A DNA stretch of 64,000 bases from positions 3,038,001 through 3,102,000 of the forward strand of contig NZ_CP034328.1 in assembly GCF_003940805.1 (NCBI RefSeq). The letters are read 5' to 3'. The notes below the pieces were generated by a model that was given only the letters and a program-made list of their open reading frames with translations, was not told where the DNA came from and searched no databases. The stretch's first letter is position 1. Every line of letters starts with the position of its first letter. Positions 1 to 64,000 of this stretch are shown here, one piece after another. Source of the stretch: Tabrizicola piscis (GTDB lineage: Bacteria > Pseudomonadota > Alphaproteobacteria > Rhodobacterales > Rhodobacteraceae). The position numbers and the translations under genes are program-made.

Positions 1-1
1 G

Positions 2-1744
2 GCAGAGGTCAGCGGCAAGATCCTGTTCACCGATCCTGCGGGCGACGGGTCTGCCGTCGACATCCTGCAGTTGCCGCGCGACGGTTTGAAGATCCGGTCG
101 ATCCGCGGCAAGCGGATGAGCCAGATTTTCCAGGAACCGATGACCTCGTTTTCGCCGATGCACACGATCGGCGACCAGATCACCGAGGTGCTCAAGATCC
201 ACGGATTGGGCAGTCCGGCGTCGCGGCGCAAGGACTGCATCGAGATTCTGGGGCTGGTCGGGTTCCGCGACCCTGCCCGCATGATCGACAAGTACCCGTT
301 CGAGCTGTCGGGCGGGATGCGGCAGCGCGCCATGATCGCGATGGCGCTGATCTGCCGGCCGGCGCTGCTGATCGCGGATGAGCCGACGACAGCCTTGGAC
401 GTGACGATTCAGGCGCAGATCATGAAGCTTTTGCGCGACCTTCAGGCCGAGTTGGGCATGGCGGTGCTGCTGATCACGCATGATCTGGGCGTGGTTGCCA
501 ACATGGCCGATGAGGTGGTTGTGCTATACCACGGCGAGGTTCTGGAAAGTGGGCCAGTCCGGGCAATCTTTGACAACCCGACGCATCCCTATCTGAAGGG
601 GCTGATGGGGGCGATCCCGCATTTCGACATGGCCCCGGGCGAACGGCTGCGCCCCCTGCGCGAGATCAAGACCTTGGGAGGAGCGGCGCTGGCCATGCTG
701 CCGGGTGCCGTCCGCAGGCCCGAGGTGGCAAAGGCCACCGGCGCGCAAAAACCGGGCGCGGCAGACGATGTTCTGCTGTCGGTCCGCGAATTGACCAAGA
801 CGTTTGCCGCACGCAAAAGCGGCGGCTGGCTGCAACCGGCACAGTTTGTGGCACCGGCGGTGGACCGCGTCAGCTTTGACGTGCGGCGTGGCGAATGTCT
901 GGGTCTGGTGGGGGAAAGCGGCAGCGGCAAGACCACGGTCAGCAAGATGCTGATGCGGGCGGTCAGCCCGGATTCGGGTGACGTGATCTACAATGATGGC
1001 AGTGGGCCGATCGACGTGATCCACGCGCAGGGCGAAACGTCGGATTATCTGCGGCGCCGGATGCAGATGATCTTTCAGGACCCCGTGTCATCCTTGTCGC
1101 CGCGCATGACCGTGCGCAACATCGTTGCCGAGCCTCTGGAGATCCACAAGATCGCCGACGGACCCGCGCGGACCGAGGCGGTGCAGGCGTTGCTGACGGC
1201 GGTCGGCCTCGACCAAAGCGCGCTGCAACGCTATCCGCACAGCTTTTCGGGCGGGCAGCGCCAGCGCATAGGCATTGCCCGGGCGCTGGCCCTTCAGCCG
1301 GAGCTTGTGGTCTGCGACGAGCCAGTCTCGGCGCTGGACGTATCGGTGCAGGCGCAGGTTCTGAACCTGCTGAAAGACCTGCAGCGCGATATGGGGCTGA
1401 CCTACCTGTTCATCTCGCACAACCTTGCGGTGGTGAACTATATGGCGGACCGGGTGGCGGTGATGTGGGCCGGGCGGATCGTGGAACTGGCCCCGGTCGA
1501 GGTTCTGATGCAGGCGCCGGTTCACCCCTATACGCGTGCGCTGCTGGCCGCGGTGCCGTTTCCCGATCTGGGCCGCCCGCTGGATTTCGAGACTGCGGCG
1601 CTGTCCAGCGATGTCGCCCGGGAAAGCTGGGCCCCGGCCTTTCGTCCGGCCGCATCCGGCGATGACATGGGCCCGGCGGACCTTGGAAACGGTCACTTCG
1701 TGTTGGCTCAGCGCAATGTCGATGCAGCGGAGTTGCGGGCATGA
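2..1744 (+). CDS. Oligopeptide-type ABC transporter ATPase, two fused ATP-binding domains (5' end outside window)
   Basis: Supplies ATP-driven power to the importer encoded by the next three genes, on the cytoplasmic face of the membrane. The reading frame is open to the left edge, so the start and the first Walker A motif lie outside; the first possible in-window start, a TTG at 71, is inside the domain and is not real. The first half shows the signature LSGGMRQR and Walker [13 protein letters not shown]. The second half has a full Walker A (GESGSGKTT), signature FSGGQRQR and Walker [12 protein letters not shown]. Each half carries the 'HPY' element after the H-loop that is typical of DppD/OppF proteins. 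The stop overlaps the next start (ATGA). Family assignment is firm; the substrate is unknown. Confidence 0.93.
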
Positions 1745-3642
1745 TCACCCGGCGCCAGACCATGGCCTTGATGGGCGCGACGCTGGCAAGCGGGATGGTC
1801 GGGAAAGGGCATGCCGAAACGGACAGTCTGGCCGACCGCGTCGCCGCGGGCGAGCTTCCGGCCATGGCGGACCGGTTGCCCAAGGTGCCGCGCGTGGTCA
1901 ACCTTGCCGCAATGGGCCGCGAGCCGGGGCGGCAGGGCGGCACGATCCGCAGCCTGATCGCTGGTCAGAGGGATGTGCGCTATATGCCGGTCAACGGCTA
2001 TGCGCGGCTGGTCGGCTATGACATGCAGTTCAACCTGCAGCCTGACGTGCTGGAACGCTATGACGTCGTGACGGACCGGGAATTCACGCTGTATCTGCGC
2101 GAAGGGCATCGCTGGTCGGATGGCAGTCCCTTCACCGCCGAGGATTTCCGCTTTTTCTGGGACGATATCGCCAACAATCCTGAAGTTTACCCGGACGGGC
2201 CGCCGGTGGAATACCTTGTCAACGGCAAGCCGCCGGTGTTCGAGGTGTTGGACGAACGCACGGTGCGCTACACCTGGGAGGACCCGGCCCCGGAATTCCT
2301 GCCCAATCTGGCGCGGCCGGCCGGGCTGCGGGTGATGGTGCCATCTGCCTATCTGAAGGCGTTCCATCCGCGCTACGGCGAGCCGGCGGCAATCGAGGCG
2401 GCGGTGGCAGAAAACAGTGTCGATGACTGGATTGCGCTTTACCAGAAACTGTCCCGCACCAATCGGCCGGAAAACCCGGTCCTGCCCACGCTGGAGCCAT
2501 GGATTCCGCGGACAGCGCCACCTGCGGACCAGTTCATCTTCGTGCGAAACCCCTTTTTCCACCGGGTCGATGAGAATGGCGTGCAACTGCCCTACATCGA
2601 CCGCCACGTCCTTGGGGTCAGTTCAGCCGAAATCATCACAGCCAAGACCGCCACTGGCGAAAGCGATCTGCAGATGGTCGGCCTGGATTTTGCGGATTAC
2701 ACGCTGCTCAAGCAGGCTGAGGATATTCATTCGATCCGGGTGAACCTGTGGAAGCGGACTCAAGGGTCGCGTGTCGCCCTTGCCCCCAACCTCAACTGTT
2801 CCGATGCGGGCTTCCGCGCCATGATGCGCGATGTGCGGGTCAGGCGGGCGATGTCATTGGCGGTCAATCGCGATGAGATCAACCTTGCGCTGTTCTACGG
2901 ATTGGCGGTTCCAAGCGCCAATACGTTGCTGCCCGACAGCCCGCTCTACAAACCGGAATACGCGCAGGCCTATGCGTCCCATGATCCGGACGAGGCGAAC
3001 CGGCTTTTGGACGAGGCTGGCTTTCAGGAACGCAATGCAAGCGGGGTGCGTCTGCTTCCGGATGGCCGGCCTGCGAACATCATTGTGGAATCGGCGGGCG
3101 AAAGCACGCTTGAGACGGATGTCCTGCAACTGATCCGGGACCATTTCCGGGAGATCGGGCTGGCGATCTTTCCCCGCAGTTCGCAGCGCGACGTGTTTCG
3201 CAGCCGCGCGCTTGGGGGCGAGGTGGTGATGTCGGTTCTGGGCGGTCTCGACAATGGTGTGGCCACTGCCGACATGTCCCCGGCGCAGTTGGCGCCGACC
3301 TTGGATGACCAGTTGCAATGGCCGTTGTGGGGGATGCATTTCCTTTCAGGTGAAAGCAAAGGCGAGGCCCCGGACCTGCCTGAGGCGCAAAAGCTTCTCA
3401 GCCTGTTCAAGGACTGGCGGATGAGCGAGACCACCGAGGAACGTGCGGCGATCTGGGCCAGCATGCTGGAAATCAACGCCGATCAGGTGTTCACCATCGG
3501 CACGGTCAATGGGTCGCTGCAGCCGGTGGTATCGGCTGGATGGCTGAAGAACTTGCCAGACGTTGCTCTCTATGGCTATGACCCGTGCAGCATGCTGGGG
3601 GTCTACATGCCGGACACGTTCTGGAGCGAGAAAGCCCCATGA
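1741..3642 (+). CDS. Extracellular solute-binding protein, family 5 (oligopeptide ABC type)
   Basis: Periplasmic receptor that hands substrate to the two permeases downstream. It is 633 residues, longer than DppA/OppA (about 530), which is common in systems for large or sugar-containing ligands. The N-terminus ([18 protein letters not shown]) has a twin arginine followed by a hydrophobic run, so export may be by Tat or Sec. Family 5 features include the '[17 protein letters not shown]' region near residue 125 and '[14 protein letters not shown]' near residue 370. It overlaps the genes on both sides by four bases, so it is translationally coupled. The ligand cannot be read from sequence; alpha-galactoside importers of this family exist, so the ligand need not be a peptide. 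Confidence 0.9.
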
Positions 3643-4643
3643 GCCTTTGGCGGTATATCCTCTGGCGCGTGCTTGCGATGGTGCCGACGCTGGTGATGAT
3701 CTCGGCGCTGGTGTTCCTGATCATCGAATTGCCGCCGGGCGACTATTTCGAAAGCTATGTCGCCGAACTGCGCGCGCTTGGTGAGGCCAGCGATCTGGCC
3801 GAGATCGAGCAGCTGCGCGAGCGTTATCATTTCGATGAACCGCTGCTCGTCCGTTACCTTTACTGGGCAGGCGGGATGTTGACGGGGGATTTCGGCTATT
3901 CGTTCGAATACCGGCTGCCGGTGTCCGAGGTGGTTGGCGACCGGCTTTGGCTGACCATTCTTGTGTCATTCGTGACGATCATCTTCACCTGGGTGATCGC
4001 CTTTCCGATCGGCATCTATTCGGCCACGCATCAGTATAGTGTCGGCGACTATGGGCTGACGCTGGTCGGCATGATCGGGATCGCCGTGCCGAACTTCGTG
4101 CTGGCGATCGTGTTGATGTATTTCGCGAACATCTGGTTCGGAACATCCATCGGGCACCTGATGGACCAGCGCTATCTTGGCGAACCGATGAGCTGGGACA
4201 AGTTCAAGTCGATCATGGAGCATCTGTGGATTCCGGTCATCATCATCGGCACGGCTGGTACGGCGGGGATGATCCGCCGCCTGCGCGCGAACCTGCTGGA
4301 TGAACTGCAAAAGCAGTATGTGGTGACGGCACGGGCCAAGGGCATGAAGCCGCTGCCGCTTTTGACAAAGTACCCGTTGCGGATGGCGTTGAATTTCTTC
4401 GTGTCCGACATCGGCTCGATCCTGCCGTCGATCATTTCGGGCGCTGAGGTGACTGCCATCGTCCTGTCGCTTGAGACGACCGGGCCGATGCTGATCAGGG
4501 CGTTGCAAAGTCAGGACATGTACCTTGCGGGGTCCTTTCTGATGTTCCTTGCGCTGCTGACAGTCATCGGGATGCTGATTTCAGACATTGCGCTTGCGTT
4601 CCTAGATCCGCGCATCCGTCTGGGTGGGGAAAGCACGAAATGA
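3639..4643 (+). CDS. ABC transporter permease, DppB/OppB type
   Basis: First membrane subunit of the importer, 334 residues. I chose the ATG at 3639 because it overlaps the previous stop as ATGA and because the protein then begins [18 protein letters not shown], the canonical DppB first helix with 'R.l..iPtl'. A longer frame from 3585 would overlap the binding-protein gene. Several hydrophobic helices follow. The cytoplasmic EAA-type loop is around 'YVVTARAKGMKPLPLL', the site that docks onto the ATPase. It overlaps the next permease by four bases. Confidence 0.92.
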   Translation: MSLWRYILWRVLAMVPTLVMISALVFLIIELPPGDYFESYVAELRALGEASDLAEIEQLRERYHFDEPLLVRYLYWAGGMLTGDFGYSFEYRLPVSEVVGDRLWLTILVSFVTIIFTWVIAFPIGIYSATHQYSVGDYGLTLVGMIGIAVPNFVLAIVLMYFANIWFGTSIGHLMDQRYLGEPMSWDKFKSIMEHLWIPVIIIGTAGTAGMIRRLRANLLDELQKQYVVTARAKGMKPLPLLTKYPLRMALNFFVSDIGSILPSIISGAEVTAIVLSLETTGPMLIRALQSQDMYLAGSFLMFLALLTVIGMLISDIALAFLDPRIRLGGESTK

Positions 4644-5815
4644 ACAAGCCGCTTCCAGAACCTGGCGCGGAACTGGAGCATTTTGTTTCAACGGCACCGT
4701 TCGACCCGAACTCCATGGCGCTGCATGTGGAACAGGAACGGGCCGGGATGACCACATCGCAGTGGCGGCTGATGTGGTGGAAGCTGAAGCGGCACCGGCT
4801 GGCCGTTGTCTCTCTGGTGTTCTTGGCTGTGATGTATATTGCGATCGCACTGGCCGAATTTCTGGCGCCCTATGGCCTTGAAACCCGCAATCTGGATGCG
4901 ATCTACGCGCCGCCCCAGCAAGTGCATCTGTTCCACGAAGGCCGCTTTGTCGGCCCCTTCGTCTATGGCCGGGATATGACGCTGGACATGGATACGCTGC
5001 GGCGGGTCTATGTCGACAACCCTGATCAGGTGAACCCCCTGCGGTTCTTCTGTCGGGGGGATGAGTACCGGTTCTGGAACCTTGTGGATGCCGACCTGCA
5101 CCTGTTCTGCCCGGCAGAGGGTGCGGATGCGTTCTTGCTTGGGACGGACCGTCTGGGCCGGGACGTGCTGTCGCGCATCCTTTATGGCGCACGGATTTCG
5201 CTGACCATCGGCCTTTTGGGCGTGGCCGTCAGCTTTGTGCTTGGCATCATCGTCGGGGGACTTGCCGGCTATCACGGCGGCTGGATCGACACGGCGCTGA
5301 CCCGGGTGACCGAAGTGCTGCAATCCATCCCAAGCATCCCGCTGTGGATGGCGATGGCGGCGGTCATCCCGATCACCTGGAGCCCCATACTCGTCTATCT
5401 ATGCATCACGCTGATCCTTGGTCTTCTGGACTGGACCGGGCTCGCGCGGGCGGTGCGGTCAAAGCTGTTTTCACTTAGAGAGGAAGATTACGTCACGGCA
5501 GCGCAGGTCATGGGGGCCGGTAGCGGGCGCATCATCGGCCGGCATCTTGTGCCGGGCTTCATGTCACATCTGATCGCAAGTGCGACGCTGACCATTCCCA
5601 GCATGATCCTTGGGGAAACCGCGCTCAGCTTTCTGGGCCTTGGGCTGCGCCCGCCGATCACCAGTTGGGGCATCTTGCTGACCGAGGCGCGCAGTGTGAA
5701 CGTGATCGCGATCTATCCTTGGCTGTTGTTCCCTGTCATTCCCGTGATCCTTGTTATCCTTGCGTTCAATTTCCTCGGGGACGGTTTGCGCGACGCAGCC
5801 GATCCCTATAAGTAG
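4640..5815 (+). CDS. ABC transporter permease, DppC/OppC type, with a long periplasmic insert
   Basis: Second membrane subunit, 391 residues against about 300 for DppC. The extra length is a roughly 90-residue segment between the first helix and 'LGTDRLGRDVLSR', which would be periplasmic and probably contacts the large binding protein. The DppC hallmark 'LGTDRLGRDVLSRILYGAR' and the EAA-type loop near 'EDYVTAAQVMGAG' are intact. It is the last gene of the transporter unit; the glycosyltransferase genes begin about 70 bases later with no terminator visible, so they may be co-transcribed. Confidence 0.92.
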   Translation: MNKPLPEPGAELEHFVSTAPFDPNSMALHVEQERAGMTTSQWRLMWWKLKRHRLAVVSLVFLAVMYIAIALAEFLAPYGLETRNLDAIYAPPQQVHLFHEGRFVGPFVYGRDMTLDMDTLRRVYVDNPDQVNPLRFFCRGDEYRFWNLVDADLHLFCPAEGADAFLLGTDRLGRDVLSRILYGARISLTIGLLGVAVSFVLGIIVGGLAGYHGGWIDTALTRVTEVLQSIPSIPLWMAMAAVIPITWSPILVYLCITLILGLLDWTGLARAVRSKLFSLREEDYVTAAQVMGAGSGRIIGRHLVPGFMSHLIASATLTIPSMILGETALSFLGLGLRPPITSWGILLTEARSVNVIAIYPWLLFPVIPVILVILAFNFLGDGLRDAADPYK

Positions 5816-5883
5816 CGACCGCCGTGGACCTGGGCCAAGCACCAGAAGCCCGGTCGTTGAGTGATTGGCCAGAAGGCAGAGAT

Positions 5884-7077
5884 ATGAAGCGTCGTTTTGA
5901 TAATGCGCGTGTGCTGATGTACAGCCATGACACCTTCGGACTTGGCCACCTCCGCCGCTGCCGGACCATAGCGCATTCGCTGGTCGAAAACTTTGGCGGC
6001 ATCACTGTGCTGATCATCTCGGGCGCAAGTATCGCCGGTAACTTCGACTATCGCGCCCGGGTGGATTTCGTGAAAATCCCAAGCGTCATCAAGCTGCGGA
6101 ATGGCGAATACACCTCGCTTTCCGAGCATATCGACGTGAAGGACACGCTTTCTATGCGGCAGGCGATCATCCGGCATACGGCAGAATCCTTCCAGCCTGA
6201 CATCCTGATCACCGACAAGGAACCGATGGGTCTGCGCGGCGAACTGGAGGAAACGCTAAGCTATCTGAAGTCGCGGGGCACCCGTCTGGTGCTGGGCCTG
6301 CGCGAGGTGATGGACGGCCCCGAGTTGCTGGATGCCGAGTGGAAGCGCAACGGAGTGATGCAGAAGATCGAGAAATACTACGATCAGATCTGGGTCTATG
6401 GCCCGCCGGATTTCTATGATCCGCTGATCGGCCTCGACGTGCCGAAATCCGTGCGCGAGAAGATGAAATTCGTCGGCTTCCTGAAACGCCGCGCGCAGCA
6501 CACCGAGCTGATGATGCACAAGCCGGTGGGGGAATACATTCTGGTCACCACGGGCGGCGGCGGCGATGGTGCGGATCTCGTTTCCGATGTGCTGGCGGCC
6601 TATCATGCGGACAAGGACCTGCCGCACAAGGCGCTGATCGTGCTGGGGCCATACATGCCGGCCGAACAACGGCAAAAGTTCCTGCAGGACGCCGCCGATA
6701 TTCCGCAGGTCGAGATGATCAGCTTCGACAGCCGCCTTGAAGAACTGATGGCAGGTGCGCGTGCCGTGGTTGCCATGGGCGGCTACAACACGTTCTGCGA
6801 GATCATGTCGTTCGACAAGCCGGCGCTGATCGTGCCACGGACCGTCCCGCGGGAAGAGCAGCTGATCCGCGCCGTCCGGGCGGCGGAGCTTGGGCTGGTC
6901 GACATGCTGCTGCCCGATGAGGCGGGCGATCCGTTGCGGCTGGCGGCGGCGCTGCGCAGCCTGCCGGAGCGCGCGCCACCGTCCCGGTCGGGCAAGATGC
7001 AGGAAATGGGTGGGCTCGACACCATTTCCACCATCCTGTCCGGCCTTCTGGTCGAGTCGACAGCGGACGTCGCATGA
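5884..7077 (+). CDS. Predicted glycosyltransferase, MurG-like GT-B fold (COG4671-type)
   Basis: Probably transfers a nucleotide-activated sugar in the cytoplasm. The ATG at 5884 is preceded by AGAAGG at a suitable distance; a longer frame from 5824 lacks a ribosome site. The N-terminal 'YSHDTFGLGHLRRC' resembles the Gly-rich acceptor loop of MurG-type enzymes. The C-terminal half has 'VTTGGGGDGADL' and 'VAMGGYNTFCEI', matching the donor-binding GGxxT/E pattern of family 28. The gene product two places downstream has the same two motifs, so the pair are paralogues flanking a GT4 enzyme. It overlaps the next gene by four bases. Acceptor and sugar are unknown. Confidence 0.8.
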   Translation: MKRRFDNARVLMYSHDTFGLGHLRRCRTIAHSLVENFGGITVLIISGASIAGNFDYRARVDFVKIPSVIKLRNGEYTSLSEHIDVKDTLSMRQAIIRHTAESFQPDILITDKEPMGLRGELEETLSYLKSRGTRLVLGLREVMDGPELLDAEWKRNGVMQKIEKYYDQIWVYGPPDFYDPLIGLDVPKSVREKMKFVGFLKRRAQHTELMMHKPVGEYILVTTGGGGDGADLVSDVLAAYHADKDLPHKALIVLGPYMPAEQRQKFLQDAADIPQVEMISFDSRLEELMAGARAVVAMGGYNTFCEIMSFDKPALIVPRTVPREEQLIRAVRAAELGLVDMLLPDEAGDPLRLAAALRSLPERAPPSRSGKMQEMGGLDTISTILSGLLVESTADVA

Positions 7078-8324
7078 CCTTGGACGCAAGGCGGCCAAAG
7101 CGGATTGTGGTGGTGCTGAAAGGCTATCCCCGCTTGTCCGAGACCTTTGTCGCGCAGGAATTGCTTGGGCTGGAGCAGGCAGGCTTTACGCTCGCGCTCT
7201 ACTCGATGCGGAAGCCGACCGATCGCAAGCGCCACCCGGTCCATGACGAGATCGTGGCACCTGTCACTTATCTGCCGGAATATCTGCATGATGAGCCGTT
7301 GCGGGTGATGCGGGCCCTATGGCGGGCTCGGCGCTTGCCGGGCTTTGGCAAGGCGCTACGGCAGTTTCTGGCCGATCTGCGGCACGATGTCAGCCGCAAC
7401 CGGGTGCGCCGGTTCGGGCAGGGGGCGGTGCTGGCGGCAGAATGGCCTGAAGGTGGCGACTGGATCTATGCGCATTTCCTGCACACACCCGCGTCGGTCG
7501 CCGGCTATGCCAGCCTTATGACTGGAATCCCGTGGTCCGTATCAGCCCATGCCAAGGACATCTGGACCTCTGACCCGCGCGAGCTTTCGCAAAAGCTGGG
7601 CGCGGCGCGCTGGGCGGTGACCTGCACGAAAACCGGGGCCGACTATCTGCGTGGGCTAAGCCCGGTGCCGGGCAAGGTGCATCTCAGCTATCACGGGCTG
7701 AACCTTGCGCGGTTTCCGACGCCTGTGGACGTGCGCCCGCCGCTGGACGGGTCGGGCGAACCGGTGACAGTCCTGAGCGTTGGCCGTGCTGTTCCGAAGA
7801 AAGGGCTTGATACCCTGCTGCGCGCGCTGGCAGTCCTGCCGCCGACCTTGGCTTGGCGCTTTGTTCACATCGGAGCGGGCGGGGAGCAGGAGGCGCTTCG
7901 CACGCTTGCCGGCGAATTGGGGATCGGGTCCAGATGCACCTTCAAGGGGTCGATGGACCAGAAGGGCGTGTTGGAAGAATACCGCGCGGCAGACCTGTTT
8001 GCACTCGCCTGCCGGATTACCGACGATGGCGACCGCGATGGCTTGCCCAATGTCCTTGTCGAAGCGGCGAGCCAGCGGCTGGCGGTGGTCAGCACGACGA
8101 TTTCCGCCATTCCGGAGCTGTTCGTCGATGGCAAGACCGGGCTTCTGGTGCCGCCGGATGATGTGCCGGCGCTGGCTGATGCGCTTACCCGGGCCATCCG
8201 CGACCCGATGCTTCGGCTGCGGCTTGGGCAGGCTGCCGAGGCGCGGGTGCGGGCTGACTTTGACTACCATTCCAGCATCACCCAGCTGACGGCGCTGTTT
8301 GAGGACGGATGGGCTGCATCATGA
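7074..8324 (+). CDS. Glycosyltransferase family 4 (GT-B, WaaG/colanic-acid type)
   Basis: A 416-residue GT4-type transferase. The N-terminal half has 'LKGYPRLSETFVAQELLGLE', a pattern common in exopolysaccharide GT4 enzymes. The C-terminal half has 'VLSVGRAVPKKGLDTLLRAL', then the donor-binding 'DGDRDGLPNVLVEAASQRL' with the E-x7-E region, then 'GLLVPPDDVPALADAL'. It overlaps both neighbours by four bases, so three transferases are translated together. The context suggests assembly of one glycan or glycolipid. Confidence 0.88.
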   Translation: MTLDARRPKRIVVVLKGYPRLSETFVAQELLGLEQAGFTLALYSMRKPTDRKRHPVHDEIVAPVTYLPEYLHDEPLRVMRALWRARRLPGFGKALRQFLADLRHDVSRNRVRRFGQGAVLAAEWPEGGDWIYAHFLHTPASVAGYASLMTGIPWSVSAHAKDIWTSDPRELSQKLGAARWAVTCTKTGADYLRGLSPVPGKVHLSYHGLNLARFPTPVDVRPPLDGSGEPVTVLSVGRAVPKKGLDTLLRALAVLPPTLAWRFVHIGAGGEQEALRTLAGELGIGSRCTFKGSMDQKGVLEEYRAADLFALACRITDDGDRDGLPNVLVEAASQRLAVVSTTISAIPELFVDGKTGLLVPPDDVPALADALTRAIRDPMLRLRLGQAAEARVRADFDYHSSITQLTALFEDGWAAS

Positions 8325-9478
8325 CGCGGATCCTGTTCTATGTGCAGCACCTTCTGGGGATCGGCCATCTGGCGCGGGCCAGCCGGATTGCGGATGCGTT
8401 GGTAAAGGCGGGGGCTGACGTTACGGTCGTCACCGGCGGCCTGCCGGTGGCGGGCTTTCCCGGCCCCGGCATCCGCCATGTTGCGCTGCCTGCGGTGGCC
8501 AGTTCTGCCAGTTTTTCAGGCCTTGTCGATGCGGCAGGCGTCCCGGTGGACGCGGCCTTTGAGGCGCGACGACGTGAACTGCTTCTGACGGCCTACCACG
8601 AGGCACGGCCCGACATTGTGCTGACCGAGGCCTTCCCCTTTGGTCGACGGCAGGTCCGGTTCGAACTGCTGCCGCTGATTGACGCGATCGAAAGCAGCCA
8701 GCCGCGGCCTTTACTCTGCGCGTCCATTCGGGACATCCTGCAGGAACGCGCGAAACCCGGTCGCGATGCCGAGACGGTGGCGACGGTCAAGGACCACTAT
8801 GACCATGTGCTTGTGCACGGTGACCCGGGCTTTGTGCGGCTGGAAGACACGTTTCCGCTGGCCGAGGCCATTACTGACAAGGTGATCTACACCGGGCTGG
8901 TTGCGGCCCCGGTTCCCGCCCCTTCGGTCGACCGGTTTGACGTTGTCGTGTCAGCCGGGGGCGGTGCGGTGGGGGAAGCGCTGATCGCGGCGGCGTTGCA
9001 AGCGGCGCAGGTCCTGCCAGACATTGCGCGCTGGTGCGTGATCACCGGGCCTAACCTGCAGCAGGATGCCTTTGACAGATTGCAAAAGCTGACGCGTCGG
9101 GGGGTGGAATTGGTGCGCTTTCGGCCAGATTTCACGGCCTTGTTGGGGGCTGCGCGGTTGTCGGTGTCGCAGGCGGGTTACAACACCGTGTGCGATATCC
9201 TTGGGGCCCGGTGTCGCGCGCTGCTGGTCCCCTTTGCCAGCGGCGGAGAGACCGAACAGACGGCAAGGGCCGAGCGGCTGGCGGCGTTGGGGCGGGTTGC
9301 CGTGCTGCCTGAGGCAAATCTGGACGGTCCAGGCATGGCCCGGGCCATTGCCGCAGCCCTTGCCTTGCCAGACCCCGACCGTGGCCCCCTGTTGCGTGTC
9401 GACGGGGCACCGCGGACAGCGGAAATCCTGTTGACCCTCGCCCAAAAAAGGGCTGCTGGTCAGACGGTGATCACCTGA
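8321..9478 (+). CDS. Predicted glycosyltransferase, MurG-like (paralogue of the 5884-7077 product)
   Basis: A 385-residue GT-B type protein. I chose the ATG at 8321 because it overlaps the upstream stop as ATGA and yields MTRILFYVQHLLGIGHLARA; an ATG four codons earlier (8309) is possible. The N-terminal 'GIGHLARASRIADAL' matches 'GLGHLRRCRTIAHSL' of the first transferase, and the C-terminal 'VSQAGYNTVCDILGA' matches 'VAMGGYNTFCEIMSF'. Its 3' end overlaps the convergent MBL-hydrolase gene by 19 bases. It closes the ABC-transporter/glycosyltransferase unit. Substrates unknown. Confidence 0.78.
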   Translation: MTRILFYVQHLLGIGHLARASRIADALVKAGADVTVVTGGLPVAGFPGPGIRHVALPAVASSASFSGLVDAAGVPVDAAFEARRRELLLTAYHEARPDIVLTEAFPFGRRQVRFELLPLIDAIESSQPRPLLCASIRDILQERAKPGRDAETVATVKDHYDHVLVHGDPGFVRLEDTFPLAEAITDKVIYTGLVAAPVPAPSVDRFDVVVSAGGGAVGEALIAAALQAAQVLPDIARWCVITGPNLQQDAFDRLQKLTRRGVELVRFRPDFTALLGAARLSVSQAGYNTVCDILGARCRALLVPFASGGETEQTARAERLAALGRVAVLPEANLDGPGMARAIAAALALPDPDRGPLLRVDGAPRTAEILLTLAQKRAAGQTVIT

Positions 9479-10290
9479 AAATCGCGGCCGCAGAACGCAC
9501 CGGGGAAGTCCGCCTGAGCAAGCTGTTCGATGGACCCAAGCTCGGCATCCGTGCGGGTGATCGAGTGGTGGACGAAACCAACGCGCTTGGCGCCCGCCGC
9601 CTTGGCCAACCGAAGCCCTTGTTGCCAGGTTGAATGCCCAAAGCCACGGAAGACCTCCATCTCGGAGTCTTCGAAGGTCGCGTCATACAGGAACAGATCG
9701 GCATCGCGGATCAAGTCGATCACTGCGGGGTCAAGCTGCCCATCGACATGTTCGGTATCGGTGATGATCGCGATGACGCGGCCGCCGAATTCGATCCGAT
9801 AGCCGATGGCATTGCCTGGATGGTTCAGCATGCCGGTTCGCACCGTCACGCCCTCATGCGGGGAAAGGATGTCGCCGGCATGAAAATCGTGGAAGTCGAT
9901 GTTGGCGCAGCACATGTCCGGTCCAATCGGAAAGAACGGCTGGCGCATGAAATTCGACAGCATTTCGCGCGTGGTCATCGCGTCGGGCATATGGCCGGAG
10001 AAGACCCGAAGCCTTGACGCAGGATCGTAGAGCGGCAGGAAGAACGGCAATCCCATGATGTGGTCATAATGCCAGTGCGAGAAGAACAGGGTGAAGTCTG
10101 TCGTGCCTGCTGCCTTCAGCGCGGTGCTGGCTTGGTAGAGCCCCGACCCGGCGTCAAACAGGATCACGTTCGGTCCGCAGCGCACTTCGAAACAGGTGGT
10201 ATTGCCGCCGAACACCTGAAAGTCCGGACCAGAAACGGGCAAGCTGCCGCGGCACCCCCAGAGCTTGATCTCGAAACGGGGCGGCACCAT
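9460..10290 (-). CDS. MBL-fold metallo-hydrolase, candidate cyclic-nucleotide phosphodiesterase
   Basis: A cytoplasmic metal-dependent hydrolase of 276 residues with no signal peptide. The metal motif is 'SHWHYDHIMG' (His72, His74, Asp76, His77); further ligands are likely at 'LNHPGNA', 'ITDTEH' and the late 'VHHS'. The opening 'KLWGCRGSLPVSG' and 'GGNTTCFEVRCG' are seen in RNase Z/PhnP/cyclic-phosphodiesterase-like members. It lies last in a minus-strand series with a cyclic-nucleotide-binding protein and a cyclase-like protein, which suggests degradation of a cyclic nucleotide; that role is inference. A 290-base gap separates it from the binding-protein gene. Confidence 0.85.
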   Translation of the reverse strand: MVPPRFEIKLWGCRGSLPVSGPDFQVFGGNTTCFEVRCGPNVILFDAGSGLYQASTALKAAGTTDFTLFFSHWHYDHIMGLPFFLPLYDPASRLRVFSGHMPDAMTTREMLSNFMRQPFFPIGPDMCCANIDFHDFHAGDILSPHEGVTVRTGMLNHPGNAIGYRIEFGGRVIAIITDTEHVDGQLDPAVIDLIRDADLFLYDATFEDSEMEVFRGFGHSTWQQGLRLAKAAGAKRVGFVHHSITRTDAELGSIEQLAQADFPGAFCGRDFQVITV

Positions 10291-10580
10291 CGTCAGTATC
10301 CGCCCGAAGCGTCCGAACGCCGGTCAGGGAAAGCTGCATGCCGCGATGGGGCATCAACATGACAGGTCAAGACTTTCCGGCGCGTGGTCAATTGCGGGTC
10401 CTTCGTTCCAGATCGCTGCGGCACCGCTTGGCCAGAGCGACCCTGACCGAAGGCAGGATCTGGACGGCGCCGGAGGCAGAAATCGGTCAACATGACCGTC
10501 TCGGCCCTGATCATGTGCGGGTTTCCGCAGCATTGTCCAGCCGCAAACAGGATTCAGAGTGGTGCAACAATCGGACGCAG

Positions 10581-11042
10581 TCAGTGCTTGGCCCGACTGC
10601 GCGCCTCGGACAATTCCGCGGTCGTGCGGCTAAGACGATCAGCGAGGACGCGGACAACCTCGATCGTCATTTCGGGGAAATCGACCAGCAGCTTGAAGAA
10701 GTTTTCTTTGCAGATCCGCAACGCCTCGACCTGGGTGGTGGCCTTTACAGTCGCGGTTCGGGCGACATCGCAGAGAATTGCAATTTCGCCGACGAAGGAG
10801 TTGCTTTCGACTTCGGCGACCTTGATCGGGCCGGTCGGGCCGTCCACCAGGATGTCAGCCTCGCCAGAAAGAATGACGTAGGCAGCGTCGCCATGGTCGC
10901 CCTGACGAAACAGGATCTCCCCCGCCCGGTAGGTCACCCGTTCGGACGTGAAGGCAAGCAGCTTCAGCTTGGCGGGCGACACGCCTGCGAACAGGGGCAC
11001 CTGCTTCAGCATTTTCACTTCGTCATTCAGCAGCATCGTCAT
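10581..11042 (-). CDS. Stand-alone cyclic-nucleotide-binding domain protein
   Basis: A 153-residue protein that is one cNMP-binding domain with short ends and no DNA-binding helix-turn-helix, so it is not a Crp-type transcription factor. The phosphate-binding cassette is intact: 'FVGEIAILCDVARTATVKA', with Glu86 for the ribose and Arg95 for the cyclic phosphate. The early 'LKQVPLFAGVSPAKL' is the usual lead-in. The C-terminal helix has leucine/valine spacing that could form a coiled coil or dock to a partner. It starts 39 bases after the ABC-like gene stops, so it is probably the sensor subunit for that protein. Confidence 0.9.
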   Translation of the reverse strand: MTMLLNDEVKMLKQVPLFAGVSPAKLKLLAFTSERVTYRAGEILFRQGDHGDAAYVILSGEADILVDGPTGPIKVAEVESNSFVGEIAILCDVARTATVKATTQVEALRICKENFFKLLVDFPEMTIEVVRVLADRLSRTTAELSEARSRAKH

Positions 11043-11081
11043 GCATTCCTCCGCGCATGTCGGACGATCTTCTTTCCGTGA

Positions 11082-13805
11082 TTATGCCGTGATCAGTTCC
11101 TTGAAGATACCGTTCTTTTGGACAAGGTCGGCGTGTGTTCCGTCCTCGACCAGCATTCCGCGGTCGAAAACGACGATTCGATCGAAGAACCTGGCTGCTG
11201 CAGGCTGTGACAGGACCCAGAGGATTGCTGGATCGCGTCCCTTGGCAGTAAGCAATGCCAACGCCTGTTGCGCGATTGCCTGCTGCGACCGTGAGTCGAG
11301 CGCAGACAGCGGACGGTTGAAGATGTAGTAGTCTGATCGGCGCAACAGGGCCCGCGCCATGCTGAGCTTTTGGCGCTGCACCGAAGTCAGCCGTTTGCCG
11401 CCCGCGCCAAGATGGAAATCCAACCCGATGATAAGCGCCGTGTCATAGAGCCCCAGCGGCTTCAACAGGCGTTCGACGGCGGCATAGATACGATCGCTGC
11501 CGTCACGATACTTCTGGCTGATCCGCCCGAAAAGCAGATTGTCGAGCAGACTGGACGAGGCGATGAACCGGGCCGGGTCGTAGACATTGAAGCCCTCGCG
11601 CAGGTCTGTCGGAAGCCCGGCATGGAACCGCTGGCGGAAGTCAACGACCTCGGACATCAGGTCTTCCGACATCAGGCCAAAGCGATAGCGGGGTTCGATA
11701 TAATCGAAGCTAAGGAGGATGATGCGGTCGCGCTCGGCCTCCGTGACGGCGACGCTGCCTGCGTCGATCTTCTGCAGCAGCGCCTGATAGGCCGGGATTT
11801 CGTCCGCGCGCATGAAGCTGAGCTGTTGAAAGAACGGGTGGTCTGGCGGCAGGTCGGCGAAAAGTTCGATGGCATTGCGGGCGATTTCCACCCCCATGTC
11901 GAAAAGCCGCCGCCCCAGACCAACACTTTTCAGGACCGAGCGGAAGTACGGGTTGTTGCCGATCCGGTCGGTGGTCAGGTCAGGATGGCTGGCGGTACCG
12001 AAAAGCATGTTCTCGATCACGGTCGCCTCGACGTTGTAGGCTCCGGGTTCGAAGGGGACGATCAGGCCGGCAAGGTCTTCGCGGGCCAGTTCTTCGCGGA
12101 GCACCTGGCGCATCGCCACGACCTTTTCGGCGAAGTCCGGATGGCGATCCAGCTGCACGGTGGATCGCAGCGCAAAGTTGAGCACGTCCCGGCTGAGGAT
12201 GACGGCATCGAGCACCTTTATGAGTTCCGCCATCAGATCTTCTTCTGACGTCAGCCCGAGGCCGGGATAATCAATCCAGCCGAAGGAAAGGTCGAAATCC
12301 GGGTTGCCGGCAAGCTCTGCCTCGCTGCGCTCCCACTCCCGATGTGCTTGTTCCGAGGCGGATGGGGGCACAGGGGGCGCCGAGATCGGGGCGTTCTTCA
12401 GGGCATAAAGCAGGTTGTCGAGCACCGTTCCGTAGAAGAAATAGCCATCCGGGCCGACATAGGTAATCGCGCGGCCCGCGATGGATTCAGGCAATGTCAG
12501 CAGGTCGACATCGCCCGCCGTCGCCCGCCCGGAACTTGGCCAGACGCTGCGCGTCAGAACTTCGGCCAGGACGTCGCCACCTGCGCCAGAATTGCCGACC
12601 ACCGCAACCTTTTCGCCCGGGTGCAGGGCAAAGTTGACCCGCTCCAAGGACATGGCACCGCTTTCGTCGATCACGCTGAGGTCAGAGGTCGCCAGCGGAG
12701 GCCGAAGTTTGCCTTCGGCAGGTTCGGACGAAATCTGATGACGTGAAGGGTCGATCAGGTCGTCGATCAGGAACTGCTGGGTCACGGTCTGGTACTTGAC
12801 GATGACGTCCTGACGGTTCTGGTCCCAGTCAATCAGCTCTTTTAACGGTCCGGGAAGATCCTTGTAGGCACCGATCACCGCGACCAACTGGCCGATATCC
12901 AGCCGACCGTTCAGGGCCAGATAGCCGCCAACTGCGTAGAACAGGAAGGGCGTGACCGAGGCGAGGAAGTTGTTGATGAACTTGACCAGAAACTTCCACT
13001 GGTAGATGTCGAAGCGGATCTTGAAGATCCGGCCAAGCCGGGCCGAAATGTCGGCGCGTTCATAGTTTGTCGTGTCATAGGCGTGGATCGTGCCGATGCC
13101 ATCGAAGATCTCGCTGACCCGACCGGCAAGTTCCCGGGCTGTAAGCTGGCGTTCGCGGCCAAGCACCAGCAGGCGGCGGCGCATCCGCGGGATGATGAAC
13201 ACCTGCACCATGACAAGGGAAAGCGTGATCAGGCCAAGCGGCACGCTTTGCACGAAGATGAAGGCCAGCGCGGTCAGCGCCTGCCCACCCAGCAGGGCCG
13301 GGGATACAAAGGCATCTCCGGTAAAGCCGCCGATCGGCTCTACCTCGTCCTTGACCATGGTGGACACTTCGGCCGCCTTCATCCGCTTGAATGCGGTGGG
13401 GGGAAAGCGAAGGATGTGGTCGACAAGGGTATAGCGAAGCCGCCGCAAAAGCCGTTCGCCCAGTCTGCCCTTGTAGGTGTTGATATAAAACTTGAACCAG
13501 CCATTCACGATGACCAGAAGCAGGAACACAAAGCTGAGTGCGAAAAGCGTTTCGAGACGGTCAAGCTGGACGCCGGGAAACAACGTCACCTCGCCCAGCC
13601 AAGGCAGGTCAAAAACAAGCCGCATGAAAAGCTGGGTGTCGTCGGGGCTGGCGAACCCCTCGCCCTGAATCGGGCCGTTGACGATCTCCTTGGGGAGATT
13701 GAACGACATGTAATAGGGGATCATCGAGAGTGCGACAATCGACAGGATCCAGAACTGCTGTACCCGCGTATGCTTCCAGATATAGCGGGTCAGGTTTTCA
13801 TCCAT
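11082..13805 (-). CDS. ABC-exporter-like membrane protein with degenerate ATPase domain
   Basis: A 907-residue protein. I chose the ATG at 13805 (MDENLTRY), with AGGAAAG upstream, over a frame starting at 13874. Residues 1-340 form an exporter-type membrane domain with about six helices. The remainder resembles an ABC ATPase but lacks the catalytic residues. The P-loop is GNSGAGGD (404-411), with the lysine and Ser/Thr replaced. The signature is LTSVQRQ (806-812), Walker B is YYIFNRP (826-832) with Asp and Glu replaced, and the switch histidine region reads 'VLSQPAAA'. About 350 residues separate P-loop and signature and hold three related motifs: TVLDNLLYA (460), TVIENMLFG (595) and SLLDNLLFG (752). 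It probably does not hydrolyse ATP. Its neighbours suggest a membrane effector or receptor gated by a cyclic nucleotide. Confidence 0.88.
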   Translation of the reverse strand: MDENLTRYIWKHTRVQQFWILSIVALSMIPYYMSFNLPKEIVNGPIQGEGFASPDDTQLFMRLVFDLPWLGEVTLFPGVQLDRLETLFALSFVFLLLVIVNGWFKFYINTYKGRLGERLLRRLRYTLVDHILRFPPTAFKRMKAAEVSTMVKDEVEPIGGFTGDAFVSPALLGGQALTALAFIFVQSVPLGLITLSLVMVQVFIIPRMRRRLLVLGRERQLTARELAGRVSEIFDGIGTIHAYDTTNYERADISARLGRIFKIRFDIYQWKFLVKFINNFLASVTPFLFYAVGGYLALNGRLDIGQLVAVIGAYKDLPGPLKELIDWDQNRQDVIVKYQTVTQQFLIDDLIDPSRHQISSEPAEGKLRPPLATSDLSVIDESGAMSLERVNFALHPGEKVAVVGNSGAGGDVLAEVLTRSVWPSSGRATAGDVDLLTLPESIAGRAITYVGPDGYFFYGTVLDNLLYALKNAPISAPPVPPSASEQAHREWERSEAELAGNPDFDLSFGWIDYPGLGLTSEEDLMAELIKVLDAVILSRDVLNFALRSTVQLDRHPDFAEKVVAMRQVLREELAREDLAGLIVPFEPGAYNVEATVIENMLFGTASHPDLTTDRIGNNPYFRSVLKSVGLGRRLFDMGVEIARNAIELFADLPPDHPFFQQLSFMRADEIPAYQALLQKIDAGSVAVTEAERDRIILLSFDYIEPRYRFGLMSEDLMSEVVDFRQRFHAGLPTDLREGFNVYDPARFIASSSLLDNLLFGRISQKYRDGSDRIYAAVERLLKPLGLYDTALIIGLDFHLGAGGKRLTSVQRQKLSMARALLRRSDYYIFNRPLSALDSRSQQAIAQQALALLTAKGRDPAILWVLSQPAAARFFDRIVVFDRGMLVEDGTHADLVQKNGIFKELITA

Positions 13806-13923
13806 GATCGGTCGTCGACTTTCCTGACAGGCGAAGGTGGGGCAAACGGTGCACGCTAAGGGAGGACCTCGCATAGCGGGGATCGAGGATGTCGAAGCGG
13901 CATTTTGCGAGAGTTTCGCGCAG

Positions 13924-15120
13924 TCAAACCTGATCGTTGGTTGTTTTCAAGCGGTTTTCGCCGCGCTGTCGGACCATGGCCTTCATGCGCACTGCGGCCT
14001 CGGCATAGCCACCTGAGGCACCATCGATGAAGTGCATGTGGTCCCGACTGAGTGCGGAGGGAACAATGCAGGTCACAAGGGCCGAGTCCTGCCGGTGGAG
14101 CCCGTAATCACACAGATTGCGCGCGGCGGCATCCGCCAGCATCGCCTCGATCCGCGACAGGTCAGCTGCGTCGACATCGACGGTCATCTTCAACCCGTCA
14201 TCGAACTTGCGGAAATCCGTGTTGTGGACGAATTGACGTGCATAGGACCGCGCGTTGAAACCGCCGAGGGACAGCCGCGTCCAATACAGGACGTAAGTGA
14301 GGATGATCTGCGCCATGACTGCGATCCGGGTCCTAAGCGCCTTGCCACGCGGCGCGGTGGCGCGCACCTCGGGTTCGACGCCAGCAAAGCTGAGCATGGG
14401 TTGCGGGCCTTCGTCGGGCAAGGGGTTCCCGGTACTGCCGGCCGTGTTCAGGATGGCGACCAGATCGGCAACCAAAGCCCGGAAGCTTTCAGGCGTGGCA
14501 TCGGTTCCCGGAACTGCGATGACGGAGACGATATTGCCGTTCCGGGCAGCCAGTGGGTTCCAGCGGCAGGAAAGCCCGGTCAGGTCGGGGCGGCTGCCCG
14601 GCTCGGCCGGGGCAATGGTGTATGCCCCCGCCTTCATCTGCGCCTCGGCCCAGGAAGAGCCGCCACCCGCAAACATCGCAAAGGTAAGGTCTGGACCGGT
14701 CCGGAAGCGGGCGACCTGCACGTCCAGACCTTGGGCCCGGATGGCCGACAGCGGCACGATGGCCACGCGCATCGTCAGGCCCAGGTCCTCGCTGATCCAG
14801 CGGGCGACTGCGGCAAGTGCCGTGCGCGTCTGGTCCTCGGCCCAGCCGGGTACGGCGATCACCGCGCCGTCGCCGCCGAAGACAAAGGGATAGTCCATCC
14901 GCCCCAGCGTGTTCAGCACTGCCGTGATCACGGACGCGCCGGCCATGTTGACCATCTTGTACTTGCCCATCGCAATCGCCTCGCTGGATGAGACGACATC
15001 GGCAACGGCGAGTATCCAGTCATCAGGCAGGGCGCGGTAGCGTGATACGTCCGCGACATCGCCGAAATCGGTGAAGACCGGCAAGGTGTCGATGTAGTCG
15101 GGCGCGATGTCGGCCGTCAT
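13924..15120 (-). CDS. DUF3095 family protein, candidate nucleotide cyclase
   Basis: A 398-residue soluble protein. The ATG at 15120 has ACAGGAGT ten bases upstream, so I prefer it to the longer frame from 15333. I recognise the family as DUF3095, which has no established function known to me. Residues 34-92 read like a GGDEF/class III cyclase core: 'WILAVADVV' with Asp41, a helix containing 'GKYKMVNMAG', then 'FVFGGDGAVIAVPG' with Asp84, matching the two metal-binding aspartates and the GGD hairpin. It is the first gene of the minus-strand set, and the next genes encode a membrane ABC-like protein, a cNMP-binding protein and a hydrolase. Synthesis of a cyclic mono- or oligonucleotide is inference from that pattern. 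Confidence 0.75.
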   Translation of the reverse strand: MTADIAPDYIDTLPVFTDFGDVADVSRYRALPDDWILAVADVVSSSEAIAMGKYKMVNMAGASVITAVLNTLGRMDYPFVFGGDGAVIAVPGWAEDQTRTALAAVARWISEDLGLTMRVAIVPLSAIRAQGLDVQVARFRTGPDLTFAMFAGGGSSWAEAQMKAGAYTIAPAEPGSRPDLTGLSCRWNPLAARNGNIVSVIAVPGTDATPESFRALVADLVAILNTAGSTGNPLPDEGPQPMLSFAGVEPEVRATAPRGKALRTRIAVMAQIILTYVLYWTRLSLGGFNARSYARQFVHNTDFRKFDDGLKMTVDVDAADLSRIEAMLADAAARNLCDYGLHRQDSALVTCIVPSALSRDHMHFIDGASGGYAEAAVRMKAMVRQRGENRLKTTNDQV

Positions 15121-15438
15121 TAGGGGCACTCCTGTCGCGCGGGTCGGGGCGCGTCGCATAAGGATAGGGTTTGCGACCGGTTTATGGAATGGGACTGCAC
15201 TTTCACAATCAGGTAGCCGCCGGGTCTTGTCTGCGGTGCGAAGGCCGGATGTTCGCTGGAGCAGGTCCGGGGCAGGTCCCGGGCAGGCGCAATACCATCG
15301 GACCGCTGTGGGCGGGCAACCCGATGTCTGCAAGTGTTGCCGTAGACAGTTCCACCATCCATGCTACCTTTGCATCCTGCGTTGCGGGGTCAAACCAGCC
15401 TGGCAGAAAGTTGCAGTGTTCAGTGAGATAGACGCCGA
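15121..15438 (+). other. Divergent intergenic region between the DUF3095 and antiporter genes
   Basis: This 318-base stretch separates two divergent genes and must hold both promoters. The minus-strand ribosome site ACAGGAGT lies just upstream of 15120, and a plus-strand GAGATAG lies before 15439. Short open frames on both strands (for example 15171-15431) have no ribosome site or recognisable product. No clear palindrome or terminator was seen. Confidence 0.5.
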
Positions 15439-16524
15439 ATGACACCCGCATCCGGAACGCCATGGTGGTCTTGGGCCGCCCCGACAGTCGCCATCCTGAT
15501 CGGAGCGGTTGGATTGCTGGCTTTGCACGGCGAGATTCCGGCAATCGGTTTCGTCGTCGCGGTTCCCGTGCTTTTCGCCGCTGTCTTCGCCGCTGTGCAC
15601 CATGCCGAAACCGTCGCCCATCGAATAGGCCAACCGTTCGGGTCCATTCTGCTGGCCCTGGCTGTCACTGTGATCGAAGTGTCGCTGATCGTGTCGATGC
15701 TGCTTTCCTCGCCCGAGACCGACAGCAGCATCGCCCGCGATACCGTCTTTGCCGCAATCATGATCGTGCTGAACGGGATTGTCGGGTTGTGCCTGCTGAT
15801 CGGTGGTATCCGGTTTCACGAGCAGGTCTTTCAGGCCCGAAGTGCAAGTGCGGCTCTGGGCGTTCTTGGGACACTTGCGGTCCTTGGTCTTGTGCTGCCG
15901 AACTATACGACAACGACCCCGGGCCCAAGTTACGCCCCTGCCCAGCTTGTCTTTGTGGCCGTCGTGTCCTTGGCGCTTTATGGCCTGTTTCTGTATGTGC
16001 AGACGGTACGGCACAAGGATGCCTTCCTGGATGGCGACGCAGATGACGATCAGCATGCGCCGCCGGACCGCCGCACTTTCCTGATCGCGCTTGCCCTTCT
16101 GCCGCTGTCGCTGCTGGCCGTTGTCCTGTTGGCCGAGGTTCTGGCCCATCCGGTCGAAGCTGCCATTGTCCGGTCCGGCTTTCCCGAAGCCCTGATTGGC
16201 GTCATCATCGCGCTGGTCGTGCTGATGCCGGAAGGACTTGCATCCGTGCGGGCAGCGCGGGCGAACCGGCTGCAGACCAGCATCAACCTGGCCTTGGGGT
16301 CGGCGCTGGCCAGTCTTTGCCTGACCATCCCGACGGTGGCGGTCTTGTCGATCGCCATGGGCCAAACCCTGATCCTCGGTCTTGAGGCTGAACATCTGGT
16401 GCTGCTTTTGCTGTCGCTGTTCATGGCGACGCTTACCCTGGCCACGGGCCGGACGACGGTGCTTCAGGGCGGCGTTCACCTGGTGATCTTCTTCGCCTTT
16501 CTGACGATTGCCGCGATTCCGTAG
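15439..16524 (+). CDS. chaA: Calcium/sodium-proton antiporter, ChaA family
   Basis: An inner-membrane cation/H+ exchanger of the CaCA superfamily, 361 residues with about ten helices. Two inverted halves each carry the conserved acidic repeat: 'FGSILLALAVTVIEVSL' in the first and 'LIGVIIALVVLMPEGLASV' in the second. A histidine/acid patch 'VHHAETVAHRIG' precedes the first repeat and an acidic loop 'DGDADDDQHAPPD' splits the halves, both seen in ChaA. It exports Na+, Ca2+ or K+ at alkaline pH in relatives. It sits alone, transcribed away from the DUF3095 gene and towards dabA. Confidence 0.88.
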   Translation: MTPASGTPWWSWAAPTVAILIGAVGLLALHGEIPAIGFVVAVPVLFAAVFAAVHHAETVAHRIGQPFGSILLALAVTVIEVSLIVSMLLSSPETDSSIARDTVFAAIMIVLNGIVGLCLLIGGIRFHEQVFQARSASAALGVLGTLAVLGLVLPNYTTTTPGPSYAPAQLVFVAVVSLALYGLFLYVQTVRHKDAFLDGDADDDQHAPPDRRTFLIALALLPLSLLAVVLLAEVLAHPVEAAIVRSGFPEALIGVIIALVVLMPEGLASVRAARANRLQTSINLALGSALASLCLTIPTVAVLSIAMGQTLILGLEAEHLVLLLLSLFMATLTLATGRTTVLQGGVHLVIFFAFLTIAAIP

Positions 16525-16545
16525 CCCAACCCGCAGTCAGGGGTA

Positions 16546-18933
16546 TCAGCGCGGGGAATTGCCGGGGTCGGGCGGTGGCAGCCCCTCCCACATCAACCCC
16601 GGGCGATAGCGGGCGGTGATCTGGCCGCCGCTCAGCGCAAGAAGATGCAGCCAGCCGTTGTCGAACAGCGCCCGCACGCCGTCATGCTTACGCAGGATGT
16701 CGGTCATCGCCTCGACCGGTGCCTCGACCATGACAGTCAGGCGCAACGCGTCATGCACGGCATTTGCGCCGTCATGCACGGTCTGGAACGGCAGGCCGGG
16801 GCGGAGGAGGCCGCCATTGCCCTCGACCACGCCGATGCCGCCTACGACGTTGTGGATCAGCTTGTTGCCGCCGCCAAAGACCTGTGGCGCCACGGTTGAC
16901 CCGTAGTATTGCAGGCTGATCCAGCTGGCGACCACGACCGGGGCGGTCAGGATCAGTTCCAGCGTGCCAAAGCCTTCGTCGGCAGTCCAATCATAGCTGT
17001 GCAGGAAGGCACGGCCCTGCAGGTCGCGCCCGGCGGTCGCAGACCGGGGGGCTGCGATGAAGGCCGCGCAACCGGCGAGGCCCCATTCGGGCCGGACCTC
17101 GGCCCAGTCGGTGGCGCGGTGGGCAAGGGTTGCGCCCTTGGCCCCCGGCAAACGCAGCGCGCGTTCCGCCCGTGACTGGTGCGCGGCGGCGGCTAGCCAA
17201 CCCTCGGCCCGGGCCAGATCGGCGGCGTGGCCGGGGGCGGGCGCGTCGGGATACAGCGTGACCTGATCGGTCACTGTATCATGCAGGCCCGCGACAAAGA
17301 GCGTGTCATCCGGCAGCGTCAGGCCCTGTGCAGGCAGACCGGCGCGGGTTTCCGGGTCGTTCAGAAGGGCGGCAAGCAGCCGGGCCGAAACCTCGCCGGT
17401 CTGGCCGCAGCAGGCACCGCAGTGATAGGCGCTTTCATGCGGGTTGTTCGTCACCTGCGCGCCATGGCCGACCAGCAGGACAAAGCGGGCGTGCCCGCTC
17501 GTCATGCTCATCGCGCGCAGGACAGCGGCAGCGGTCTGGGCCTTTTGCTCTGGCGTCAACAGTACTTCCATCCGGGGCATTGGGCTGGGGGCAAGCCCCT
17601 TGGCCCCCAGCCCCAGGGCATCGCGCACCAGCTTGCCGCCGTAGACGGGACCTGCCGCCTCGACAAAGGCGAAGGAGGAGACCGCCGCTTGCCGGAACCG
17701 GCCCCAGGCACGGGTCGCGCGGGCCTTGATCCGGATGGCCGCTTCGGCTTCGTCATTGCCGTGGCTGGTTGAGGTCAGCGCGGGGTTCAGAAGGGCGGGC
17801 AGATGGGCCTGCGCCTCATTCGTGCCCGCAGGCCGATGGGCGAGGGGCAGGCCGAAGAACCCGGCAAAGCCCAGCGTCTCGATCCCTTGATCCTGCCCTT
17901 CCAGCGCGCGGCGCAGCACTTCGGACCGCACGTCGATGCAGAAGGCGGCCTGCACCGCGGGCCGGTCCGTGCGGGCTATGGGCCCTGACAGAAGCGTGGC
18001 GAGCTTGCGCTGATGCGCCCGTTCCGCGGCCTCTTGCAGGACAGCGTCCAGCGCCTGATCGGCCGTCGCCATCAGCGGTGTGGCATGGGCGGCAACCGTG
18101 GCCTGCCAGCACTCTGCGAGGGTCGGGCAATGGGCCAGAAGGGCTTCTTCCCAGATCAGCCGGATCGCCAGAAGGTCGGTGAGCGTCGTGTCGCTGTGGC
18201 CCTTCAGTTCCGCCTGCCACAGCAGCCAGCGGGCATGCTGCGGCCAGCCGCCGAGGTCAACCAGCAGCCGGTGAAAGACGGTCTCGGCGGCAGCGGCGGT
18301 CAGGCCCAGCCGGTCGGCGGCGCGCCCAATGGAACGCTGGGCCGTGTCGGGCGCTTCGGCGACATGGGCGGAAAAGCCGGTCAACCCGGCAATTTCGGGC
18401 GTCAGGTCATGGGTCGCCCATTCCCGCCAGGCGGCAAAGGCGCCATGCCCCGGACGCGGAGCCCAAAGCGCCTGACCCCGGTCGAAGTACCCCGCCGCCC
18501 AAAGGCCAAAGCTACGGGCGATGATGGAGGGCCAGTCGGTACCGGTCACCCGCGCCGCCAGGTCCGCCACGGTGGGCAGTGCCTGCGGTGCGGGGGCTGG
18601 CACAAGCATCCGGGTTTTCAGCCAGGCCAGATCCTGCGGCTTGACCGGCGCGGGCGAGGCGATCAGCGCAGCGGCAAGGTCGTCATCGCTGATCTCGCCC
18701 GCCGTGACCCGTGCGGCAAGATCGGCCCGCGGCAAGGTCAATCCAACCCCCGCCGCCCGGGACAGGCGGGCCGAAGCTTGGGACAGATTTTCCTGCGTCT
18801 GGCCCAGAAACGGGTTCACCGCAACGGTGGCATCCAACGGAAAGGCAGGCGGGATCTGGCGCGCGGCGGCTTCGGCGGCGGCAAGGATCTCCGCTGCCAT
18901 GGCGGGGGCAATCGGGGTTTGGGAGTCAAACAT
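16546..18933 (-). CDS. dabA: DabA, catalytic subunit of the inorganic-carbon pump (DUF2309)
   Basis: Carbonic-anhydrase-like cytoplasmic subunit that traps CO2 as bicarbonate using the ion gradient coupled through DabB. It is 795 residues from the ATG at 18933, preceded by AGAGG. The zinc and catalytic residues are visible: Cys332 and Asp334 in 'FCIDVRSE', His490 in '[11 protein letters not shown]' and Cys505 in 'YHCGACCG'. The 15-residue His-Cys spacing and the CxD pair match the characterised DabA. The stop of dabB lies 13 bases upstream of its start, so the pair form one operon, with a LysR regulator transcribed divergently from dabB. Confidence 0.93.
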
Positions 18934-18946
18934 GGGAACCTCTGGA

Positions 18947-20491
18947 TCAGGATTTCGGGGACGTCCGGAAGCCACCGGTCAGGCGGTCCAGAAGCGCGTT
19001 AAGGTATAGGCCGTTCGCCAGATGGACCCGCAGACCGGCGGTTGCCGGGTGATGCGCCCACAGCGGGAACAGTGACTGAGCAAAGGCCACAAGGCCAAAG
19101 GACAGGACTGCCAGCACGATCAGCGCCCATTCCAGCGCGCCTGCGATGGGGGCGGCGGGCAGGGACGGGCCCCAGACGGTTTGTGCCACCACCTGAAACC
19201 CGAAATAGGCCAGTGCTGCGCCAAGCGAGGCGGCCACCGTCCGCCGCGTCAGTGCACCGGGCGCTGTATCGGCAAGGCCTTGGGCGATCAGATAGGACAC
19301 GCCGAAGATCAGGATCGCCCCCAGCGCCAGCGCCTGCGGCGACTTTTCCCCGACCAGCGCGGTAAACCCCGTTGCAACGGCTGCATAAAGCACCAACGCC
19401 AGCCCGAAGGACCGTGCCACTGCCGCAAGGCCCGGCACAGCCACCGGGCCGGGTTTGCGGATGGCGTTGACCGCATGGATTGCTCCACCCGACGACAGGA
19501 AGGCATGCGCCTTGTAAAGCGAATGGGCGACGATGTGCAAAAGCGCCAGCGCCCAAAGCCCCAGCCCGCATTGCAAAAGCATGAAGCCCATCTGCGCCAC
19601 AGTGGACCACGCAAGCGCGGTCTTGACTGCACTTTGCGTCAGCATCACCAGCGCACCGAAGAGGGCCGTCAACCCGCCGATCAGGGCCAGCGCCGCCATC
19701 GCGCCGGCGCTGTTCTGCACCAGCCCCGCCAGCGTGATCAGCAGAACCCCGCCCGAGTTGATGATGCCCGCATGCAAAAGGGCTGAAACCGGGGTTGGCG
19801 CCTCCATCACCTCGGTCAGCCAACCGTGTACGGGGAAGGCCGCAGTCTTGAGGACAGCCGCCAGCACCAGAAGGCCCACCGCCACCTGCGCCAGCACGGG
19901 CAGGCTGGCTGCGGTGGTCAGGGCTGCGATGTCCACGGTGCCGAAGCTGTGCCACAGAAGGAGCGCCGCAAGGATCAGCGCCAGATCACCCGCGCCCCAG
20001 ACCCGGGTGAACTTGGCCGCCGCGCGCCGCGCCTCGGCCCGGTCGGGGTAGAACAGGAGGAGTTGCCGCAGCACTAGCCCGGTCGCCACAAAGCTTGCGA
20101 CCAGTACTGGCAGGCTTGCGGCCTGTACCAGAGCTAGAACCACCGCGATGGTCGTCAGGGTCAGGGCGTGAAACCAGCCCTCGCGCGCTTCGCCATCCAG
20201 ATAGCGGCGGGAGTAGCGGACCACGACCCAGCCGACGAAGGCGACCAGAAGCGCCATGGTCGCGCTGACAGCATCCAGTCGCACGACCGGCGCATCGCCC
20301 AAAGTCAGGACCATCGGGCCGGCAAACCAAAGCTGTGCAAGCCCGCCAAGCCCAAGGCCGAGGGCGGCGAGGGCCGCAGCTTCCGCCAGCAGAGGCAGGC
20401 GGCCGGGTCGGCGACCGGGACGTGCGAGGAACAAAAGCGCCGCCACCAGCAGCAACAGGGGGGCAAGGGCAATAAGGGGAATGGGTGTCAT
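18947..20491 (-). CDS. dabB: DabB, proton-conducting membrane subunit of the inorganic-carbon pump
   Basis: A 514-residue membrane protein of the NuoL/MrpA family that couples cation flow to DabA. It has about 13-14 hydrophobic helices. The family core is seen in '[21 protein letters not shown]'-type sequence (here '[18 protein letters not shown]'), with the Lys/Glu/His residues used for proton movement, and in '[14 protein letters not shown]'. Its pairing with dabA just downstream distinguishes it from a respiratory complex I subunit. CGGAG precedes the ATG. Likely controlled by the divergent LysR protein. Confidence 0.92.
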
Positions 20492-20590
20492 GACAGGCTC
20501 CGGTGCTGGGATCGCGTCCGGGGATGTAGCCTTTGACAGAGTTCCAGAAAATTACATATATTGCGGGATATCGTTCCATTGGATCGAACA
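20492..20590 (+). promoter_or_regulatory. Divergent dabB / LysR promoter region
   Basis: A 99-base AT-richer gap between dabB (minus) and the LysR gene (plus). It contains ATATTGCGGGATAT, a dyad of ATAT arms at about 20557-20570, and the near-palindrome TCGTTCCATTGGATCGA just after it (20572-20588), one mismatch from perfect. Such dyads in the shared promoter are where LysR proteins bind to control both genes. Assignment is by position and symmetry only. Confidence 0.45.
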
Positions 20591-21463
20591 ATGTCCCAGT
20601 TGAACCTGCACCATCTGCGCCTGTTCCGGGCCATCGCGAGCGTTGGCACGTTGACTGGTGCGGCGCGCGGGCTGAACCTGTCGCAATCGGCGCTGTCCAC
20701 CCAGCTGCGCACACTTGAGGCGTCACTGGGGCAGGCGCTTTTCGAACGCAGGGGCCGCGGCCTGATCCTGACCGAAGCAGGGCGCATTGCGCTTGACCAT
20801 GCCGAGGCGATCTTTCGCACCGTGGACGACTTGACCGCCACCTTGCGCGAAACCGGTCGGGCACGCCGGGCCTTGCGGGTGGGGGCGCTTGCCACCCTGT
20901 CGCGGAACTTTCAGATGCAGTTCCTTGCGCCACTGATCGGGCAGCCGGATGTCGAGGTTGTCCTTCGTTCCGGCTCTCAGGCCGAACTGTTGCGCGGGCT
21001 TGAGGGGCTGGCGCTGGACGTGGTGTTGACCAACCTTGCGCCAGCGCGCGATGCAGCGAGCCCGTGGCTGGTGCACCGGATCGACGAACAACCGATCAGC
21101 CTTATCGGCACGCCCGCGCGCCTTGGTCCGGTTCCAACGCCGCTGCACGAGCTTTTGGCCAGCCAGCCCCTGATCGTGCCCACGCTTGAGACCAGCCTGC
21201 GCACGGCGTTTGATGCGCTGGTGGCCCGGCTGGCGGTGACCCCGATCCTGGCCGCCGAGGTGGATGACATGGCCATGATCCGACTTTTGGCGCGCGCGGA
21301 TGCGGGTCTGGCGATCATCCCGCCCATCGTCGTCCGCGATGAGCTGCAGTCAGGCGCCTTGGTCGAGGCGGCCCGGCTGGACGGGATCAGTGAAACCTTC
21401 TTCGCCGTTTCCCAGGAACGGCGTTTTCCAAACGCATTGCTGGCCGAGGTCCTGCATCGATAA
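20591..21463 (+). CDS. LysR-family transcriptional regulator, probable regulator of dabBA
   Basis: A 290-residue LysR activator. I chose the ATG at 20591 (MSQLNLHHLRLFRAI), the usual LysR beginning; the frame is open from 20561. The winged HTH covers residues 3-62, with 'LTGAARGLNLSQSALSTQLRTLE' containing the recognition helix. A two-lobed effector domain follows, with 'LRVGALATLSRNF' opening lobe one. It is divergent from dabB, as CbbR/CmpR-type regulators are from carbon-uptake operons, so response to inorganic carbon or a Calvin-type metabolite is a reasonable guess. Confidence 0.88.
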   Translation: MSQLNLHHLRLFRAIASVGTLTGAARGLNLSQSALSTQLRTLEASLGQALFERRGRGLILTEAGRIALDHAEAIFRTVDDLTATLRETGRARRALRVGALATLSRNFQMQFLAPLIGQPDVEVVLRSGSQAELLRGLEGLALDVVLTNLAPARDAASPWLVHRIDEQPISLIGTPARLGPVPTPLHELLASQPLIVPTLETSLRTAFDALVARLAVTPILAAEVDDMAMIRLLARADAGLAIIPPIVVRDELQSGALVEAARLDGISETFFAVSQERRFPNALLAEVLHR

Positions 21464-21574
21464 GCCGACACCCGTACCGATGAAAACGAACAGCGCGGGG
21501 CGATCAATACTGCCCCACCCTATGCGTGGATCAATGTTGTCCGAACGACCACCGCCCTTGACGTTTTCGTGCGA

Positions 21575-21708
21575 GGCCCCTAAAAGCCCGCTCAGCGACC
21601 GGGCCCCTCTGACAGGTATTTGCATGCCTGTGATGTCGGCGCTGAGAGACCGGGGTCCATTGTCTTGCCGCGACATTCCCCTGTCATGATCCGACGGCCA
21701 AGGGGAAT
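21575..21708 (+). promoter_or_regulatory. Structured 5' leader of the TerC/Alx gene, candidate riboswitch
   Basis: Three nested helices can form: GGCCCC (21575-21580) with GGGGTC (21652-21657, one G-U pair); CTCAGCG (21591-21597) with CGCTGAG (21640-21646); and hairpin ACAGGTAT-TTGC-ATGCCTGT (21612-21631). Downstream, ATTCCCC (21675-21681) pairs exactly with GGGGAAT (21702-21708), which covers the Shine-Dalgarno AGGGGA before the ATG at 21712. The GGGG at 21652-21655 could instead pair with CCCC at 21678-21681 and free the ribosome site, so the two states exclude each other. TerC/Alx genes are often under Mn2+ (yybP-ykoY) riboswitches, but I do not see that class's conserved GGGGAGUA loop. 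Confidence 0.5.
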
Positions 21709-21711
21709 ACC

Positions 21712-22722
21712 ATGGATTTTCTTTTCTACGAAGTGATCAGCAAGCCGCTGTGGCTTTGGCTGATGTTCCTGACCATCGTGGTCGCGCTGATGATCTTTGA
21801 CCTTGGCGTCCTGCACAAGGAAGATCACGAAATCGGGGTTGCCGAAAGCCTGAAGCTGTCGGCCTTCTATATCCTGATCTCCATCGCGTTTGGCGGGTAT
21901 ATCTGGTGGGCGTGGTCGAATGGCACCCTGGTCACCAGCGACGGGACCAATCCGGTCGCGTCCTATTTCCAAGGTTACATCATCGAGAAGGTTCTCTCGA
22001 TCGACAACGTCTTCGTCATCTCGCTGATCTTCGGATATTTCGCCATCCCGCGGAAGTACCAGTACCGCGCGCTGGTCTGGGGCATCATAGGCGTGATCAT
22101 CCTGCGGGGCGTCATGATCGCCATCGGGGCTGAGTTGGTGTCCAACTACAAGTGGATGACGCTGGTCTTTGCGGCGTTCCTTGCCTTCACCGGGATCAAG
22201 ATGCTGTTCACCCAGGAGGGCGAAACCGACGTGTCGAAGAACCCGATGGTCGGGATGGTGTCGAAGGTCATGAACGTCACCAAAGAGCTGCACGGCCAGA
22301 AGTTCTTCGTGCGCCTGCCGCATCCGGTGACGCAGAAGATGGCGATCTTTGCCACGCCGCTGTTCGTGGCGCTGGTCGTGATCAACTTTGCCGACATCAT
22401 TTTCGCGGTCGATTCAGTCCCGGCGATCTTTCTGATCACCACCGACACCTTCATCGTCTACACCGCCAACATCATGGCGATCCTTGGCCTGCGCGCGCTT
22501 TACTTCGCGTTGGCAGCACTGGTGCACCGCTTTCACTACCTGAAGTACGCGCTGGCCGTGGTCCTGATCTTCATCGGGCTGAAGGGCTTCTACAGCTATT
22601 TCTTCGGCAAGTTCGATCCATACCTGTCGCTCGCAATCACGATCGGTATCATCGCAGCGGGCATCTTCTATTCGCTTTGGAAGACCCGGGATGGGGCGGC
22701 CGGTACCGGTCACCCGTCCTGA
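21712..22722 (+). CDS. TerC/Alx family membrane protein, probable Mn2+ exporter
   Basis: A 336-residue protein with seven to nine helices. The family's two acidic signatures are present: 'EKVLSIDNVFVISLIF' near residue 95 and 'FADIIFAVDSVPAIF' near residue 235, whose aspartates are thought to bind metal. The length and layout fit Alx (about 320 residues) better than TerC of tellurite operons, and no other ter gene is nearby. Alx homologues export manganese and respond to pH. Its ribosome binding site lies in a hairpin, so translation is probably controlled. A strong dyad follows the stop. Confidence 0.88.
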   Translation: MDFLFYEVISKPLWLWLMFLTIVVALMIFDLGVLHKEDHEIGVAESLKLSAFYILISIAFGGYIWWAWSNGTLVTSDGTNPVASYFQGYIIEKVLSIDNVFVISLIFGYFAIPRKYQYRALVWGIIGVIILRGVMIAIGAELVSNYKWMTLVFAAFLAFTGIKMLFTQEGETDVSKNPMVGMVSKVMNVTKELHGQKFFVRLPHPVTQKMAIFATPLFVALVVINFADIIFAVDSVPAIFLITTDTFIVYTANIMAILGLRALYFALAALVHRFHYLKYALAVVLIFIGLKGFYSYFFGKFDPYLSLAITIGIIAAGIFYSLWKTRDGAAGTGHPS

Positions 22723-22744
22723 CGTTCTGGCGGACAGTGCCAGC

Positions 22745-22777
22745 CGGATGGTGCCACCCCGCGAAAGGCACCATCCG
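22745..22777 (+). terminator. Perfect 11-bp inverted repeat after the TerC gene
   Basis: CGGATGGTGCC (22745-22755) is the exact reverse complement of GGCACCATCCG (22767-22777), with an 11-base loop. It lies 23 bases after the TerC stop and before the stress-protein gene. There is no T-run, so it may act as a processing or Rho-linked 3' end rather than a classical terminator. Confidence 0.55.
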
Positions 22778-22852
22778 ACGATCGCTTGCCCGAGCTTTGA
22801 CCGCCCCGGACCGCGGAGTTGGCCCATTTGTTGAAAGATGAGGACAGAGCCC

Positions 22853-23689
22853 ATGCCCAATCGCATTGCCTATCTGCCGCTGAACACCTACCCCGAAACG
22901 CCGCCCGATCCGGCGATCTTGTCCGCAGTTGGCTTTGCGGCTTCGCTGAACTGCGGCGTGCAAGTCGCGATGTTCGCTGTCGATGTCCCCAAGACGGCTT
23001 CGCCCGTTGGCGGTTTTCTCATCAACGTTGAGGGAATGGCGAATGCCATTGAAGACCGCAGCAAGGCTGAATGCGAGCGTCTGCAAGCCCTGATCAACGG
23101 GGCGGCGCGGCCTGACATCGACGTGGTGACCACGACCCACAAAGTGGTGCTTGGCGCCGCCCTCGATGCCGCCACGATCGAGGCGCGGACCTATGATCTT
23201 GCCCTTTTGCCGTGGTCGGCCGACACGATTTCAGCGCAAGACATGGCGCAAGCGTTGGTCTTCGGGGCAGGGGTGCCGGTGGTCCTTGTCCCGCCGTCGG
23301 TTCAGGTGGCGGCGGTCGACCATATCGCCATTGCCTGGGATGGCAGCCGCGTCGCCGCGCGGGCGTTGTGCGATGCCCTTCCCTTGCTTGCGGCTGGGGG
23401 CCGGGTTTCGGTTGTCACAGTGCAGGATGACAAGGCGTTGGGGGCCTCGCGCATCGCGCAGACCCTTGTGTCGGCTCTTGAACGGCGCGGTTTTGCAGCA
23501 AAGGCAGTCGACATCCGCCTTGACGGCCGAACCATCGCGGTGGCGTTGCAAGAGGCCGCCCTGTCAGAAGGCGCGCAGCTTCTGGCTATGGGTGGTTTCG
23601 GGCACTCTCGCCTGCGGGACTTTATCCTTGGTGGCGCGACAAAGGGCGCTTTTTCGGATCTGCGGTTGCCGGTTTTGCTGTCGCATTAA
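22853..23689 (+). CDS. Universal stress protein, UspA family (tandem-domain)
   Basis: A 278-residue cytoplasmic protein with two Usp-type halves. I chose the ATG at 22853 because GAGGA lies eight bases upstream; an ATG at 22838 is inside that ribosome site. The first half (1-140) has lost the nucleotide motif. The second half begins 'DHIAIAWDGSRVAARAL', the usual 'vavDGS..a..Al' element, and ends 'LLAMGGFGHSRLRDFILGGATKG', the G2xG9xG(S/T)-like ATP-binding signature. It is likely expressed under growth arrest or metal/acid stress, consistent with its TerC neighbour. Confidence 0.9.
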   Translation: MPNRIAYLPLNTYPETPPDPAILSAVGFAASLNCGVQVAMFAVDVPKTASPVGGFLINVEGMANAIEDRSKAECERLQALINGAARPDIDVVTTTHKVVLGAALDAATIEARTYDLALLPWSADTISAQDMAQALVFGAGVPVVLVPPSVQVAAVDHIAIAWDGSRVAARALCDALPLLAAGGRVSVVTVQDDKALGASRIAQTLVSALERRGFAAKAVDIRLDGRTIAVALQEAALSEGAQLLAMGGFGHSRLRDFILGGATKGAFSDLRLPVLLSH

Positions 23690-24035
23690 CCCTTGGTTGC
23701 CGCCTGCCACCCTGCAGGCTGCTGCGCCGGCTGCCACTTCAATTGTAAACGACCTGATGTCACGCGTCAGATGTGTCAGTGCACCTTGTTGCACAAGCCC
23801 TCCTCACTGATCGATACACCACAGCGGCATTCCGCGCGACCGGCACGCTGGTCGCGATGTTCGTCTTCTTGCAGGGAACTCCGAACGGGTTCTGGCGTTG
23901 ATGTCGTAGTTGCTGCAACCAAGGAAAATTTGCCCTGACCTGTCGGGCACCTTTTCAGCCAGTCGCAGTCGAGCTTTTGCTACGCCGATTGATCAACGCA
24001 ATCGTCATAGCCTTACCACTTGAAAAGGACATCAC
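23690..24035 (+). other. Intergenic region upstream of the ferritin-like gene
   Basis: 346 bases with no supported gene. It holds a small hairpin, GTGCA-CCTTGT-TGCAC (about 23780-23795), and the ribosome site AAAAGGA just before 24036. Short frames here (for example 23693-23938) encode low-complexity proline/arginine/serine strings with no start signal. It probably carries the stress-inducible promoter of the downstream gene; no clear -35/-10 pair was identified. Confidence 0.4.
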
Positions 24036-24521
24036 ATGAAAACCCTTGCTGAAGCATTTCATCATACACTCCAAGATATCTACTATGCGGAACAGGCCCT
24101 GACCAAAGCGCTGCCCAAGGTCGCAAGTGCTGCAACGAATGCCGAATTTCAGGCGCTGGTGAAGGCTCATCTGGCCGAAACCAAGACGCAGATCAAACTG
24201 CTGGACAAGGTCTTTGCAGCCATCGGCGAAAAGCCTGCCGGGGTGAAGTGCGATGCGATCGACGGCCTGATCAAGGAAACCGACGGCATCATCGCGGAAG
24301 CCTCCGGTGTTGCCCTTGATGCCTGTCTGATCGCCGCTGCTCAGGCAGTGGAGCACTACGAGATCGCAAGATACGGGACCCTGCGCGAATGGGCCAAAGT
24401 CCTGGGTCAAACTGAGGCGCATGATCTGCTGAGCCAGATCCTTGACATGGAGAAGGCGGCAAACTCCAAGCTGACCGGTCTGGCGGTCAGCGAGGTCAAT
24501 GTGGCGCGCAAGGCGGCCTGA
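24036..24521 (+). CDS. DUF892 (YciE/YciF) ferritin-like protein
   Basis: A 161-residue four-helix-bundle protein of the ferritin-like superfamily, induced by stress in enterobacteria. Carboxylate/histidine ligands for a di-iron site can be picked out in each helix: 'YYAEQAL' (residues 16-22), 'HLAETKTQ', 'QAVEHYEIARYG' and 'DMEKAAN'. A good ribosome site (AAAAGGA) precedes the ATG. A GC-rich stem follows the stop. Likely role is protection under oxidative or osmotic stress; the exact activity of this family is not settled. Confidence 0.9.
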   Translation: MKTLAEAFHHTLQDIYYAEQALTKALPKVASAATNAEFQALVKAHLAETKTQIKLLDKVFAAIGEKPAGVKCDAIDGLIKETDGIIAEASGVALDACLIAAAQAVEHYEIARYGTLREWAKVLGQTEAHDLLSQILDMEKAANSKLTGLAVSEVNVARKAA

Positions 24522-24553
24522 TCGCATTTTCCGCCATCCGCCCTGGAACAAGG

Positions 24554-24581
24554 GGTGAATAACTGCGGGTGAATAACTGCG
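24554..24581 (+). repeat. Tandem 14-bp direct repeat
   Basis: GGTGAATAACTGCG occurs twice head to tail (24554-24567 and 24568-24581) just after the DUF892 gene and merges into a GC-rich hairpin. It looks like a recent slippage duplication; no function is evident. Confidence 0.8.
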
Positions 24582-24611
24582 CGCGTCCCTTGTGATTGCA
24601 GGGGGCGCGCG
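24580..24611 (+). terminator. GC-rich stem-loop after the DUF892 gene
   Basis: CGCGCGTCCC (24580-24589) pairs with GGGGCGCGCG (24602-24611), one G-T pair, around a 12-base loop. It is placed to end the DUF892 transcript, but no T-run follows. Confidence 0.5.
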
Positions 24612-24690
24612 TCAGCGCTTGCCGAGGGCCATGCGGCCTTGGAAGACATCCTGGGGCGTCTGGGCGCGGTCGCACACTGGACCGAAAGGC

Positions 24691-25014
24691 CTAAGGACAG
24701 GGGCGCAGCTGTACAAAACCGCCTGTTTCGGGGATGTCCTGACAGGTACCGCCGCCGCACAGAAGCCAGCCACCATCCGATGCCCCTGATGTAGCAAGGG
24801 TCAGGCTGGGCAGATGGTCCGCCCTCGGGTTCCAGACCCACCAGCCACCTTCAAGTCGCGCACCGTCACCCGGTTCCATTCCTGCGCCCGACCCCTTTAC
24901 GGCAGCTTCGGCCAGACGCAAACCGGCGGCCTCGATCTGCCAGCATTGGCGCCAGCGGGTCTTTTCGACCGAGTACGACATATGCGAAGGGTTTCCGCCA
25001 TGACTGGCTTGCAT
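24691..25014 (-). CDS. Hypothetical small protein (weakly supported)
   Basis: A minus-strand frame that would encode about 107 residues from an ATG at 25014; an alternative ATG lies at 24981, and the frame is open from 25101. The protein is rich in Gly and Trp, with 'GGWWVWNPRAD' and 'GGWLLCGGGTCQDIPETGG', and has four cysteines near the C-terminus. Codon choice is moderately like that of neighbouring genes. No ribosome site is clear and I recognise no family. It is the only plausible gene in the gap between the DUF892 and hydrolase genes. Confidence 0.3.
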   Translation of the reverse strand: MQASHGGNPSHMSYSVEKTRWRQCWQIEAAGLRLAEAAVKGSGAGMEPGDGARLEGGWWVWNPRADHLPSLTLATSGASDGGWLLCGGGTCQDIPETGGFVQLRPCP

Positions 25015-25113
25015 CCGGTTGAAAACGGAATTTCTTAGATAATCCTGCAGGATTCCATATATTCGCTGTGCGATAGCTGCCCTATAGTGGCGGAAAATCA
25101 CTGAGGCTCGGGC

Positions 25114-25596
25114 ATGACCTTGTCGGGTGACGGACCAGATCCCAAGGGCCCCGGGCGCTGGATCGCGGCGGGGTCAGGTGTGTTCACGACTACCTGCGCC
25201 GGGGGGCTGGTTGCAGGGGCCCTGCTTGCCTGCCTGTCGCTGACGCCGTCGATGGTGCCCCGGCAACCCGAACTGCAGGGCTTTCTGGCGGGTGTCGTTT
25301 TCGCCTTTGGCTATGCTGTCTGGTATCTGTTGCGGCTGCTGCTGGATTGGCTTGGGGTAGGGGTGCCTGCTGCGCCTATTCGTCTGGGCATTGCCCGGGT
25401 GGCGCTTGCCGCAAGCGGTGCTCTTTTGATCTTTTGCCTATGGCGCAGCCTCGTCTGGCAGAACTCGATCCGCAGCGCATGGGGTTTGCCAGACATTGAA
25501 ACGACCGCGCCGTTCGTGGTGGCTGCAATCGCCGCAGTTGTCTTCCTGATCCTTCTGGCGGCGGGACGCGTGTTTCGGCTTCTGTCCCTGCGCTGA
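25114..25596 (+). CDS. N-terminal piece of a membrane alpha/beta-hydrolase (gene split by TGA)
   Basis: Encodes 160 residues: four or so hydrophobic helices, with 'LSLTPSMVPRQPELQGFLAGV' near residue 40, which I recognise as the N-terminal membrane domain of the alpha/beta-hydrolase family with a large catalytic tail (PF15420-type). In relatives this domain is fused to the hydrolase. Here it ends at a TGA (25594-25596), and the same frame continues open through the hydrolase to 26808. It is therefore the first half of a disrupted or recoded gene, not a separate membrane protein. Confidence 0.6.
   Translation: MTLSGDGPDPKGPGRWIAAGSGVFTTTCAGGLVAGALLACLSLTPSMVPRQPELQGFLAGVVFAFGYAVWYLLRLLLDWLGVGVPAAPIRLGIARVALAASGALLIFCLWRSLVWQNSIRSAWGLPDIETTAPFVVAAIAAVVFLILLAAGRVFRLLSLR
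25594..25596 (+). other. In-frame TGA interrupting the hydrolase gene
   Basis: The codons on both sides are in one frame: '...LLSLR-TGA-SRKTKRFLPPRLANLVGLS...'. Removing this one stop restores a single frame from 25114 to 26808. A TGG-to-TGA change would explain it. No SECIS-like hairpin directly after the stop was recognised, so selenocysteine use is unlikely. A sequencing error is also possible. Confidence 0.75.
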
Positions 25597-25641
25597 AGCC
25601 GGAAGACCAAGCGTTTTCTGCCGCCACGGCTTGCCAATCTG

Positions 25642-26808
25642 GTGGGTCTCTCGATTGCGCTGGTGCTCTTTGCGGCGCTTGTGGACGGGCTGTTGCTGAA
25701 GTCTGCGCTTCGCATGGCTGACAGCACAGCACAGGTGGCCGATGCCCTGATCCCACCAGACGTCCAGCCCCCTGAAGACCCTCGCAAAAGTGGCAGCGCC
25801 GCGTCGCTGGTCGCATGGGAGGATCTTGGTCGCTGGGGGCGAAGCTTTGTCGTCTCGGGGCCTTCCGCCGCTGACATTTCCGCCTTCTGGAACGCCCCCG
25901 CCGAAGAGCCGATCCGTGTCTATGTCGGGCTGAACGCGGCACCCACGGCAGAGCTGCGTGCCGAACTGGCCATGGCGGAACTGCTGCGCGTGGGCGGGTT
26001 TGAACGCGAGGTTCTGGTGGTCGTCATGCCCACAGGGTCGGGCTGGCTGGATCCCGGTGCGATGGACAGTCTGGACTATATCACCAAGGGCGATGTGGCC
26101 GCCGTGGCCGTGCAATACAGCTATCTGCCAAGCCCGGTGTCGGTGGTGGTGGATCCGACGCATGGCATTGCCGAGGCGCAGGCGCTGTTCGATCGCGTCT
26201 ACCGACATTGGACGACCTTGCCAAAGGACGACCGTCCCCGGCTTTACCTGCACGGGCTTAGTCTTGGGGCATTCCTGTCGCAAGAAACCCTGCCGCTTCT
26301 GGATGTGCTGGTCGATCCGCCACATGGGGCTATGTGGGCCGGCTCTCCGTTCCTGAGCGATTTCTGGCGTATGGTCGTTGACCGCAGACACAAGGACAGC
26401 CCTGCCTGGCTGCCGCTGTTCGGCAATGGATCGCTGATCCGGGCCGGCAATCAGGAAGCCACCTTCGATGAGGCGGAGGCCGACTGGGGTCCGATGCGAC
26501 TGGTGTTCCTGCAATACGGCAGTGACCCCATCGTGTATTTCGACTGGTCGCTGGCTTGGAGACGGCCTGACTGGCTGACCGGGACCCGCGCGCCCGATGT
26601 GTCACCGATGATGCGATGGGTGCCTGTTGTCACGTTGCTGCAGGTTGGCATCGACATGGCTGTCGCGGTCGGCAATCTTGGCTACGGACACGACTACGTT
26701 GCCCAGGACTACATCCCGGCCTGGGCCGCGACGCTTGATCCGGAAGGTTGGACTATGGACGTCCAAGCCCGGTTGATCACCCATTTGCAGGACCTTCTGC
26801 CGCGCTGA
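25642..26808 (+). CDS. C-terminal hydrolase piece of the split alpha/beta-hydrolase gene
   Basis: 388 residues in the same frame as the upstream piece, opening at a GTG without a convincing ribosome site. One membrane helix at the N-terminus is followed by a serine-hydrolase domain: 'VLVVVMPTGSGWLDPGAMD', then the nucleophile elbow 'HGLSLGA' with Ser207, and 'GHDYVAQDYIPAW' near the end, which may hold the catalytic histidine. It corresponds to PF10081-type alpha/beta-hydrolases, membrane-anchored proteins of unknown substrate. Whether it is translated independently is uncertain. Confidence 0.6.
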   Translation: MGLSIALVLFAALVDGLLLKSALRMADSTAQVADALIPPDVQPPEDPRKSGSAASLVAWEDLGRWGRSFVVSGPSAADISAFWNAPAEEPIRVYVGLNAAPTAELRAELAMAELLRVGGFEREVLVVVMPTGSGWLDPGAMDSLDYITKGDVAAVAVQYSYLPSPVSVVVDPTHGIAEAQALFDRVYRHWTTLPKDDRPRLYLHGLSLGAFLSQETLPLLDVLVDPPHGAMWAGSPFLSDFWRMVVDRRHKDSPAWLPLFGNGSLIRAGNQEATFDEAEADWGPMRLVFLQYGSDPIVYFDWSLAWRRPDWLTGTRAPDVSPMMRWVPVVTLLQVGIDMAVAVGNLGYGHDYVAQDYIPAWAATLDPEGWTMDVQARLITHLQDLLPR

Positions 26809-27013
26809 GGCGCGGATCTGAAGGGCCGCTATCTGGCCTGCCGCCCCTGACGGCGCGCCCGGCTCAACGACCTGATACTCAGGACAATCTGCCCGACCTC
26901 ATGTCCAGAGATCATGGGTTTGCTCGCTGGTTGCAGTCCATCTGGTCCCTCCAGATGCTGACTTTCCAGCACATATCAGTGCCGTATTGACTCAGATAGG
27001 CGGTTTAGTAGAG

Positions 27014-27029
27014 ATTTGGTCCAACAAAT
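27014..27029 (+). promoter_or_regulatory. Candidate operator of the GntR/FCD regulator
   Basis: ATTTGGTCCAACAAAT has arms ATTTG/CAAAT and an inner dyad TTGGTCCAA. FadR-subfamily GntR proteins bind short dyads of the TGGT-N-ACCA kind. It lies 24 bases before the regulator's start, which fits autoregulation and control of the sugar operon by read-through. The rest of the 26809-27052 gap holds no gene. Confidence 0.5.
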
Positions 27030-27052
27030 AGAGCTGACGGACCACACAGACC

Positions 27053-27790
27053 ATGGACTCAAGCGACATCGACGACGGCGATCTTACTGCGTCTGGCAGC
27101 GGGTCAGCGGTTGATCAGGTGCTTGCCGAATTGCGCAGCCTGATTGCCGATGGCGGGCTGAAAGTCGGCGACCGCCTCCCGACCGAACGCGAGCTGTGCG
27201 ACAGGTTCAGCGCGAGCCGCAACACGGTTCGCGAAGCGATGCGGATGCTCAAAGCCTTTGGCGTGGTGGAAGTGCGCCCAAAGGTGGGTGCCACCATCGT
27301 CGACCAGCGCATGAACCGCGCGTTCGACCTGTTCTCGTTCAACGTCAGGGAAATATCGCGTGAGACCTTCGACGACATCCAAGGCTTTCGCGAGCTGATC
27401 GAGACTGGCGCCGTGATGCAGATCTTTGACGCGGCGACGCCTGCACACCTTGCCCAGCTGCGGCAGATCAACCTTGAGATGGTGCGGGCGCGCACTGTGG
27501 TGGAGGCGTCAGAGCAGGACTTGCGGCTTCACACCACACTGGTCTCGCTTATCGGCAACAAATCGATCCTGGATGTGTATCGGATCATGACGCCGGTCAT
27601 CCTGCGGATCATGCAACGCGGCAAGACGCGGCGCACCATCGAAGGCGAAACCTTTCACGAGCATGAGGCGATCCTGAACTCCATCGAACAGCGCGACAGC
27701 CTGGGCTTTCAGTACCTGATGCGAACGCATCTTCGGTCTGGACTTTCCACCTTCGAAAACGGGGGCGACCAGCCGCAGACACCCCTTTGA
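27053..27790 (+). CDS. GntR-family regulator, FadR subfamily, of the pentose operon
   Basis: A 245-residue repressor. The winged HTH is at residues 22-88, with 'LPTERELCDRFSASRNTVREAMRMLKAFGVVEVRPKVG'-type sequence (positions 43-80) giving the recognition helix 'SRNTVREAMRML'. A C-terminal FCD helical domain follows, with Asp/His metal and ligand residues in 'HTTLVSLIGNK' and 'EHEAILNSI'. Such domains usually bind an acidic sugar or carboxylate, so an aldonate from the pathway is a fair guess at the effector. In Caulobacter the xyl genes are controlled by a LacI-type XylR, so this regulator differs. Confidence 0.9.
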   Translation: MDSSDIDDGDLTASGSGSAVDQVLAELRSLIADGGLKVGDRLPTERELCDRFSASRNTVREAMRMLKAFGVVEVRPKVGATIVDQRMNRAFDLFSFNVREISRETFDDIQGFRELIETGAVMQIFDAATPAHLAQLRQINLEMVRARTVVEASEQDLRLHTTLVSLIGNKSILDVYRIMTPVILRIMQRGKTRRTIEGETFHEHEAILNSIEQRDSLGFQYLMRTHLRSGLSTFENGGDQPQTPL

Positions 27791-27859
27791 GGCGACCTGA
27801 AAACAAGAAGGGCAAAGCCCCGCCAATTCAAAATGTCACAGATAATCCGGGAGGATGAA

Positions 27860-28996
27860 ATGAAGTTTGGTCCTGTACGCGCCGCCTTGCTGGCGACGAC
27901 ACTGGTATTTGGCAACGCGGCCCTTGCTGGGCCGGAAATCGTGGCTGGACCCGGGGCAGAGCCTGAGTGCTTTGCGCCATGGTCGGCGGATACGACATAT
28001 ATGCAATGGCCCGCGAAGGAGGGGCCTTTCAAGATCGCCATCGTGAACGGCTTTGTTGGCAACACATGGCGCATTCAGATGATCAAGACGGCCAAGGCCT
28101 ATGCCGAAGATCCGGCGATCAAGGACAAGATTGCCGAGTTCAAGGTCGTCTCGACCGGTACCGACGCGCCAGCGCAACTGGGTGCCATCGAGGATTTCAT
28201 CAACCAGGGCTATGACGCCATCGTCACGATTGCGGTTGCGCCTGACGGGTTCGACCGGGTGATCCGGCTGGCTGACAAGAACAACGTCGTCCTTGTGCCG
28301 TTTGACAATGTGCTCGACACCGATGCGGTCATGCAGGTGAACGAGGACCAACTGGCGATGGGCCGGACTTGGGCCGAGTTCGTGATGAAGGAACTGGCTG
28401 CGGCCGGTGTCAGCGAAGGCAAGATCCTTGAGGTGCGGGGCCTGCCGGGCAACTCGGTCGACCGGGACCGGTCGATCGGGATCAACGAGGTCATCGCCGC
28501 TGATGGCGGCAAATGGGAGATGGTCTCGGTCGTCGGCAATTGGGACGACGGCACGACGCAGAAGGTGGTGGCCGATGCGATTGCCGTGCACGGCCAGTTC
28601 GCGGCCATTGTGGGTCAGGGCGGGTCGAACGGCGTGATCCAGGCGCTGAAGGACGCAGGCCACCCATGGGTTCCGGTTGCGGGCGAGTCTGAGAACGGCT
28701 TTCGCAAGGCGATTGCCCAGTACAAGGATGACGGGTTGAAGGGCATTTCCATCGGCCAGTCGCCGGGGCTTGTGGCGGTGGCGATGAAGGCGGCGATCTC
28801 GGCGCTTGAAGGCAATCCAATGCCGCAGTTGATCTCGGTGCCGCTGCCGGTCGCAGACTACACAACCCTGGAGGACGGGAAAAACTTCTGGTCCGACCTT
28901 CCGGACAACTTCTTCACGGTCAACGAGTTTCCGCCTTGCGGCGTGAACATCTCGGGTCCGGCCATCATGGCCAAGGATGAATCCGACCTGAACTGA
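27860..28996 (+). CDS. Periplasmic sugar-binding protein of a CUT2 ABC importer (probable D-xylose/pentose)
   Basis: A 378-residue secreted receptor. GGGAGGA precedes the ATG at 27860, and the protein opens MKFGPVRAALLATTLVFGNAALA, a Sec signal peptide. The mature part is of the ribose/galactose-binding type: 'FKIAIVNGFVGNTWRIQMIKTAK' start, 'IEDFINQGYDAIVTIAV' and 'VVLVPFDNVLD'. It is longer than RbsB (about 296). It opens an operon ending in XylX and XylD, so a pentose ligand is likely but not proved. A terminator-like hairpin follows, as often seen after binding-protein genes. Confidence 0.9.
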   Translation: MKFGPVRAALLATTLVFGNAALAGPEIVAGPGAEPECFAPWSADTTYMQWPAKEGPFKIAIVNGFVGNTWRIQMIKTAKAYAEDPAIKDKIAEFKVVSTGTDAPAQLGAIEDFINQGYDAIVTIAVAPDGFDRVIRLADKNNVVLVPFDNVLDTDAVMQVNEDQLAMGRTWAEFVMKELAAAGVSEGKILEVRGLPGNSVDRDRSIGINEVIAADGGKWEMVSVVGNWDDGTTQKVVADAIAVHGQFAAIVGQGGSNGVIQALKDAGHPWVPVAGESENGFRKAIAQYKDDGLKGISIGQSPGLVAVAMKAAISALEGNPMPQLISVPLPVADYTTLEDGKNFWSDLPDNFFTVNEFPPCGVNISGPAIMAKDESDLN

Positions 28997-29004
28997 AGTT
29001 GTCG

Positions 29005-29044
29005 GGCGGTCCCTTTGCTCCCTTAGGGGGCCGCCACTTTTTTT
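29005..29044 (+). terminator. Intercistronic attenuator/terminator after the sugar-binding protein gene
   Basis: GGCGGTCCC (29005-29013) pairs with GGGGCCGCC (29027-29035), one G-U pair, 13-base loop, followed by ACTTTTTTT. This has the form of an intrinsic terminator inside the operon and would let the binding protein be made in excess over the membrane parts. Confidence 0.8.
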
Positions 29045-29055
29045 CGGGGCAACAC

Positions 29056-30564
29056 ATGACCAGCACGCCAATTGTCGATCTGAGCGGAGTTTCCAAATCC
29101 TACGCCGGAATCCGTGCGCTGGAGGCGGTGGACTTTGCGGCGCAGCGCGGGTCGGTTCATGCAATCCTGGGCGAAAATGGTGCAGGCAAATCGACGCTGA
29201 TCAAGATCATTGCGGGCGTGGTCAGCCCTGACGCGGGCGAAATGCGGCTGGCCGGAAAGCCGGTGCGATTTGCGAACCCTTCAGCGGCCAATGCACAAGG
29301 CGTGGTCTGCATGTTTCAGGAACTGTCTCTGATCCCTGATCTTTCGGTGGCTGACAACATCTCGATCTCGGACCCACCGCGCCGGTTCGGCCTGATTGAC
29401 CACCGGGCGCAATTGGTCCGGGCTGAGGCGCTTTTGGCCCGCGTGCGCTGCGAGGACGTTGATCCCCGCACCATGGTGCGTGACCTCTCCCTGTCGCGCC
29501 GGCAGATGGTGGAAATCGCCAAGGCGCTTGGCCGCCATCCGCAAGTTCTGATTCTGGATGAGGCGACGTCGGCCCTGACCGCGCGGGATGTGCAGACGGT
29601 CTATGACCTTCTGGGTCAATTGAAGGGCGAAGGCGTCACGACCCTTTTCATCAGTCACCGGATGCACGAGGTCGAAACCCTGTGCGACCGGCTTTCCGTC
29701 TTTCGCAATGGCCGCCATATCGAGACCTTCGCCAAGGGCGAACGGACGGATGGTGAAATCGTGCGCTTGATGATCGGGCGCGACGTCACCGCGAAGTACC
29801 CGCCGAAACCCCCGCAGCAACTGCGTCCATCGGTGCTGAGCGTGGACGGTTTGGCGTGGGAGACCGCTTTGAAAGGTGTGTCCCTGACGCTGGGCAAGGG
29901 CGAGATTCTGGGGATCGGCGGGCTGGACGGGCAGGGACAGAAGGACCTGCTGCTGGCGCTGTTCGGTGTGCTGAAAGGCGTGCGCGGCAGGGCCGATATC
30001 GGCGGGCGCGGCTTGCCGGGGTCACCGGTAGAGGCCAAATCTGGCCATCCGCGTGTGGCGCTGATCCCCGAAGACCGCAAGACCGAAGGGTTGATGCTGC
30101 CGCTATCCATTGCCGACAATCTGGTGACCGCTGCCTTCGACCGCATCACCCGGGGCGGCATCATCGACGCGGCACGGCTGGAGGCTGCGGTGCAGGACGG
30201 GATCGCCAGGCTTCAGATCAAGGTCGGCAACCCGAAAGACCCGGTGCGCACCCTGTCGGGCGGCAACCAGCAGAAGGTCGTCATCGCCAAGTGGCTGATG
30301 ACCGATCCCGACATCATCCTGATGAATGACCCGACGCGAGGCATCGACATCGGCACCAAGCAGGAAATCTTTCGCATGATGCGTGACCTTGCGGATGGCG
30401 GCAAATCGATCCTGTTCTATTCGTCGGACTATGCCGAACTGATCGGCTGCGCTGACCGGGTGCTTGTCCTTTATGACGGTCAGGTGGTGCGCGAGTTGGA
30501 GGGCCCGGCTATCACCGAAGAAGCCATCATCGGCGCCTCGCTGAACCTCGGGACCGCGGCGTGA
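29056..30564 (+). CDS. CUT2 sugar ABC transporter ATPase (RbsA/XylG type, two ATPase domains)
   Basis: A 502-residue cytoplasmic ATPase. I chose the ATG at 29056 (MTSTPIVDLSGVSKSY) over the 28999 frame because the latter would start inside the hairpin. The first domain has Walker A 'GENGAGKSTL', signature-like 'LSLSRRQMVEIAK' and Walker B 'VLILDEATSALT'. The second domain has the usual degenerate P-loop 'GIGGLDGQGQKDLL', signature 'LSGGNQQKVVIAKWL' and Walker B 'DIILMNDPTRGID', the asymmetry normal for this family. The stop overlaps the next start by four bases. Confidence 0.93.
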   Translation: MTSTPIVDLSGVSKSYAGIRALEAVDFAAQRGSVHAILGENGAGKSTLIKIIAGVVSPDAGEMRLAGKPVRFANPSAANAQGVVCMFQELSLIPDLSVADNISISDPPRRFGLIDHRAQLVRAEALLARVRCEDVDPRTMVRDLSLSRRQMVEIAKALGRHPQVLILDEATSALTARDVQTVYDLLGQLKGEGVTTLFISHRMHEVETLCDRLSVFRNGRHIETFAKGERTDGEIVRLMIGRDVTAKYPPKPPQQLRPSVLSVDGLAWETALKGVSLTLGKGEILGIGGLDGQGQKDLLLALFGVLKGVRGRADIGGRGLPGSPVEAKSGHPRVALIPEDRKTEGLMLPLSIADNLVTAAFDRITRGGIIDAARLEAAVQDGIARLQIKVGNPKDPVRTLSGGNQQKVVIAKWLMTDPDIILMNDPTRGIDIGTKQEIFRMMRDLADGGKSILFYSSDYAELIGCADRVLVLYDGQVVRELEGPAITEEAIIGASLNLGTAA

Positions 30565-31595
30565 TGTTGCGGCTTGTCAACCAGAACCGGGGGTTTGCGG
30601 GGGCGGTATCGCTGTTTGTCGTGCTGTTCGTCATTTACAACATTCTGCATCCACGGGGGTTTTCGTCGGCCGTCCTTGTTCAGAATGCCAATGAATCGGT
30701 GGCCATCGCCTTTGTTGCCATGGCACAGACCGTACCTGTCCTGATGCGGGGGCTTGACCTGTCAGTCGGCGCGGTGATGACGCTGTCGGCCTGCGTTGCG
30801 TCCTACCTTCTGACCGGGTCGGGGCTGGACATCTCGCTTGGTATCCTTGCCACGCTGGCGGTCGGTACCGCGTTCGGCCTGCTGAATGGGCTGATCGTGG
30901 TCTATGGCCGCCTGCAGCCCATCATCGCGACACTTGCGACCGGAGCCGTTGCCATCGGCCTTGCGCTGCTGCTGCGGCCACTGCCGGGCGGCGACGTGGA
31001 TGGCGACCTGGGCTGGGCCATGACGAATACTGTCTGGGATTTCGCCGATACCTACGGGCTGGCAGACGGGGGCGAGGCGTGGTGGCTGGCACCCTTCGCC
31101 AACATTCCCGTGCCGTTGATCCTGTTGATCGGTGTCGCCCTTCTTGTCTGGCTGCCCTTCAAGCGGACAGTCACGGGCCGCACGATCTATGCCATCGGGT
31201 CTGCGGAAGGGGCGGCCTATGTCTCGGGCCTGCCGATCAACCGGGCCAAGCTGGCGGCCTTCACGCTGGCGGGGTTCTTTTCCGCCTGCGCGGGGCTTTA
31301 CCTTGCGCTTCAAACCTCGACCGGGAATGCCGATACGGTACAGGCCGGGGCCTATACGCTGAACTCCATCGCTGCGGTGGTTCTGGGGGGGACGGCGCTG
31401 GCCGGGGGGATCGGTGGGGCTATTGCGTCCATCGTCGGCGCGCTGATCCTGCGAGTGATCTCGTTCTACTTCCGCATCCTCGACATTGAACCGCTGCTGC
31501 AACCGCTGATCGAAGGGCTGGTCCTGCTGATTGCCGTCAGCATCGGCGCGTGGCGGACCTTTTCGGTCAAGAACCGGCTGGAGCTGTTCCGATGA
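30561..31595 (+). CDS. CUT2 sugar ABC transporter permease 1
   Basis: A 344-residue RbsC/XylH-type membrane protein with eight to ten helices. The GTG at 30561 overlaps the upstream stop; the ATG one codon later is an alternative. The family signature 'MRGLDLSVGAVMTLSACVA' is near residue 60, and 'LPINRAKLAAFTLAGFFSACAG' near 215 is the loop contacting the ATPase. 'AAVVLGGTALAGGIGG' follows near residue 270. The stop overlaps the second permease gene. Two different permease genes suggest a heterodimeric channel. Confidence 0.92.
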   Translation: MMLRLVNQNRGFAGAVSLFVVLFVIYNILHPRGFSSAVLVQNANESVAIAFVAMAQTVPVLMRGLDLSVGAVMTLSACVASYLLTGSGLDISLGILATLAVGTAFGLLNGLIVVYGRLQPIIATLATGAVAIGLALLLRPLPGGDVDGDLGWAMTNTVWDFADTYGLADGGEAWWLAPFANIPVPLILLIGVALLVWLPFKRTVTGRTIYAIGSAEGAAYVSGLPINRAKLAAFTLAGFFSACAGLYLALQTSTGNADTVQAGAYTLNSIAAVVLGGTALAGGIGGAIASIVGALILRVISFYFRILDIEPLLQPLIEGLVLLIAVSIGAWRTFSVKNRLELFR

Positions 31596-32539
31596 GGGTT
31601 GCACGCGAAGACAAGCCGCTCATGATCGCGCTGGGTTTCACGCTGGTCATCCTGGCAGTCGGAACCGGATATACGCTCACGACGAATGGCACCGCGCCCT
31701 TGTTGCAGCCGACCTACCTTTTGCAGCAACTGCAGATCGGGTCGTTCCTTGGCATCTGTGCTGCGGGCTTGATGGTTGTGATCCTGACCGGGCATATCGA
31801 CTTGTCGATTCCCGCCACGCTGACTGGGGCCGCAATGATCGGGACGGCCATTGGCGGGCCGACGGCCATTCCGGCGGCGCTGGCCTTTGGCCTGTGCGTT
31901 GGGCTGTTGAACGGGGCAGGGGTGGCCATCCTGCGCGTTCCGTCCATGATCTTCACGCTGGGGATGGACACAGTGCTGCGAGGGGTGACGGTCGCTCAGA
32001 CCGGGGGCTTTGCGCCGCAGGATCAGGCCACGCCGCTGATGTTGGCGCTGGCGAAGGATCGCTTCCTTGGCATTCCGCTGGCGCTTTACGTCTGGGCGGG
32101 CGTGTCGATCGTGGTCGCCTTCCTGCTTGCCCGCACCAGCTTTGGCCGGGCGGTCTATGCCATCGGAACCCGCGAGCGGGCGGCTTATCTTTCGGGCATC
32201 CGTACCCGTCCCGTCATCGTCGGTGCCTTTGTCGCATCCTCGGTCTGCGCGGCACTGGCCGGGGCGCTGCTGGCAGGGTACTCGGCCAAGGCCTATCAGG
32301 GGATGGGAAACGCCTACCTGCTGCCCGCAATTGCCGCAGTGGTGCTGGGCGGGACCAATGTCCTTGGTGGCAGTGGCCGGTATGTCGGCACCCTGATCGG
32401 AGTGATCCTTATCGTCCTGCTGAACTCTGTCCTCTCGATCATGCAGATGCCCGAGGCGTTGCGTCAGATCATCTATGGCACCGTCATCATTGTCATGCTT
32501 TTGATCTACGGCCGGGGCGACCGCGAAACCGGCCAATAG
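31592..32539 (+). CDS. CUT2 sugar ABC transporter permease 2
   Basis: A 315-residue partner of the upstream permease. I chose the ATG at 31592 (MRVAREDKPL) for its ATGA overlap; the frame is open from 31550. 'LTGHIDLSIPATLTGAAMIG' is the equivalent of the DLSVG signature and 'AAVVLGGTNVLGGSGRYVGTLIGV' follows near residue 245. It ends ten bases before xylX, so transport and catabolism are one operon. Confidence 0.92.
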   Translation: MRVAREDKPLMIALGFTLVILAVGTGYTLTTNGTAPLLQPTYLLQQLQIGSFLGICAAGLMVVILTGHIDLSIPATLTGAAMIGTAIGGPTAIPAALAFGLCVGLLNGAGVAILRVPSMIFTLGMDTVLRGVTVAQTGGFAPQDQATPLMLALAKDRFLGIPLALYVWAGVSIVVAFLLARTSFGRAVYAIGTRERAAYLSGIRTRPVIVGAFVASSVCAALAGALLAGYSAKAYQGMGNAYLLPAIAAVVLGGTNVLGGSGRYVGTLIGVILIVLLNSVLSIMQMPEALRQIIYGTVIIVMLLIYGRGDRETGQ

Positions 32540-32548
32540 GGAAAACAC

Positions 32549-33712
32549 ATGCCGCTTCAGCTTTCTGCCACCGACATTCTGCCTGAAGACCGGGATGCCC
32601 TGCTTGTGGGCCGGGTCTGGTCCGATGCTTTGGGCGGACCGTGCCCCGTGCTGTGCCGCGACGGCGAGCTTCATGACCTGACCGCCGTGTCGCCGACGAT
32701 GTCGGGACTACTGGAGCGCGAAGATCTGGCAATGGTGCTTGCGGGCGATCATCCCCACCTCGGCCCGCTGGACGCCTTCCTTGATCTTGGCGATGGCACC
32801 GGGCGTTCTGGCAGGCTTCTGGCGCCTTGCGATCTGCAGGCGATCAAGGCTGCCGGTGTGACCTTTGCCGGGTCGATGATCGAAAGGGTGATCGAGGAGC
32901 GCGCCAAGGGCGACCCCGCCCGCGCCGAGGCCATACGAGCAGACCTTGCGGACATGCTGGGCGGCAGTCTGCGCGGCGTGCGCCCGGGGTCCGAGGCTGC
33001 GGCGGCGGTGAAGGCCCGGCTGCAGGCGGCAGGAATGTGGTCGCAGTATCTGGAAGTCGGAATCGGCCCGGATGCCGAGGTCTTCACCAAGGCTCCGCCT
33101 ATGGCCGCTGTGGGGTGCGGGGCGGATATCGGCGTGCACCGTGCCTCGGCCTGGAATAACCCCGAGCCGGAGGTGGTGCTGGCGGTAAATTCCACGGGTC
33201 GCATTTGCGGCGCGACCTTGGGCAATGACGTGAACCTGCGCGATGTCGAGGGACGGTCGGCGCTGCTGCTTGGCAAGGCCAAGGACAACAATGCATCGGC
33301 AGCAATCGGGCCGTTCATCCGGCTGTTTGACTCTGGCTTTGATCTTGCGGCAGTGGAGCGGTTGCACGTCCGGCTAGAGGTGCAGGGCGAGGATGGGTTT
33401 CTTCTATCGGACCATTCCGACATGGGCCAGATCTCGCGCCCGCCCACCCAGATCGTGGCGCAGACGCTGAACCGAAGCCACCAGTATCCGGACGGGTTCA
33501 TGCTTTACCTTGGCACGATGTTCGCCCCGACCAAGGACCGGGACGGACCGGGTCAGGGCTTCACGCATCACTGGGGGGATCGGGTGACCATTGCATCGGA
33601 TGCGCTGGGGCAGCTGATCAACACGGTGCAGCCTTGCGATGAAATCGCGCCATGGACGTTCGGCACCCGCGCGTTGATGGCCAACCTGGCCGCACGCGGA
33701 GCGCTGGCATGA
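32549..33712 (+). CDS. xylX: XylX, 2-keto-3-deoxy-pentonate (xylonate) dehydratase, FAH family
   Basis: Cytoplasmic Mg2+-dependent enzyme that removes water from 2-keto-3-deoxy-D-xylonate to give 2-oxoglutarate semialdehyde in the Weimberg pathway. It is 387 residues, the size of Caulobacter XylX and longer than ordinary fumarylacetoacetate hydrolases. Matching landmarks include 'VTFAGSMIERVIEERAKGD', 'WSQYLEVGIGPDAEVFTK', 'NNPEPEVVLAVNSTG' (metal-binding Glu), 'GNDVNLRDVEGRSALLLGKAKDNN' and 'FLGTMFAP'-type sequence (here 'YLGTMFAPTKDRD'). It overlaps xylD by four bases. A related activity on L-arabinonate products is the main alternative. Confidence 0.88.
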   Translation: MPLQLSATDILPEDRDALLVGRVWSDALGGPCPVLCRDGELHDLTAVSPTMSGLLEREDLAMVLAGDHPHLGPLDAFLDLGDGTGRSGRLLAPCDLQAIKAAGVTFAGSMIERVIEERAKGDPARAEAIRADLADMLGGSLRGVRPGSEAAAAVKARLQAAGMWSQYLEVGIGPDAEVFTKAPPMAAVGCGADIGVHRASAWNNPEPEVVLAVNSTGRICGATLGNDVNLRDVEGRSALLLGKAKDNNASAAIGPFIRLFDSGFDLAAVERLHVRLEVQGEDGFLLSDHSDMGQISRPPTQIVAQTLNRSHQYPDGFMLYLGTMFAPTKDRDGPGQGFTHHWGDRVTIASDALGQLINTVQPCDEIAPWTFGTRALMANLAARGALA

Positions 33713-35475
33713 CGCGCCGCCTTCGCAGCCAGGACTGGTTCGACAACTCCGACCACGTCGACCTTGCCGCGCTGTATCTTGAGCGGTTCATGAACTATGG
33801 CCTCACCCCTGAGGAACTGCGTGAGGGCCGCCCGATCATCGGCATCGCACAATCGGGCAGCGATCTTTCACCCTGCAACCGGCATCATCTGGAACTGGCC
33901 CAGCGGGTAAAGGACGGCATTCGTGACGCGGGCGGCATCCCGATCGAATTCCCGATGCATCCGATCTTTGAAAACTGTCGCCGCCCCACCGCGGCACTGG
34001 ATCGCAACCTTGCCTATCTCGGCCTTGTCGAGGTGCTGTATGGCTATCCGCTGGACGGCGTCGTCCTGACAACCGGTTGCGACAAGACCACGCCAGCGGC
34101 ACTGATGGCCGCCTCGACCGTCGATATCCCTGCCATCGTTCTGTCCGGCGGGCCAATGCTGGATAGCCAAAGCCGGGGCGAGCTTGCAGGATCCGGCACG
34201 GTGATCTGGCAATGCCGCCAGAAGTTTGCCGCAGGCGAGATCACGCGCGAAGAATTCATGCAGGCGGCTTTGGACAGCGCGCCGTCCGTCGGCCATTGCA
34301 ACACGATGGGCACGGCCTTGACCATGAACGCCATGGCCGAAGCGCTGGGCATGTCGCTGACCGGCTGCGCCGCAATCCCCGCGGCCTACCGCGAGCGCGG
34401 GCAGATGGCCTATCGCACGGGACGTCGCGCAGTTGAAATCGTGCACGAGGACCTCCGCCCCTCGCACATCCTGACGCGCGCCGCGTTCCTGAACGCGATC
34501 CGCGTCAACAGCGCCTTGGGCGGGTCAACCAACGCCCAGCCGCATCTGACGGCCATGGCTGTCCATGCCGGGGTGACTCTTGACCCGCAGGATTGGCAGA
34601 TCTACGGCCACGACATCCCGCTCCTCGCCGATGTCCAGCCGGCAGGCCGTTTCCTTGGCGAACGCTTTCACCGGGCTGGCGGGGTGCCGGCCGTGATGTG
34701 GGAACTGCTTGCCGTCGGCAAGCTTGACGGAACCGGCCCCACGGTGACGGGCCGGACGATGTCCGAAAACCTTGCCGGGCGCGAGGCGACCGACCGCGAG
34801 GTCATTCGCCCCTTCGCAGACCCCTTGCGCGATAGGGCCGGGTTCCAGGTGCTGACCGGCAACCTATTCGACTTCGCGATCCTCAAGACCAGCGTGATTT
34901 CTGACGAGTTTCGCCAGCGCTATCTGTCTACGCCCGGAAAGGAGGGCTGTTTTGAAGGCCGCGCCGTGGTCTTTGACGGGGCCGAGGATTACCATGCCCG
35001 CATCAATGATCCGGGATTGCAGATCGACGAGGACTGCATTCTGGTCATTCGTGGGGCCGGGCCCTTGGGCTGGCCGGGATCGGCGGAAGTGGTCAACATG
35101 CAGCCACCGGATGCTCTGATCCGCAGGGGCATCACCAGCTTGCCAACCCTTGGTGACGGGCGCCAGTCTGGCACCTCCGCAAGCCCTTCCATTGTGCACG
35201 CATCCCCTGAAAGCGCGGCTGGCGGGGGCCTTTCCTGGCTGAGGACCGGGGATATTCTTCGAGTGGACCTAAGCCAAGGGCGCTGTGACGCGCTGGTCAC
35301 GGCGGACGAAATCGAGACCCGCAAGGCCCAGGCGCCGCAACCTGCGCCGGAAAGCCAGACGCCGTGGCAGCAGATCTACCGGCGCGAGGTAGAGCAATTG
35401 TCCGAAGGGGCCACTCTGCGGTCGGCCAAAGGATTCCGCGCGGTTGCATCCCGATTGCCCAGACATAACCACTGA
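33709..35475 (+). CDS. xylD: XylD, D-xylonate dehydratase (IlvD/Edd family)
   Basis: Cytoplasmic Fe-S enzyme converting D-xylonate to 2-keto-3-deoxy-D-xylonate. It is 588 residues from the ATG at 33709 (MTRRLRSQDWFDN), chosen for the ATGA overlap with xylX. Cluster and metal residues include Cys56 in 'GSDLSPCNRHH', Cys124-Asp-Lys126 in 'TTGCDKTTPA' (the lysine binds Mg2+ when carbamylated) and a third cysteine in 'VGHCNTMGTA'. The C-terminal 'SRLPRHNH' is as in Caulobacter XylD. Some relatives prefer L-arabinonate, so substrate range is not certain. Xylose dehydrogenase, lactonase and semialdehyde dehydrogenase genes are absent from the window. Confidence 0.9.
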   Translation: MTRRLRSQDWFDNSDHVDLAALYLERFMNYGLTPEELREGRPIIGIAQSGSDLSPCNRHHLELAQRVKDGIRDAGGIPIEFPMHPIFENCRRPTAALDRNLAYLGLVEVLYGYPLDGVVLTTGCDKTTPAALMAASTVDIPAIVLSGGPMLDSQSRGELAGSGTVIWQCRQKFAAGEITREEFMQAALDSAPSVGHCNTMGTALTMNAMAEALGMSLTGCAAIPAAYRERGQMAYRTGRRAVEIVHEDLRPSHILTRAAFLNAIRVNSALGGSTNAQPHLTAMAVHAGVTLDPQDWQIYGHDIPLLADVQPAGRFLGERFHRAGGVPAVMWELLAVGKLDGTGPTVTGRTMSENLAGREATDREVIRPFADPLRDRAGFQVLTGNLFDFAILKTSVISDEFRQRYLSTPGKEGCFEGRAVVFDGAEDYHARINDPGLQIDEDCILVIRGAGPLGWPGSAEVVNMQPPDALIRRGITSLPTLGDGRQSGTSASPSIVHASPESAAGGGLSWLRTGDILRVDLSQGRCDALVTADEIETRKAQAPQPAPESQTPWQQIYRREVEQLSEGATLRSAKGFRAVASRLPRHNH

Positions 35476-35840
35476 CAGCCTGCTGATCTTGCAGCCACCC
35501 GATCCGGGCAAGTCAGGGTGATGTGGTGAGAAAACGCCGCTTCGGTCTTTTCAGAGTTTCTTTTCGCACCACATTTGGGATGTGTTGCGCCCGTTCAATC
35601 ACAAAGATATTACTGCCCAGGCTGAATTCCGGGACCATAGGAGGCCGTACTGACCCTCGGCATCAAGCCCTTCAGGATCGCCACAACCGCGCAGCAAGCG
35701 TTGGGTTCATTCATCTGGGGTCCTTTCCTGTCATCTAATGCAGGAAATCTTTCTCAATCACATCGAGCGTGTTTTAGGCATACTGCCGCCAAACCGCATC
35801 TCGCTGTTGTCGGCGGCCCACAGCGCCCGTTCACATCAAC
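35476..35840 (+). other. Intergenic region between xylD and the sulfotransferase cluster
   Basis: 365 bases, visibly lower in GC than the flanking genes, with no supported gene. An isolated AGGAGG-like site near 35640 is followed by no good start codon. A 71-codon frame at 35523-35738 has no ribosome site and no recognisable product. The compositional dip marks the border between the pentose operon and the glycan genes and could be an old insertion scar. Confidence 0.4.
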
Positions 35841-36977
35841 ATGTCTGGCGTGATGAAGCGCAGCGCTGTCATTCATGTCGGGCTTGAAAAGACGGGATCA
35901 ACCGCCATTCAGGCTTGGTTGCACGCGGAACGGAACGCCCTTCTGCAGGCAGGGATATTCGTTCCGATCAGCATTGGCGCACCGAACCATCTTCGGCTGG
36001 TAGCTGCCTGCCTTGATGATGGGGTCGTGGACAACATCAAGGCCAACCTTTTGTCCCAAAGGGGCCAGTCCGAAGAAAGCTGGCGCAACCACATCCGCGC
36101 CACCTTTGATGCCGAGATCGCAGGCACAAAGGGCTGGTCGCAGCTTGTCATCTCAAGCGAACTTATCTCAAGCCGACTGCACAGCGCGACCGAGATTGCG
36201 CGTCTGGTCAAATGGGTTCGTCGGCACGTGGACCGGTTGCAGTTCGTCATCTATCTGCGGCGACAAGATGATCTGGCAGTCAGTCGATACAGCTCTGCCC
36301 TGAGGGCGGGCCATGCCGGGTTTGACGATATCTGGTCCGACCTTTCCGCCAACAGTTTTTTTGTCCTGCCCCCGGGACGTGTGGTGACGGATGAGCTTGA
36401 ATACTTCGACCACCAGCGCACCCTTGCCCGCTTCCTTGCGATTGGCGATGCCGACCTTTCGGTTCGTGTCTACGACCCTATCGGCCCAGCCATGGATGTC
36501 GTCGCAGACTTCCGCTCGGTCCTTGGTCTTCCGCCGGGAACGTCCGTCGCCCCGGCCCCACGCGCAAATCCCGCCCTGTCGGCCGCTGCGCAGTACGTCA
36601 TTAGCGAGTTGAACCGGGAACACAGCGTGCGCTGGCCAAGCGGCGCAAGGCACGAACCCTACCGGGCCTTGCTTCAACGGATCGAGACAGACCTGCAAGG
36701 CCCACCCCGACGCGTGCCACGGGCTGAAGCTGAGGCTTTTCTTGCCCGCTTCGAGGCAAGCAATAGGGCCGTGGAAGAACGATGGTTTCCGAACGGCTTG
36801 TTCCGCAAAGGGGATTCCTCTTGGCCGGAAACGGTGGACTACACTGCCATGAAGGCTGAAATGACACCTGTACTGGCCCAATACCGCATCGCCGCCGCCG
36901 CCATGCCGCAACGTGAAAGCCCCCGCCCGATGTTGGATCGGTTTATGTCGAACCTGCGCCGCTGGAGCGGTCAATGA
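35841..36977 (+). CDS. Sulfotransferase-like P-loop protein
   Basis: A 378-residue protein with the 5'-phosphosulfate-binding loop of sulfotransferases near the N-terminus: 'IHVGLEKTGSTAIQAWL', in which Lys-Thr-Gly-Ser holds the PAPS cofactor. 'LQFVIYLRRQDDLAVSRYSSAL' near residue 135 matches the 3'-phosphate motif (R/S pair) of this fold. Likely transfers sulfate to a surface sugar. The start is uncertain between ATGs at 35841 and 35853. It overlaps the next gene by four bases. Confidence 0.75.
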   Translation: MSGVMKRSAVIHVGLEKTGSTAIQAWLHAERNALLQAGIFVPISIGAPNHLRLVAACLDDGVVDNIKANLLSQRGQSEESWRNHIRATFDAEIAGTKGWSQLVISSELISSRLHSATEIARLVKWVRRHVDRLQFVIYLRRQDDLAVSRYSSALRAGHAGFDDIWSDLSANSFFVLPPGRVVTDELEYFDHQRTLARFLAIGDADLSVRVYDPIGPAMDVVADFRSVLGLPPGTSVAPAPRANPALSAAAQYVISELNREHSVRWPSGARHEPYRALLQRIETDLQGPPRRVPRAEAEAFLARFEASNRAVEERWFPNGLFRKGDSSWPETVDYTAMKAEMTPVLAQYRIAAAAMPQRESPRPMLDRFMSNLRRWSGQ

Positions 36978-38047
36978 AGCTGAGCGAAAGGCTGAAGGCC
37001 GGCCTTTTTCGCCAGATGCTGAAATCGCAGCATCGCGCGGCGCTGGCTGCCGTTTCGGAAATGCGCCCGCCCCAAGACCCGACCATCGTGATCGCGCGGG
37101 TGATCGGCAATGATCTTTGGCCACGGCACACGTTGGGTCAGTCGCTGCAGAACCTTGAATTTGTCCTGACGCGGGAACCGGCGTTCCGCGGCACCAGAAA
37201 GCTCTTCGTCCTGACCCGGATCATGGATGCAGAGGTTCTGGCGCGGGCTGAGTCCATGGTCCGGGAAGCCGGGCACGATGTGTTGACCCTGCCTTTTGAT
37301 CCAGTCGGTTATGCTGCGCTGCGGCTCGACACTTCGGCCTTTGGTGGCGACGACTACTTCATGACCAAGGACTACGCCAACCAGTCCGAACACTGGAAAT
37401 GGGCGGCGCAGTTCTGGGTGGCGGCGTCGAAGATCCGGCACGTGATGGACGTGAACGGGGGCCGAAACGCCGCGCTTGAATGGGGCCAGGCCCGCGCCGA
37501 CTGGACACTGGTGCTTGATGGCAGCTGCTTTCTGTCCGCAGAGGGCTTCCAGGCCCTGCATGCAGACCTCACAAGCCAGCCCTATGTGCCCTATATCAGC
37601 CTGCCCATGCAGCGGCTGTCGCGAAACGAGAATGCCCTCACCACACGACCCGACCCGAACAGCAATGAGGAACCGCAGCTTGCCTTTTCGTCCCTCGCCA
37701 AGGGCCGCTTTGACATGGCCTATCCCTACGGCCTGCGGGACAAGACTTCATTGCTTAGGCAGATAGGGGTGCCGGGCGCTTGGGACCGTTCTAGCGACTT
37801 GCCATGGCTGCCAGCCCTTCCGCCGCTGCCTGACAGTCACTGTTGGAAACGGGCCAATTCCGCCGTGTTCCGCCTGTCGTCGGGCATCGATGGCGGCGAG
37901 CTGGAGTTGCCGAGCGCAGGTCACAAGCGCTATCACAGCCGCAACCAGGCCATTTTCCTGACCCTCGCCGCCCTTGATGCCCGGCTCGACACCGCTGACC
38001 GTGAACGGGCGCATGCCATTTTGGGCCTTGGGTACAGCGATGCTTGA
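36974..38047 (+). CDS. Hypothetical protein, possible GT-A-fold glycosyltransferase
   Basis: A 357-residue protein I cannot assign to a named family. 'GRNAALEWGQARADWTLVLDGSCFL' (about residues 160-185) resembles the GT-A pattern in which an Asp-x-Asp-like 'LDGSCF' follows a β-strand, and the start 'PTIVIARVIGNDLWPRHT' has the look of a nucleotide-fold strand. No membrane helix. It is coupled to sulfotransferase-like genes on both sides (four-base overlap before, eight-base overlap after), so a role in the same glycan is likely. Confidence 0.6.
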   Translation: MKLSERLKAGLFRQMLKSQHRAALAAVSEMRPPQDPTIVIARVIGNDLWPRHTLGQSLQNLEFVLTREPAFRGTRKLFVLTRIMDAEVLARAESMVREAGHDVLTLPFDPVGYAALRLDTSAFGGDDYFMTKDYANQSEHWKWAAQFWVAASKIRHVMDVNGGRNAALEWGQARADWTLVLDGSCFLSAEGFQALHADLTSQPYVPYISLPMQRLSRNENALTTRPDPNSNEEPQLAFSSLAKGRFDMAYPYGLRDKTSLLRQIGVPGAWDRSSDLPWLPALPPLPDSHCWKRANSAVFRLSSGIDGGELELPSAGHKRYHSRNQAIFLTLAALDARLDTADRERAHAILGLGYSDA

Positions 38048-38912
38048 GCGTCTTAGAAATCTCTTGCCCCGGCAGAAGACCAACCCGCGAGATTGCGTCA
38101 TGGTGGTTGGGTTGGGTGCGATGAAATCGGGCACCTCATGGCTGTCTGGTTACCTGAGATCGATACCCAACTTCCTGCATTCCCCCGTCAAAGAAATGAA
38201 CGTGTTCAACATGTTCTGCGACAATCCCAATCGCCATAGGGATGAAAGGTTTCGCCTGCTCAGGATGGATCAGATCCTTCTGCGTCCAAGGCCATTTGAC
38301 CAGCCGGAAGCTGTGGACCGTTTGCGCGCGTTGGCCCAAATCGCTCACATCAACGACCCTGAGGCCTACCTTGCCTATTTCGCCGAACGTCTGAATGGGC
38401 ACACCCATTTCGGAGAAATCTCGCCAAGCTATTCACACTTGTCGCTGGACACTCTGAAACTGATGTCCGGACTGACCCGCGATGTTCGCTTCCTGTTCTT
38501 GATGCGCGATCCGGCACGGCGCGCCGCATCGCATATTCGGCACGTCCGTAGTCGGACACGACCTGACGTGCCGATCGACGTTTTTCTGGCTGAAATCGAA
38601 CCCGGTCGGGATATCTGGCTGCGGTCGGACTACGGGGGTACTTTGGACAGACTGGAACAGGCTGGCTTGGCAGACAAAACCAGGGTCATGACCTATGAGA
38701 CCTTGTTCAAGGACGAGACGATGCAAGGTCTTTGCGACTGGCTTGGTTTGCCGTTCCGCAAGCCACGGCCAGACAGGGTCGTCAATCAGGGGCGAAGTGA
38801 TGAGCTGACCCAGGCGCAGCATGACCAGTTGCGCGAGCGGCTTGATCCGATCTACGCCGATCTTGCCCGCCGTGACCTGCCCGCTGGCGCCGAACGCTGG
38901 CGCTGGACTTAG
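38040..38912 (+). CDS. Sulfotransferase domain protein
   Basis: A 290-residue enzyme with classical sulfotransferase motifs: the PAPS loop 'GLGAMKSGTSWLSGYL' near residue 25 and the 3'-phosphate motif 'RFLFLMRDPARRAASHIRHV' near residue 155, with the conserved Arg and Ser. The ATG at 38040 overlaps the previous gene by eight bases; a longer frame from 37974 would lie inside that gene. 'HFGEISPSYSHL' near 120 is the acceptor-side element seen in heparan-sulfate-type sulfotransferases. The 3' end overlaps the convergent glycosyltransferase gene by four bases. Confidence 0.88.
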   Translation: MLERLRNLLPRQKTNPRDCVMVVGLGAMKSGTSWLSGYLRSIPNFLHSPVKEMNVFNMFCDNPNRHRDERFRLLRMDQILLRPRPFDQPEAVDRLRALAQIAHINDPEAYLAYFAERLNGHTHFGEISPSYSHLSLDTLKLMSGLTRDVRFLFLMRDPARRAASHIRHVRSRTRPDVPIDVFLAEIEPGRDIWLRSDYGGTLDRLEQAGLADKTRVMTYETLFKDETMQGLCDWLGLPFRKPRPDRVVNQGRSDELTQAQHDQLRERLDPIYADLARRDLPAGAERWRWT

Positions 38913-39712
38913 GTCCTCCCGCGGCGCTGCAGTCGGATCAGCCAGCCAAGCTTCAACCTTTGCCAGAACGGCAAGTCCGAGGCATTGATCTCGCGCCGGG
39001 CCGCGCGGTCGCGCGCGATGTGGGCCGCCGCATCGCGCTCCCAGCTTCGCGACAGGTTGCCGCCACGCATCCGCTTGGTGCAAATCGGTCGTGGAATGCG
39101 CACAAAACGCCCAAGCAGCAACATGTGCAAGATCCACGGGAAATCGGCGCTGAATTCGCCTGCCTCGTTTCGCTTCATCCCGCCGATCCGGGAAAAGGCC
39201 GATGCGCGGAACAGCCCATGGTTTGGCACATGCCATTGCCAGGTTCCCATGATCATTGCCTTGGCGCGGCTGTATGCGGTTGACTGCAATCCGGTCCTGC
39301 GTCCATTGAGCAAACGCTCTGTCCCGTCGGCTTCGATCCATCGCATGTACCCATAGGCCAACATGGCTTCAGGATCGCCCTGCAAGGCCTGAGTCAGCGA
39401 TGCGACATAATCGGGGTCCAATTCGTCATCGTGAAATGCGAAGAACATGTATTCCCCGCGCGCTTGCGCCATCAGGTCATTGCAATTGCCCACCCATCCC
39501 AGATTCTTTTCGCGCAGGATCAGCCTGACATGTGGACGGCTAGCAGCCCAGTCGCGCAGGATTGCCGGCGTCTCATCGGATGAGGCGTCATCACCGACCA
39601 GGATTTCGATCGCTTCATACGTTTGGGCATCCAGACTGGCCAAGGTGCCGTGGATGAAGCCTGCAGCGTTCCAGCTTGGCAGGATCGCGGTTACAAGCGG
39701 CTTGTCCGTCAT
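38909..39712 (-). CDS. Glycosyltransferase family 2
   Basis: A GT-A enzyme of 267 residues using a nucleotide-sugar donor. I chose the ATG at 39712 because GGAG sits seven bases upstream; an ATG at 39718 is too close to it. The opening 'VTAILPSWNAAGFIHGTLASL' and 'ILVGDDASSDETPAIL' are the GT2 signature, and the metal-binding element is the 'FHDDELDPDYV' run near residue 95. It overlaps the FAD-oxidoreductase gene upstream, so the two are co-translated. Part of the sulfated-glycan cluster. Confidence 0.9.
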   Translation of the reverse strand: MTDKPLVTAILPSWNAAGFIHGTLASLDAQTYEAIEILVGDDASSDETPAILRDWAASRPHVRLILREKNLGWVGNCNDLMAQARGEYMFFAFHDDELDPDYVASLTQALQGDPEAMLAYGYMRWIEADGTERLLNGRRTGLQSTAYSRAKAMIMGTWQWHVPNHGLFRASAFSRIGGMKRNEAGEFSADFPWILHMLLLGRFVRIPRPICTKRMRGGNLSRSWERDAAAHIARDRAARREINASDLPFWQRLKLGWLIRLQRRGRT

Positions 39713-40962
39713 GCCCATGCTCCATTCGTGACAACGGCTGCCGCTTCAGCAGCGAAGAGCGGCGCAGTCGTCAGCTTGCCAGGGTTGAGCGAATGCCAGC
39801 CATCAAGCGAGGTCACACCGCTGTCCATCCTGCCATGCAGCCCGCTTTGCGGGTCATCCACATCGGTCTTACCATGCGCAAGAATGGCGCCGGCGTCTAC
39901 CTGATAGGGGATCGAACGCCCGATGCCCGGCATCCAGGCATCAATGTGCGTCAAGACCTCGTCTGCGATGACTGCAGCGCGGGCTGGCTCTTCCAGCCCC
40001 GCGCAGGGCGCATCCCAATCTGGTGGCGTTTGCAGATCATGGCTCCAGCCCCGCAGCCCGGTGGGATACCAGGACAGATATGCCTTGCGGTCAGGTCTTA
40101 CCACCACGTCGCCAAAGGGCCCCAGGACCAGTGTCGTCGATGGCGCATCGGCAAGGCTTTCGGGCAGGTGGGCCAGAACACGATACTTCATCCGCATCAG
40201 CCATCCCTTTGGTGGCTTCAGCCCGGCCTCAAGATCAAGGCGATACAGGTCATCCCAGGTTGCATTTATCACCTGTCCCGCCTCTGCTTGCCATGTCCCA
40301 TCGGGACCGCTGCCTTCAAGGACAAAGCCGGCTGGTCCGCGCCGCACCGTGCGGACATGGTGCCCGGTCCGCACCACCAGATTCGGATAGATCAGAACGG
40401 CCGCGATCAGCACTTCTGCCATCTCGGCCGGGTCAATGGCGCGCTCTTCGGTCCGAAACCCGGCCAGAAACCTTTCCGGAGTGAACCAGCGCCGAACTTC
40501 TGTTTCCGGCATGCGCTGCCATAGTCGATCAGGCTTTGCCCCCAGGTAACGTAGTCCAGGGTCCTGCGCGAAGGCCTCGCGGCATCGCGCCTCGACGTGG
40601 TCGTAGTGCTCTTCCAGCTGCTCCGGCGTACGGAGAGAGCTGCGATCCACAAGATAGCGAAAGGTGGACGAAACCCGCATCGCCTGACTTGCGCCTTTGG
40701 TCCATTGCGAAAGGAGCCGATCAAAGCAAAGGGCACCGCGCAATTGCAGATCGGCCGTCGCCCGCCCGCTTTCGGCTGCATAGATCAGGCCGAGGTGTAT
40801 CTTGCCCTCATTCCGCAAGCTGGCACGGTTGAACAGAACCGTGTCGCGTTCAAGCAACGTGACGCGCTGCCCTGCGGCGGCCAGTGCCAATGCAGTGCAC
40901 AGTCCGGCAGATCCTCCTCCCAACACCAGGATTTCATCATAAAAGCGGGTATGAAAGGCCAT
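39709..40962 (-). CDS. FAD-dependent oxidoreductase (DAO family)
   Basis: A 417-residue flavoprotein. The dinucleotide fold 'DEILVLGGGSAGLCTALALAAAGQ' is at the N-terminus with the acidic residue that binds ribose in 'TLLERD'. The C-terminal 'GWHSLNPGKLTTAPLFAAEAAA' resembles the second FAD-contact region of DAO-type oxidases. It overlaps the GT2 gene, an unusual partnership; it could oxidise a sugar or amino-sugar unit of the glycan. The substrate is unknown. The 282 bases between this start and the next gene hold only short unconvincing frames. Confidence 0.8.
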   Translation of the reverse strand: MAFHTRFYDEILVLGGGSAGLCTALALAAAGQRVTLLERDTVLFNRASLRNEGKIHLGLIYAAESGRATADLQLRGALCFDRLLSQWTKGASQAMRVSSTFRYLVDRSSLRTPEQLEEHYDHVEARCREAFAQDPGLRYLGAKPDRLWQRMPETEVRRWFTPERFLAGFRTEERAIDPAEMAEVLIAAVLIYPNLVVRTGHHVRTVRRGPAGFVLEGSGPDGTWQAEAGQVINATWDDLYRLDLEAGLKPPKGWLMRMKYRVLAHLPESLADAPSTTLVLGPFGDVVVRPDRKAYLSWYPTGLRGWSHDLQTPPDWDAPCAGLEEPARAAVIADEVLTHIDAWMPGIGRSIPYQVDAGAILAHGKTDVDDPQSGLHGRMDSGVTSLDGWHSLNPGKLTTAPLFAAEAAAVVTNGAWA

Positions 40963-41244
40963 TGCTTTGCCAAAATCGGTCAGCCGGTACGAAGGCCTCA
41001 GTCATGCGGGGGCGACTGCGTTCATGCAAGCGATGATTTGAGCCGAGACGACTGTTGCGTTGGGCGACCATGCCGGCGTGGATCGCCAGATCATCGGTTC
41101 AAGACGCGCAGAAAGCGCTGCCACCGGTACGCCCACCGCTGGCCCCAACTGGACCATCAGGATGATCAACCGGGGCGGCGTGATCGCCGCCGCCCCGTGG
41201 CCCATATCCGTGGGCCGCAAAATCGGCACCTCACCTGACGGTCG

Positions 41245-44169
41245 TCACAAATGTTCTGACAGCAACTGCACGACGTGCCTTGCATCACGGCCGGTACCGT
41301 CGACGATTTGCTTCCTGCAACTGGTGCCGTCGGCAAGGATCACATCGTCAGCCTGAGCCTTTCTGAGGGTAGGCAGCAGAGACAGTTCCGCCATTGCGAC
41401 CGAAACGTCATAGCTTTCGGACTGGTGCCCGAACGCGCCAGCCATGCCGCAACAGGCAGAGTCGATCGTCCGCACCTCCAGCCCGGGAACGTGGGCAAGG
41501 ATGGCTGCGACCGAGCCCATGGCACCAAAGGCTTTCTGGTGGCAGTGGCCGTGCAGATGGGCAACCTTCGGGCCAAGGTCGCGCAAAGGCAGCGTGATGC
41601 GGCCTGCCGAAAGGTCAGCCGCGAGAAGCTCTTCGACCAGAAGTGCAGACCCTGCGATCCGCCGCGCAGCATCGCCCGGCAGGACCGACAGCAGTTCATC
41701 CCTTAAGGTCAGGAGGCATGATGGTTCAAGGCCCACGATCCTTGACCCGCGTGCCACGAAGGGATCCAGAGCTGAAACCAGACGCTCAGCCTCGGCCCGA
41801 GCTTGGTCGACCTGCCCCGACGCCAAAAAGGTGCGCCCGCAGCACAGCGGGCGGGGTGTTGGCGGTCCCACATGATGCAGCCGGTAACCTGCCGCCAGCA
41901 GAACGCGGGTCGCCGCAGCCAGATTGCCCGGCTCGAAATAGCGGTTGAACGTGTCGCCGAACAACACGATGTCCAGACCGTCGCCCAGCACATCCGTTGG
42001 TGTTGCGACGGGGCCGGGGTCCTGCCACGGGGCCGTCCAGACCGGCAGCGCGCGCCGCGCTGAAAGGCCCAGCATCCGGTCACTGGCCCAAGCCAGACCC
42101 GGCACGCGGTCACGCAGGTTTGCCAGCCAGCGCAGCCGTGCGACGACCGGCGCGTAGCGCGGCAGAAACGCGACCAGACGATCGCGCAGCGGCAGTCCGT
42201 GGCGTGAGTGATGATGATGAAGAACCTCGATCTTCATCTTTGCCATGTCGACGCCGGTCGGGCATTCGTGGCGGCAGGCCTTGCATCCCACACACAGCGC
42301 CATGCTTTCCTTCAGCTCAGGCGAACTGATCGCATCGGGACCAAGCTGCCCTGAGATCGCGAGCCGCAACGTATTTGCCCGACCGCGCGTCAGGTGCTGT
42401 TCGTCACGCGTGACGCGGTAGCTGGGGCACATTCCGCCGCCTACCAGCTTGCGGCAGGTCCCGTTGTTGTTGCACATCTCGACCGCGCCGCCAAAGCCAC
42501 CGCTGGCCGGATCGCCCCAATCTAATGCCGTTCTTGCGGGTTGGGTGATCGCATATCCGGGGCCAAAGCGCATCAGGGCAGGGTCGTCCATCCGGTAAGG
42601 GCGCACGATCTTGCCGGGGTTCAAATGGCCCCTGGGGTCAAACCCGTCCTTGACTGCCTCAAACCCGCGGACCAGCCGGTCTCCGAACATGCGCGCATGA
42701 AACTCGGACCGGGAAATTCCATCACCGTGCTCGCCGGAGTGGGACCCTTTGAACTTCTTGACCAGATCGCAGGCTTCTTCGGCAATCGCGCGCATCGTGG
42801 CAAGGCCGCGCGGGTCCTTCATGTTCAGGATCGGGCGAACGTGCAGGCAACCGACCGAGGCATGGGCGTACCAGGTGCCACGCGTGCCGTGCCGGTCGAA
42901 CAGCGCGGTGATCGCGTCGGTGTAGTCGGCCAAGTGCTCCAGCGGAACGGCGCAATCCTCGATGAAGCTGACTGCCTTTGCATCGCCGCGGGCCGACATC
43001 ATGATGTTCAGACAGGCCTCGCGCATCTCCCAGACCTCGCGCTGCATGGCGGGGTCAGAGACGGAGACGATGGCATCGGGATAGCCGTGGTCGGCCATGC
43101 AGGCTTCTAGCCGGGTGAGGTCCTGAAGCAGCGGTGCAGCCGCATCACCGGCGAATTCGACCAGCAGCAGGCAATCAGGCCGCCCTTTCGTTATTCTGTC
43201 CAGCGTGCGCCGAAACAGTGGCATGTCGGCGCCAAGGGTCAGCACGTTGTTGTCCACAAGCTCTACCGCCGTCGGGCGTAGATCAACCAGATGGCGTGTG
43301 GTCTCCATCGCGGCACGAAAGGACGGGAAATGGCAGATGCCCATCACGCGATGGGTCGGCAGCCGCGACAATTTCAGCGTGATCGCCGTGGACAAGGCCA
43401 AGGTCCCTTCCGACCCGACCAGCAGGCCCGCGTCATGCGGATTGGTCAGCAGCAGCTGGTCCAGGTTGTAGCCACCAACCCGGCGCTGCACCTTGGGAAA
43501 CCGCGCCTCGATCTCGGGGCGCAGACGTTCGGCAAGGCTGCGCATTTCATGCACGAGCGCCCATGACCGTTCGGTATCGGCGCCAGTTTGGAACCGGAAC
43601 GGCGTTCCATCGGCAAACAGCGCCTCGACGGCGATGACGTTGTCCACCATCTTGCCATAGGCCAGCGACCGCGCACCGCAAGAATTGTTGCCCGTCATGC
43701 CCCCAATCGTGCAGCGGCTGGCGGTGGACGGCTCGACCGGGAAGAACAGTCCTTGCGCGCGCAACCGGGTGTTCAGCCGCTCCAGCACAACGCCCGGCTC
43801 GACCGTCGCTGTCATTGCGTCAGCGTCGACATCTAGCACGGCATTGTAATGACGGCTGAAATCCAGCACGAGGCCGGGCCCGATGGGCTGGCCGTTTTGC
43901 GATGTGCCTGCGCCCCGCGCGATGACGGGCACGCCATGGCGGGCCGCCACATCCAGCGCTACCTGCACGTCCTCGCGGTCTTTGGGAAAGGCGACGGCGG
44001 CCGGCATGATCTGATAGATTGAGGCATCCGTTGCATATCGGCCCCGTGAATGCGGGTCTGCCGCAACCCCGCCCTTCAGTCGTCCGACCAGGTCTTGAGC
44101 AAGTGCTTGTCCATTTGCGGCGGGCGTGAACGGGCGCAGGATCTGCGCTGTTTGCGGCTTTTCGTTCAA
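41245..44169 (-). CDS. FAD-linked 2-hydroxyacid dehydrogenase fused to an Fe-S/CCG domain (YdiJ/GlcDF-like)
   Basis: A 974-residue two-part dehydrogenase that passes electrons from a 2-hydroxyacid through FAD and 4Fe-4S clusters. Residues 1-530 are the FAD-PCMH/oxidase part: 'VPVIARGAGTSQNGQPIG' and 'SRCTIGGMTGNNSCGARSLAYG'. The middle has Fe-S cysteines in 'CVGCKACRHECPTGVDMAK' plus an earlier 'CRKLVGGGMCPSY'. The C-terminal CCG-type part has 'RPLCCGRTF' and 'DSACCGMAGAFG'. The start is a TTG at 44169 with GGAGTG a few bases upstream and no better start nearby. It is transcribed away from the aminotransferase gene across a MatR-type palindrome. Confidence 0.88.
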   Translation of the reverse strand: MNEKPQTAQILRPFTPAANGQALAQDLVGRLKGGVAADPHSRGRYATDASIYQIMPAAVAFPKDREDVQVALDVAARHGVPVIARGAGTSQNGQPIGPGLVLDFSRHYNAVLDVDADAMTATVEPGVVLERLNTRLRAQGLFFPVEPSTASRCTIGGMTGNNSCGARSLAYGKMVDNVIAVEALFADGTPFRFQTGADTERSWALVHEMRSLAERLRPEIEARFPKVQRRVGGYNLDQLLLTNPHDAGLLVGSEGTLALSTAITLKLSRLPTHRVMGICHFPSFRAAMETTRHLVDLRPTAVELVDNNVLTLGADMPLFRRTLDRITKGRPDCLLLVEFAGDAAAPLLQDLTRLEACMADHGYPDAIVSVSDPAMQREVWEMREACLNIMMSARGDAKAVSFIEDCAVPLEHLADYTDAITALFDRHGTRGTWYAHASVGCLHVRPILNMKDPRGLATMRAIAEEACDLVKKFKGSHSGEHGDGISRSEFHARMFGDRLVRGFEAVKDGFDPRGHLNPGKIVRPYRMDDPALMRFGPGYAITQPARTALDWGDPASGGFGGAVEMCNNNGTCRKLVGGGMCPSYRVTRDEQHLTRGRANTLRLAISGQLGPDAISSPELKESMALCVGCKACRHECPTGVDMAKMKIEVLHHHHSRHGLPLRDRLVAFLPRYAPVVARLRWLANLRDRVPGLAWASDRMLGLSARRALPVWTAPWQDPGPVATPTDVLGDGLDIVLFGDTFNRYFEPGNLAAATRVLLAAGYRLHHVGPPTPRPLCCGRTFLASGQVDQARAEAERLVSALDPFVARGSRIVGLEPSCLLTLRDELLSVLPGDAARRIAGSALLVEELLAADLSAGRITLPLRDLGPKVAHLHGHCHQKAFGAMGSVAAILAHVPGLEVRTIDSACCGMAGAFGHQSESYDVSVAMAELSLLPTLRKAQADDVILADGTSCRKQIVDGTGRDARHVVQLLSEHL

Positions 44170-44217
44170 GGGCTCACTCCAGCCAGACGGACCATATTCA
44201 AGGAATCACTTGCCATA

Positions 44218-44229
44218 ATTGTATACAAT
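44218..44229 (+). promoter_or_regulatory. ATTGTATACAAT palindrome, candidate MatR operator
   Basis: A perfect 12-bp palindrome in the divergent promoter between the FAD/Fe-S dehydrogenase and the aminotransferase operon. Its core TTGTATACA recurs upstream of the GntR gene at 52132-52145. The published MatR site of Rhizobium malonate genes has the half-sites TCTTGTA/TACACGA (from memory), which this core matches. Likely bound by the GntR protein encoded at 51381-52043. Confidence 0.65.
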
Positions 44230-44290
44230 ATGTTTCAAATAAAATACGCAGAACGCGAACTGTTATGCCAGACGAAAGGCAATCGAGCGG

Positions 44291-45481
44291 ATGAACAGCC
44301 CCGGACGGCATTTTCTTCAGATACCTGGCCCCTCCAACACACCGCTGCCGATCCTGTCGGCGCTGGCGATGCCGACCATCGACCACCGCGGCCCTGACTT
44401 CGGCAAATTGGGGGCCGAGGTTTTGTCGCGCATCCGCAACGTGTTCCAGACCGAGCAGCCCGTCGTGATCTATCCCGCCTCGGGAACCGGTGCCTGGGAG
44501 GCGGCCCTCGTCAACACGCTGTCGCCGGGCGACCATGTACTGATGTATCAAACTGGATGGTTTGCATCGCTATGGTGCAAGATGGCGGCCAAGCTTGGGA
44601 TCGAAGCCGAGGTGATGGCCGGCGACTGGCGTTCCGGGGTCGAGGCGGACCGCATCGGCGCGCGACTGGCCGAAGATCGCGCCCATGCCATCAAGGCGGT
44701 TTGCGTGGTCCATAACGAAACGTCCACCGGCGTCACGTCGGACATCGCGGCTTTGCGGCGGGCGATGGATGCGGCGGGACACCCTGCGTTGTTGCTGGTG
44801 GATACGATCTCGTCCTTGGGATCGGTGGAATACCGGCATGACGAATGGGGCGTCGATGTCACTGTCGGGGGGTCGCAGAAGGGGCTGATGCTGCCGCCGG
44901 GCCTTTCGTTCAACGCGGTATCGCAAAAAGCGCGTACTGCTGCAGCTAAGGCCCGTTTGCCCCGCGCCTTCTGGGAATGGGAGGACATGATCGCTGCCAA
45001 CGCGCGCGGCTATTTCCCCTACACCCCAGCAACCAACATGCTGCAGGCCCTGAAGGTGGCGCTGGACATGCTGGACTCCGAAGGGTTGGCCAACGTGTTC
45101 ACCCGCCATCGGCGAGCCGCCGAGGCCACCCGCGCGGCAGTGCGCCACTGGGGTTTCGAAACCCAATGCCGCGTCGAGGCGGAGCATTCGCCCGTCCTGA
45201 CTGCGGTCCGCCTGCCCGAGGGTCATTCGGCCGACGCGCTGCGGGCCGAAATCCTTGCGCGGTCCAACATGTCCTTGGGTAACGGTCTGGGGCCGCTGAA
45301 CGACCAGGTGTTCCGTATCGGTCACTTGGGTGACTTCCACGATCTGATGGTGACTGGAACGATTTCGGGTGTCGAAATGGGGCTGGCGGCCCGCGGCATT
45401 CCGCATCGGACTGGTGGCGTACTCGCGGCCATGCAATCGCTGGCAGGCAACGGCTCGCCCGTGCTGGATGCCGCCGAATGA
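44291..45481 (+). CDS. Class V PLP aminotransferase, serine/alanine-glyoxylate type
   Basis: A 396-residue cytoplasmic PLP enzyme. 'YPASGTGAWEAAL' (61-73) binds the cofactor phosphate, Asp171 in 'LLLVDTISSLGS' contacts the pyridine nitrogen and Lys197 in 'GGSQKGLMLPPG' forms the Schiff base. The whole run 'VVHNETSTGVTSDIAALRRAM' is as in serine-glyoxylate aminotransferase of methylotrophs, but the N-terminus differs and no serine-cycle genes are nearby. It leads an operon with an enolase-superfamily enzyme and a TRAP transporter, so it more likely acts on a 2-oxo or amino acid in that catabolic route. The donor and acceptor are not known. Confidence 0.88.
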   Translation: MNSPGRHFLQIPGPSNTPLPILSALAMPTIDHRGPDFGKLGAEVLSRIRNVFQTEQPVVIYPASGTGAWEAALVNTLSPGDHVLMYQTGWFASLWCKMAAKLGIEAEVMAGDWRSGVEADRIGARLAEDRAHAIKAVCVVHNETSTGVTSDIAALRRAMDAAGHPALLLVDTISSLGSVEYRHDEWGVDVTVGGSQKGLMLPPGLSFNAVSQKARTAAAKARLPRAFWEWEDMIAANARGYFPYTPATNMLQALKVALDMLDSEGLANVFTRHRRAAEATRAAVRHWGFETQCRVEAEHSPVLTAVRLPEGHSADALRAEILARSNMSLGNGLGPLNDQVFRIGHLGDFHDLMVTGTISGVEMGLAARGIPHRTGGVLAAMQSLAGNGSPVLDAAE

Positions 45482-45515
45482 CCGGCGGCCGGCTGTCACA
45501 GGACAGACGCGCGCC

Positions 45516-46613
45516 ATGAAGATCGTCGAGGTCCGCGCCAGCGTCCATGTGTTCGACACGGTTCTGCCGCTGGTAGGAAAGCCTGCGGGCGATTCCGTGC
45601 GGATCATCTGCGAGATCGAGACAGATAGCGGCCATACCGGGATTGGCATGGCCTCGCGTTTCCTGCCTCACGCCGTGGCAGCAGCTGTGACGCGGCATCT
45701 TGGCCCCGCCGTGATGGGTGCCGATCCGCGCGATCTTGAGGCGATCCATGCCCGCTTGCACACGCTGGTATCTGAACGGGGCCAGACGATCGGCATCAAC
45801 CTGTCGGCGCTGTCCTGCATAGACCTTGCGCTGTGGGACCTGATCGGCAAGCACGCAGGCCGGACGGTGGCACAGCTTCTGGGCGGGCACCGCGACCATG
45901 CCGAGGCCTACTGCACCTTCGGCTTCGGCGCCTTCGACCGGGATCAGCTTGTCGCCGTGGCGCGCGATCTTCAGGCGCAGGGCCATCAGCGGTTCAAGAT
46001 GCTGGTCGGTGTGGCCAAGGGCGGCATCCGCGAAGACGCAGCCCGGGTCCGGCATGTAAGAGACGCGCTTGGCGATGACGTGACGCTGGCGATCGACGCC
46101 AACGAAAGCCTGTCGCTGGATGATGCGATGCGGCTGTGCGCAATGCTGGCAGATCAGGACATCGCCTGGTTTGAAGACCCTGTGCATCGCAATGATCCGC
46201 GCGATATGGGCCTGCTGCGCCGTCGCACCACTATTCCCCTGTCAGCCGGGCAGATGGACGGGCATTCCGACCGGTTCCGCGCCTTTATCGAGCATGATGC
46301 GATCGACATCTTCATGCCCAACAGCCTTTACAACGGCGGCCTGACCGAAACGCGACGGGTCGCCTATCTGGCTCAGATCTACAACCGGCCGCTTTCGGAT
46401 GCAGGTGGAGGCGGGATTTTCTCGCTGCATCATGTGGCGGGCTTTCGCAACGGGACGCTGGTTGAATCCCATCTGGGCGTCGATCAGGTGGAGCGCCGGA
46501 TTTTCGTGTCGGTTCCCCATGTTCAGGATGGCCGAATGGCTGTGCCCGATGCCCCAGGTTTCGGTGTCACGCTGAACCGTGACGCAATGCGTGACACGCT
46601 CCGCTCCACCTAG
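45516..46613 (+). CDS. Mandelate racemase/muconate lactonizing enzyme family protein
   Basis: A 365-residue enolase-superfamily enzyme; such proteins abstract a proton next to a carboxylate to racemise or dehydrate acid sugars and hydroxyacids. I chose the ATG at 45516 (MKIVEVRASVHVFDT). Metal ligands Asp194 ('AIDANE') and Glu220 ('WFEDPV') are present, while the third position reads 'SAGQMDGH' (Gln246) instead of the common GE. The usual KxK acid/base motif reads KML (Lys161, Leu163). 'SDAGGGGIFSLHHVAGF' near residue 294 may supply a catalytic histidine. The reaction therefore cannot be assigned. Confidence 0.85.
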   Translation: MKIVEVRASVHVFDTVLPLVGKPAGDSVRIICEIETDSGHTGIGMASRFLPHAVAAAVTRHLGPAVMGADPRDLEAIHARLHTLVSERGQTIGINLSALSCIDLALWDLIGKHAGRTVAQLLGGHRDHAEAYCTFGFGAFDRDQLVAVARDLQAQGHQRFKMLVGVAKGGIREDAARVRHVRDALGDDVTLAIDANESLSLDDAMRLCAMLADQDIAWFEDPVHRNDPRDMGLLRRRTTIPLSAGQMDGHSDRFRAFIEHDAIDIFMPNSLYNGGLTETRRVAYLAQIYNRPLSDAGGGGIFSLHHVAGFRNGTLVESHLGVDQVERRIFVSVPHVQDGRMAVPDAPGFGVTLNRDAMRDTLRST

Positions 46614-46637
46614 GGGCGGCTGCGGACTTCAACTGCT

Positions 46638-46660
46638 CCTGAAGGTGGTGGCACTTCAGG
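46638..46660 (+). promoter_or_regulatory. Intercistronic hairpin before the TRAP binding-protein gene
   Basis: CCTGAAG (46638-46644) pairs with CTTCAGG (46654-46660) over a nine-base loop, between the enolase-superfamily stop and the dctP start. It has no T-run. It may stabilise or process the mRNA so that the binding protein is made at a different level. Confidence 0.45.
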
Positions 46661-46701
46661 GCGGACATAAAAAGCACACCAAGCAAATGGAGGAGAACTC
46701 G

Positions 46702-47694
46702 ATGACAATGTTCAATAGCCTGAAATTTGCGGCCGGTGCCTTTGCACTGGCGGCCTGTGTTGCATTGCCCGGAACGGTCCTGGCGCAAACGCTTTCGCTG
46801 CGGATATCGGGCGAAAACCCGATGACAGGCCTTGACCTGCAGATGGCCGAACGGTTCGCCCAGAATCTGGAGACCGCTCTTGGCGACGCCTTTGACCACG
46901 AGCTCTTCCACACCCAGGCGCTGGGGAACGAAGAAGTTCACATGCAGATGATCCGTACCGGACAGATCGACGTCTATCCGATGGGCTCGGACGCGGTGTC
47001 GCTTGATTCCAAATGGGCGATCTTTGACATGCCCTTCCTTCTCAGCGACCGCGAAACCGTCGCCAAGCTACTGGACGGCGAAATCGGGCAGGCAATGCGT
47101 GAATCGATGCGTGCCTCTGCAGGGGTCGAGGTTCTGGCCTTTGGCGAGCTTGGCTTTCGCAACATCACCAACAACGTGCGCCCGATCGTGGTGCCGGCCG
47201 ACCTTGCCGGCGTAAAGCTGCGCGTGCCGGGCAGCAAGGCGCGCATTCTGGCCTTCCAAACCTTCGGCGCAGAGCCGGTGTCGATGAACATGGGCGAACT
47301 CTATCTGGGCCTGCAGCAAGGCACGGTGGATGGGCAGGAGAACCCGCTTGTCGCGATCAAGAACCGGTCATTCTTCGAAGTGCAGAAGTACCTGTCGATC
47401 TCGCGCCATGTCTATTCCCCGGTCACGCTGGTGATGAATGCCGCGAAGTATGACTCGCTGACGGATGATCAACGTGAAGCCGTGAAGGCGGCGGCGCAGG
47501 AAGCGGCGGAATACACGCGCCAGCTGGGAACCGAAGCGGATGCGGCCCTTCTGACCGAACTTGGCGCTAGCATGGCGGTGAACGACATCGACCTTGCCGC
47601 CTTCAAGGAGGCCGCCGGTCCGATCTGGACAGCCGTTGGCGAAATGGCGGGATCGGACTTCGCTGCGCAAGTCGTGGCGGCCGCAGCCAAGTAA
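46702..47694 (+). CDS. TRAP transporter periplasmic binding protein, DctP family
   Basis: A 330-residue secreted receptor for an organic acid. The ATG at 46702 has GGAGGAG just upstream and gives a clear Sec signal peptide, MTMFNSLKFAAGAFALA up to 'VLAQT'. The DctP signature 'LAGVKLRVPGSKARILAFQTFGAEP' near residue 170 contains the arginine that usually grips the ligand carboxylate, and 'QQGTVDGQENPL' follows. It is followed by its two membrane partners. Malonate or a related dicarboxylate is the likely ligand because MatA and MatB lie downstream; TRAP-type malonate transporters are known. Confidence 0.92.
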   Translation: MTMFNSLKFAAGAFALAACVALPGTVLAQTLSLRISGENPMTGLDLQMAERFAQNLETALGDAFDHELFHTQALGNEEVHMQMIRTGQIDVYPMGSDAVSLDSKWAIFDMPFLLSDRETVAKLLDGEIGQAMRESMRASAGVEVLAFGELGFRNITNNVRPIVVPADLAGVKLRVPGSKARILAFQTFGAEPVSMNMGELYLGLQQGTVDGQENPLVAIKNRSFFEVQKYLSISRHVYSPVTLVMNAAKYDSLTDDQREAVKAAAQEAAEYTRQLGTEADAALLTELGASMAVNDIDLAAFKEAAGPIWTAVGEMAGSDFAAQVVAAAAK

Positions 47695-47707
47695 GACGGT
47701 AGCAGTT

Positions 47708-47735
47708 CCCTGCGCCGGCCTTCGCTGGCGCAGGG
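47708..47735 (+). promoter_or_regulatory. Strong intercistronic hairpin after dctP
   Basis: CCCTGCGCC (47708-47716) is the exact reverse complement of GGCGCAGGG (47727-47735), with a ten-base loop and only a short 'GTTT' after it. It sits between the binding-protein and small-permease genes, as in many TRAP and ABC operons where it raises binding-protein mRNA stability. Confidence 0.65.
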
Positions 47736-47784
47736 AGCCGTTTCATGCACTGCCCGATCGATCCTTCAGCCAAGGCGAGACCGC

Positions 47785-48360
47785 ATGCCCCAGCCCCCCC
47801 AGTCTGATGACGACCTTGCCAACAAGGTTGATGCCGCCAGCCGTGCGGTCGATTTCATGGACCACGACGCAGGCAAAGGCCGGGTTGACCGGGCCATCAA
47901 CAAGGTTGCCGAGGTGGCCGGCGTCACTGTTCTGGCAACAATTGTCGTCTTGGTCTTCGGCAATGCCGCAACGCGTTACATCATGAACAGTGCCTTGGTG
48001 TGGAGCGACGAACTCGTCCTGTCCCTTCTGCCGTGGCTTGGCATGCTGGGCATGTTCCTGTCGATCCGCCGCCGCCAGATCATCCGGATCGAGTTTCTGT
48101 CGGCAAAGCTGCCGGATGGACCGCGCCGGATCTTGTACTGCGTCACTGAACTGCTTGCGGCCGGGGCGTTCATGTGGCTTGCCGTGGCGGCCTTCCAATA
48201 CATCCAGCTTTTTGGAGGCGACAGGACAATCTATTTGCAGATCCAGAAGGGCTGGTTCCAGGCCGCGCTTCTGATTGGCCCAGCGCTGGCGGCGCTGGCC
48301 TACCTGCTGCTCATGATCGAAGAGCTGCGTTCTTCTCGTGGCAAGACACCGACACGCTGA
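47785..48360 (+). CDS. TRAP transporter small membrane subunit, DctQ family
   Basis: A 191-residue protein with four hydrophobic helices after a polar N-terminal stretch of about 50 residues. 'VWSDELVLSLLPWLGMLGMFLSIRRRQIIRIEFL' (around residues 72-105) is the DctQ core with its conserved 'E...' and basic 'R' cluster. It works with the DctM subunit to move substrate with Na+. AAGGCGAG precedes the ATG. Confidence 0.9.
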   Translation: MPQPPQSDDDLANKVDAASRAVDFMDHDAGKGRVDRAINKVAEVAGVTVLATIVVLVFGNAATRYIMNSALVWSDELVLSLLPWLGMLGMFLSIRRRQIIRIEFLSAKLPDGPRRILYCVTELLAAGAFMWLAVAAFQYIQLFGGDRTIYLQIQKGWFQAALLIGPALAALAYLLLMIEELRSSRGKTPTR

Positions 48361-48394
48361 CCCTCAGGCACATCATCGCAACCGGAGTCGCCCT

Positions 48395-49672
48395 GTGACC
48401 ATTCCAATCCTGTCCATCGTTGTACTGCTGGTTCTTCTGATCCTCGGGACACCGATGGTGGCGGCCCTGCTTCTGGCGGTGGCCATGAACTTCGTTCTGT
48501 CAGGACAATGGAGCATCATGGTCCCGCAGACCATGGTGTCCGGGGTCAGCCAGTTCACGCTGATCGCGCTTCCTTTGTTCGTGCTGGCAGGCACCGTGAT
48601 GAACGCGGGCGGCATTTCGGGCAGGCTGTTCGATTTCGCCCGCGCACTTGTCGGCTGGATGCGCGGCGGTCTGGCGCAAGTGAATGTGCTCACCAGCATG
48701 TTCTTTGGCGGCATGATCGGGTCATCGACGGCAGACCTTGCGGGGTCCGGGTCCATCCTCATCCCCGCGATGGAAAAAGAGGGCTATTCCCCCGAAATTT
48801 CGGCAGCCATCAGCGCGTCCTCGTCGGGCATCGGGCCGCTGATCCCGCCGTCTTCCCCGATGATCCTCTATTCGGCGGTGACAGGTACGTCGCTTGGCGC
48901 GCTGTTTCTGGCGGGGCTGATTCCGGGAATTCTTCTGGGTGTGACCTTCATGGTCCAGATCGCCATTCTGGCGGCCTGGCGCGGGTGGAAACGCCACGGC
49001 AACCTGTCGGTGAACGAAATCATCCGGACCGGCAAGCGCGCGCTTTTGGCCTTCGGGATGCCGGGAATCATTGTCGGCGGGCTGGTTTTCGGGGTGTTCA
49101 CGCCGTCCGAAGGCGGCGCCTTCGCGGTGATCTATGCCATCTTCCTGTCGATGGCGATCTACAGGACGCTGGACCTTCGCGGCCTCTATCGGGTCTTCGT
49201 CACCTCGCTGATGATGACGGGGGAACTGTTGATCATCGTCAGCCTGTCATTCGCGCTGGGGGCAAGCCTGTCCAGCGCCCAGGTGCCACAGGCGCTGGCC
49301 GGGATGATCGACGTGTTCACACCCGGTGACAGCATGTTCATGCGGCTGCTGATCCTGATGGTTCTGGCGATCATCGCGGGCATGTTCCTTGACCCGCTGA
49401 TCCCGGTTCTGGTGCCGGTGATCTTGCCAGCCCTGCTGATCCATGATGTCGATCTGCTGCATTTCGGCGTGCTGATGGTGATGGCCGTGGTGATCGGGCA
49501 GTTGACGCCGCCCATGGCCATCGCGCTGATCATCACGGGACGCATTGCCCGAACGGACCAGCTGAAGATCTTTGCGGCAAACATGCCGTTCCTGCTTGCC
49601 ATTCTGGGCTTCACCATCGTTCTGATGGCGGTTCCCGAACTTGCGACGTGGCTGCCATCGCTGATGCGATGA
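48395..49672 (+). CDS. TRAP transporter large permease, DctM family
   Basis: A 425-residue Na+-coupled permease with about 12 helices. I chose the GTG at 48395, preceded by CGGAG, which gives VTIPILSIVVLLVLL; the frame is open from 48338 but that part is hydrophilic and overlaps dctQ. Family landmarks include 'MFFGGMIGSSTADLAGSGSI' near residue 100, 'IGPLIPPSSPMILYSAV' near 150 and 'MFLDPLIPVLVPVILPAL' near 330. It completes the transporter. Confidence 0.92.
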   Translation: MTIPILSIVVLLVLLILGTPMVAALLLAVAMNFVLSGQWSIMVPQTMVSGVSQFTLIALPLFVLAGTVMNAGGISGRLFDFARALVGWMRGGLAQVNVLTSMFFGGMIGSSTADLAGSGSILIPAMEKEGYSPEISAAISASSSGIGPLIPPSSPMILYSAVTGTSLGALFLAGLIPGILLGVTFMVQIAILAAWRGWKRHGNLSVNEIIRTGKRALLAFGMPGIIVGGLVFGVFTPSEGGAFAVIYAIFLSMAIYRTLDLRGLYRVFVTSLMMTGELLIIVSLSFALGASLSSAQVPQALAGMIDVFTPGDSMFMRLLILMVLAIIAGMFLDPLIPVLVPVILPALLIHDVDLLHFGVLMVMAVVIGQLTPPMAIALIITGRIARTDQLKIFAANMPFLLAILGFTIVLMAVPELATWLPSLMR

Positions 49673-49719
49673 CCCGCCGGGCACACCCAAAAACTTTGAT
49701 GACAAAAGGCCCCTGACAC

Positions 49720-50526
49720 ATGTCCACCTCGACCTATCAGGCTAATGACGGCCCCGCCTATGAACGCTTCATCGGACGGTGGAGCCGGCGCGTCGCTGAC
49801 CGTATCGCCCAGACCGTGCCCATGCTTGGCAACGGGGCGCTGCTGGACGTGGGCTGCGGTACGGGCAGCGTGACGGCTGCGCTTGCCGCGCGCTATCCGG
49901 GGCGCAAGGTGGTGGGCGTGGATGTGGCCGAACCTTATCTTGCCTTTGCCCGCGCCCGCTCCGACCAGCCGGGGGTAGAGTTTCACAAGATGGATGCGCT
50001 TGCGCTTGAGTTTCCCGACGGCACCTTTGACTCCGCAGTCGCCCTGATTGCCCTGAATTTCATGAGCGACCCCTTGCTGGCCGCGCGCCAGATGGCGCGC
50101 GTGGTGCGACCCGGCGGCACGGTCGTGGTTGCAGCGTGGGATTTCCGCGGTGGCCTTGTCTATCAGCGGCTGCTGTGGGACACGGCAGCCGGGATCGACC
50201 CTGTGGCCGCCGCAACGCGCGACAAGATCTTCGCCAATCCGCTGGCAAAGCCTGACGGGATGTCGGACCTGCTGCGCGCGGCAGGGTTGGCTGATGTGGA
50301 GCGGCGGTCGGAAACCGTGCGGATGGATTTTGCCGATTTTGACGATTACTGGCAACCGTTGCTTGGGGGGCAGGGCCCGGTCGGTGGCTATGTCGCAGCC
50401 CTTGAACCCGCCATGCGCGACCGGGTGGCCGAGGCTGTGCGCAAGGCCTATCTGTCGGGCGATGTGGACGGGCCACGATCGCTGACTGCAACGGCTTGGG
50501 TCGTAACTGGACGGGTGGCGGGCTAA
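49720..50526 (+). CDS. SAM-dependent methyltransferase, class I
   Basis: A 268-residue soluble protein. The SAM-binding motif I 'LLDVGCGTGSVTAALAAR' is at residues 41-58, the acidic residue of motif II is in 'VVGVDVAEPYL', and 'VRPGGTVVVAAWDF' gives the later motif. It resembles the UbiE/'Methyltransf_11' group. It lies between the TRAP genes and the TIM-barrel gene with ribosome site AAAAGG, so it seems part of the same operon, but no methyl acceptor is evident. Confidence 0.82.
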   Translation: MSTSTYQANDGPAYERFIGRWSRRVADRIAQTVPMLGNGALLDVGCGTGSVTAALAARYPGRKVVGVDVAEPYLAFARARSDQPGVEFHKMDALALEFPDGTFDSAVALIALNFMSDPLLAARQMARVVRPGGTVVVAAWDFRGGLVYQRLLWDTAAGIDPVAAATRDKIFANPLAKPDGMSDLLRAAGLADVERRSETVRMDFADFDDYWQPLLGGQGPVGGYVAALEPAMRDRVAEAVRKAYLSGDVDGPRSLTATAWVVTGRVAG

Positions 50527-50529
50527 CAC

Positions 50530-51363
50530 ATGAAAAACACGCTCAGTCTTTTTGATCGGATCGGCATGGACGTGGGCAAATCCCTGCCGGTCGAAGATGC
50601 CATCCGCTGGGCCGCCGCCAATCAGGTGCGATTTCTGGATGTGCAGACCGATCTTGCCCCCAACGCCATGGCCACGATGCAGGATCGCGCACCGGGCATC
50701 CGCGCGCTTTCAGCCGAACTTGGCGTCACCCTTGGGCTGCATACGCTGTCTGGCGTGAACATTGCCGAAGTGTCGCCTTTCGTGTCGGAGGCGTCTGACG
50801 CCTATCTGCGCTCCTACATCGACCTAGCGGTGACGACGGGGGCGGAATGGGTGATCGTTCATGCGGGCTACCATTTCACGGCAGACTACAAGTCCCGCCG
50901 CGTTGCGGGTCTGGAACGCCTGAAGCGGGCCGTCGGCTACGCCGAAGAACAGGGCGTTCTTCTGTTGCTGGAGAACACCAATCGCGAACCTGACGATGCC
51001 GAGGTTCACTACCTGTGTTCGTCACTGGAGGAGTGCCAATGGTACTTCAGCGAACTTGCCTCACCGAACCTTGGGATGGCCTTCACCGCCAACCACGCAC
51101 ATCTTTACCCCGAGGATGTAGCAGGCTTTGTCGATGGACTTGACCTGCGGCGCTGCCGCGAGGTGCGGCTTGCTGATTGCCATGGCACGGTGGAAGAGCA
51201 TCTCTGCCCCGGCGAAGGCAGCATGGACTGGCCCGATATGTTCCGCCGGATCGAGGCTGCCGGCTTTACCGGCCACTACATGAACCAGTTTGGCACGCTG
51301 GACGACATGCTGCAGGGGCGCGACTATCTGGTTGAAAAGGCGCGTGAGGTCGGGGTCGTCTGA
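50530..51363 (+). CDS. Sugar phosphate isomerase/epimerase-like TIM-barrel protein
   Basis: A 277-residue protein of the xylose-isomerase-like TIM-barrel (AP endonuclease 2) family. Possible metal ligands at strand ends include the His of 'VIVHAGYHF', the Glu of 'LLLENTNRE', 'AFTANHAHLY', the Asp-His pair in 'LADCHGTVEEH' and the Glu of 'HLCPGEGSMDW'. It follows the methyltransferase gene by three bases and converges on the GntR gene. The family includes epimerases, isomerases and dehydratases, so the reaction is open. Confidence 0.8.
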   Translation: MKNTLSLFDRIGMDVGKSLPVEDAIRWAAANQVRFLDVQTDLAPNAMATMQDRAPGIRALSAELGVTLGLHTLSGVNIAEVSPFVSEASDAYLRSYIDLAVTTGAEWVIVHAGYHFTADYKSRRVAGLERLKRAVGYAEEQGVLLLLENTNREPDDAEVHYLCSSLEECQWYFSELASPNLGMAFTANHAHLYPEDVAGFVDGLDLRRCREVRLADCHGTVEEHLCPGEGSMDWPDMFRRIEAAGFTGHYMNQFGTLDDMLQGRDYLVEKAREVGVV

Positions 51364-51380
51364 TCCCGGTGATGCCCGTA

Positions 51381-52043
51381 TCAGGAAACGTTCCGTGCGG
51401 CCGCGTCCAACGACGCAAGCAGGTCGTTGAACCGTTCGCCCATCCCGCCGACATGTCCGCGCATCGCTTCGGCAGCGGCCACGGCGTCGCCGCGGGCGAT
51501 GGCGGCGGCAATCATCTCATGTTCCTGATACGACGCGCGGATGCGGTCGCGCGCGCGCAACTGCATCCGGCGATAAGGCTTCAGACGCTTTTGCAGGGTC
51601 TCGGCCTGTTCGATCAGAAACTCGTTGCGCCCGGCCTGCCGTATCATCGCGTGGAACACCTCGTTCTCGTAATAGTAGGCGTCGGTATCGGCAGAGTTGA
51701 ATGCGCGGCCACAGGCCTCATGCGCTTCACTAATTCGGCGCAACGACTCGTCGGTCACCCGGCGGGCCGCAAGCCGCGCGCACATCGCCTCCAATTCGGC
51801 CATCACATCGAACATTTCCATCAGCTTGCGCGGGCCAATCTCGGCCACGACCGCGCCCCGCCGCGGGCGGTTCTCAATCAGACCCGAGGCCGACAATTGC
51901 AGCAGCGCCTCACGAATCGGGGTGCGCGACACGCCGTAGCGCTCCGCCAGCATCACTTCTTCCAACCGGTCACCTGGGCGCCACTGACCGGTAAGGATCT
52001 CCTCCTCCAGCATGTCGCGCAACTCGTCCGAACGCTTGACCAT
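51381..52043 (-). CDS. matR: MatR-like GntR/FCD-family regulator
   Basis: A 220-residue repressor. I chose the ATG at 52043 (MVKRSDELRDMLEEEI); the longer frame to 52184 would run through the operator. The winged HTH includes 'LAERYGVSRTPIREALLQLSASGLIENRP', and an FCD ligand domain follows with metal residues in 'NEVFHAMI' and near 'EHEMIAAAI'. It is divergent from malonyl-CoA decarboxylase, as matR is in Rhizobium, and a TTGTATACA palindrome lies between them. The effector is probably malonate or malonyl-CoA. The name rests on context and operator likeness. Confidence 0.78.
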   Translation of the reverse strand: MVKRSDELRDMLEEEILTGQWRPGDRLEEVMLAERYGVSRTPIREALLQLSASGLIENRPRRGAVVAEIGPRKLMEMFDVMAELEAMCARLAARRVTDESLRRISEAHEACGRAFNSADTDAYYYENEVFHAMIRQAGRNEFLIEQAETLQKRLKPYRRMQLRARDRIRASYQEHEMIAAAIARGDAVAAAEAMRGHVGGMGERFNDLLASLDAAARNVS

Positions 52044-52131
52044 GGCCTGCCCTATCCTTGGGATTTCTGCCGCCCGGTACGGGCAATACGGTTGAAACGC
52101 CACAAAGACAAGGATTGCGCAAGGCTGCATC

Positions 52132-52145
52132 TGTTGTATACAGAT
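52132..52145 (+). promoter_or_regulatory. TTGTATACA operator between matR and matA
   Basis: TGTTGTATACAGAT contains the perfect core TGTATACA (52135-52142) in the divergent promoter. The nine-base string TTGTATACA is shared with the site at 44218-44229. It is placed to repress both matR and matA. Confidence 0.65.
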
Positions 52146-52241
52146 ATCTAGAAATTGCATCCAGAACCAGCTGGCATGCTGCAACGCCGGTCAGCCCGGC
52201 CAAGCAAGACTGTCGGCGTGGTGCGTACCTTGGGGGAAGAG

Positions 52242-53537
52242 ATGAAAGCTTCGGCCCTATTCAGCGATCTTCTGGGCAAAGTGGCAGTTATCGGTCGCGC
52301 CATGGCACCGACGAACGGCGTCGACATGACGATCGAAGACCGATGTGCCGCGCTTCTGGCAGGGCGGGGCGAAGCGACCGAACTTGGGTTGGCCCGCGAT
52401 ATCCTGGATCGCTTTGCCAAGCTTGACCCCAAGGACAAACAGGCTTTCTTTTCCACAGTCCAGACCCGCTTTGGCGTTGACCGTCCGGCCCTTGCACGGG
52501 CGTTGGCGGACCTTGACCGCGCGGATGACGAGGACGCTGCGCGCAACATCCACTTTGCCAGCGAACCCCGCAGCCAGGAATTGATCCGACGCCTGAACCG
52601 GGCACCAAACGGCACCCGCGATCTGGTCGCGATACGCCGCGATCTGTTGCGGGCGATCCAGAAGGACCCGCGTCTGGCGATGCTGGATGCCGATTTTCAG
52701 CATCTTCTGGGATCATGGTTCAACCGGGGTTTTCTGGAACTGCGGCGCATCGACTGGTCGACCCCGGCGGCAATTCTTGAAAAGATCATCGGGTACGAGG
52801 CGGTGCATGCCATCAACGGTTGGGACGATCTGCGCCGCCGCGTGGCCGCCCCCGACCGCTTGCTGTTCGCGTTCTTCCACCCGGCGCTGCGCGACGACCC
52901 GCTGATCTTCGTTGAGGTGGCGCTGGCCGTCGAGATACCTGCCTCCATCGCACCGATCCTTGCCAAGGACCGCCGTCCGATCGACCCGTCCCACGCCCGC
53001 GTTGCGGTTTTCTATTCGATCTCGAACTGCCAGGAAGGCTTGCGCGGCATCTCGTTCGGGAACTTCCTGATCAAGCAAGTGGTAGAAGAGTTGCGGCACG
53101 GTTATCCGAGCCTTGACACTTTCGTCACCCTGTCACCGGTACCAGGGTTCCGCCGCTGGCTTTCCGCAGAACTTGCCAAGGGCAGCACGGGCCTTCTGAA
53201 CGACACCGAACGCGCTGCCTTGACCGCTTGCGCAGGACCCGTGCCGCCGCCACCTGACCTCTGCGGTGCGCTGGCGGTCAGGTATTTGTTGCAGGCCCGC
53301 AACCCTGCGGGCCAGCCTGTCGATCCAGTGGCGCGCTTCCATCTGGGCAACGGCGCCAGGGTCGAACGGATCAACCCCGAAGCAGACCCCGGCGCAAGGG
53401 CGCAAGGGGAATCCTGGGGCGTAATGGTCAACTACCTTTATGACCTTGCCGCCATTGAAAGGAACCATGAGGCCTATGCAAACAGCGGTGTTGTTGCCGC
53501 CTCGGCCCAGGTGCGCAAGCTGTTGCCGCGACGCTGA
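52242..53537 (+). CDS. matA: Malonyl-CoA decarboxylase
   Basis: Converts malonyl-CoA to acetyl-CoA and CO2. I chose the ATG at 52242 (MKASALFSDLLGKVA), preceded by GGGGGAAGAG; the frame is open from a TTG at 52155 near the operator. It is 431 residues. The N-terminal helical domain includes 'LAALLAGRGEATELGLAR'-like sequence, and the C-terminal acyltransferase-like domain has 'FFHPALRDDPLIFVEVALA', 'FYSISNCQEGLRGISFGN' (catalytic serine region), 'DTFVTLSPVPGFRRWL' and 'ARFHLGNGARVERIN' (catalytic histidine). It is followed by matB after 12 bases. Confidence 0.92.
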   Translation: MKASALFSDLLGKVAVIGRAMAPTNGVDMTIEDRCAALLAGRGEATELGLARDILDRFAKLDPKDKQAFFSTVQTRFGVDRPALARALADLDRADDEDAARNIHFASEPRSQELIRRLNRAPNGTRDLVAIRRDLLRAIQKDPRLAMLDADFQHLLGSWFNRGFLELRRIDWSTPAAILEKIIGYEAVHAINGWDDLRRRVAAPDRLLFAFFHPALRDDPLIFVEVALAVEIPASIAPILAKDRRPIDPSHARVAVFYSISNCQEGLRGISFGNFLIKQVVEELRHGYPSLDTFVTLSPVPGFRRWLSAELAKGSTGLLNDTERAALTACAGPVPPPPDLCGALAVRYLLQARNPAGQPVDPVARFHLGNGARVERINPEADPGARAQGESWGVMVNYLYDLAAIERNHEAYANSGVVAASAQVRKLLPRR

Positions 53538-53549
53538 AGGAAGTCCCGC

Positions 53550-55076
53550 ATGTACGACGCAAATCATCTGATCCACCATCTGCGGGCATCTTCTGTCGGG
53601 CGTGATGACAGCGTGTTCGCCCTGACGCCTGGCGCAGGGACGGTGACATTTGGTGACCTGTTTGATCAGGCAGAACGTATCGCGGCGGCGCTGGTGGCAG
53701 CGGGATTGGCTCCGGGTGACAGGGTCGCCGCGCAAATTCAGAAAAGCACGACCGCCTTGGCGCTGTATCTGGGTACGGTCATGGCGGGCGGCGTCTTTCT
53801 GCCGCTGAACACGGCCTATACCGACGCTGAAATGACGTACTTCCTTGGTGACGCCCAGCCCTGCGTTCTGGTCTGCGATCCTTCATCCGTTATGGGTCTC
53901 GGCGACATTGCCCAAACCCAGGGGATCCGGGCAGTGTTCACGCTGGGTCCCGATGGCACGGGAACGCTGACCGAGGCGTCAGCACGCACCGGCTCGGGGT
54001 TCAGGCCCGTGCCACGCGGCCCGGACGATCTGGCCGCAATGCTATACACCAGCGGCACCACCGGTCGGTCAAAAGGCGCGATGCTCAGCCACGGCAACCT
54101 TGTGTCCAACGCCCTTGCCTTGGCCGAGGTCTGGCGGTTCAGCCAAATTGACGTGCTGATCCATGCCCTGCCGATCTTCCACACGCATGGCCTGTTCGTG
54201 GCAACGAACGTCTCGCTGGTTTCGGGGGCGTCGCTGGTCTTTCTGCCTGCCTTCGACCCGGATGCCATTATCGCCGCCTTGCCGCTGGCGACTGTATTGA
54301 TGGGAGTGCCTACCTTCTATGTCCGGCTGCTTGACCATCCGTCGTTGACGGGTGCGGCGGTGGCGGGGATGCGGCTCTTCATTTCGGGCTCAGCGCCGCT
54401 GCTGGCAGAAACGCACGCCCGGTGGAGACGGGCAACCGGCCATGCGATCCTTGAACGCTACGGGATGACCGAAACCAACATGAACACCTCGAACCCTTAC
54501 GACGGTCCCCGCATCGCCGGGACGGTCGGCCTTGCGCTGCCCGGAATCGAGGTGCGCGTCTGCGATCCCGCAACAGGCACACCATTGCCCAGCGGTCAGG
54601 TCGGCTCGATCGAGATTCGCGGGCCAAACGTATTCAAGGGCTATTGGCAGATGCCCGAGAAGACCGCAGCCGAGTTTCGAAAGAACGGGTTTTTCATCAG
54701 TGGTGATCTGGGATCACTGGACGCAGCGGGCTATCTGACGATCGTCGGCCGGTCAAAGGACCTGATCATTTCCGGCGGCTACAACATCTATCCCAAGGAG
54801 GTGGAGGATGCGATCGACTCCATCCCCGGAGTTCTGGAAAGCGCAGTCATCGGACTGGCCCACGCCGATCTGGGCGAGGTTGTCGCGGCAGTCGTCGTTT
54901 TGGCCAAGGATGCGGAACTGACCGAAGCAGCCATATTCTCCCGGCTTCAGGGCCAGCTTGCCCGGTTCAAGCAGCCTCGCGCGTTGTGGTTCGCGCCGTC
55001 GCTGCCGCGCAACGCCATGGGCAAAGTGTTGAAGAACGTCTTGCGTGACAAGTTCTCGGAAGCTTCGCGGCCCTGA
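53550..55076 (+). CDS. matB: Malonyl-CoA synthetase
   Basis: Activates malonate with ATP and CoA to malonyl-CoA in the cytoplasm; MatA then yields acetyl-CoA. It is 508 residues, the usual size. AMP-binding landmarks are 'LYTSGTTGRSKGAMLSH' near residue 170, 'HALPIFHTHGLFVATN' near 205, 'LERYGMTETNMNTSNPY' near 305 and 'FFISGDLGSLDAAGYLTIVGR' near 390, with the acylation lysine in 'RNAMGKVLKNVL' near the end. AAGGAAG precedes the ATG. Together with the TRAP importer it makes a complete malonate-utilisation set. Confidence 0.93.
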   Translation: MYDANHLIHHLRASSVGRDDSVFALTPGAGTVTFGDLFDQAERIAAALVAAGLAPGDRVAAQIQKSTTALALYLGTVMAGGVFLPLNTAYTDAEMTYFLGDAQPCVLVCDPSSVMGLGDIAQTQGIRAVFTLGPDGTGTLTEASARTGSGFRPVPRGPDDLAAMLYTSGTTGRSKGAMLSHGNLVSNALALAEVWRFSQIDVLIHALPIFHTHGLFVATNVSLVSGASLVFLPAFDPDAIIAALPLATVLMGVPTFYVRLLDHPSLTGAAVAGMRLFISGSAPLLAETHARWRRATGHAILERYGMTETNMNTSNPYDGPRIAGTVGLALPGIEVRVCDPATGTPLPSGQVGSIEIRGPNVFKGYWQMPEKTAAEFRKNGFFISGDLGSLDAAGYLTIVGRSKDLIISGGYNIYPKEVEDAIDSIPGVLESAVIGLAHADLGEVVAAVVVLAKDAELTEAAIFSRLQGQLARFKQPRALWFAPSLPRNAMGKVLKNVLRDKFSEASRP

Positions 55077-55427
55077 CCATTGTCACAGGCAGGCTTGGCG
55101 GCCTCAAGGCTGTTTGAAGAATGCTCCGATGGTGCCTTCCTGCGCCCGCCTCGCTCGGCGGTCGGGCAAATGTCCCCATTTGCTTGGCAACTATGCCGCC
55201 GCGACCGCCACCGATATGCCTCCGCCTGTCACTTGCAGATCACTTTCTACTGACAACGCCACCAATACTGCCGGTTGGGGTGCTTGGGTTGCGCAGAGGA
55301 TCAAAACTCTCTCTGACCGATCCTAGGGAACACTTTCGTGCCGAAACATCCCCTGTCTTTGGAATGGCCCAATTCGCATTCTCTTGTCACATTACACGAC
55401 AAGATAGATCGTTTTTTGGAGCACAAC
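55077..55427 (+). other. Intergenic region upstream of the organosulfur operon
   Basis: 351 bases with no supported gene; frames such as 55121-55549 lack a start signal and run into the flavin-reductase gene out of frame. The region ends with the dyad at 55382-55404 and the ribosome site TTTGGAG. No clear intrinsic terminator for matB was seen. Confidence 0.45.
55382..55404 (+). promoter_or_regulatory. Inverted repeat TCTTGTC-N9-GACAAGA, candidate operator of the organosulfur operon
   Basis: TCTTGTC (55382-55388) and GACAAGA (55398-55404) are exact reverse complements with a nine-base AT-rich spacer, 24 bases before the flavin-reductase start. Position and symmetry suggest a regulator site, perhaps for a sulfur-starvation regulator; no regulator gene is adjacent. 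Confidence 0.5.
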
Positions 55428-55979
55428 ATGTCTCTCCATATCGTCGGTTTTGCCGGCAGCCTAAGCCGCCCGTCGAAAGCCCGTTTGCTGATCGATCTGG
55501 TCACGACACGGGCAGCCGCTGCGCTGCGCGCTTCGGCCGCTACTTATGATCTGACTGACCTCCAGCCTGGACTAGGCACTGCCCAAACGCTGAGCGATAT
55601 CGAGGGTCCGCCGCGTGCAATCGTGGACTCGCTTCTTTCAGCCGATGCGCTAGTCGTGGGCAGCCCGGTCTACAAGGGCAGCTACACGGGGCTTTTCAAG
55701 CATCTCTTCGACCTGTTCGACCCTGCAGCTCTTGCGGGCAAGCCGGTGCTGCTGACTGCAACTGGCGGCGGTGAAAGGCACGCTTTAGTCATCGAACATC
55801 AGCTTCGACCACTGTTTGGCTTCTTCGAAGCGGTCACTTTGCCGACCGGCATTTATGCCTCAGGCGCGGATTTCAGCGACGGGGTACCCACCTCGCCCGC
55901 ACTTCTGGCGCGTATCGACCGCGCTATCATCCAGTTCCAGACTACGCTGCCGCACCGGCCTGCCGCTACCGCCGCCTAG
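55428..55979 (+). CDS. NAD(P)H-dependent FMN reductase (MsuE/SsuE type)
   Basis: A 183-residue flavodoxin-fold reductase that supplies FMNH2 to the monooxygenase encoded next. I chose the ATG at 55428 (MSLHIVGFAGSLSRPSKARLL) because TTTGGAG precedes it. 'GFAGSLSRPSKARLL' binds the FMN phosphate and 'ADALVVGSPVYKGSYTGLFKHLFDL' (near residue 80-105) is the MsuE/SsuE hallmark. Its position ahead of a flavin monooxygenase and an SsuABC importer fits growth on sulfonates or organosulfur compounds when sulfate is short. Confidence 0.9.
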   Translation: MSLHIVGFAGSLSRPSKARLLIDLVTTRAAAALRASAATYDLTDLQPGLGTAQTLSDIEGPPRAIVDSLLSADALVVGSPVYKGSYTGLFKHLFDLFDPAALAGKPVLLTATGGGERHALVIEHQLRPLFGFFEAVTLPTGIYASGADFSDGVPTSPALLARIDRAIIQFQTTLPHRPAATAA

Positions 55980-56056
55980 TCCAACCATCCTTCTCTGAAC
56001 CCCACGACCCGCTGTTCGGCGGGACCAATCCCGGCTTGACCGAAAGGACCCAGACC

Positions 56057-57415
56057 ATGCCCACCACTCGCAAAATCCGCCTTGGTGCTTTCCTTCCCGG
56101 CGGCGGCCAGCACGTCGCCGCCTGGCGCCATCCTGAGAGCCCCCCCGATGGTGCGACCAGCTTCGACCTTCACCTCAAGCTTGCGCAAGAGGCCGAGCGG
56201 GGGCTCTTCGACGCTTACTTCTTGGCCGACAACCTCTCGATCGCTTTCGGAGGCGGGATCGAGGGTGGCAATGCCAAGGTCGCGGGGTTTGAACCCGTTA
56301 CGCTCTTTTCCGCGCTCGCCCCCTTGACGAAAAACCTCGGCTTCATCGCTACCGCCTCCACGACCTATGAAGAACCCTACAACACCGCGCGTAAATTCGC
56401 GTCGCTCGACCTTATTTCTGGCGGGCGCGCGGGCTGGAATGTGGTTACGACCGCCACCGAGGCTGCGGCACACAACTTCAACCTCGACCAGCAGCACCCG
56501 CATGCCTTCCGCTACAAGCGGGCCGCAGAGCATGTGGAGGTGGTAAAGAAGCTTTGGGACAGCTTCGAGGATGACGCCTTCCTGCGGGACAAGGTGACGG
56601 GTCGGTTCTTCGATCCCGACAAGGTCCATCCCGCAGACCACAAGGGCGAGCATTTCAAGGTGCGCGGCCCGCTGAATGTCAGCCGCAGCGCCCAAGGTCA
56701 CCCGGTGATCGTTCAGGCCGGCCAGTCGGATGACGGCCGCGGCTTAGCGGCGGCAACGGCCGAGGTGATCTTCACGGCCCACCAAAAGCTGGACACCGCG
56801 CAAGAGTTTTACCGTGACATCAAGGCCCGTGCGCGCGGCTTCGGACGGAACCCCGACCACATCCTGGTCATGCCCGGCGTGTCCCCCTTCATCGGCCGGG
56901 CCGAGGCTGAGGCGCGCGAGAAGTATGATCGCTTGACCAGCCTTATCCTGGAAGAAGATGGCATCGCCCTGATCAAGGGCCTTACCGGTGGCACGCTGGA
57001 CCTGACCGGCGTCGATCTTGACGGACCGCTGCCGCCGGTGGAGCCGACCGAGGGGATGAAGTCGCGCCAAGCCCTCATCCGTCAGATTGCGGATGAGAAC
57101 GGCTTCACCATTCGCCAGCTTTACCAGCACGTTGCATCCGCACGGGGGCATTTCACTGTGGTCGGTACGCCGACGCAGATCGTCGATATCCTTGAAGACT
57201 GGTTCCAGAACGAAGGGGCGGATGGGTTCAACATCCTGCCGCCCTGGCTGCCGACCGGGTTGACTGACTTCGTGGACCTTGTTGTTCCGGAACTGCAGCG
57301 TCGGGGACTGTTCCGCACGGCCTACGAAGGCCGCACCCTGCGCGAAAACCTTGGCCTGCCTTTCCCCGAAAACCGTTGGGCGGTCGAGCGTCGCGCCGCA
57401 CACGCCGCGGAGTAA
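56057..57415 (+). CDS. FMNH2-dependent monooxygenase, NtaA/SnaA/DmoA family (bacterial luciferase-like)
   Basis: A 452-residue TIM-barrel oxygenase that uses reduced FMN from the upstream reductase to oxidise, and probably desulfurise, an organic compound. I chose the ATG at 56057 (MPTTRKIRLGAFLPGGGQH), preceded by AAAGGA. Family landmarks include 'DAYFLADNLS' near residue 52, 'STTYEEPYNTARKFASLD' near 105, 'ISGGRAGWNVVTT' near 125 and 'HPVIVQAGQSDDGR' near 215. The length fits the NtaA/DszA/DmoA group, not SsuD (about 380). Substrate is unknown; a sulfide, sulfone or sulfonate is suggested by the importer. Confidence 0.9.
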   Translation: MPTTRKIRLGAFLPGGGQHVAAWRHPESPPDGATSFDLHLKLAQEAERGLFDAYFLADNLSIAFGGGIEGGNAKVAGFEPVTLFSALAPLTKNLGFIATASTTYEEPYNTARKFASLDLISGGRAGWNVVTTATEAAAHNFNLDQQHPHAFRYKRAAEHVEVVKKLWDSFEDDAFLRDKVTGRFFDPDKVHPADHKGEHFKVRGPLNVSRSAQGHPVIVQAGQSDDGRGLAAATAEVIFTAHQKLDTAQEFYRDIKARARGFGRNPDHILVMPGVSPFIGRAEAEAREKYDRLTSLILEEDGIALIKGLTGGTLDLTGVDLDGPLPPVEPTEGMKSRQALIRQIADENGFTIRQLYQHVASARGHFTVVGTPTQIVDILEDWFQNEGADGFNILPPWLPTGLTDFVDLVVPELQRRGLFRTAYEGRTLRENLGLPFPENRWAVERRAAHAAE

Positions 57416-57419
57416 GCCC

Positions 57420-58262
57420 ATGACCTTCCAGAGCCTCGATACCTCCTCCCCATCGCGGCCTGTCGAAGTCCCCCCTGGTGCAATGATCCTGCGCCGGGGG
57501 GTGGCGGGTGCAGGCGAGATCATCCGCCGCTTCGGCCTGCTGCTGGGCTTCCTCGTCTTCTGGCAGATCGGCTCCACCTTTGGCTGGATCAACCCCACGG
57601 TCTTCCCGCCCCTAGACAAGATTTTGGCTGCCACCTGGACTGGCGTTGTCGGCGGAGCCCTGTTGGATGACATCGCGATAAGCCTGCAACGCTCCGGCCT
57701 CGCCTTTGCCGCCGCTGTGACCCTTGGCATCCCGATGGGCTTATTCATGGGCCAGATCCGCGCGGTCGAACAGGCGCTGGACCCGATCCTGCAGTTCTTC
57801 CGCCAAACCTCGGCCCTTGCCCTCTATCCGGTGTTCATCCTGCTTCTGGGTCTGGGCGAGGCGTCCAAAGTCTTCGTGATCTTCTGGGCTACCCTGTTCC
57901 CGATCCTGCTGGCCACCATCGGCGGCGTGAAGGAAGTGGACCGCAAGCTGATCGAGATGGCTGCCACCTTCGGCGCCTCGCGCGGCACGATCTTTCGCCG
58001 TGTGGTCCTGCCAGCGAGTGTGCCGTCCATCTTCGTCGGGCTTCGCCTGTCGGCCACGACAGCCCTACTTCTGCTGATCGCTGCCGAGATGATTGGCGCG
58101 AACAAGGGCCTCGGGTTTCAGGTGATGAATGCCCAATACAACTTCCAGATCCCGCAGATGTTCGCGGCGATCCTGCTTCTGGCGATCCTTGGCCTGTCAG
58201 CCAATGCCGCCCTTGTCACGCTGCAGCGCCGCCTGTGCCGCTGGGCCGACCTGAATCACTGA
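57420..58262 (+). CDS. ABC transporter permease, SsuC/TauC type
   Basis: A 280-residue membrane subunit. I chose the ATG at 57420 because it follows the monooxygenase stop directly; the frame is open from 57279 inside that gene. Six helices are evident. 'LIEMAATFGASRGTIFRRVVLPASVPSIFVGLR' (near residues 178-210) is the EAA loop. It belongs with the binding protein and ATPase downstream as a sulfonate/nitrate/taurine-type importer. Confidence 0.9.
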   Translation: MTFQSLDTSSPSRPVEVPPGAMILRRGVAGAGEIIRRFGLLLGFLVFWQIGSTFGWINPTVFPPLDKILAATWTGVVGGALLDDIAISLQRSGLAFAAAVTLGIPMGLFMGQIRAVEQALDPILQFFRQTSALALYPVFILLLGLGEASKVFVIFWATLFPILLATIGGVKEVDRKLIEMAATFGASRGTIFRRVVLPASVPSIFVGLRLSATTALLLLIAAEMIGANKGLGFQVMNAQYNFQIPQMFAAILLLAILGLSANAALVTLQRRLCRWADLNH

Positions 58263-58290
58263 CACCTCCCTCAAACCAAAGGAACCCATC

Positions 58291-59265
58291 ATGACCCTCT
58301 CCCTTCGCACCCTTGCCCTGTCCACCATCCTTGGCCTGTCTCTGACCCCGGCCTCGGCCGAAGTGACGATCCGTTATCTCGCCAGCCAAGGTGGGCTGAA
58401 CGCACACGAACTGGCCGCCGAACTTGGCTACTTCGACGGCACCGGCATCACGATTGAAAACGTCGGCTATGCCCAAGGCGGGCCAGCGTCCCTTGTCGCC
58501 CTGTCCGGAGGCAGCGTTGAGCTTGGCTCGGCGGCCACGGCTGCCGCGCTGAACTCCATCGCGGCCGGGAATGACTTCGTCGCCGCCTTCCCGTCAAATG
58601 GCATCAATGACGAGGCGCAGTCGATCTTCTACGTGCTGGACGATAGCCCGATCAAGACGATTGAAGACATTGTGGGCAAGACGATTGCCGTCAATACGCT
58701 GGGCGCACACCTGGACTACGTTGTGCGCGAGGCGTTGCACCAAAAGGGCCTTCCGGAAGACAGCGCCAACCTGATCGTCGTGCCGGGACCGCAGCTGGAG
58801 CAGGTTCTCCGGTCGGGGCAGGTCGATGTGTCCGCCTTCGGATACTGGCAGACCACCTTCACCGGTGCGGCGTTGCAGAACGGTGGGTTGCGGGCCGTGT
58901 TCGACGACACCGACGTGCTTGGCGAGATTGCTGGCGGCTTCATCGTGCTGCGCCGCGACTGGATCGAGGCACACCCGGAGGAGGCGAAAGCCTTCGTCGA
59001 AGGTTCAGTCAAGGCGTTGGACTTTGCCCGGGAAAATCCCGAGGAGACGAAAGCGATCTTCGCCCGCGTTCTGGCCGAACGGGGCGAGAACCCGGAGGTC
59101 GCGCAGTTCTTCGCAGGCTATGGCGTTCGCGCGGGCGGTCTTCCGGTGGAACGTGACGTTCAGTTCTGGATCGACGTGCTGGAGCGTCAGGGAACCGTCG
59201 AAAAGGGCAGGCTGGTTGCCAAGGACATCCTCTATGTAACGGGCGACAGCCCGGTCACCAACTGA
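58291..59265 (+). CDS. ABC transporter substrate-binding protein, SsuA/TauA type
   Basis: A 324-residue periplasmic receptor with a Sec signal peptide (MTLSLRTLALSTILGLSLT, cleavage near 'PASAEV'). The mature protein has the SsuA/NMT1 fold: 'GGPASLVALSGGSVELGSAATAA', 'GKTIAVNTLGAHLDYVVREAL' and 'VDVSAFGYWQTTFTGAAL'. It likely binds an alkane- or aryl-sulfonate or similar anion. It lies between permease and ATPase genes in a tight operon. Confidence 0.9.
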   Translation: MTLSLRTLALSTILGLSLTPASAEVTIRYLASQGGLNAHELAAELGYFDGTGITIENVGYAQGGPASLVALSGGSVELGSAATAAALNSIAAGNDFVAAFPSNGINDEAQSIFYVLDDSPIKTIEDIVGKTIAVNTLGAHLDYVVREALHQKGLPEDSANLIVVPGPQLEQVLRSGQVDVSAFGYWQTTFTGAALQNGGLRAVFDDTDVLGEIAGGFIVLRRDWIEAHPEEAKAFVEGSVKALDFARENPEETKAIFARVLAERGENPEVAQFFAGYGVRAGGLPVERDVQFWIDVLERQGTVEKGRLVAKDILYVTGDSPVTN

Positions 59266-59275
59266 GGCCGGGGCA

Positions 59276-60046
59276 ATGACCCTGTTTGAAACAACCCGTC
59301 GTGGAGAGGTCACCGTGCGTGACCTCTCCAAATCCTTCACGCTGAACGGCCAGCGTTTGAATGTCCTGCGCAACCTGCAGCTTGATGTGCAGAGCGGTGA
59401 AGCGCTGGCGATCGTCGGCCCATCCGGCTGCGGCAAGACCACGCTTCTGCGCGTGCTTGCTGGACTGGAAAGCCCCGACAAGGGAGAGGTGCTGATCGAC
59501 GGCCATCCGGTGCAGGGCGTCGGCACCGAGCGGGCGATCATTTTCCAGGAGCCGCGCCTGCTGCCTTGGCTCACGGTTTTGGGAAACGTGGCATTCGGCC
59601 TGCAGGTTCGCGGAAAGCCGCGCGAAAGTGCCGAAGCCCGCGCGCGCCACTATATCAGCCTCGTCGGCCTGGCCGAGTTCGAGAGCGCCTTCCCCCGTCA
59701 ATTGTCGGGCGGTATGGCACAACGCGTAGGCATCGCGCGCGCCTTGACGGTGCAACCCGAGATCCTCCTGCTTGACGAACCGCTCGGAGCGCTAGACGCG
59801 ATGACAAAGCTGACCATGCAAGAGGAACTGTCGCGCATCTGGCGCGAGGAAAAGGTGACTATGATCCTTGTCACGCATGATCTGGAGGAAGCCATCTACC
59901 TCGCGGATCGTGTGCTGGTTCTGCCCAAAGAAAAGGGCGACATCCCCCGCCTGATTGACGTGAGTCTCCCAAGGCCAAGAGATCGCAGCCACGCGCGCTT
60001 CGTCGAGATGCGGCGGAGCCTGATGGCGGAATTTGGTTTGAACTAG
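59276..60046 (+). CDS. ABC transporter ATPase, SsuB/TauB type
   Basis: A 256-residue cytoplasmic ATPase driving the importer above. Walker A 'GPSGCGKTTLL', Q-loop 'IFQEPRLLPWLTVLGNV' (the 'RLLPW' is typical of SsuB/TauB), signature 'LSGGMAQRVGIARAL', Walker B 'ILLLDEPLGALD' and switch 'LVTHDLEEAIYLADRV' are all intact. It is the last gene of the operon. Confidence 0.93.
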   Translation: MTLFETTRRGEVTVRDLSKSFTLNGQRLNVLRNLQLDVQSGEALAIVGPSGCGKTTLLRVLAGLESPDKGEVLIDGHPVQGVGTERAIIFQEPRLLPWLTVLGNVAFGLQVRGKPRESAEARARHYISLVGLAEFESAFPRQLSGGMAQRVGIARALTVQPEILLLDEPLGALDAMTKLTMQEELSRIWREEKVTMILVTHDLEEAIYLADRVLVLPKEKGDIPRLIDVSLPRPRDRSHARFVEMRRSLMAEFGLN

Positions 60047-60167
60047 GGTCAGGACCGCGCGATTCTGTGAGGGCGGCGGCGCGCATTCGCTTTTTTGTGT
60101 TGCGATTTTGGAAGTGGCGCTCTGTCGAAACGTGGATGTGGGCCGTGGCATGGAATGAGGCTAACAC

Positions 60168-60360
60168 CTAAAACTTTCGCATGCGTCGGAACCGCAACAT
60201 CGCCCACTCTCGTCGTCGGAACGGCAGGTGCGAGTTCTCGGCCCGGTTGTTGAGCCAAAGTCCCATCTCGCGATCATCGCCGCGCTAATCTCGATGCCGC
60301 TCGTGCAAGAGATCCTCCACATTGCGCAGCGACGGAAGAGGCGGATGTAGATCATCACTG
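60168..60360 (-). pseudogene. Remnant of an IS6-family transposase
   Basis: The minus strand from 60254 to a TAG at 60168 reads 'LNNRAENSHLPFRRRE' and then 'AMLRFRRMRKF', the well-known C-terminal core of IS6/IS26-type transposases. Just upstream (about 60350-60285) the frames mix to give 'LRNVEDLLHER' and 'GIEIS', the N-terminal part of the same family. The central DDE region is missing and the pieces lie in different frames, so this is a decayed, internally deleted copy. No terminal inverted repeats were identified. The remaining gap (60047-60573) holds no intact gene; a 17-codon frame at 60441-60494 has a good GAGGAG site. Confidence 0.7.
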
Positions 60361-60573
60361 CTAGGCGGATGACACTGGGCTCGATTTAGAGCAGCGGGAA
60401 GGGAGCGTTTTGCCACGCAGGCAACTTGCAGAGCGGACTGTCACGAGGCACGCGATGTTCCTTTGACAGCACTCTTGAAGGCAATCTTCGCCATCACTCG
60501 CTCCTCGCGCAAAGGACCGAAGCCAATGCGGAAGGGCAGCAGGGCTATGGGTTGAGCGGAAGCGGCAAGAAAG

Positions 60574-60594
60574 CCCCGGGCGCATCGCCCGGGG
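60574..60594 (-). terminator. Terminator of the phytase-like gene
   Basis: CCCCGGGCG-CAT-CGCCCGGGG is a perfect 9-bp stem with a three-base loop, 26 bases beyond the minus-strand stop, followed on that strand by the pyrimidine-rich CTTTCTT. This is a probable intrinsic terminator. Confidence 0.75.
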
Positions 60595-60619
60595 ACCGTT
60601 GTCTTCGGTAGGATTGCTG

Positions 60620-62791
60620 TCACTCGACGGGGCCCACTGACCAGAACAGCGTCTCGCCCGAGCTGTCGTCGACACCGTCATTGTCGGTCACGACCCACCC
60701 TGTCCCTGCCGCGTCGATGGCAAAGCCCTCGACCTTGTCCACTGCATAGCCGTTCAGGACCATGAGATCGGGCAGCAGGTCGCGCACCAGTTCCTTTGTC
60801 ACAACGGGCAGTGGGCCGCCCAACGCTGCAGGCTTCATCTGCTCGGCGGCAACGCGGTAGAGCTTCTTGACTTCGGCCTTGTCCGCGATCTGGTTGTCGC
60901 GTTCGGCGATATAGACCCAGTCACCACGCAGAGTGATTTCCGACAGTCCCATCCAGGCACCATCAGACGGCGCATCCAGCGGATAGTGGACGGCACCCCA
61001 TGTCATGTCGACAGTGTTGTAAGCCAACAGCTTGACCATGCCCTTGGGGTCATCCTTCCATTCTCGCTGCACCGCCATCCAAAGCCAGTCACCTGCGACC
61101 GTGATCCCTTCGAAACCAAAGCGGATCTCGTGGGCCAGAAGCTCCTCGGGCAGGGCGATTTCCTGGGTAATCTCACCCTTGTCGTCGACTTGATAGATCG
61201 CATGCGGGATCAGACGGTCGCTACGCCCTTCGCTGGCCAACCAGAATCCGCCGTTGCCATCGGGGGCGATCCCCTCGATGTCCAGCTTTTGCGCGCGGTC
61301 GCCGCCGCGGGTGATATCCAGCGCGCCGGTGATGCGCGCGGGCACCGGCGTAGCGTCGATCGTGTAGATGCGCGGCATAGCCCCATAGACGCTGTCAGAC
61401 ACGGCATAAAGCTTGCCTGGTTCCGCAGGGTCAGCCGCCAGCCCTGAGAGTGCGCCCCAGCCGATCAGCGGATTGGTCCCTTCAGACGTCAGCATCGGAT
61501 AGGCAGCGGGCCCGTCGCCGAGCGCATAGATCATCACATGCGCGGGGGCGAGACCATCGCCGCGCAGGTCCACTTCGTTGGCTGTAGCGAGCAATCCACG
61601 CTCGGGGATCGCCACCATGCCTTCGGGGCTGACGCCCGACGGAAGAAGTTGTTTCAGCACTGGTGCCGCAGGGTCGGTCAGGTCATAGACGGCCACGATC
61701 GAGGCGCGTTCCGACGCCACGAACGCCATCGGCACACTACCGAAAACTGCAAATTCCACTGACTCCAATTCAGCGCCCTTGGATTGGCTGCGATGTTCCG
61801 GGTAGTGGCCGATCGCGACGATGGCGCGTTCCAGGCTATTGCCCGAATCCCACACCAGTGTGCCGTCCTTGCGGAAGATCGACCAGGTTCGTGTGCCGCC
61901 GTTCCAGTCACCTTCATTCGTCATTGCGAAGTGATCACCGTCGATCCAGGAAATGCCATCCGGTTCGCGGGGTACAGCCGCTTTGGCGTCTGTGAAGGAG
62001 AGGTGCCCGTCGCGGCGGGTGTCGATGCCATCGACCGCCACGTCGCCCGCGTTGAAGTGGCTGGCTACAGCGCCATCGGCGCCAATCACGACGATATGAT
62101 TGTTTTCCTGCAAGGTGACAACGATCTCGCCTGCAGCGTTCACGTCCAGATATTCCGGCTCTGGGTCATCGGCCCCGATGGTGGCAAGACCGGTCAGGTC
62201 GATGCGGACCTGACCTGCACAGTCCACGACGCCCCCAGTGACCGGCAGCTTGACCACGTATCCCGCAGGCATCTGCGGGATCGCGCCATCGTTCACATCT
62301 TCATCGCGCTCGTTTTCCACCGCGATTGCCAAGAATGAACCGTCCGGCGCACGGGCGACGGAATCGGGCTGGCCGCCGATGTCGCATTCGGCTGTGATAG
62401 ACGTGGTGGCCGTGTCGACCGTCACCAGCTTGCCTGACGGCGCGGTGAAATTTTCCGAAGTATTCACGCCCGCGTATATCAGACCACCGACAAACACTGC
62501 GGTCGTGGGTTCGCCCCCCATGCTGATATTGCCCAGCCCCTTCGGCGCGGCGGGGTCGGTGATGTCCACCAGCCCGATCACACCCAGCGGACTGTCGGAG
62601 TAGACAAGGGTCATGCCGTCTTCCGACGCCGAGATGATCTCGGCCGAGGTTTCGCGGGCCCGGTCTTCGCCTTCGGCCATGTTCTGGGGCGTAGCGAAGG
62701 TTGCGATGCGGTTGAAGACCGGCTCGGCGCTGGTCGGCAAGGCTGTGGCAATCGCTAAAGCGGATGTCAGGGAAAGGGAACGAAGATGCAT
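60620..62791 (-). CDS. Secreted esterase-like phytase-family protein (beta-propeller type)
   Basis: A 723-residue exported protein. I chose the ATG at 62791 (MHLRSLSLTSALAIATALPTSA), which gives a clean Sec signal peptide and has CAGGA upstream; a TTG two codons earlier is also open. The N-terminal half has repeated beta-blade motifs ('VDITDPAAPKGLGN', 'YDLTDPAAPVLKQ', 'EPDGISWIDGDHFAMTNEGD'). The C-terminal half has 'KLDIEGIAPDGNGGFWLASEGR', the core of the 'esterase-like activity of phytase' family (PF13449). Aspartate-rich loops suggest calcium binding. Role is probably periplasmic or extracellular phosphate-ester hydrolysis. Monocistronic, with its own terminator. Confidence 0.85.
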   Translation of the reverse strand: MHLRSLSLTSALAIATALPTSAEPVFNRIATFATPQNMAEGEDRARETSAEIISASEDGMTLVYSDSPLGVIGLVDITDPAAPKGLGNISMGGEPTTAVFVGGLIYAGVNTSENFTAPSGKLVTVDTATTSITAECDIGGQPDSVARAPDGSFLAIAVENERDEDVNDGAIPQMPAGYVVKLPVTGGVVDCAGQVRIDLTGLATIGADDPEPEYLDVNAAGEIVVTLQENNHIVVIGADGAVASHFNAGDVAVDGIDTRRDGHLSFTDAKAAVPREPDGISWIDGDHFAMTNEGDWNGGTRTWSIFRKDGTLVWDSGNSLERAIVAIGHYPEHRSQSKGAELESVEFAVFGSVPMAFVASERASIVAVYDLTDPAAPVLKQLLPSGVSPEGMVAIPERGLLATANEVDLRGDGLAPAHVMIYALGDGPAAYPMLTSEGTNPLIGWGALSGLAADPAEPGKLYAVSDSVYGAMPRIYTIDATPVPARITGALDITRGGDRAQKLDIEGIAPDGNGGFWLASEGRSDRLIPHAIYQVDDKGEITQEIALPEELLAHEIRFGFEGITVAGDWLWMAVQREWKDDPKGMVKLLAYNTVDMTWGAVHYPLDAPSDGAWMGLSEITLRGDWVYIAERDNQIADKAEVKKLYRVAAEQMKPAALGGPLPVVTKELVRDLLPDLMVLNGYAVDKVEGFAIDAAGTGWVVTDNDGVDDSSGETLFWSVGPVE

Positions 62792-63074
62792 GGCCAATCC
62801 TGTCGCGGGTTTCTAACGTCGCAGAATTGGACCATTCGAGTTACAGAGGGGCGACTGCCGCGTAACAGATTTACGTCACGGCAGTCGCAATGCTTTGCGC
62901 TGGACGCCGGCGAACCGTCACATTTCTTGGCGCGCGACGAGCCATTCTAATCTCCGCCAGCGTCGGCGGTGCCCGATCTGCAAAGCCAAGGTGGAAACCA
63001 GTCCAACTGACGCCTTGCATCGCGAACTTCGTATCTTCGGCAGGAAGATCGATCTCTGCTAGGTCGCGCCGGTC

Positions 63075-63395
63075 CTACGTTGGGACCTGTTCAATAACCT
63101 TCCGCCGTCCGCGCTTGGCCGCTTGCGGCGGCAGCACACCCCCCGCATCCGCCGCAGGCGCGGGTTCCGTCACAACTTCCGATGTGGGTAAGGTGTCTTC
63201 GATCACGGTGGTCGGCGCTGCGTCGACTGGCGCATGCGAGGCAACGAACTCACGCATGAAACGCCGCAGTTCCCGAGCTGCGCTGGTGTCCAGTCGGTCA
63301 CAGAGGTGAACGAAAGCATCGCGCTCCGACTTCTCCACACGAATGACCAGTTGGCTTCCCTTCTTCCTTTTCTTCTTGTCTTTCTCTTTGCTCAT
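63075..63395 (-). CDS. Small hypothetical protein, possible ribbon-helix-helix DNA-binding protein
   Basis: A 106-residue protein from the ATG at 63395 (MSKEKDKKKRKKGSQ); the frame is open from a TTG at 63425. A very basic start is followed by 'QLVIRVEKSERDAFVHLCDRLDTSAARELRRFMREFV' (residues 15-51), which fits a beta-strand plus two helices of the ribbon-helix-helix type. The tail is rich in Ala/Pro/Thr and ends 'AKRGRRKVIEQVPT'. A perfect palindrome lies about 30 bases upstream, as expected for an autoregulator. The frame continues after the TAG without another stop for about 67 codons. Confidence 0.65.
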   Translation of the reverse strand: MSKEKDKKKRKKGSQLVIRVEKSERDAFVHLCDRLDTSAARELRRFMREFVASHAPVDAAPTTVIEDTLPTSEVVTEPAPAADAGGVLPPQAAKRGRRKVIEQVPT

Positions 63396-63425
63396 GATCT
63401 GCCCATCCACATTTTGCATCGACAA

Positions 63426-63435
63426 TGTATATACA
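63426..63435 (+). promoter_or_regulatory. TGTATATACA palindrome upstream of the small DNA-binding-like gene
   Basis: A perfect 10-bp palindrome 31 bases before the ATG at 63395. Its place in the promoter suggests an operator for the small protein itself. It resembles, but is not the same as, the TTGTATACA sites elsewhere in the window. Confidence 0.45.
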
Positions 63436-63651
63436 AATACTCGTTGCTGATCCAGCGCGATAACCGCGCAAACGACACACGCTGCGCGGTTGGGGGCACA
63501 CTGGCAAGCAACTGAAGCACGTCATCTACCCCGAGAGTGGAGCATTGATGCAAAACGGCGCTTCACGAAACCTACACCGCATCTTTGCAGCGTTGTTGCC
63601 TGGCCGGTCTAAGCCCATGGGCAGCGATGTAGCGGGACGAAAGGTCGGGTC

Positions 63652-64000
63652 ATGGTCAGAAAGCCGGATCACCACCATGTCCGGTGCTATCGAAGTCTCT
63701 TCCTGTCCGACTTGCACCTGGGTGCGCCTGGCTGTCGTGCTGATGCACTTCTGGCGTTCCTTCAGGGTCATGATGCCAAGACGATCTATCTCGTGGGCGA
63801 CACATTCGACCTGTGGGATCCGTTGTTCGTGACATGGGGTGCCACAGAGCGGCAGATCGTCAGCTTGATATCCTCCCGGGTCACTTCGGGTCGCCGGGTT
63901 GTCTGTCTCGTCGGCAACCACGACCGCGCGCTCTTGACAGAGCAGGCCCGCGCAAGGCCCGAGGTTGCCGCGTTGGCCTTGGAGATCCATCGTGAGATCG
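63652..64000 (+). CDS. LpxH-like metallophosphoesterase (UDP-2,3-diacylglucosamine diphosphatase type), 3' end outside window
   Basis: An open frame from the ATG at 63652, preceded by AAAGG, running off the right edge (116 codons visible). The calcineurin-like metal motifs appear in order: 'SLFLSDLHLGAPG' (residues 15-27), 'IYLVGDTFDLWDP' (about 46-58) and 'VVCLVGNHDRALL' (about 85-97). The 'GDTFDLW' form is typical of LpxH and its relatives, which cleave UDP-diacylglucosamine in lipid A synthesis; related proteins act on other phosphoesters. The remaining histidine motifs lie outside. Minus-strand frames over this interval are shadows. Confidence 0.85.
   Translation, partial: MVRKPDHHHVRCYRSLFLSDLHLGAPGCRADALLAFLQGHDAKTIYLVGDTFDLWDPLFVTWGATERQIVSLISSRVTSGRRVVCLVGNHDRALLTEQARARPEVAALALEIHREI

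Follow-up and report, generated by a model that had tools for sequence, protein, structure and literature searches.

A conserved bacterial gene set that probably links cyclic nucleotides to an ABC-exporter-like membrane protein

Introduction

Do four consecutive genes encoding a DUF3095 protein, a pseudo-ABC membrane protein (pABC), a stand-alone cNMP-binding domain (CNBD) and an MBL-fold hydrolase serve one signalling task, and on what would they act? The question arises from a stretch of 64,000 nucleotides (the window), for which an earlier note had proposed a self-contained circuit that makes, senses and degrades a cyclic nucleotide and acts on a membrane effector. All four genes were confirmed at 9460-15120 on the minus strand. 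They are probably part of a signalling unit, widely conserved among bacteria, that lets cyclic nucleotides control an ABC-exporter-like membrane protein. If this is true, the second messenger would act directly on a membrane protein and not via transcription. No description of a cyclic-nucleotide-gated ABC-fold protein was found in the literature searched. Plant symbionts, Sinorhizobium and Mesorhizobium among them, have pABC and CNBD as separate genes; few cAMP targets are known from these bacteria.

Results and Discussion

Gene pairing and co-occurrence

The genes for pABC (11082..13805, minus strand) and the CNBD protein (10581..11042, minus strand) form a strict pair. In all 28 diverse pABC loci, which were hand-picked from 47 pABC genomes to spread over families, both lie on the same strand within 150 nt or are joined in one ORF (L169), and single-chain pABC/CNBD fusions occur in 6 of the 16 genomes checked. 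A cyclic-nucleotide sensor and a pseudo-ABC exporter are here paired in a conserved manner, and the natural fusions support the earlier reading. An MBL gene was seen in 16 and a cyclase gene in 17 of the 28 pABC stretches. The gene neighbourhood is common to rhizobial and Rhodobacterales records, which likewise supports that reading.

For the analysis at the genome level, the genome lists were compiled by hand and the co-occurrence is uncorrected for the tree. Among 111 genomes of one order, taken as rhizobial because its loci resemble named Mesorhizobium loci, pABC and a CYCsol-like cyclase were found together in 41, one of them alone in 11 and neither in 59 (p = 2e-18), while pABC and DUF3095 co-occur in 35 (p = 3e-15). 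In this order pABC is present in 35 of the 38 DUF3095 genomes, a count that includes a few genomes with partial matches only (G244, G365, G370, G379). Urease served as a control and showed no association; of the 87 genomes with a urease match, 70 were counted, each with an E value of about 1e-30 or better, and the 17 with weak matches were left aside. The family of the window is taken as Rhodobacteraceae because the nearest named relatives point there, and in a sample of 61 of its genomes all seven that have DUF3095 carry pABC. Outside the class, 21 sampled genomes have DUF3095 without pABC; in the search of 299 genomes used here, at least 25 matched, with at most seven candidates scored per genome.

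The co-occurrence of DUF3095 with pABC, among the checks that the earlier note suggested, is seen at the level of genomes but seldom as physical linkage: only 3 of the 28 diverse loci have DUF3095 within 12 kb of pABC, and two more (L148, L151) have it at 12-13 kb. Among 80 named DUF3095-centred loci, the best 80 of 569, which are regarded as close relatives because they are the best found, a class III cyclase is present in 70 and an MBL gene in 58, and seven have none of MBL, CNMP, pABC or cyclase. A universal DUF3095 neighbourhood was also considered. It was weakened by 20 diverse stretches, in which strong cluster genes appear only in L037, L038, L039 and L051, next to weak matches in L041 (CNMP, 44 bits) and L055 (cyclase, 55 bits). 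It was weakened again by 12 further stretches (L174-L182, L184-L186), in which a strong cyclase is found only in L182 and weak cyclase matches (61 and 46 bits) in L184.

Candidate cyclases

The DUF3095 gene (13924..15120, minus strand) encodes 398 aa that match PF11294 with an E value of 6e-122. No PF00211 match was obtained, PF11294 being the only Pfam family at E values up to 0.1. Sequence comparison with the PDB yielded nothing useful, none of the PADLOC models matched (no PycC among them), and the name DUF3095 is absent from the papers in the literature searched. The family is large, with at least 5,886 homologues at E ≤ 0.001 among 8,000 candidates scored. In an alignment of 239 sequences the residues D40, D83, R117, H362 and D365 are invariant, K304 is kept in 238 and K162 is near-absolutely conserved. 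The two metal aspartates that the earlier note had recognized together with a GGD hairpin therefore stand, as D40 and D83. The predicted model has a cyclase fold with two palm-like halves per chain and the aspartate pair in the first half, which resembles mammalian C1-C2 cyclases and human soluble AC and supports the earlier reading in this respect. The top solved structure among the re-examined Foldseek matches is 6yii, tied with mammalian cyclases. An alignment with hhalign pairs D40 and D83 with the aspartates of the cluster cyclases (E 0.0028, at a probability of only 11%).

Roles of catalytic residues in mammalian cyclases were used for a comparison. In an alignment judged by eye, the DUF3095 columns equivalent to the catalytic Asn/Arg are occupied in the N half mostly by A/S and A, whereas the C half has GGY. 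In this comparison at the level of sequence the pair is not recognisable in either half, a difference from two-domain class III adenylyl cyclases to which the missing PF00211 match adds. The predicted fold and the invariant metal residues nevertheless suggest that DUF3095 perhaps acts as a nucleotide cyclase, and the family thereby gains a testable role.

The locus continues leftward beyond the window, where two PF00211 class III cyclases of the same genome lie at a distance of 4.9-7.7 kb. Because of these two genes DUF3095 would not be the sole synthase and is perhaps not the main one. Among ten aligned cluster cyclases all keep both metal aspartates and the asparagine, with Arg in six and Lys in four at the arginine position. 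The claim of a self-contained circuit is accordingly not supported as worded: these cyclases stand outside the four genes, DUF3095 is rarely linked, and a glycan and importer locus surrounds the set. The neighbourhood, the fusions, the co-occurrence and the predicted DUF3095 fold do support that reading.

It is quite possible, if somewhat short of probable, that DUF3095 is a weakened relative of C1-C2 cyclases which binds NTP and tunes or pairs with true cyclases, the messenger coming from the PF00211 enzymes only. The unrecognisable Asn/Arg pair in both halves and the genuine cyclases in the locus point in this direction, as do the CYCsol-type cyclases found in 68 of the best 80 of 569 DUF3095 loci and directly adjoining DUF3095 in L120 and L182. 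On the other hand, near-absolute conservation of seven residues over 239 sequences would be unusual for a dead enzyme, and many DUF3095 homologues occur in genomes without pABC. We also put forward, as a speculation on the doubtful side, that the DUF3095 proteins could form a very large clade, hitherto undescribed, of C1-C2 cyclases with both halves in a single chain and a base pocket of their own (K304, H362, D365), whose product would be read by the CNBD switching the ATPase-dead ABC-fold protein and so controlling export or assembly of surface glycans.

Candidate phosphodiesterase

The hydrolase gene (9460..10290, minus strand; 276 aa) matches PF12706 with an E value of 1.3e-18. The HxHxDH motif noted earlier is present, and all seven metal ligands of the MBL fold (HxHxDH, His, Asp, His) are found in 80 of 80 sequences. 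No PADLOC family matched. The protein is a candidate cyclic-nucleotide phosphodiesterase. It might instead be an RNase Z-like or other phosphoesterase for which cyclic nucleotides are no substrate; we regard this as somewhat unlikely. By sequence, RNase Z / ELAC1 indeed ranks first in both NCBIfam and the PDB, and the score to the RNase Z model TIGR02651 (83.5 bits, cut-off 293) exceeds that to the Rv1339-like cNMP phosphodiesterase model NF041851 (49.2 bits, cut-off 400), both lying below their cut-offs. However, the gene adjoins the CNBD gene in divergent families and lies within 12 kb of pABC in 16 of 28 loci. According to PMC9293780, the cNMP phosphodiesterase Rv1339, of the atypical class II type, also belongs to PF12706, so that the window protein shares this fold as well as a cyclic-nucleotide context with it, while being closer to RNase Z by score.

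The membrane protein and its sensor

Translation of pABC from the ATG at 13805 gives 907 aa and from an upstream ATG at 13874 gives 930 aa. Its membrane domain matches PF00664 (E 2e-25), which confirms the exporter fold seen before, and PF00005 is matched over part of its length (E 5e-9). MsbA and NHLM (bacteriocin-export type) models of NCBIfam are also matched, all below their cut-offs. Unlike such exporters, pABC lacks the Walker A lysine, carries an insertion of about 250-300 residues in the nucleotide-binding domain and has the CNBD as partner or fused domain. Over 54 homologues the Walker A lysine position holds A in 33, R in 14, G in 7 and K in none, and the Walker B aspartate position holds N in 41, D in 12 and E in one. 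The earlier description of a dead ATPase domain is upheld by this loss of the lysine in 54 of 54 and replacement of the aspartate in 42 of 54.

These same counts speak against the idea that pABC still moves a substrate, powered either through a non-canonical ATP site or from some other source of energy, with the CNBD as an allosteric brake. The conserved exporter membrane domain, the arginine at the lysine position in 14 and the retained aspartate in 12 of the 54 homologues would suit it, and we consider it unlikely.

The CNBD protein matches PF00027 (E 1.9e-19), the only family across its 153 aa, and no helix-turn-helix family was found by Pfam, in agreement with the lone cNMP domain described before. 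Its Glu/Arg cassette (GE..RTAT), likewise said to be intact, is kept in 12 of 12 aligned rows. The cassette Glu and Arg are shared with CRP and the regulatory domains of PKA and PKG, whereas a DNA-binding or kinase domain is missing and a Thr follows the cassette Arg in the window protein. In PKG a Thr at this place favours cGMP. An exporter-linked CNBD is also known from the TIGR03896 cNMP-domain proteins of bacteriocin export; the window CNBD reaches 41.5 bits against a cut-off of 161, and no bacteriocin genes were identified in the locus.

On balance we lean towards a cyclic-nucleotide signalling unit of cyclases, CNBD, pABC and MBL that controls a membrane protein with a glycan output. The class III cyclases (the two PF00211 enzymes and perhaps DUF3095) would synthesise a cyclic mononucleotide, the CNBD would bind it and serve pABC as a detachable regulatory subunit, and the MBL enzyme would remove it. 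As its ATP site is without the catalytic lysine, pABC may not be an ATP-driven pump but a scaffold, a gate or the partner of a flippase that is switched by the ligand; the messenger and the direction of control are inferences.

Glycan and importer locus

The output is likely the adjoining glycosyltransferase and importer locus, as the context suggests. On the plus strand lie, as conserved neighbours, two GT28-like glycosyltransferases (GT28b at 8309..9478 and GT28a at 5824..7077, the latter without a PDB match at E 0.01) and a GT4 glycosyltransferase (7074..8324), whose gene lies 12 kb or less from pABC in 23 of the 28 diverse loci. They are preceded, on the same strand, by importer permeases of the OppC (4640..5815) and OppB type (3585..4643), a family 5 solute-binding protein (1741..3642) with the pectin-binding SPH1118 among its solved relatives, and a double ABC ATPase of OppDF type (71..1744). 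The reading frame of the ATPase gene continues up to the left edge (ORF at base 2), so that the gene may start outside the window. The glycan locus also has a sugar-nucleotide dehydrogenase, which together with the glycosyltransferases and the importer may constitute the output. Gene labels such as deacetylase-like were taken from the annotation of a Phyllobacterium record; for two homologues Pfam gave no family. A promoter and terminator scan gave no signal above shuffles.

That the four genes simply travel with a polysaccharide locus and have no signalling task in common is very unlikely: glycosyltransferase and importer genes do accompany them, but the pABC/CNBD fusion, the strict pairing and the co-occurrence of DUF3095 even where unlinked argue against it.

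Relation to Pycsar

Like Pycsar (PycC with PycTM or PycTIR), the set combines a class III-fold cyclase with a CNBD protein. Among solved structures the DUF3095 model is matched best by 6yii, which is PaPycC, a clade A Pycsar cyclase according to PMC11224242. In PADLOC, the CNBD scores 59 bits against PycTIR models, and the two PF00211 cyclases score 65 and 73 bits against a PycC model, as any class III cyclase might. A Pycsar-like anti-phage system of cyclase and membrane CNBD effector is nonetheless highly improbable, as mammalian cyclases match the DUF3095 fold equally well, DUF3095 matches no PADLOC model, and the locus is common to several orders and tied to glycan genes. Here, moreover, the CNBD pairs with an ABC-fold protein, next to a candidate phosphodiesterase. 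The PADLOC search also gave a weak match of pABC to mad3 (27 bits).

The four-gene core and its membrane protein

The earlier note had read four minus-strand genes as a self-contained cyclic-nucleotide circuit acting on a membrane effector. All four are present in the window, with the Pfam families PF11294 (DUF3095, 13924-15120), PF00664 with a partial PF00005 (the ABC-like protein pABC, 11082-13805), PF00027 (cNMP-binding protein, 10581-11042) and PF12706 (the hydrolase MBL, 9460-10290). Our analysis independently supports a cyclic-nucleotide circuit that acts on a membrane effector, but it is neither self-contained nor confined to these genes. Counted from DUF3095 onwards the intergenic gaps are 118, 39 and 290 nt, which suggests a single transcript for pABC and the cNMP gene at least.

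pABC combines a membrane domain of the exporter type with a nucleotide-binding domain, the latter split by an insertion of approximately 250-300 residues which no Pfam model covers. Among 54 distinct homologues the position of the Walker A lysine is occupied by Ala (33), Arg (14) or Gly (7) and never by Lys, and that of the Walker B aspartate by Asn (41), Asp (12) or Glu (1). In the homologue alignment pABC shows three copies of a motif resembling [DE]N[LM]L[YF][GA], at residues ~463, 599 and 756. They are spread over the nucleotide-binding domain and the insertion in it, and look like duplicates of a Q-loop segment.

In all 28 diverse loci drawn from the 47 pABC genomes of the order of G171, which we take as rhizobial, the cNMP gene is on the same strand as pABC and no more than 150 nt away (in stretch L169 both share one ORF); over all loci the figure is 51 of 56. 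In 6 of 16 genomes checked the cNMP domain is fused to the pABC C-terminus: G328, G335, G340, G303 and G341 from the window's family, and G400 from another. This adjacency and fusion is the strongest evidence for a joint function. The phosphate-binding cassette GE..RTAT is kept in 12/12 aligned cNMP proteins, and Pfam finds no helix-turn-helix family in the protein. Two rhizobial stretches of ~21 kb (L104, L116) contain two such pairs each, one pABC being cut by the stretch end.

Proposed synthesis and degradation of the messenger

In the class III cyclases of the cluster both metal aspartates and the catalytic asparagine are kept in 10/10 aligned sequences; Arg is found in six and Lys in the other four, including one of the window genome's two. 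Those two PF00211 cyclases stand in tandem 4.9-7.7 kb from the window edge, in the 20 kb adjoining it on the left (L136). In class III cyclases a lysine usually recognises adenine. The soluble-type cyclase (CYCsol) at L136:12263-13705 (minus strand) carries Ser at this position, and its base preference, judged by this residue, may therefore be unusual. In 38 of the best 80 of 569 DUF3095-centred loci there is a membrane cyclase that carries a 2Fe-2S domain (PF00211 + PF00111; e.g. L104:8253-9932); this domain suggests a redox input in the species bearing it. DUF3095 itself may either add to the synthases or bind NTP and act as a partner of CYCsol; in Agrobacterium sp. a22-2 the two form a two-gene pair.

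All seven metal ligands are kept in 80/80 MBL homologues. PMC9293780 describes Rv1339, which has PF12706 in common with the window protein, as an atypical class II cyclic-nucleotide phosphodiesterase. With the Rv1339-type model NF041851 the window protein scores 49 bits, well under the cut-off of 400; with RNase Z models it reaches 83.5 bits, which is higher but also under the cut-off, and its PDB matches by sequence are ELAC1 and RNase Z. A role as phosphodiesterase is plausible by context. A Phyllobacterium plasmid carries a metallophosphoesterase in the same gene row, another phosphodiesterase candidate.

Genomic context

Leftwards inside the window the locus extends to an importer (OppDF, solute-binding protein, two permeases) and three glycosyltransferases, and L136 adds a methyltransferase, a UDP-glucose/GDP-mannose-type dehydrogenase, a further glycosyltransferase and a deacetylase-like gene. 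The solute-binding protein has a pectin-binding protein (220 bits) among its solved relatives, which makes an acidic oligosaccharide a possible cargo.

Mesorhizobium and Cypionkella records show large parts of this gene set around the same genes. A Sinorhizobium meliloti plasmid has MBL and DUF3095 at one end of the set and pABC with the cNMP gene at the opposite end. The Phyllobacterium plasmid holds pABC, cNMP, MBL and one cyclase together; DUF3095 and the importer are absent from the stretch covered. We counted neighbours in the best 80 of 569 DUF3095-centred loci and found a class III cyclase in 70, MBL in 58 and pABC in 23, while 7 had none of the module genes counted. The 23 loci with pABC contain the cNMP gene in 22, MBL in 22 and a class III cyclase in 21 (within 12 kb). 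Around pABC in the 28 diverse loci, again within 12 kb, the counts are lower bounds because stretches are 20 kb at most: MBL at least 16, cyclase at least 17, DUF3095 at least 3, the glycosyltransferases GT4, GT28a and GT28b at least 23, 19 and 19, and the solute-binding protein at least 6.

Most likely, the class III cyclases would make the messenger, the cNMP-binding domain would sense it as a subunit of the pseudo-ABC protein and the MBL enzyme would clear it, with an output via the glycan locus. The logic of cyclase and cNMP-binding effector resembles that of Pycsar, whereas the effector here has an ABC fold and the setting is apparently not one of defence. The module looks like a new variant relative to known systems.

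Distribution across genomes

Among 111 genomes of the presumed rhizobial order pABC occurs in 47, a CYCsol-like cyclase (E <= 1e-40) in 46 and DUF3095 in 38. With p values that ignore the tree, pABC and CYCsol are found jointly in 41 genomes (p 2e-18), CYCsol and DUF3095 in 35 (p 8e-16), and pABC and DUF3095 in 35 (p 3e-15); a urease control in the same genomes gave p 0.11, 0.55 and 0.84. In a sample of 61 genomes from the window's family there are 7 with DUF3095 and 10 with pABC, and 7/7 DUF3095 genomes have pABC (p 3e-7, likewise ignoring the tree). Against this co-occurrence stand the counts from 299 genomes of the phylum, where DUF3095 was found in 45 and pABC in at least 25, with 16 in common. 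Outside the window's class 21 DUF3095 genomes of this sample gave no match to pABC; inside the class there are 8 such genomes, seven of them from one family. As so many DUF3095 genomes lack pABC, DUF3095 is broader in distribution than the module, and the link between the two seems to hold for part of the window's class.

Directly upstream of DUF3095 and divergent to it lies a CaCA-family calcium/proton exchanger (15439-16524, plus strand). At 16546-20491 (minus strand) DabA (PF10070, E 9.5e-246) stands beside a proton-antiporter-type subunit, which together we take to be a DAB-type inorganic-carbon transporter pair.
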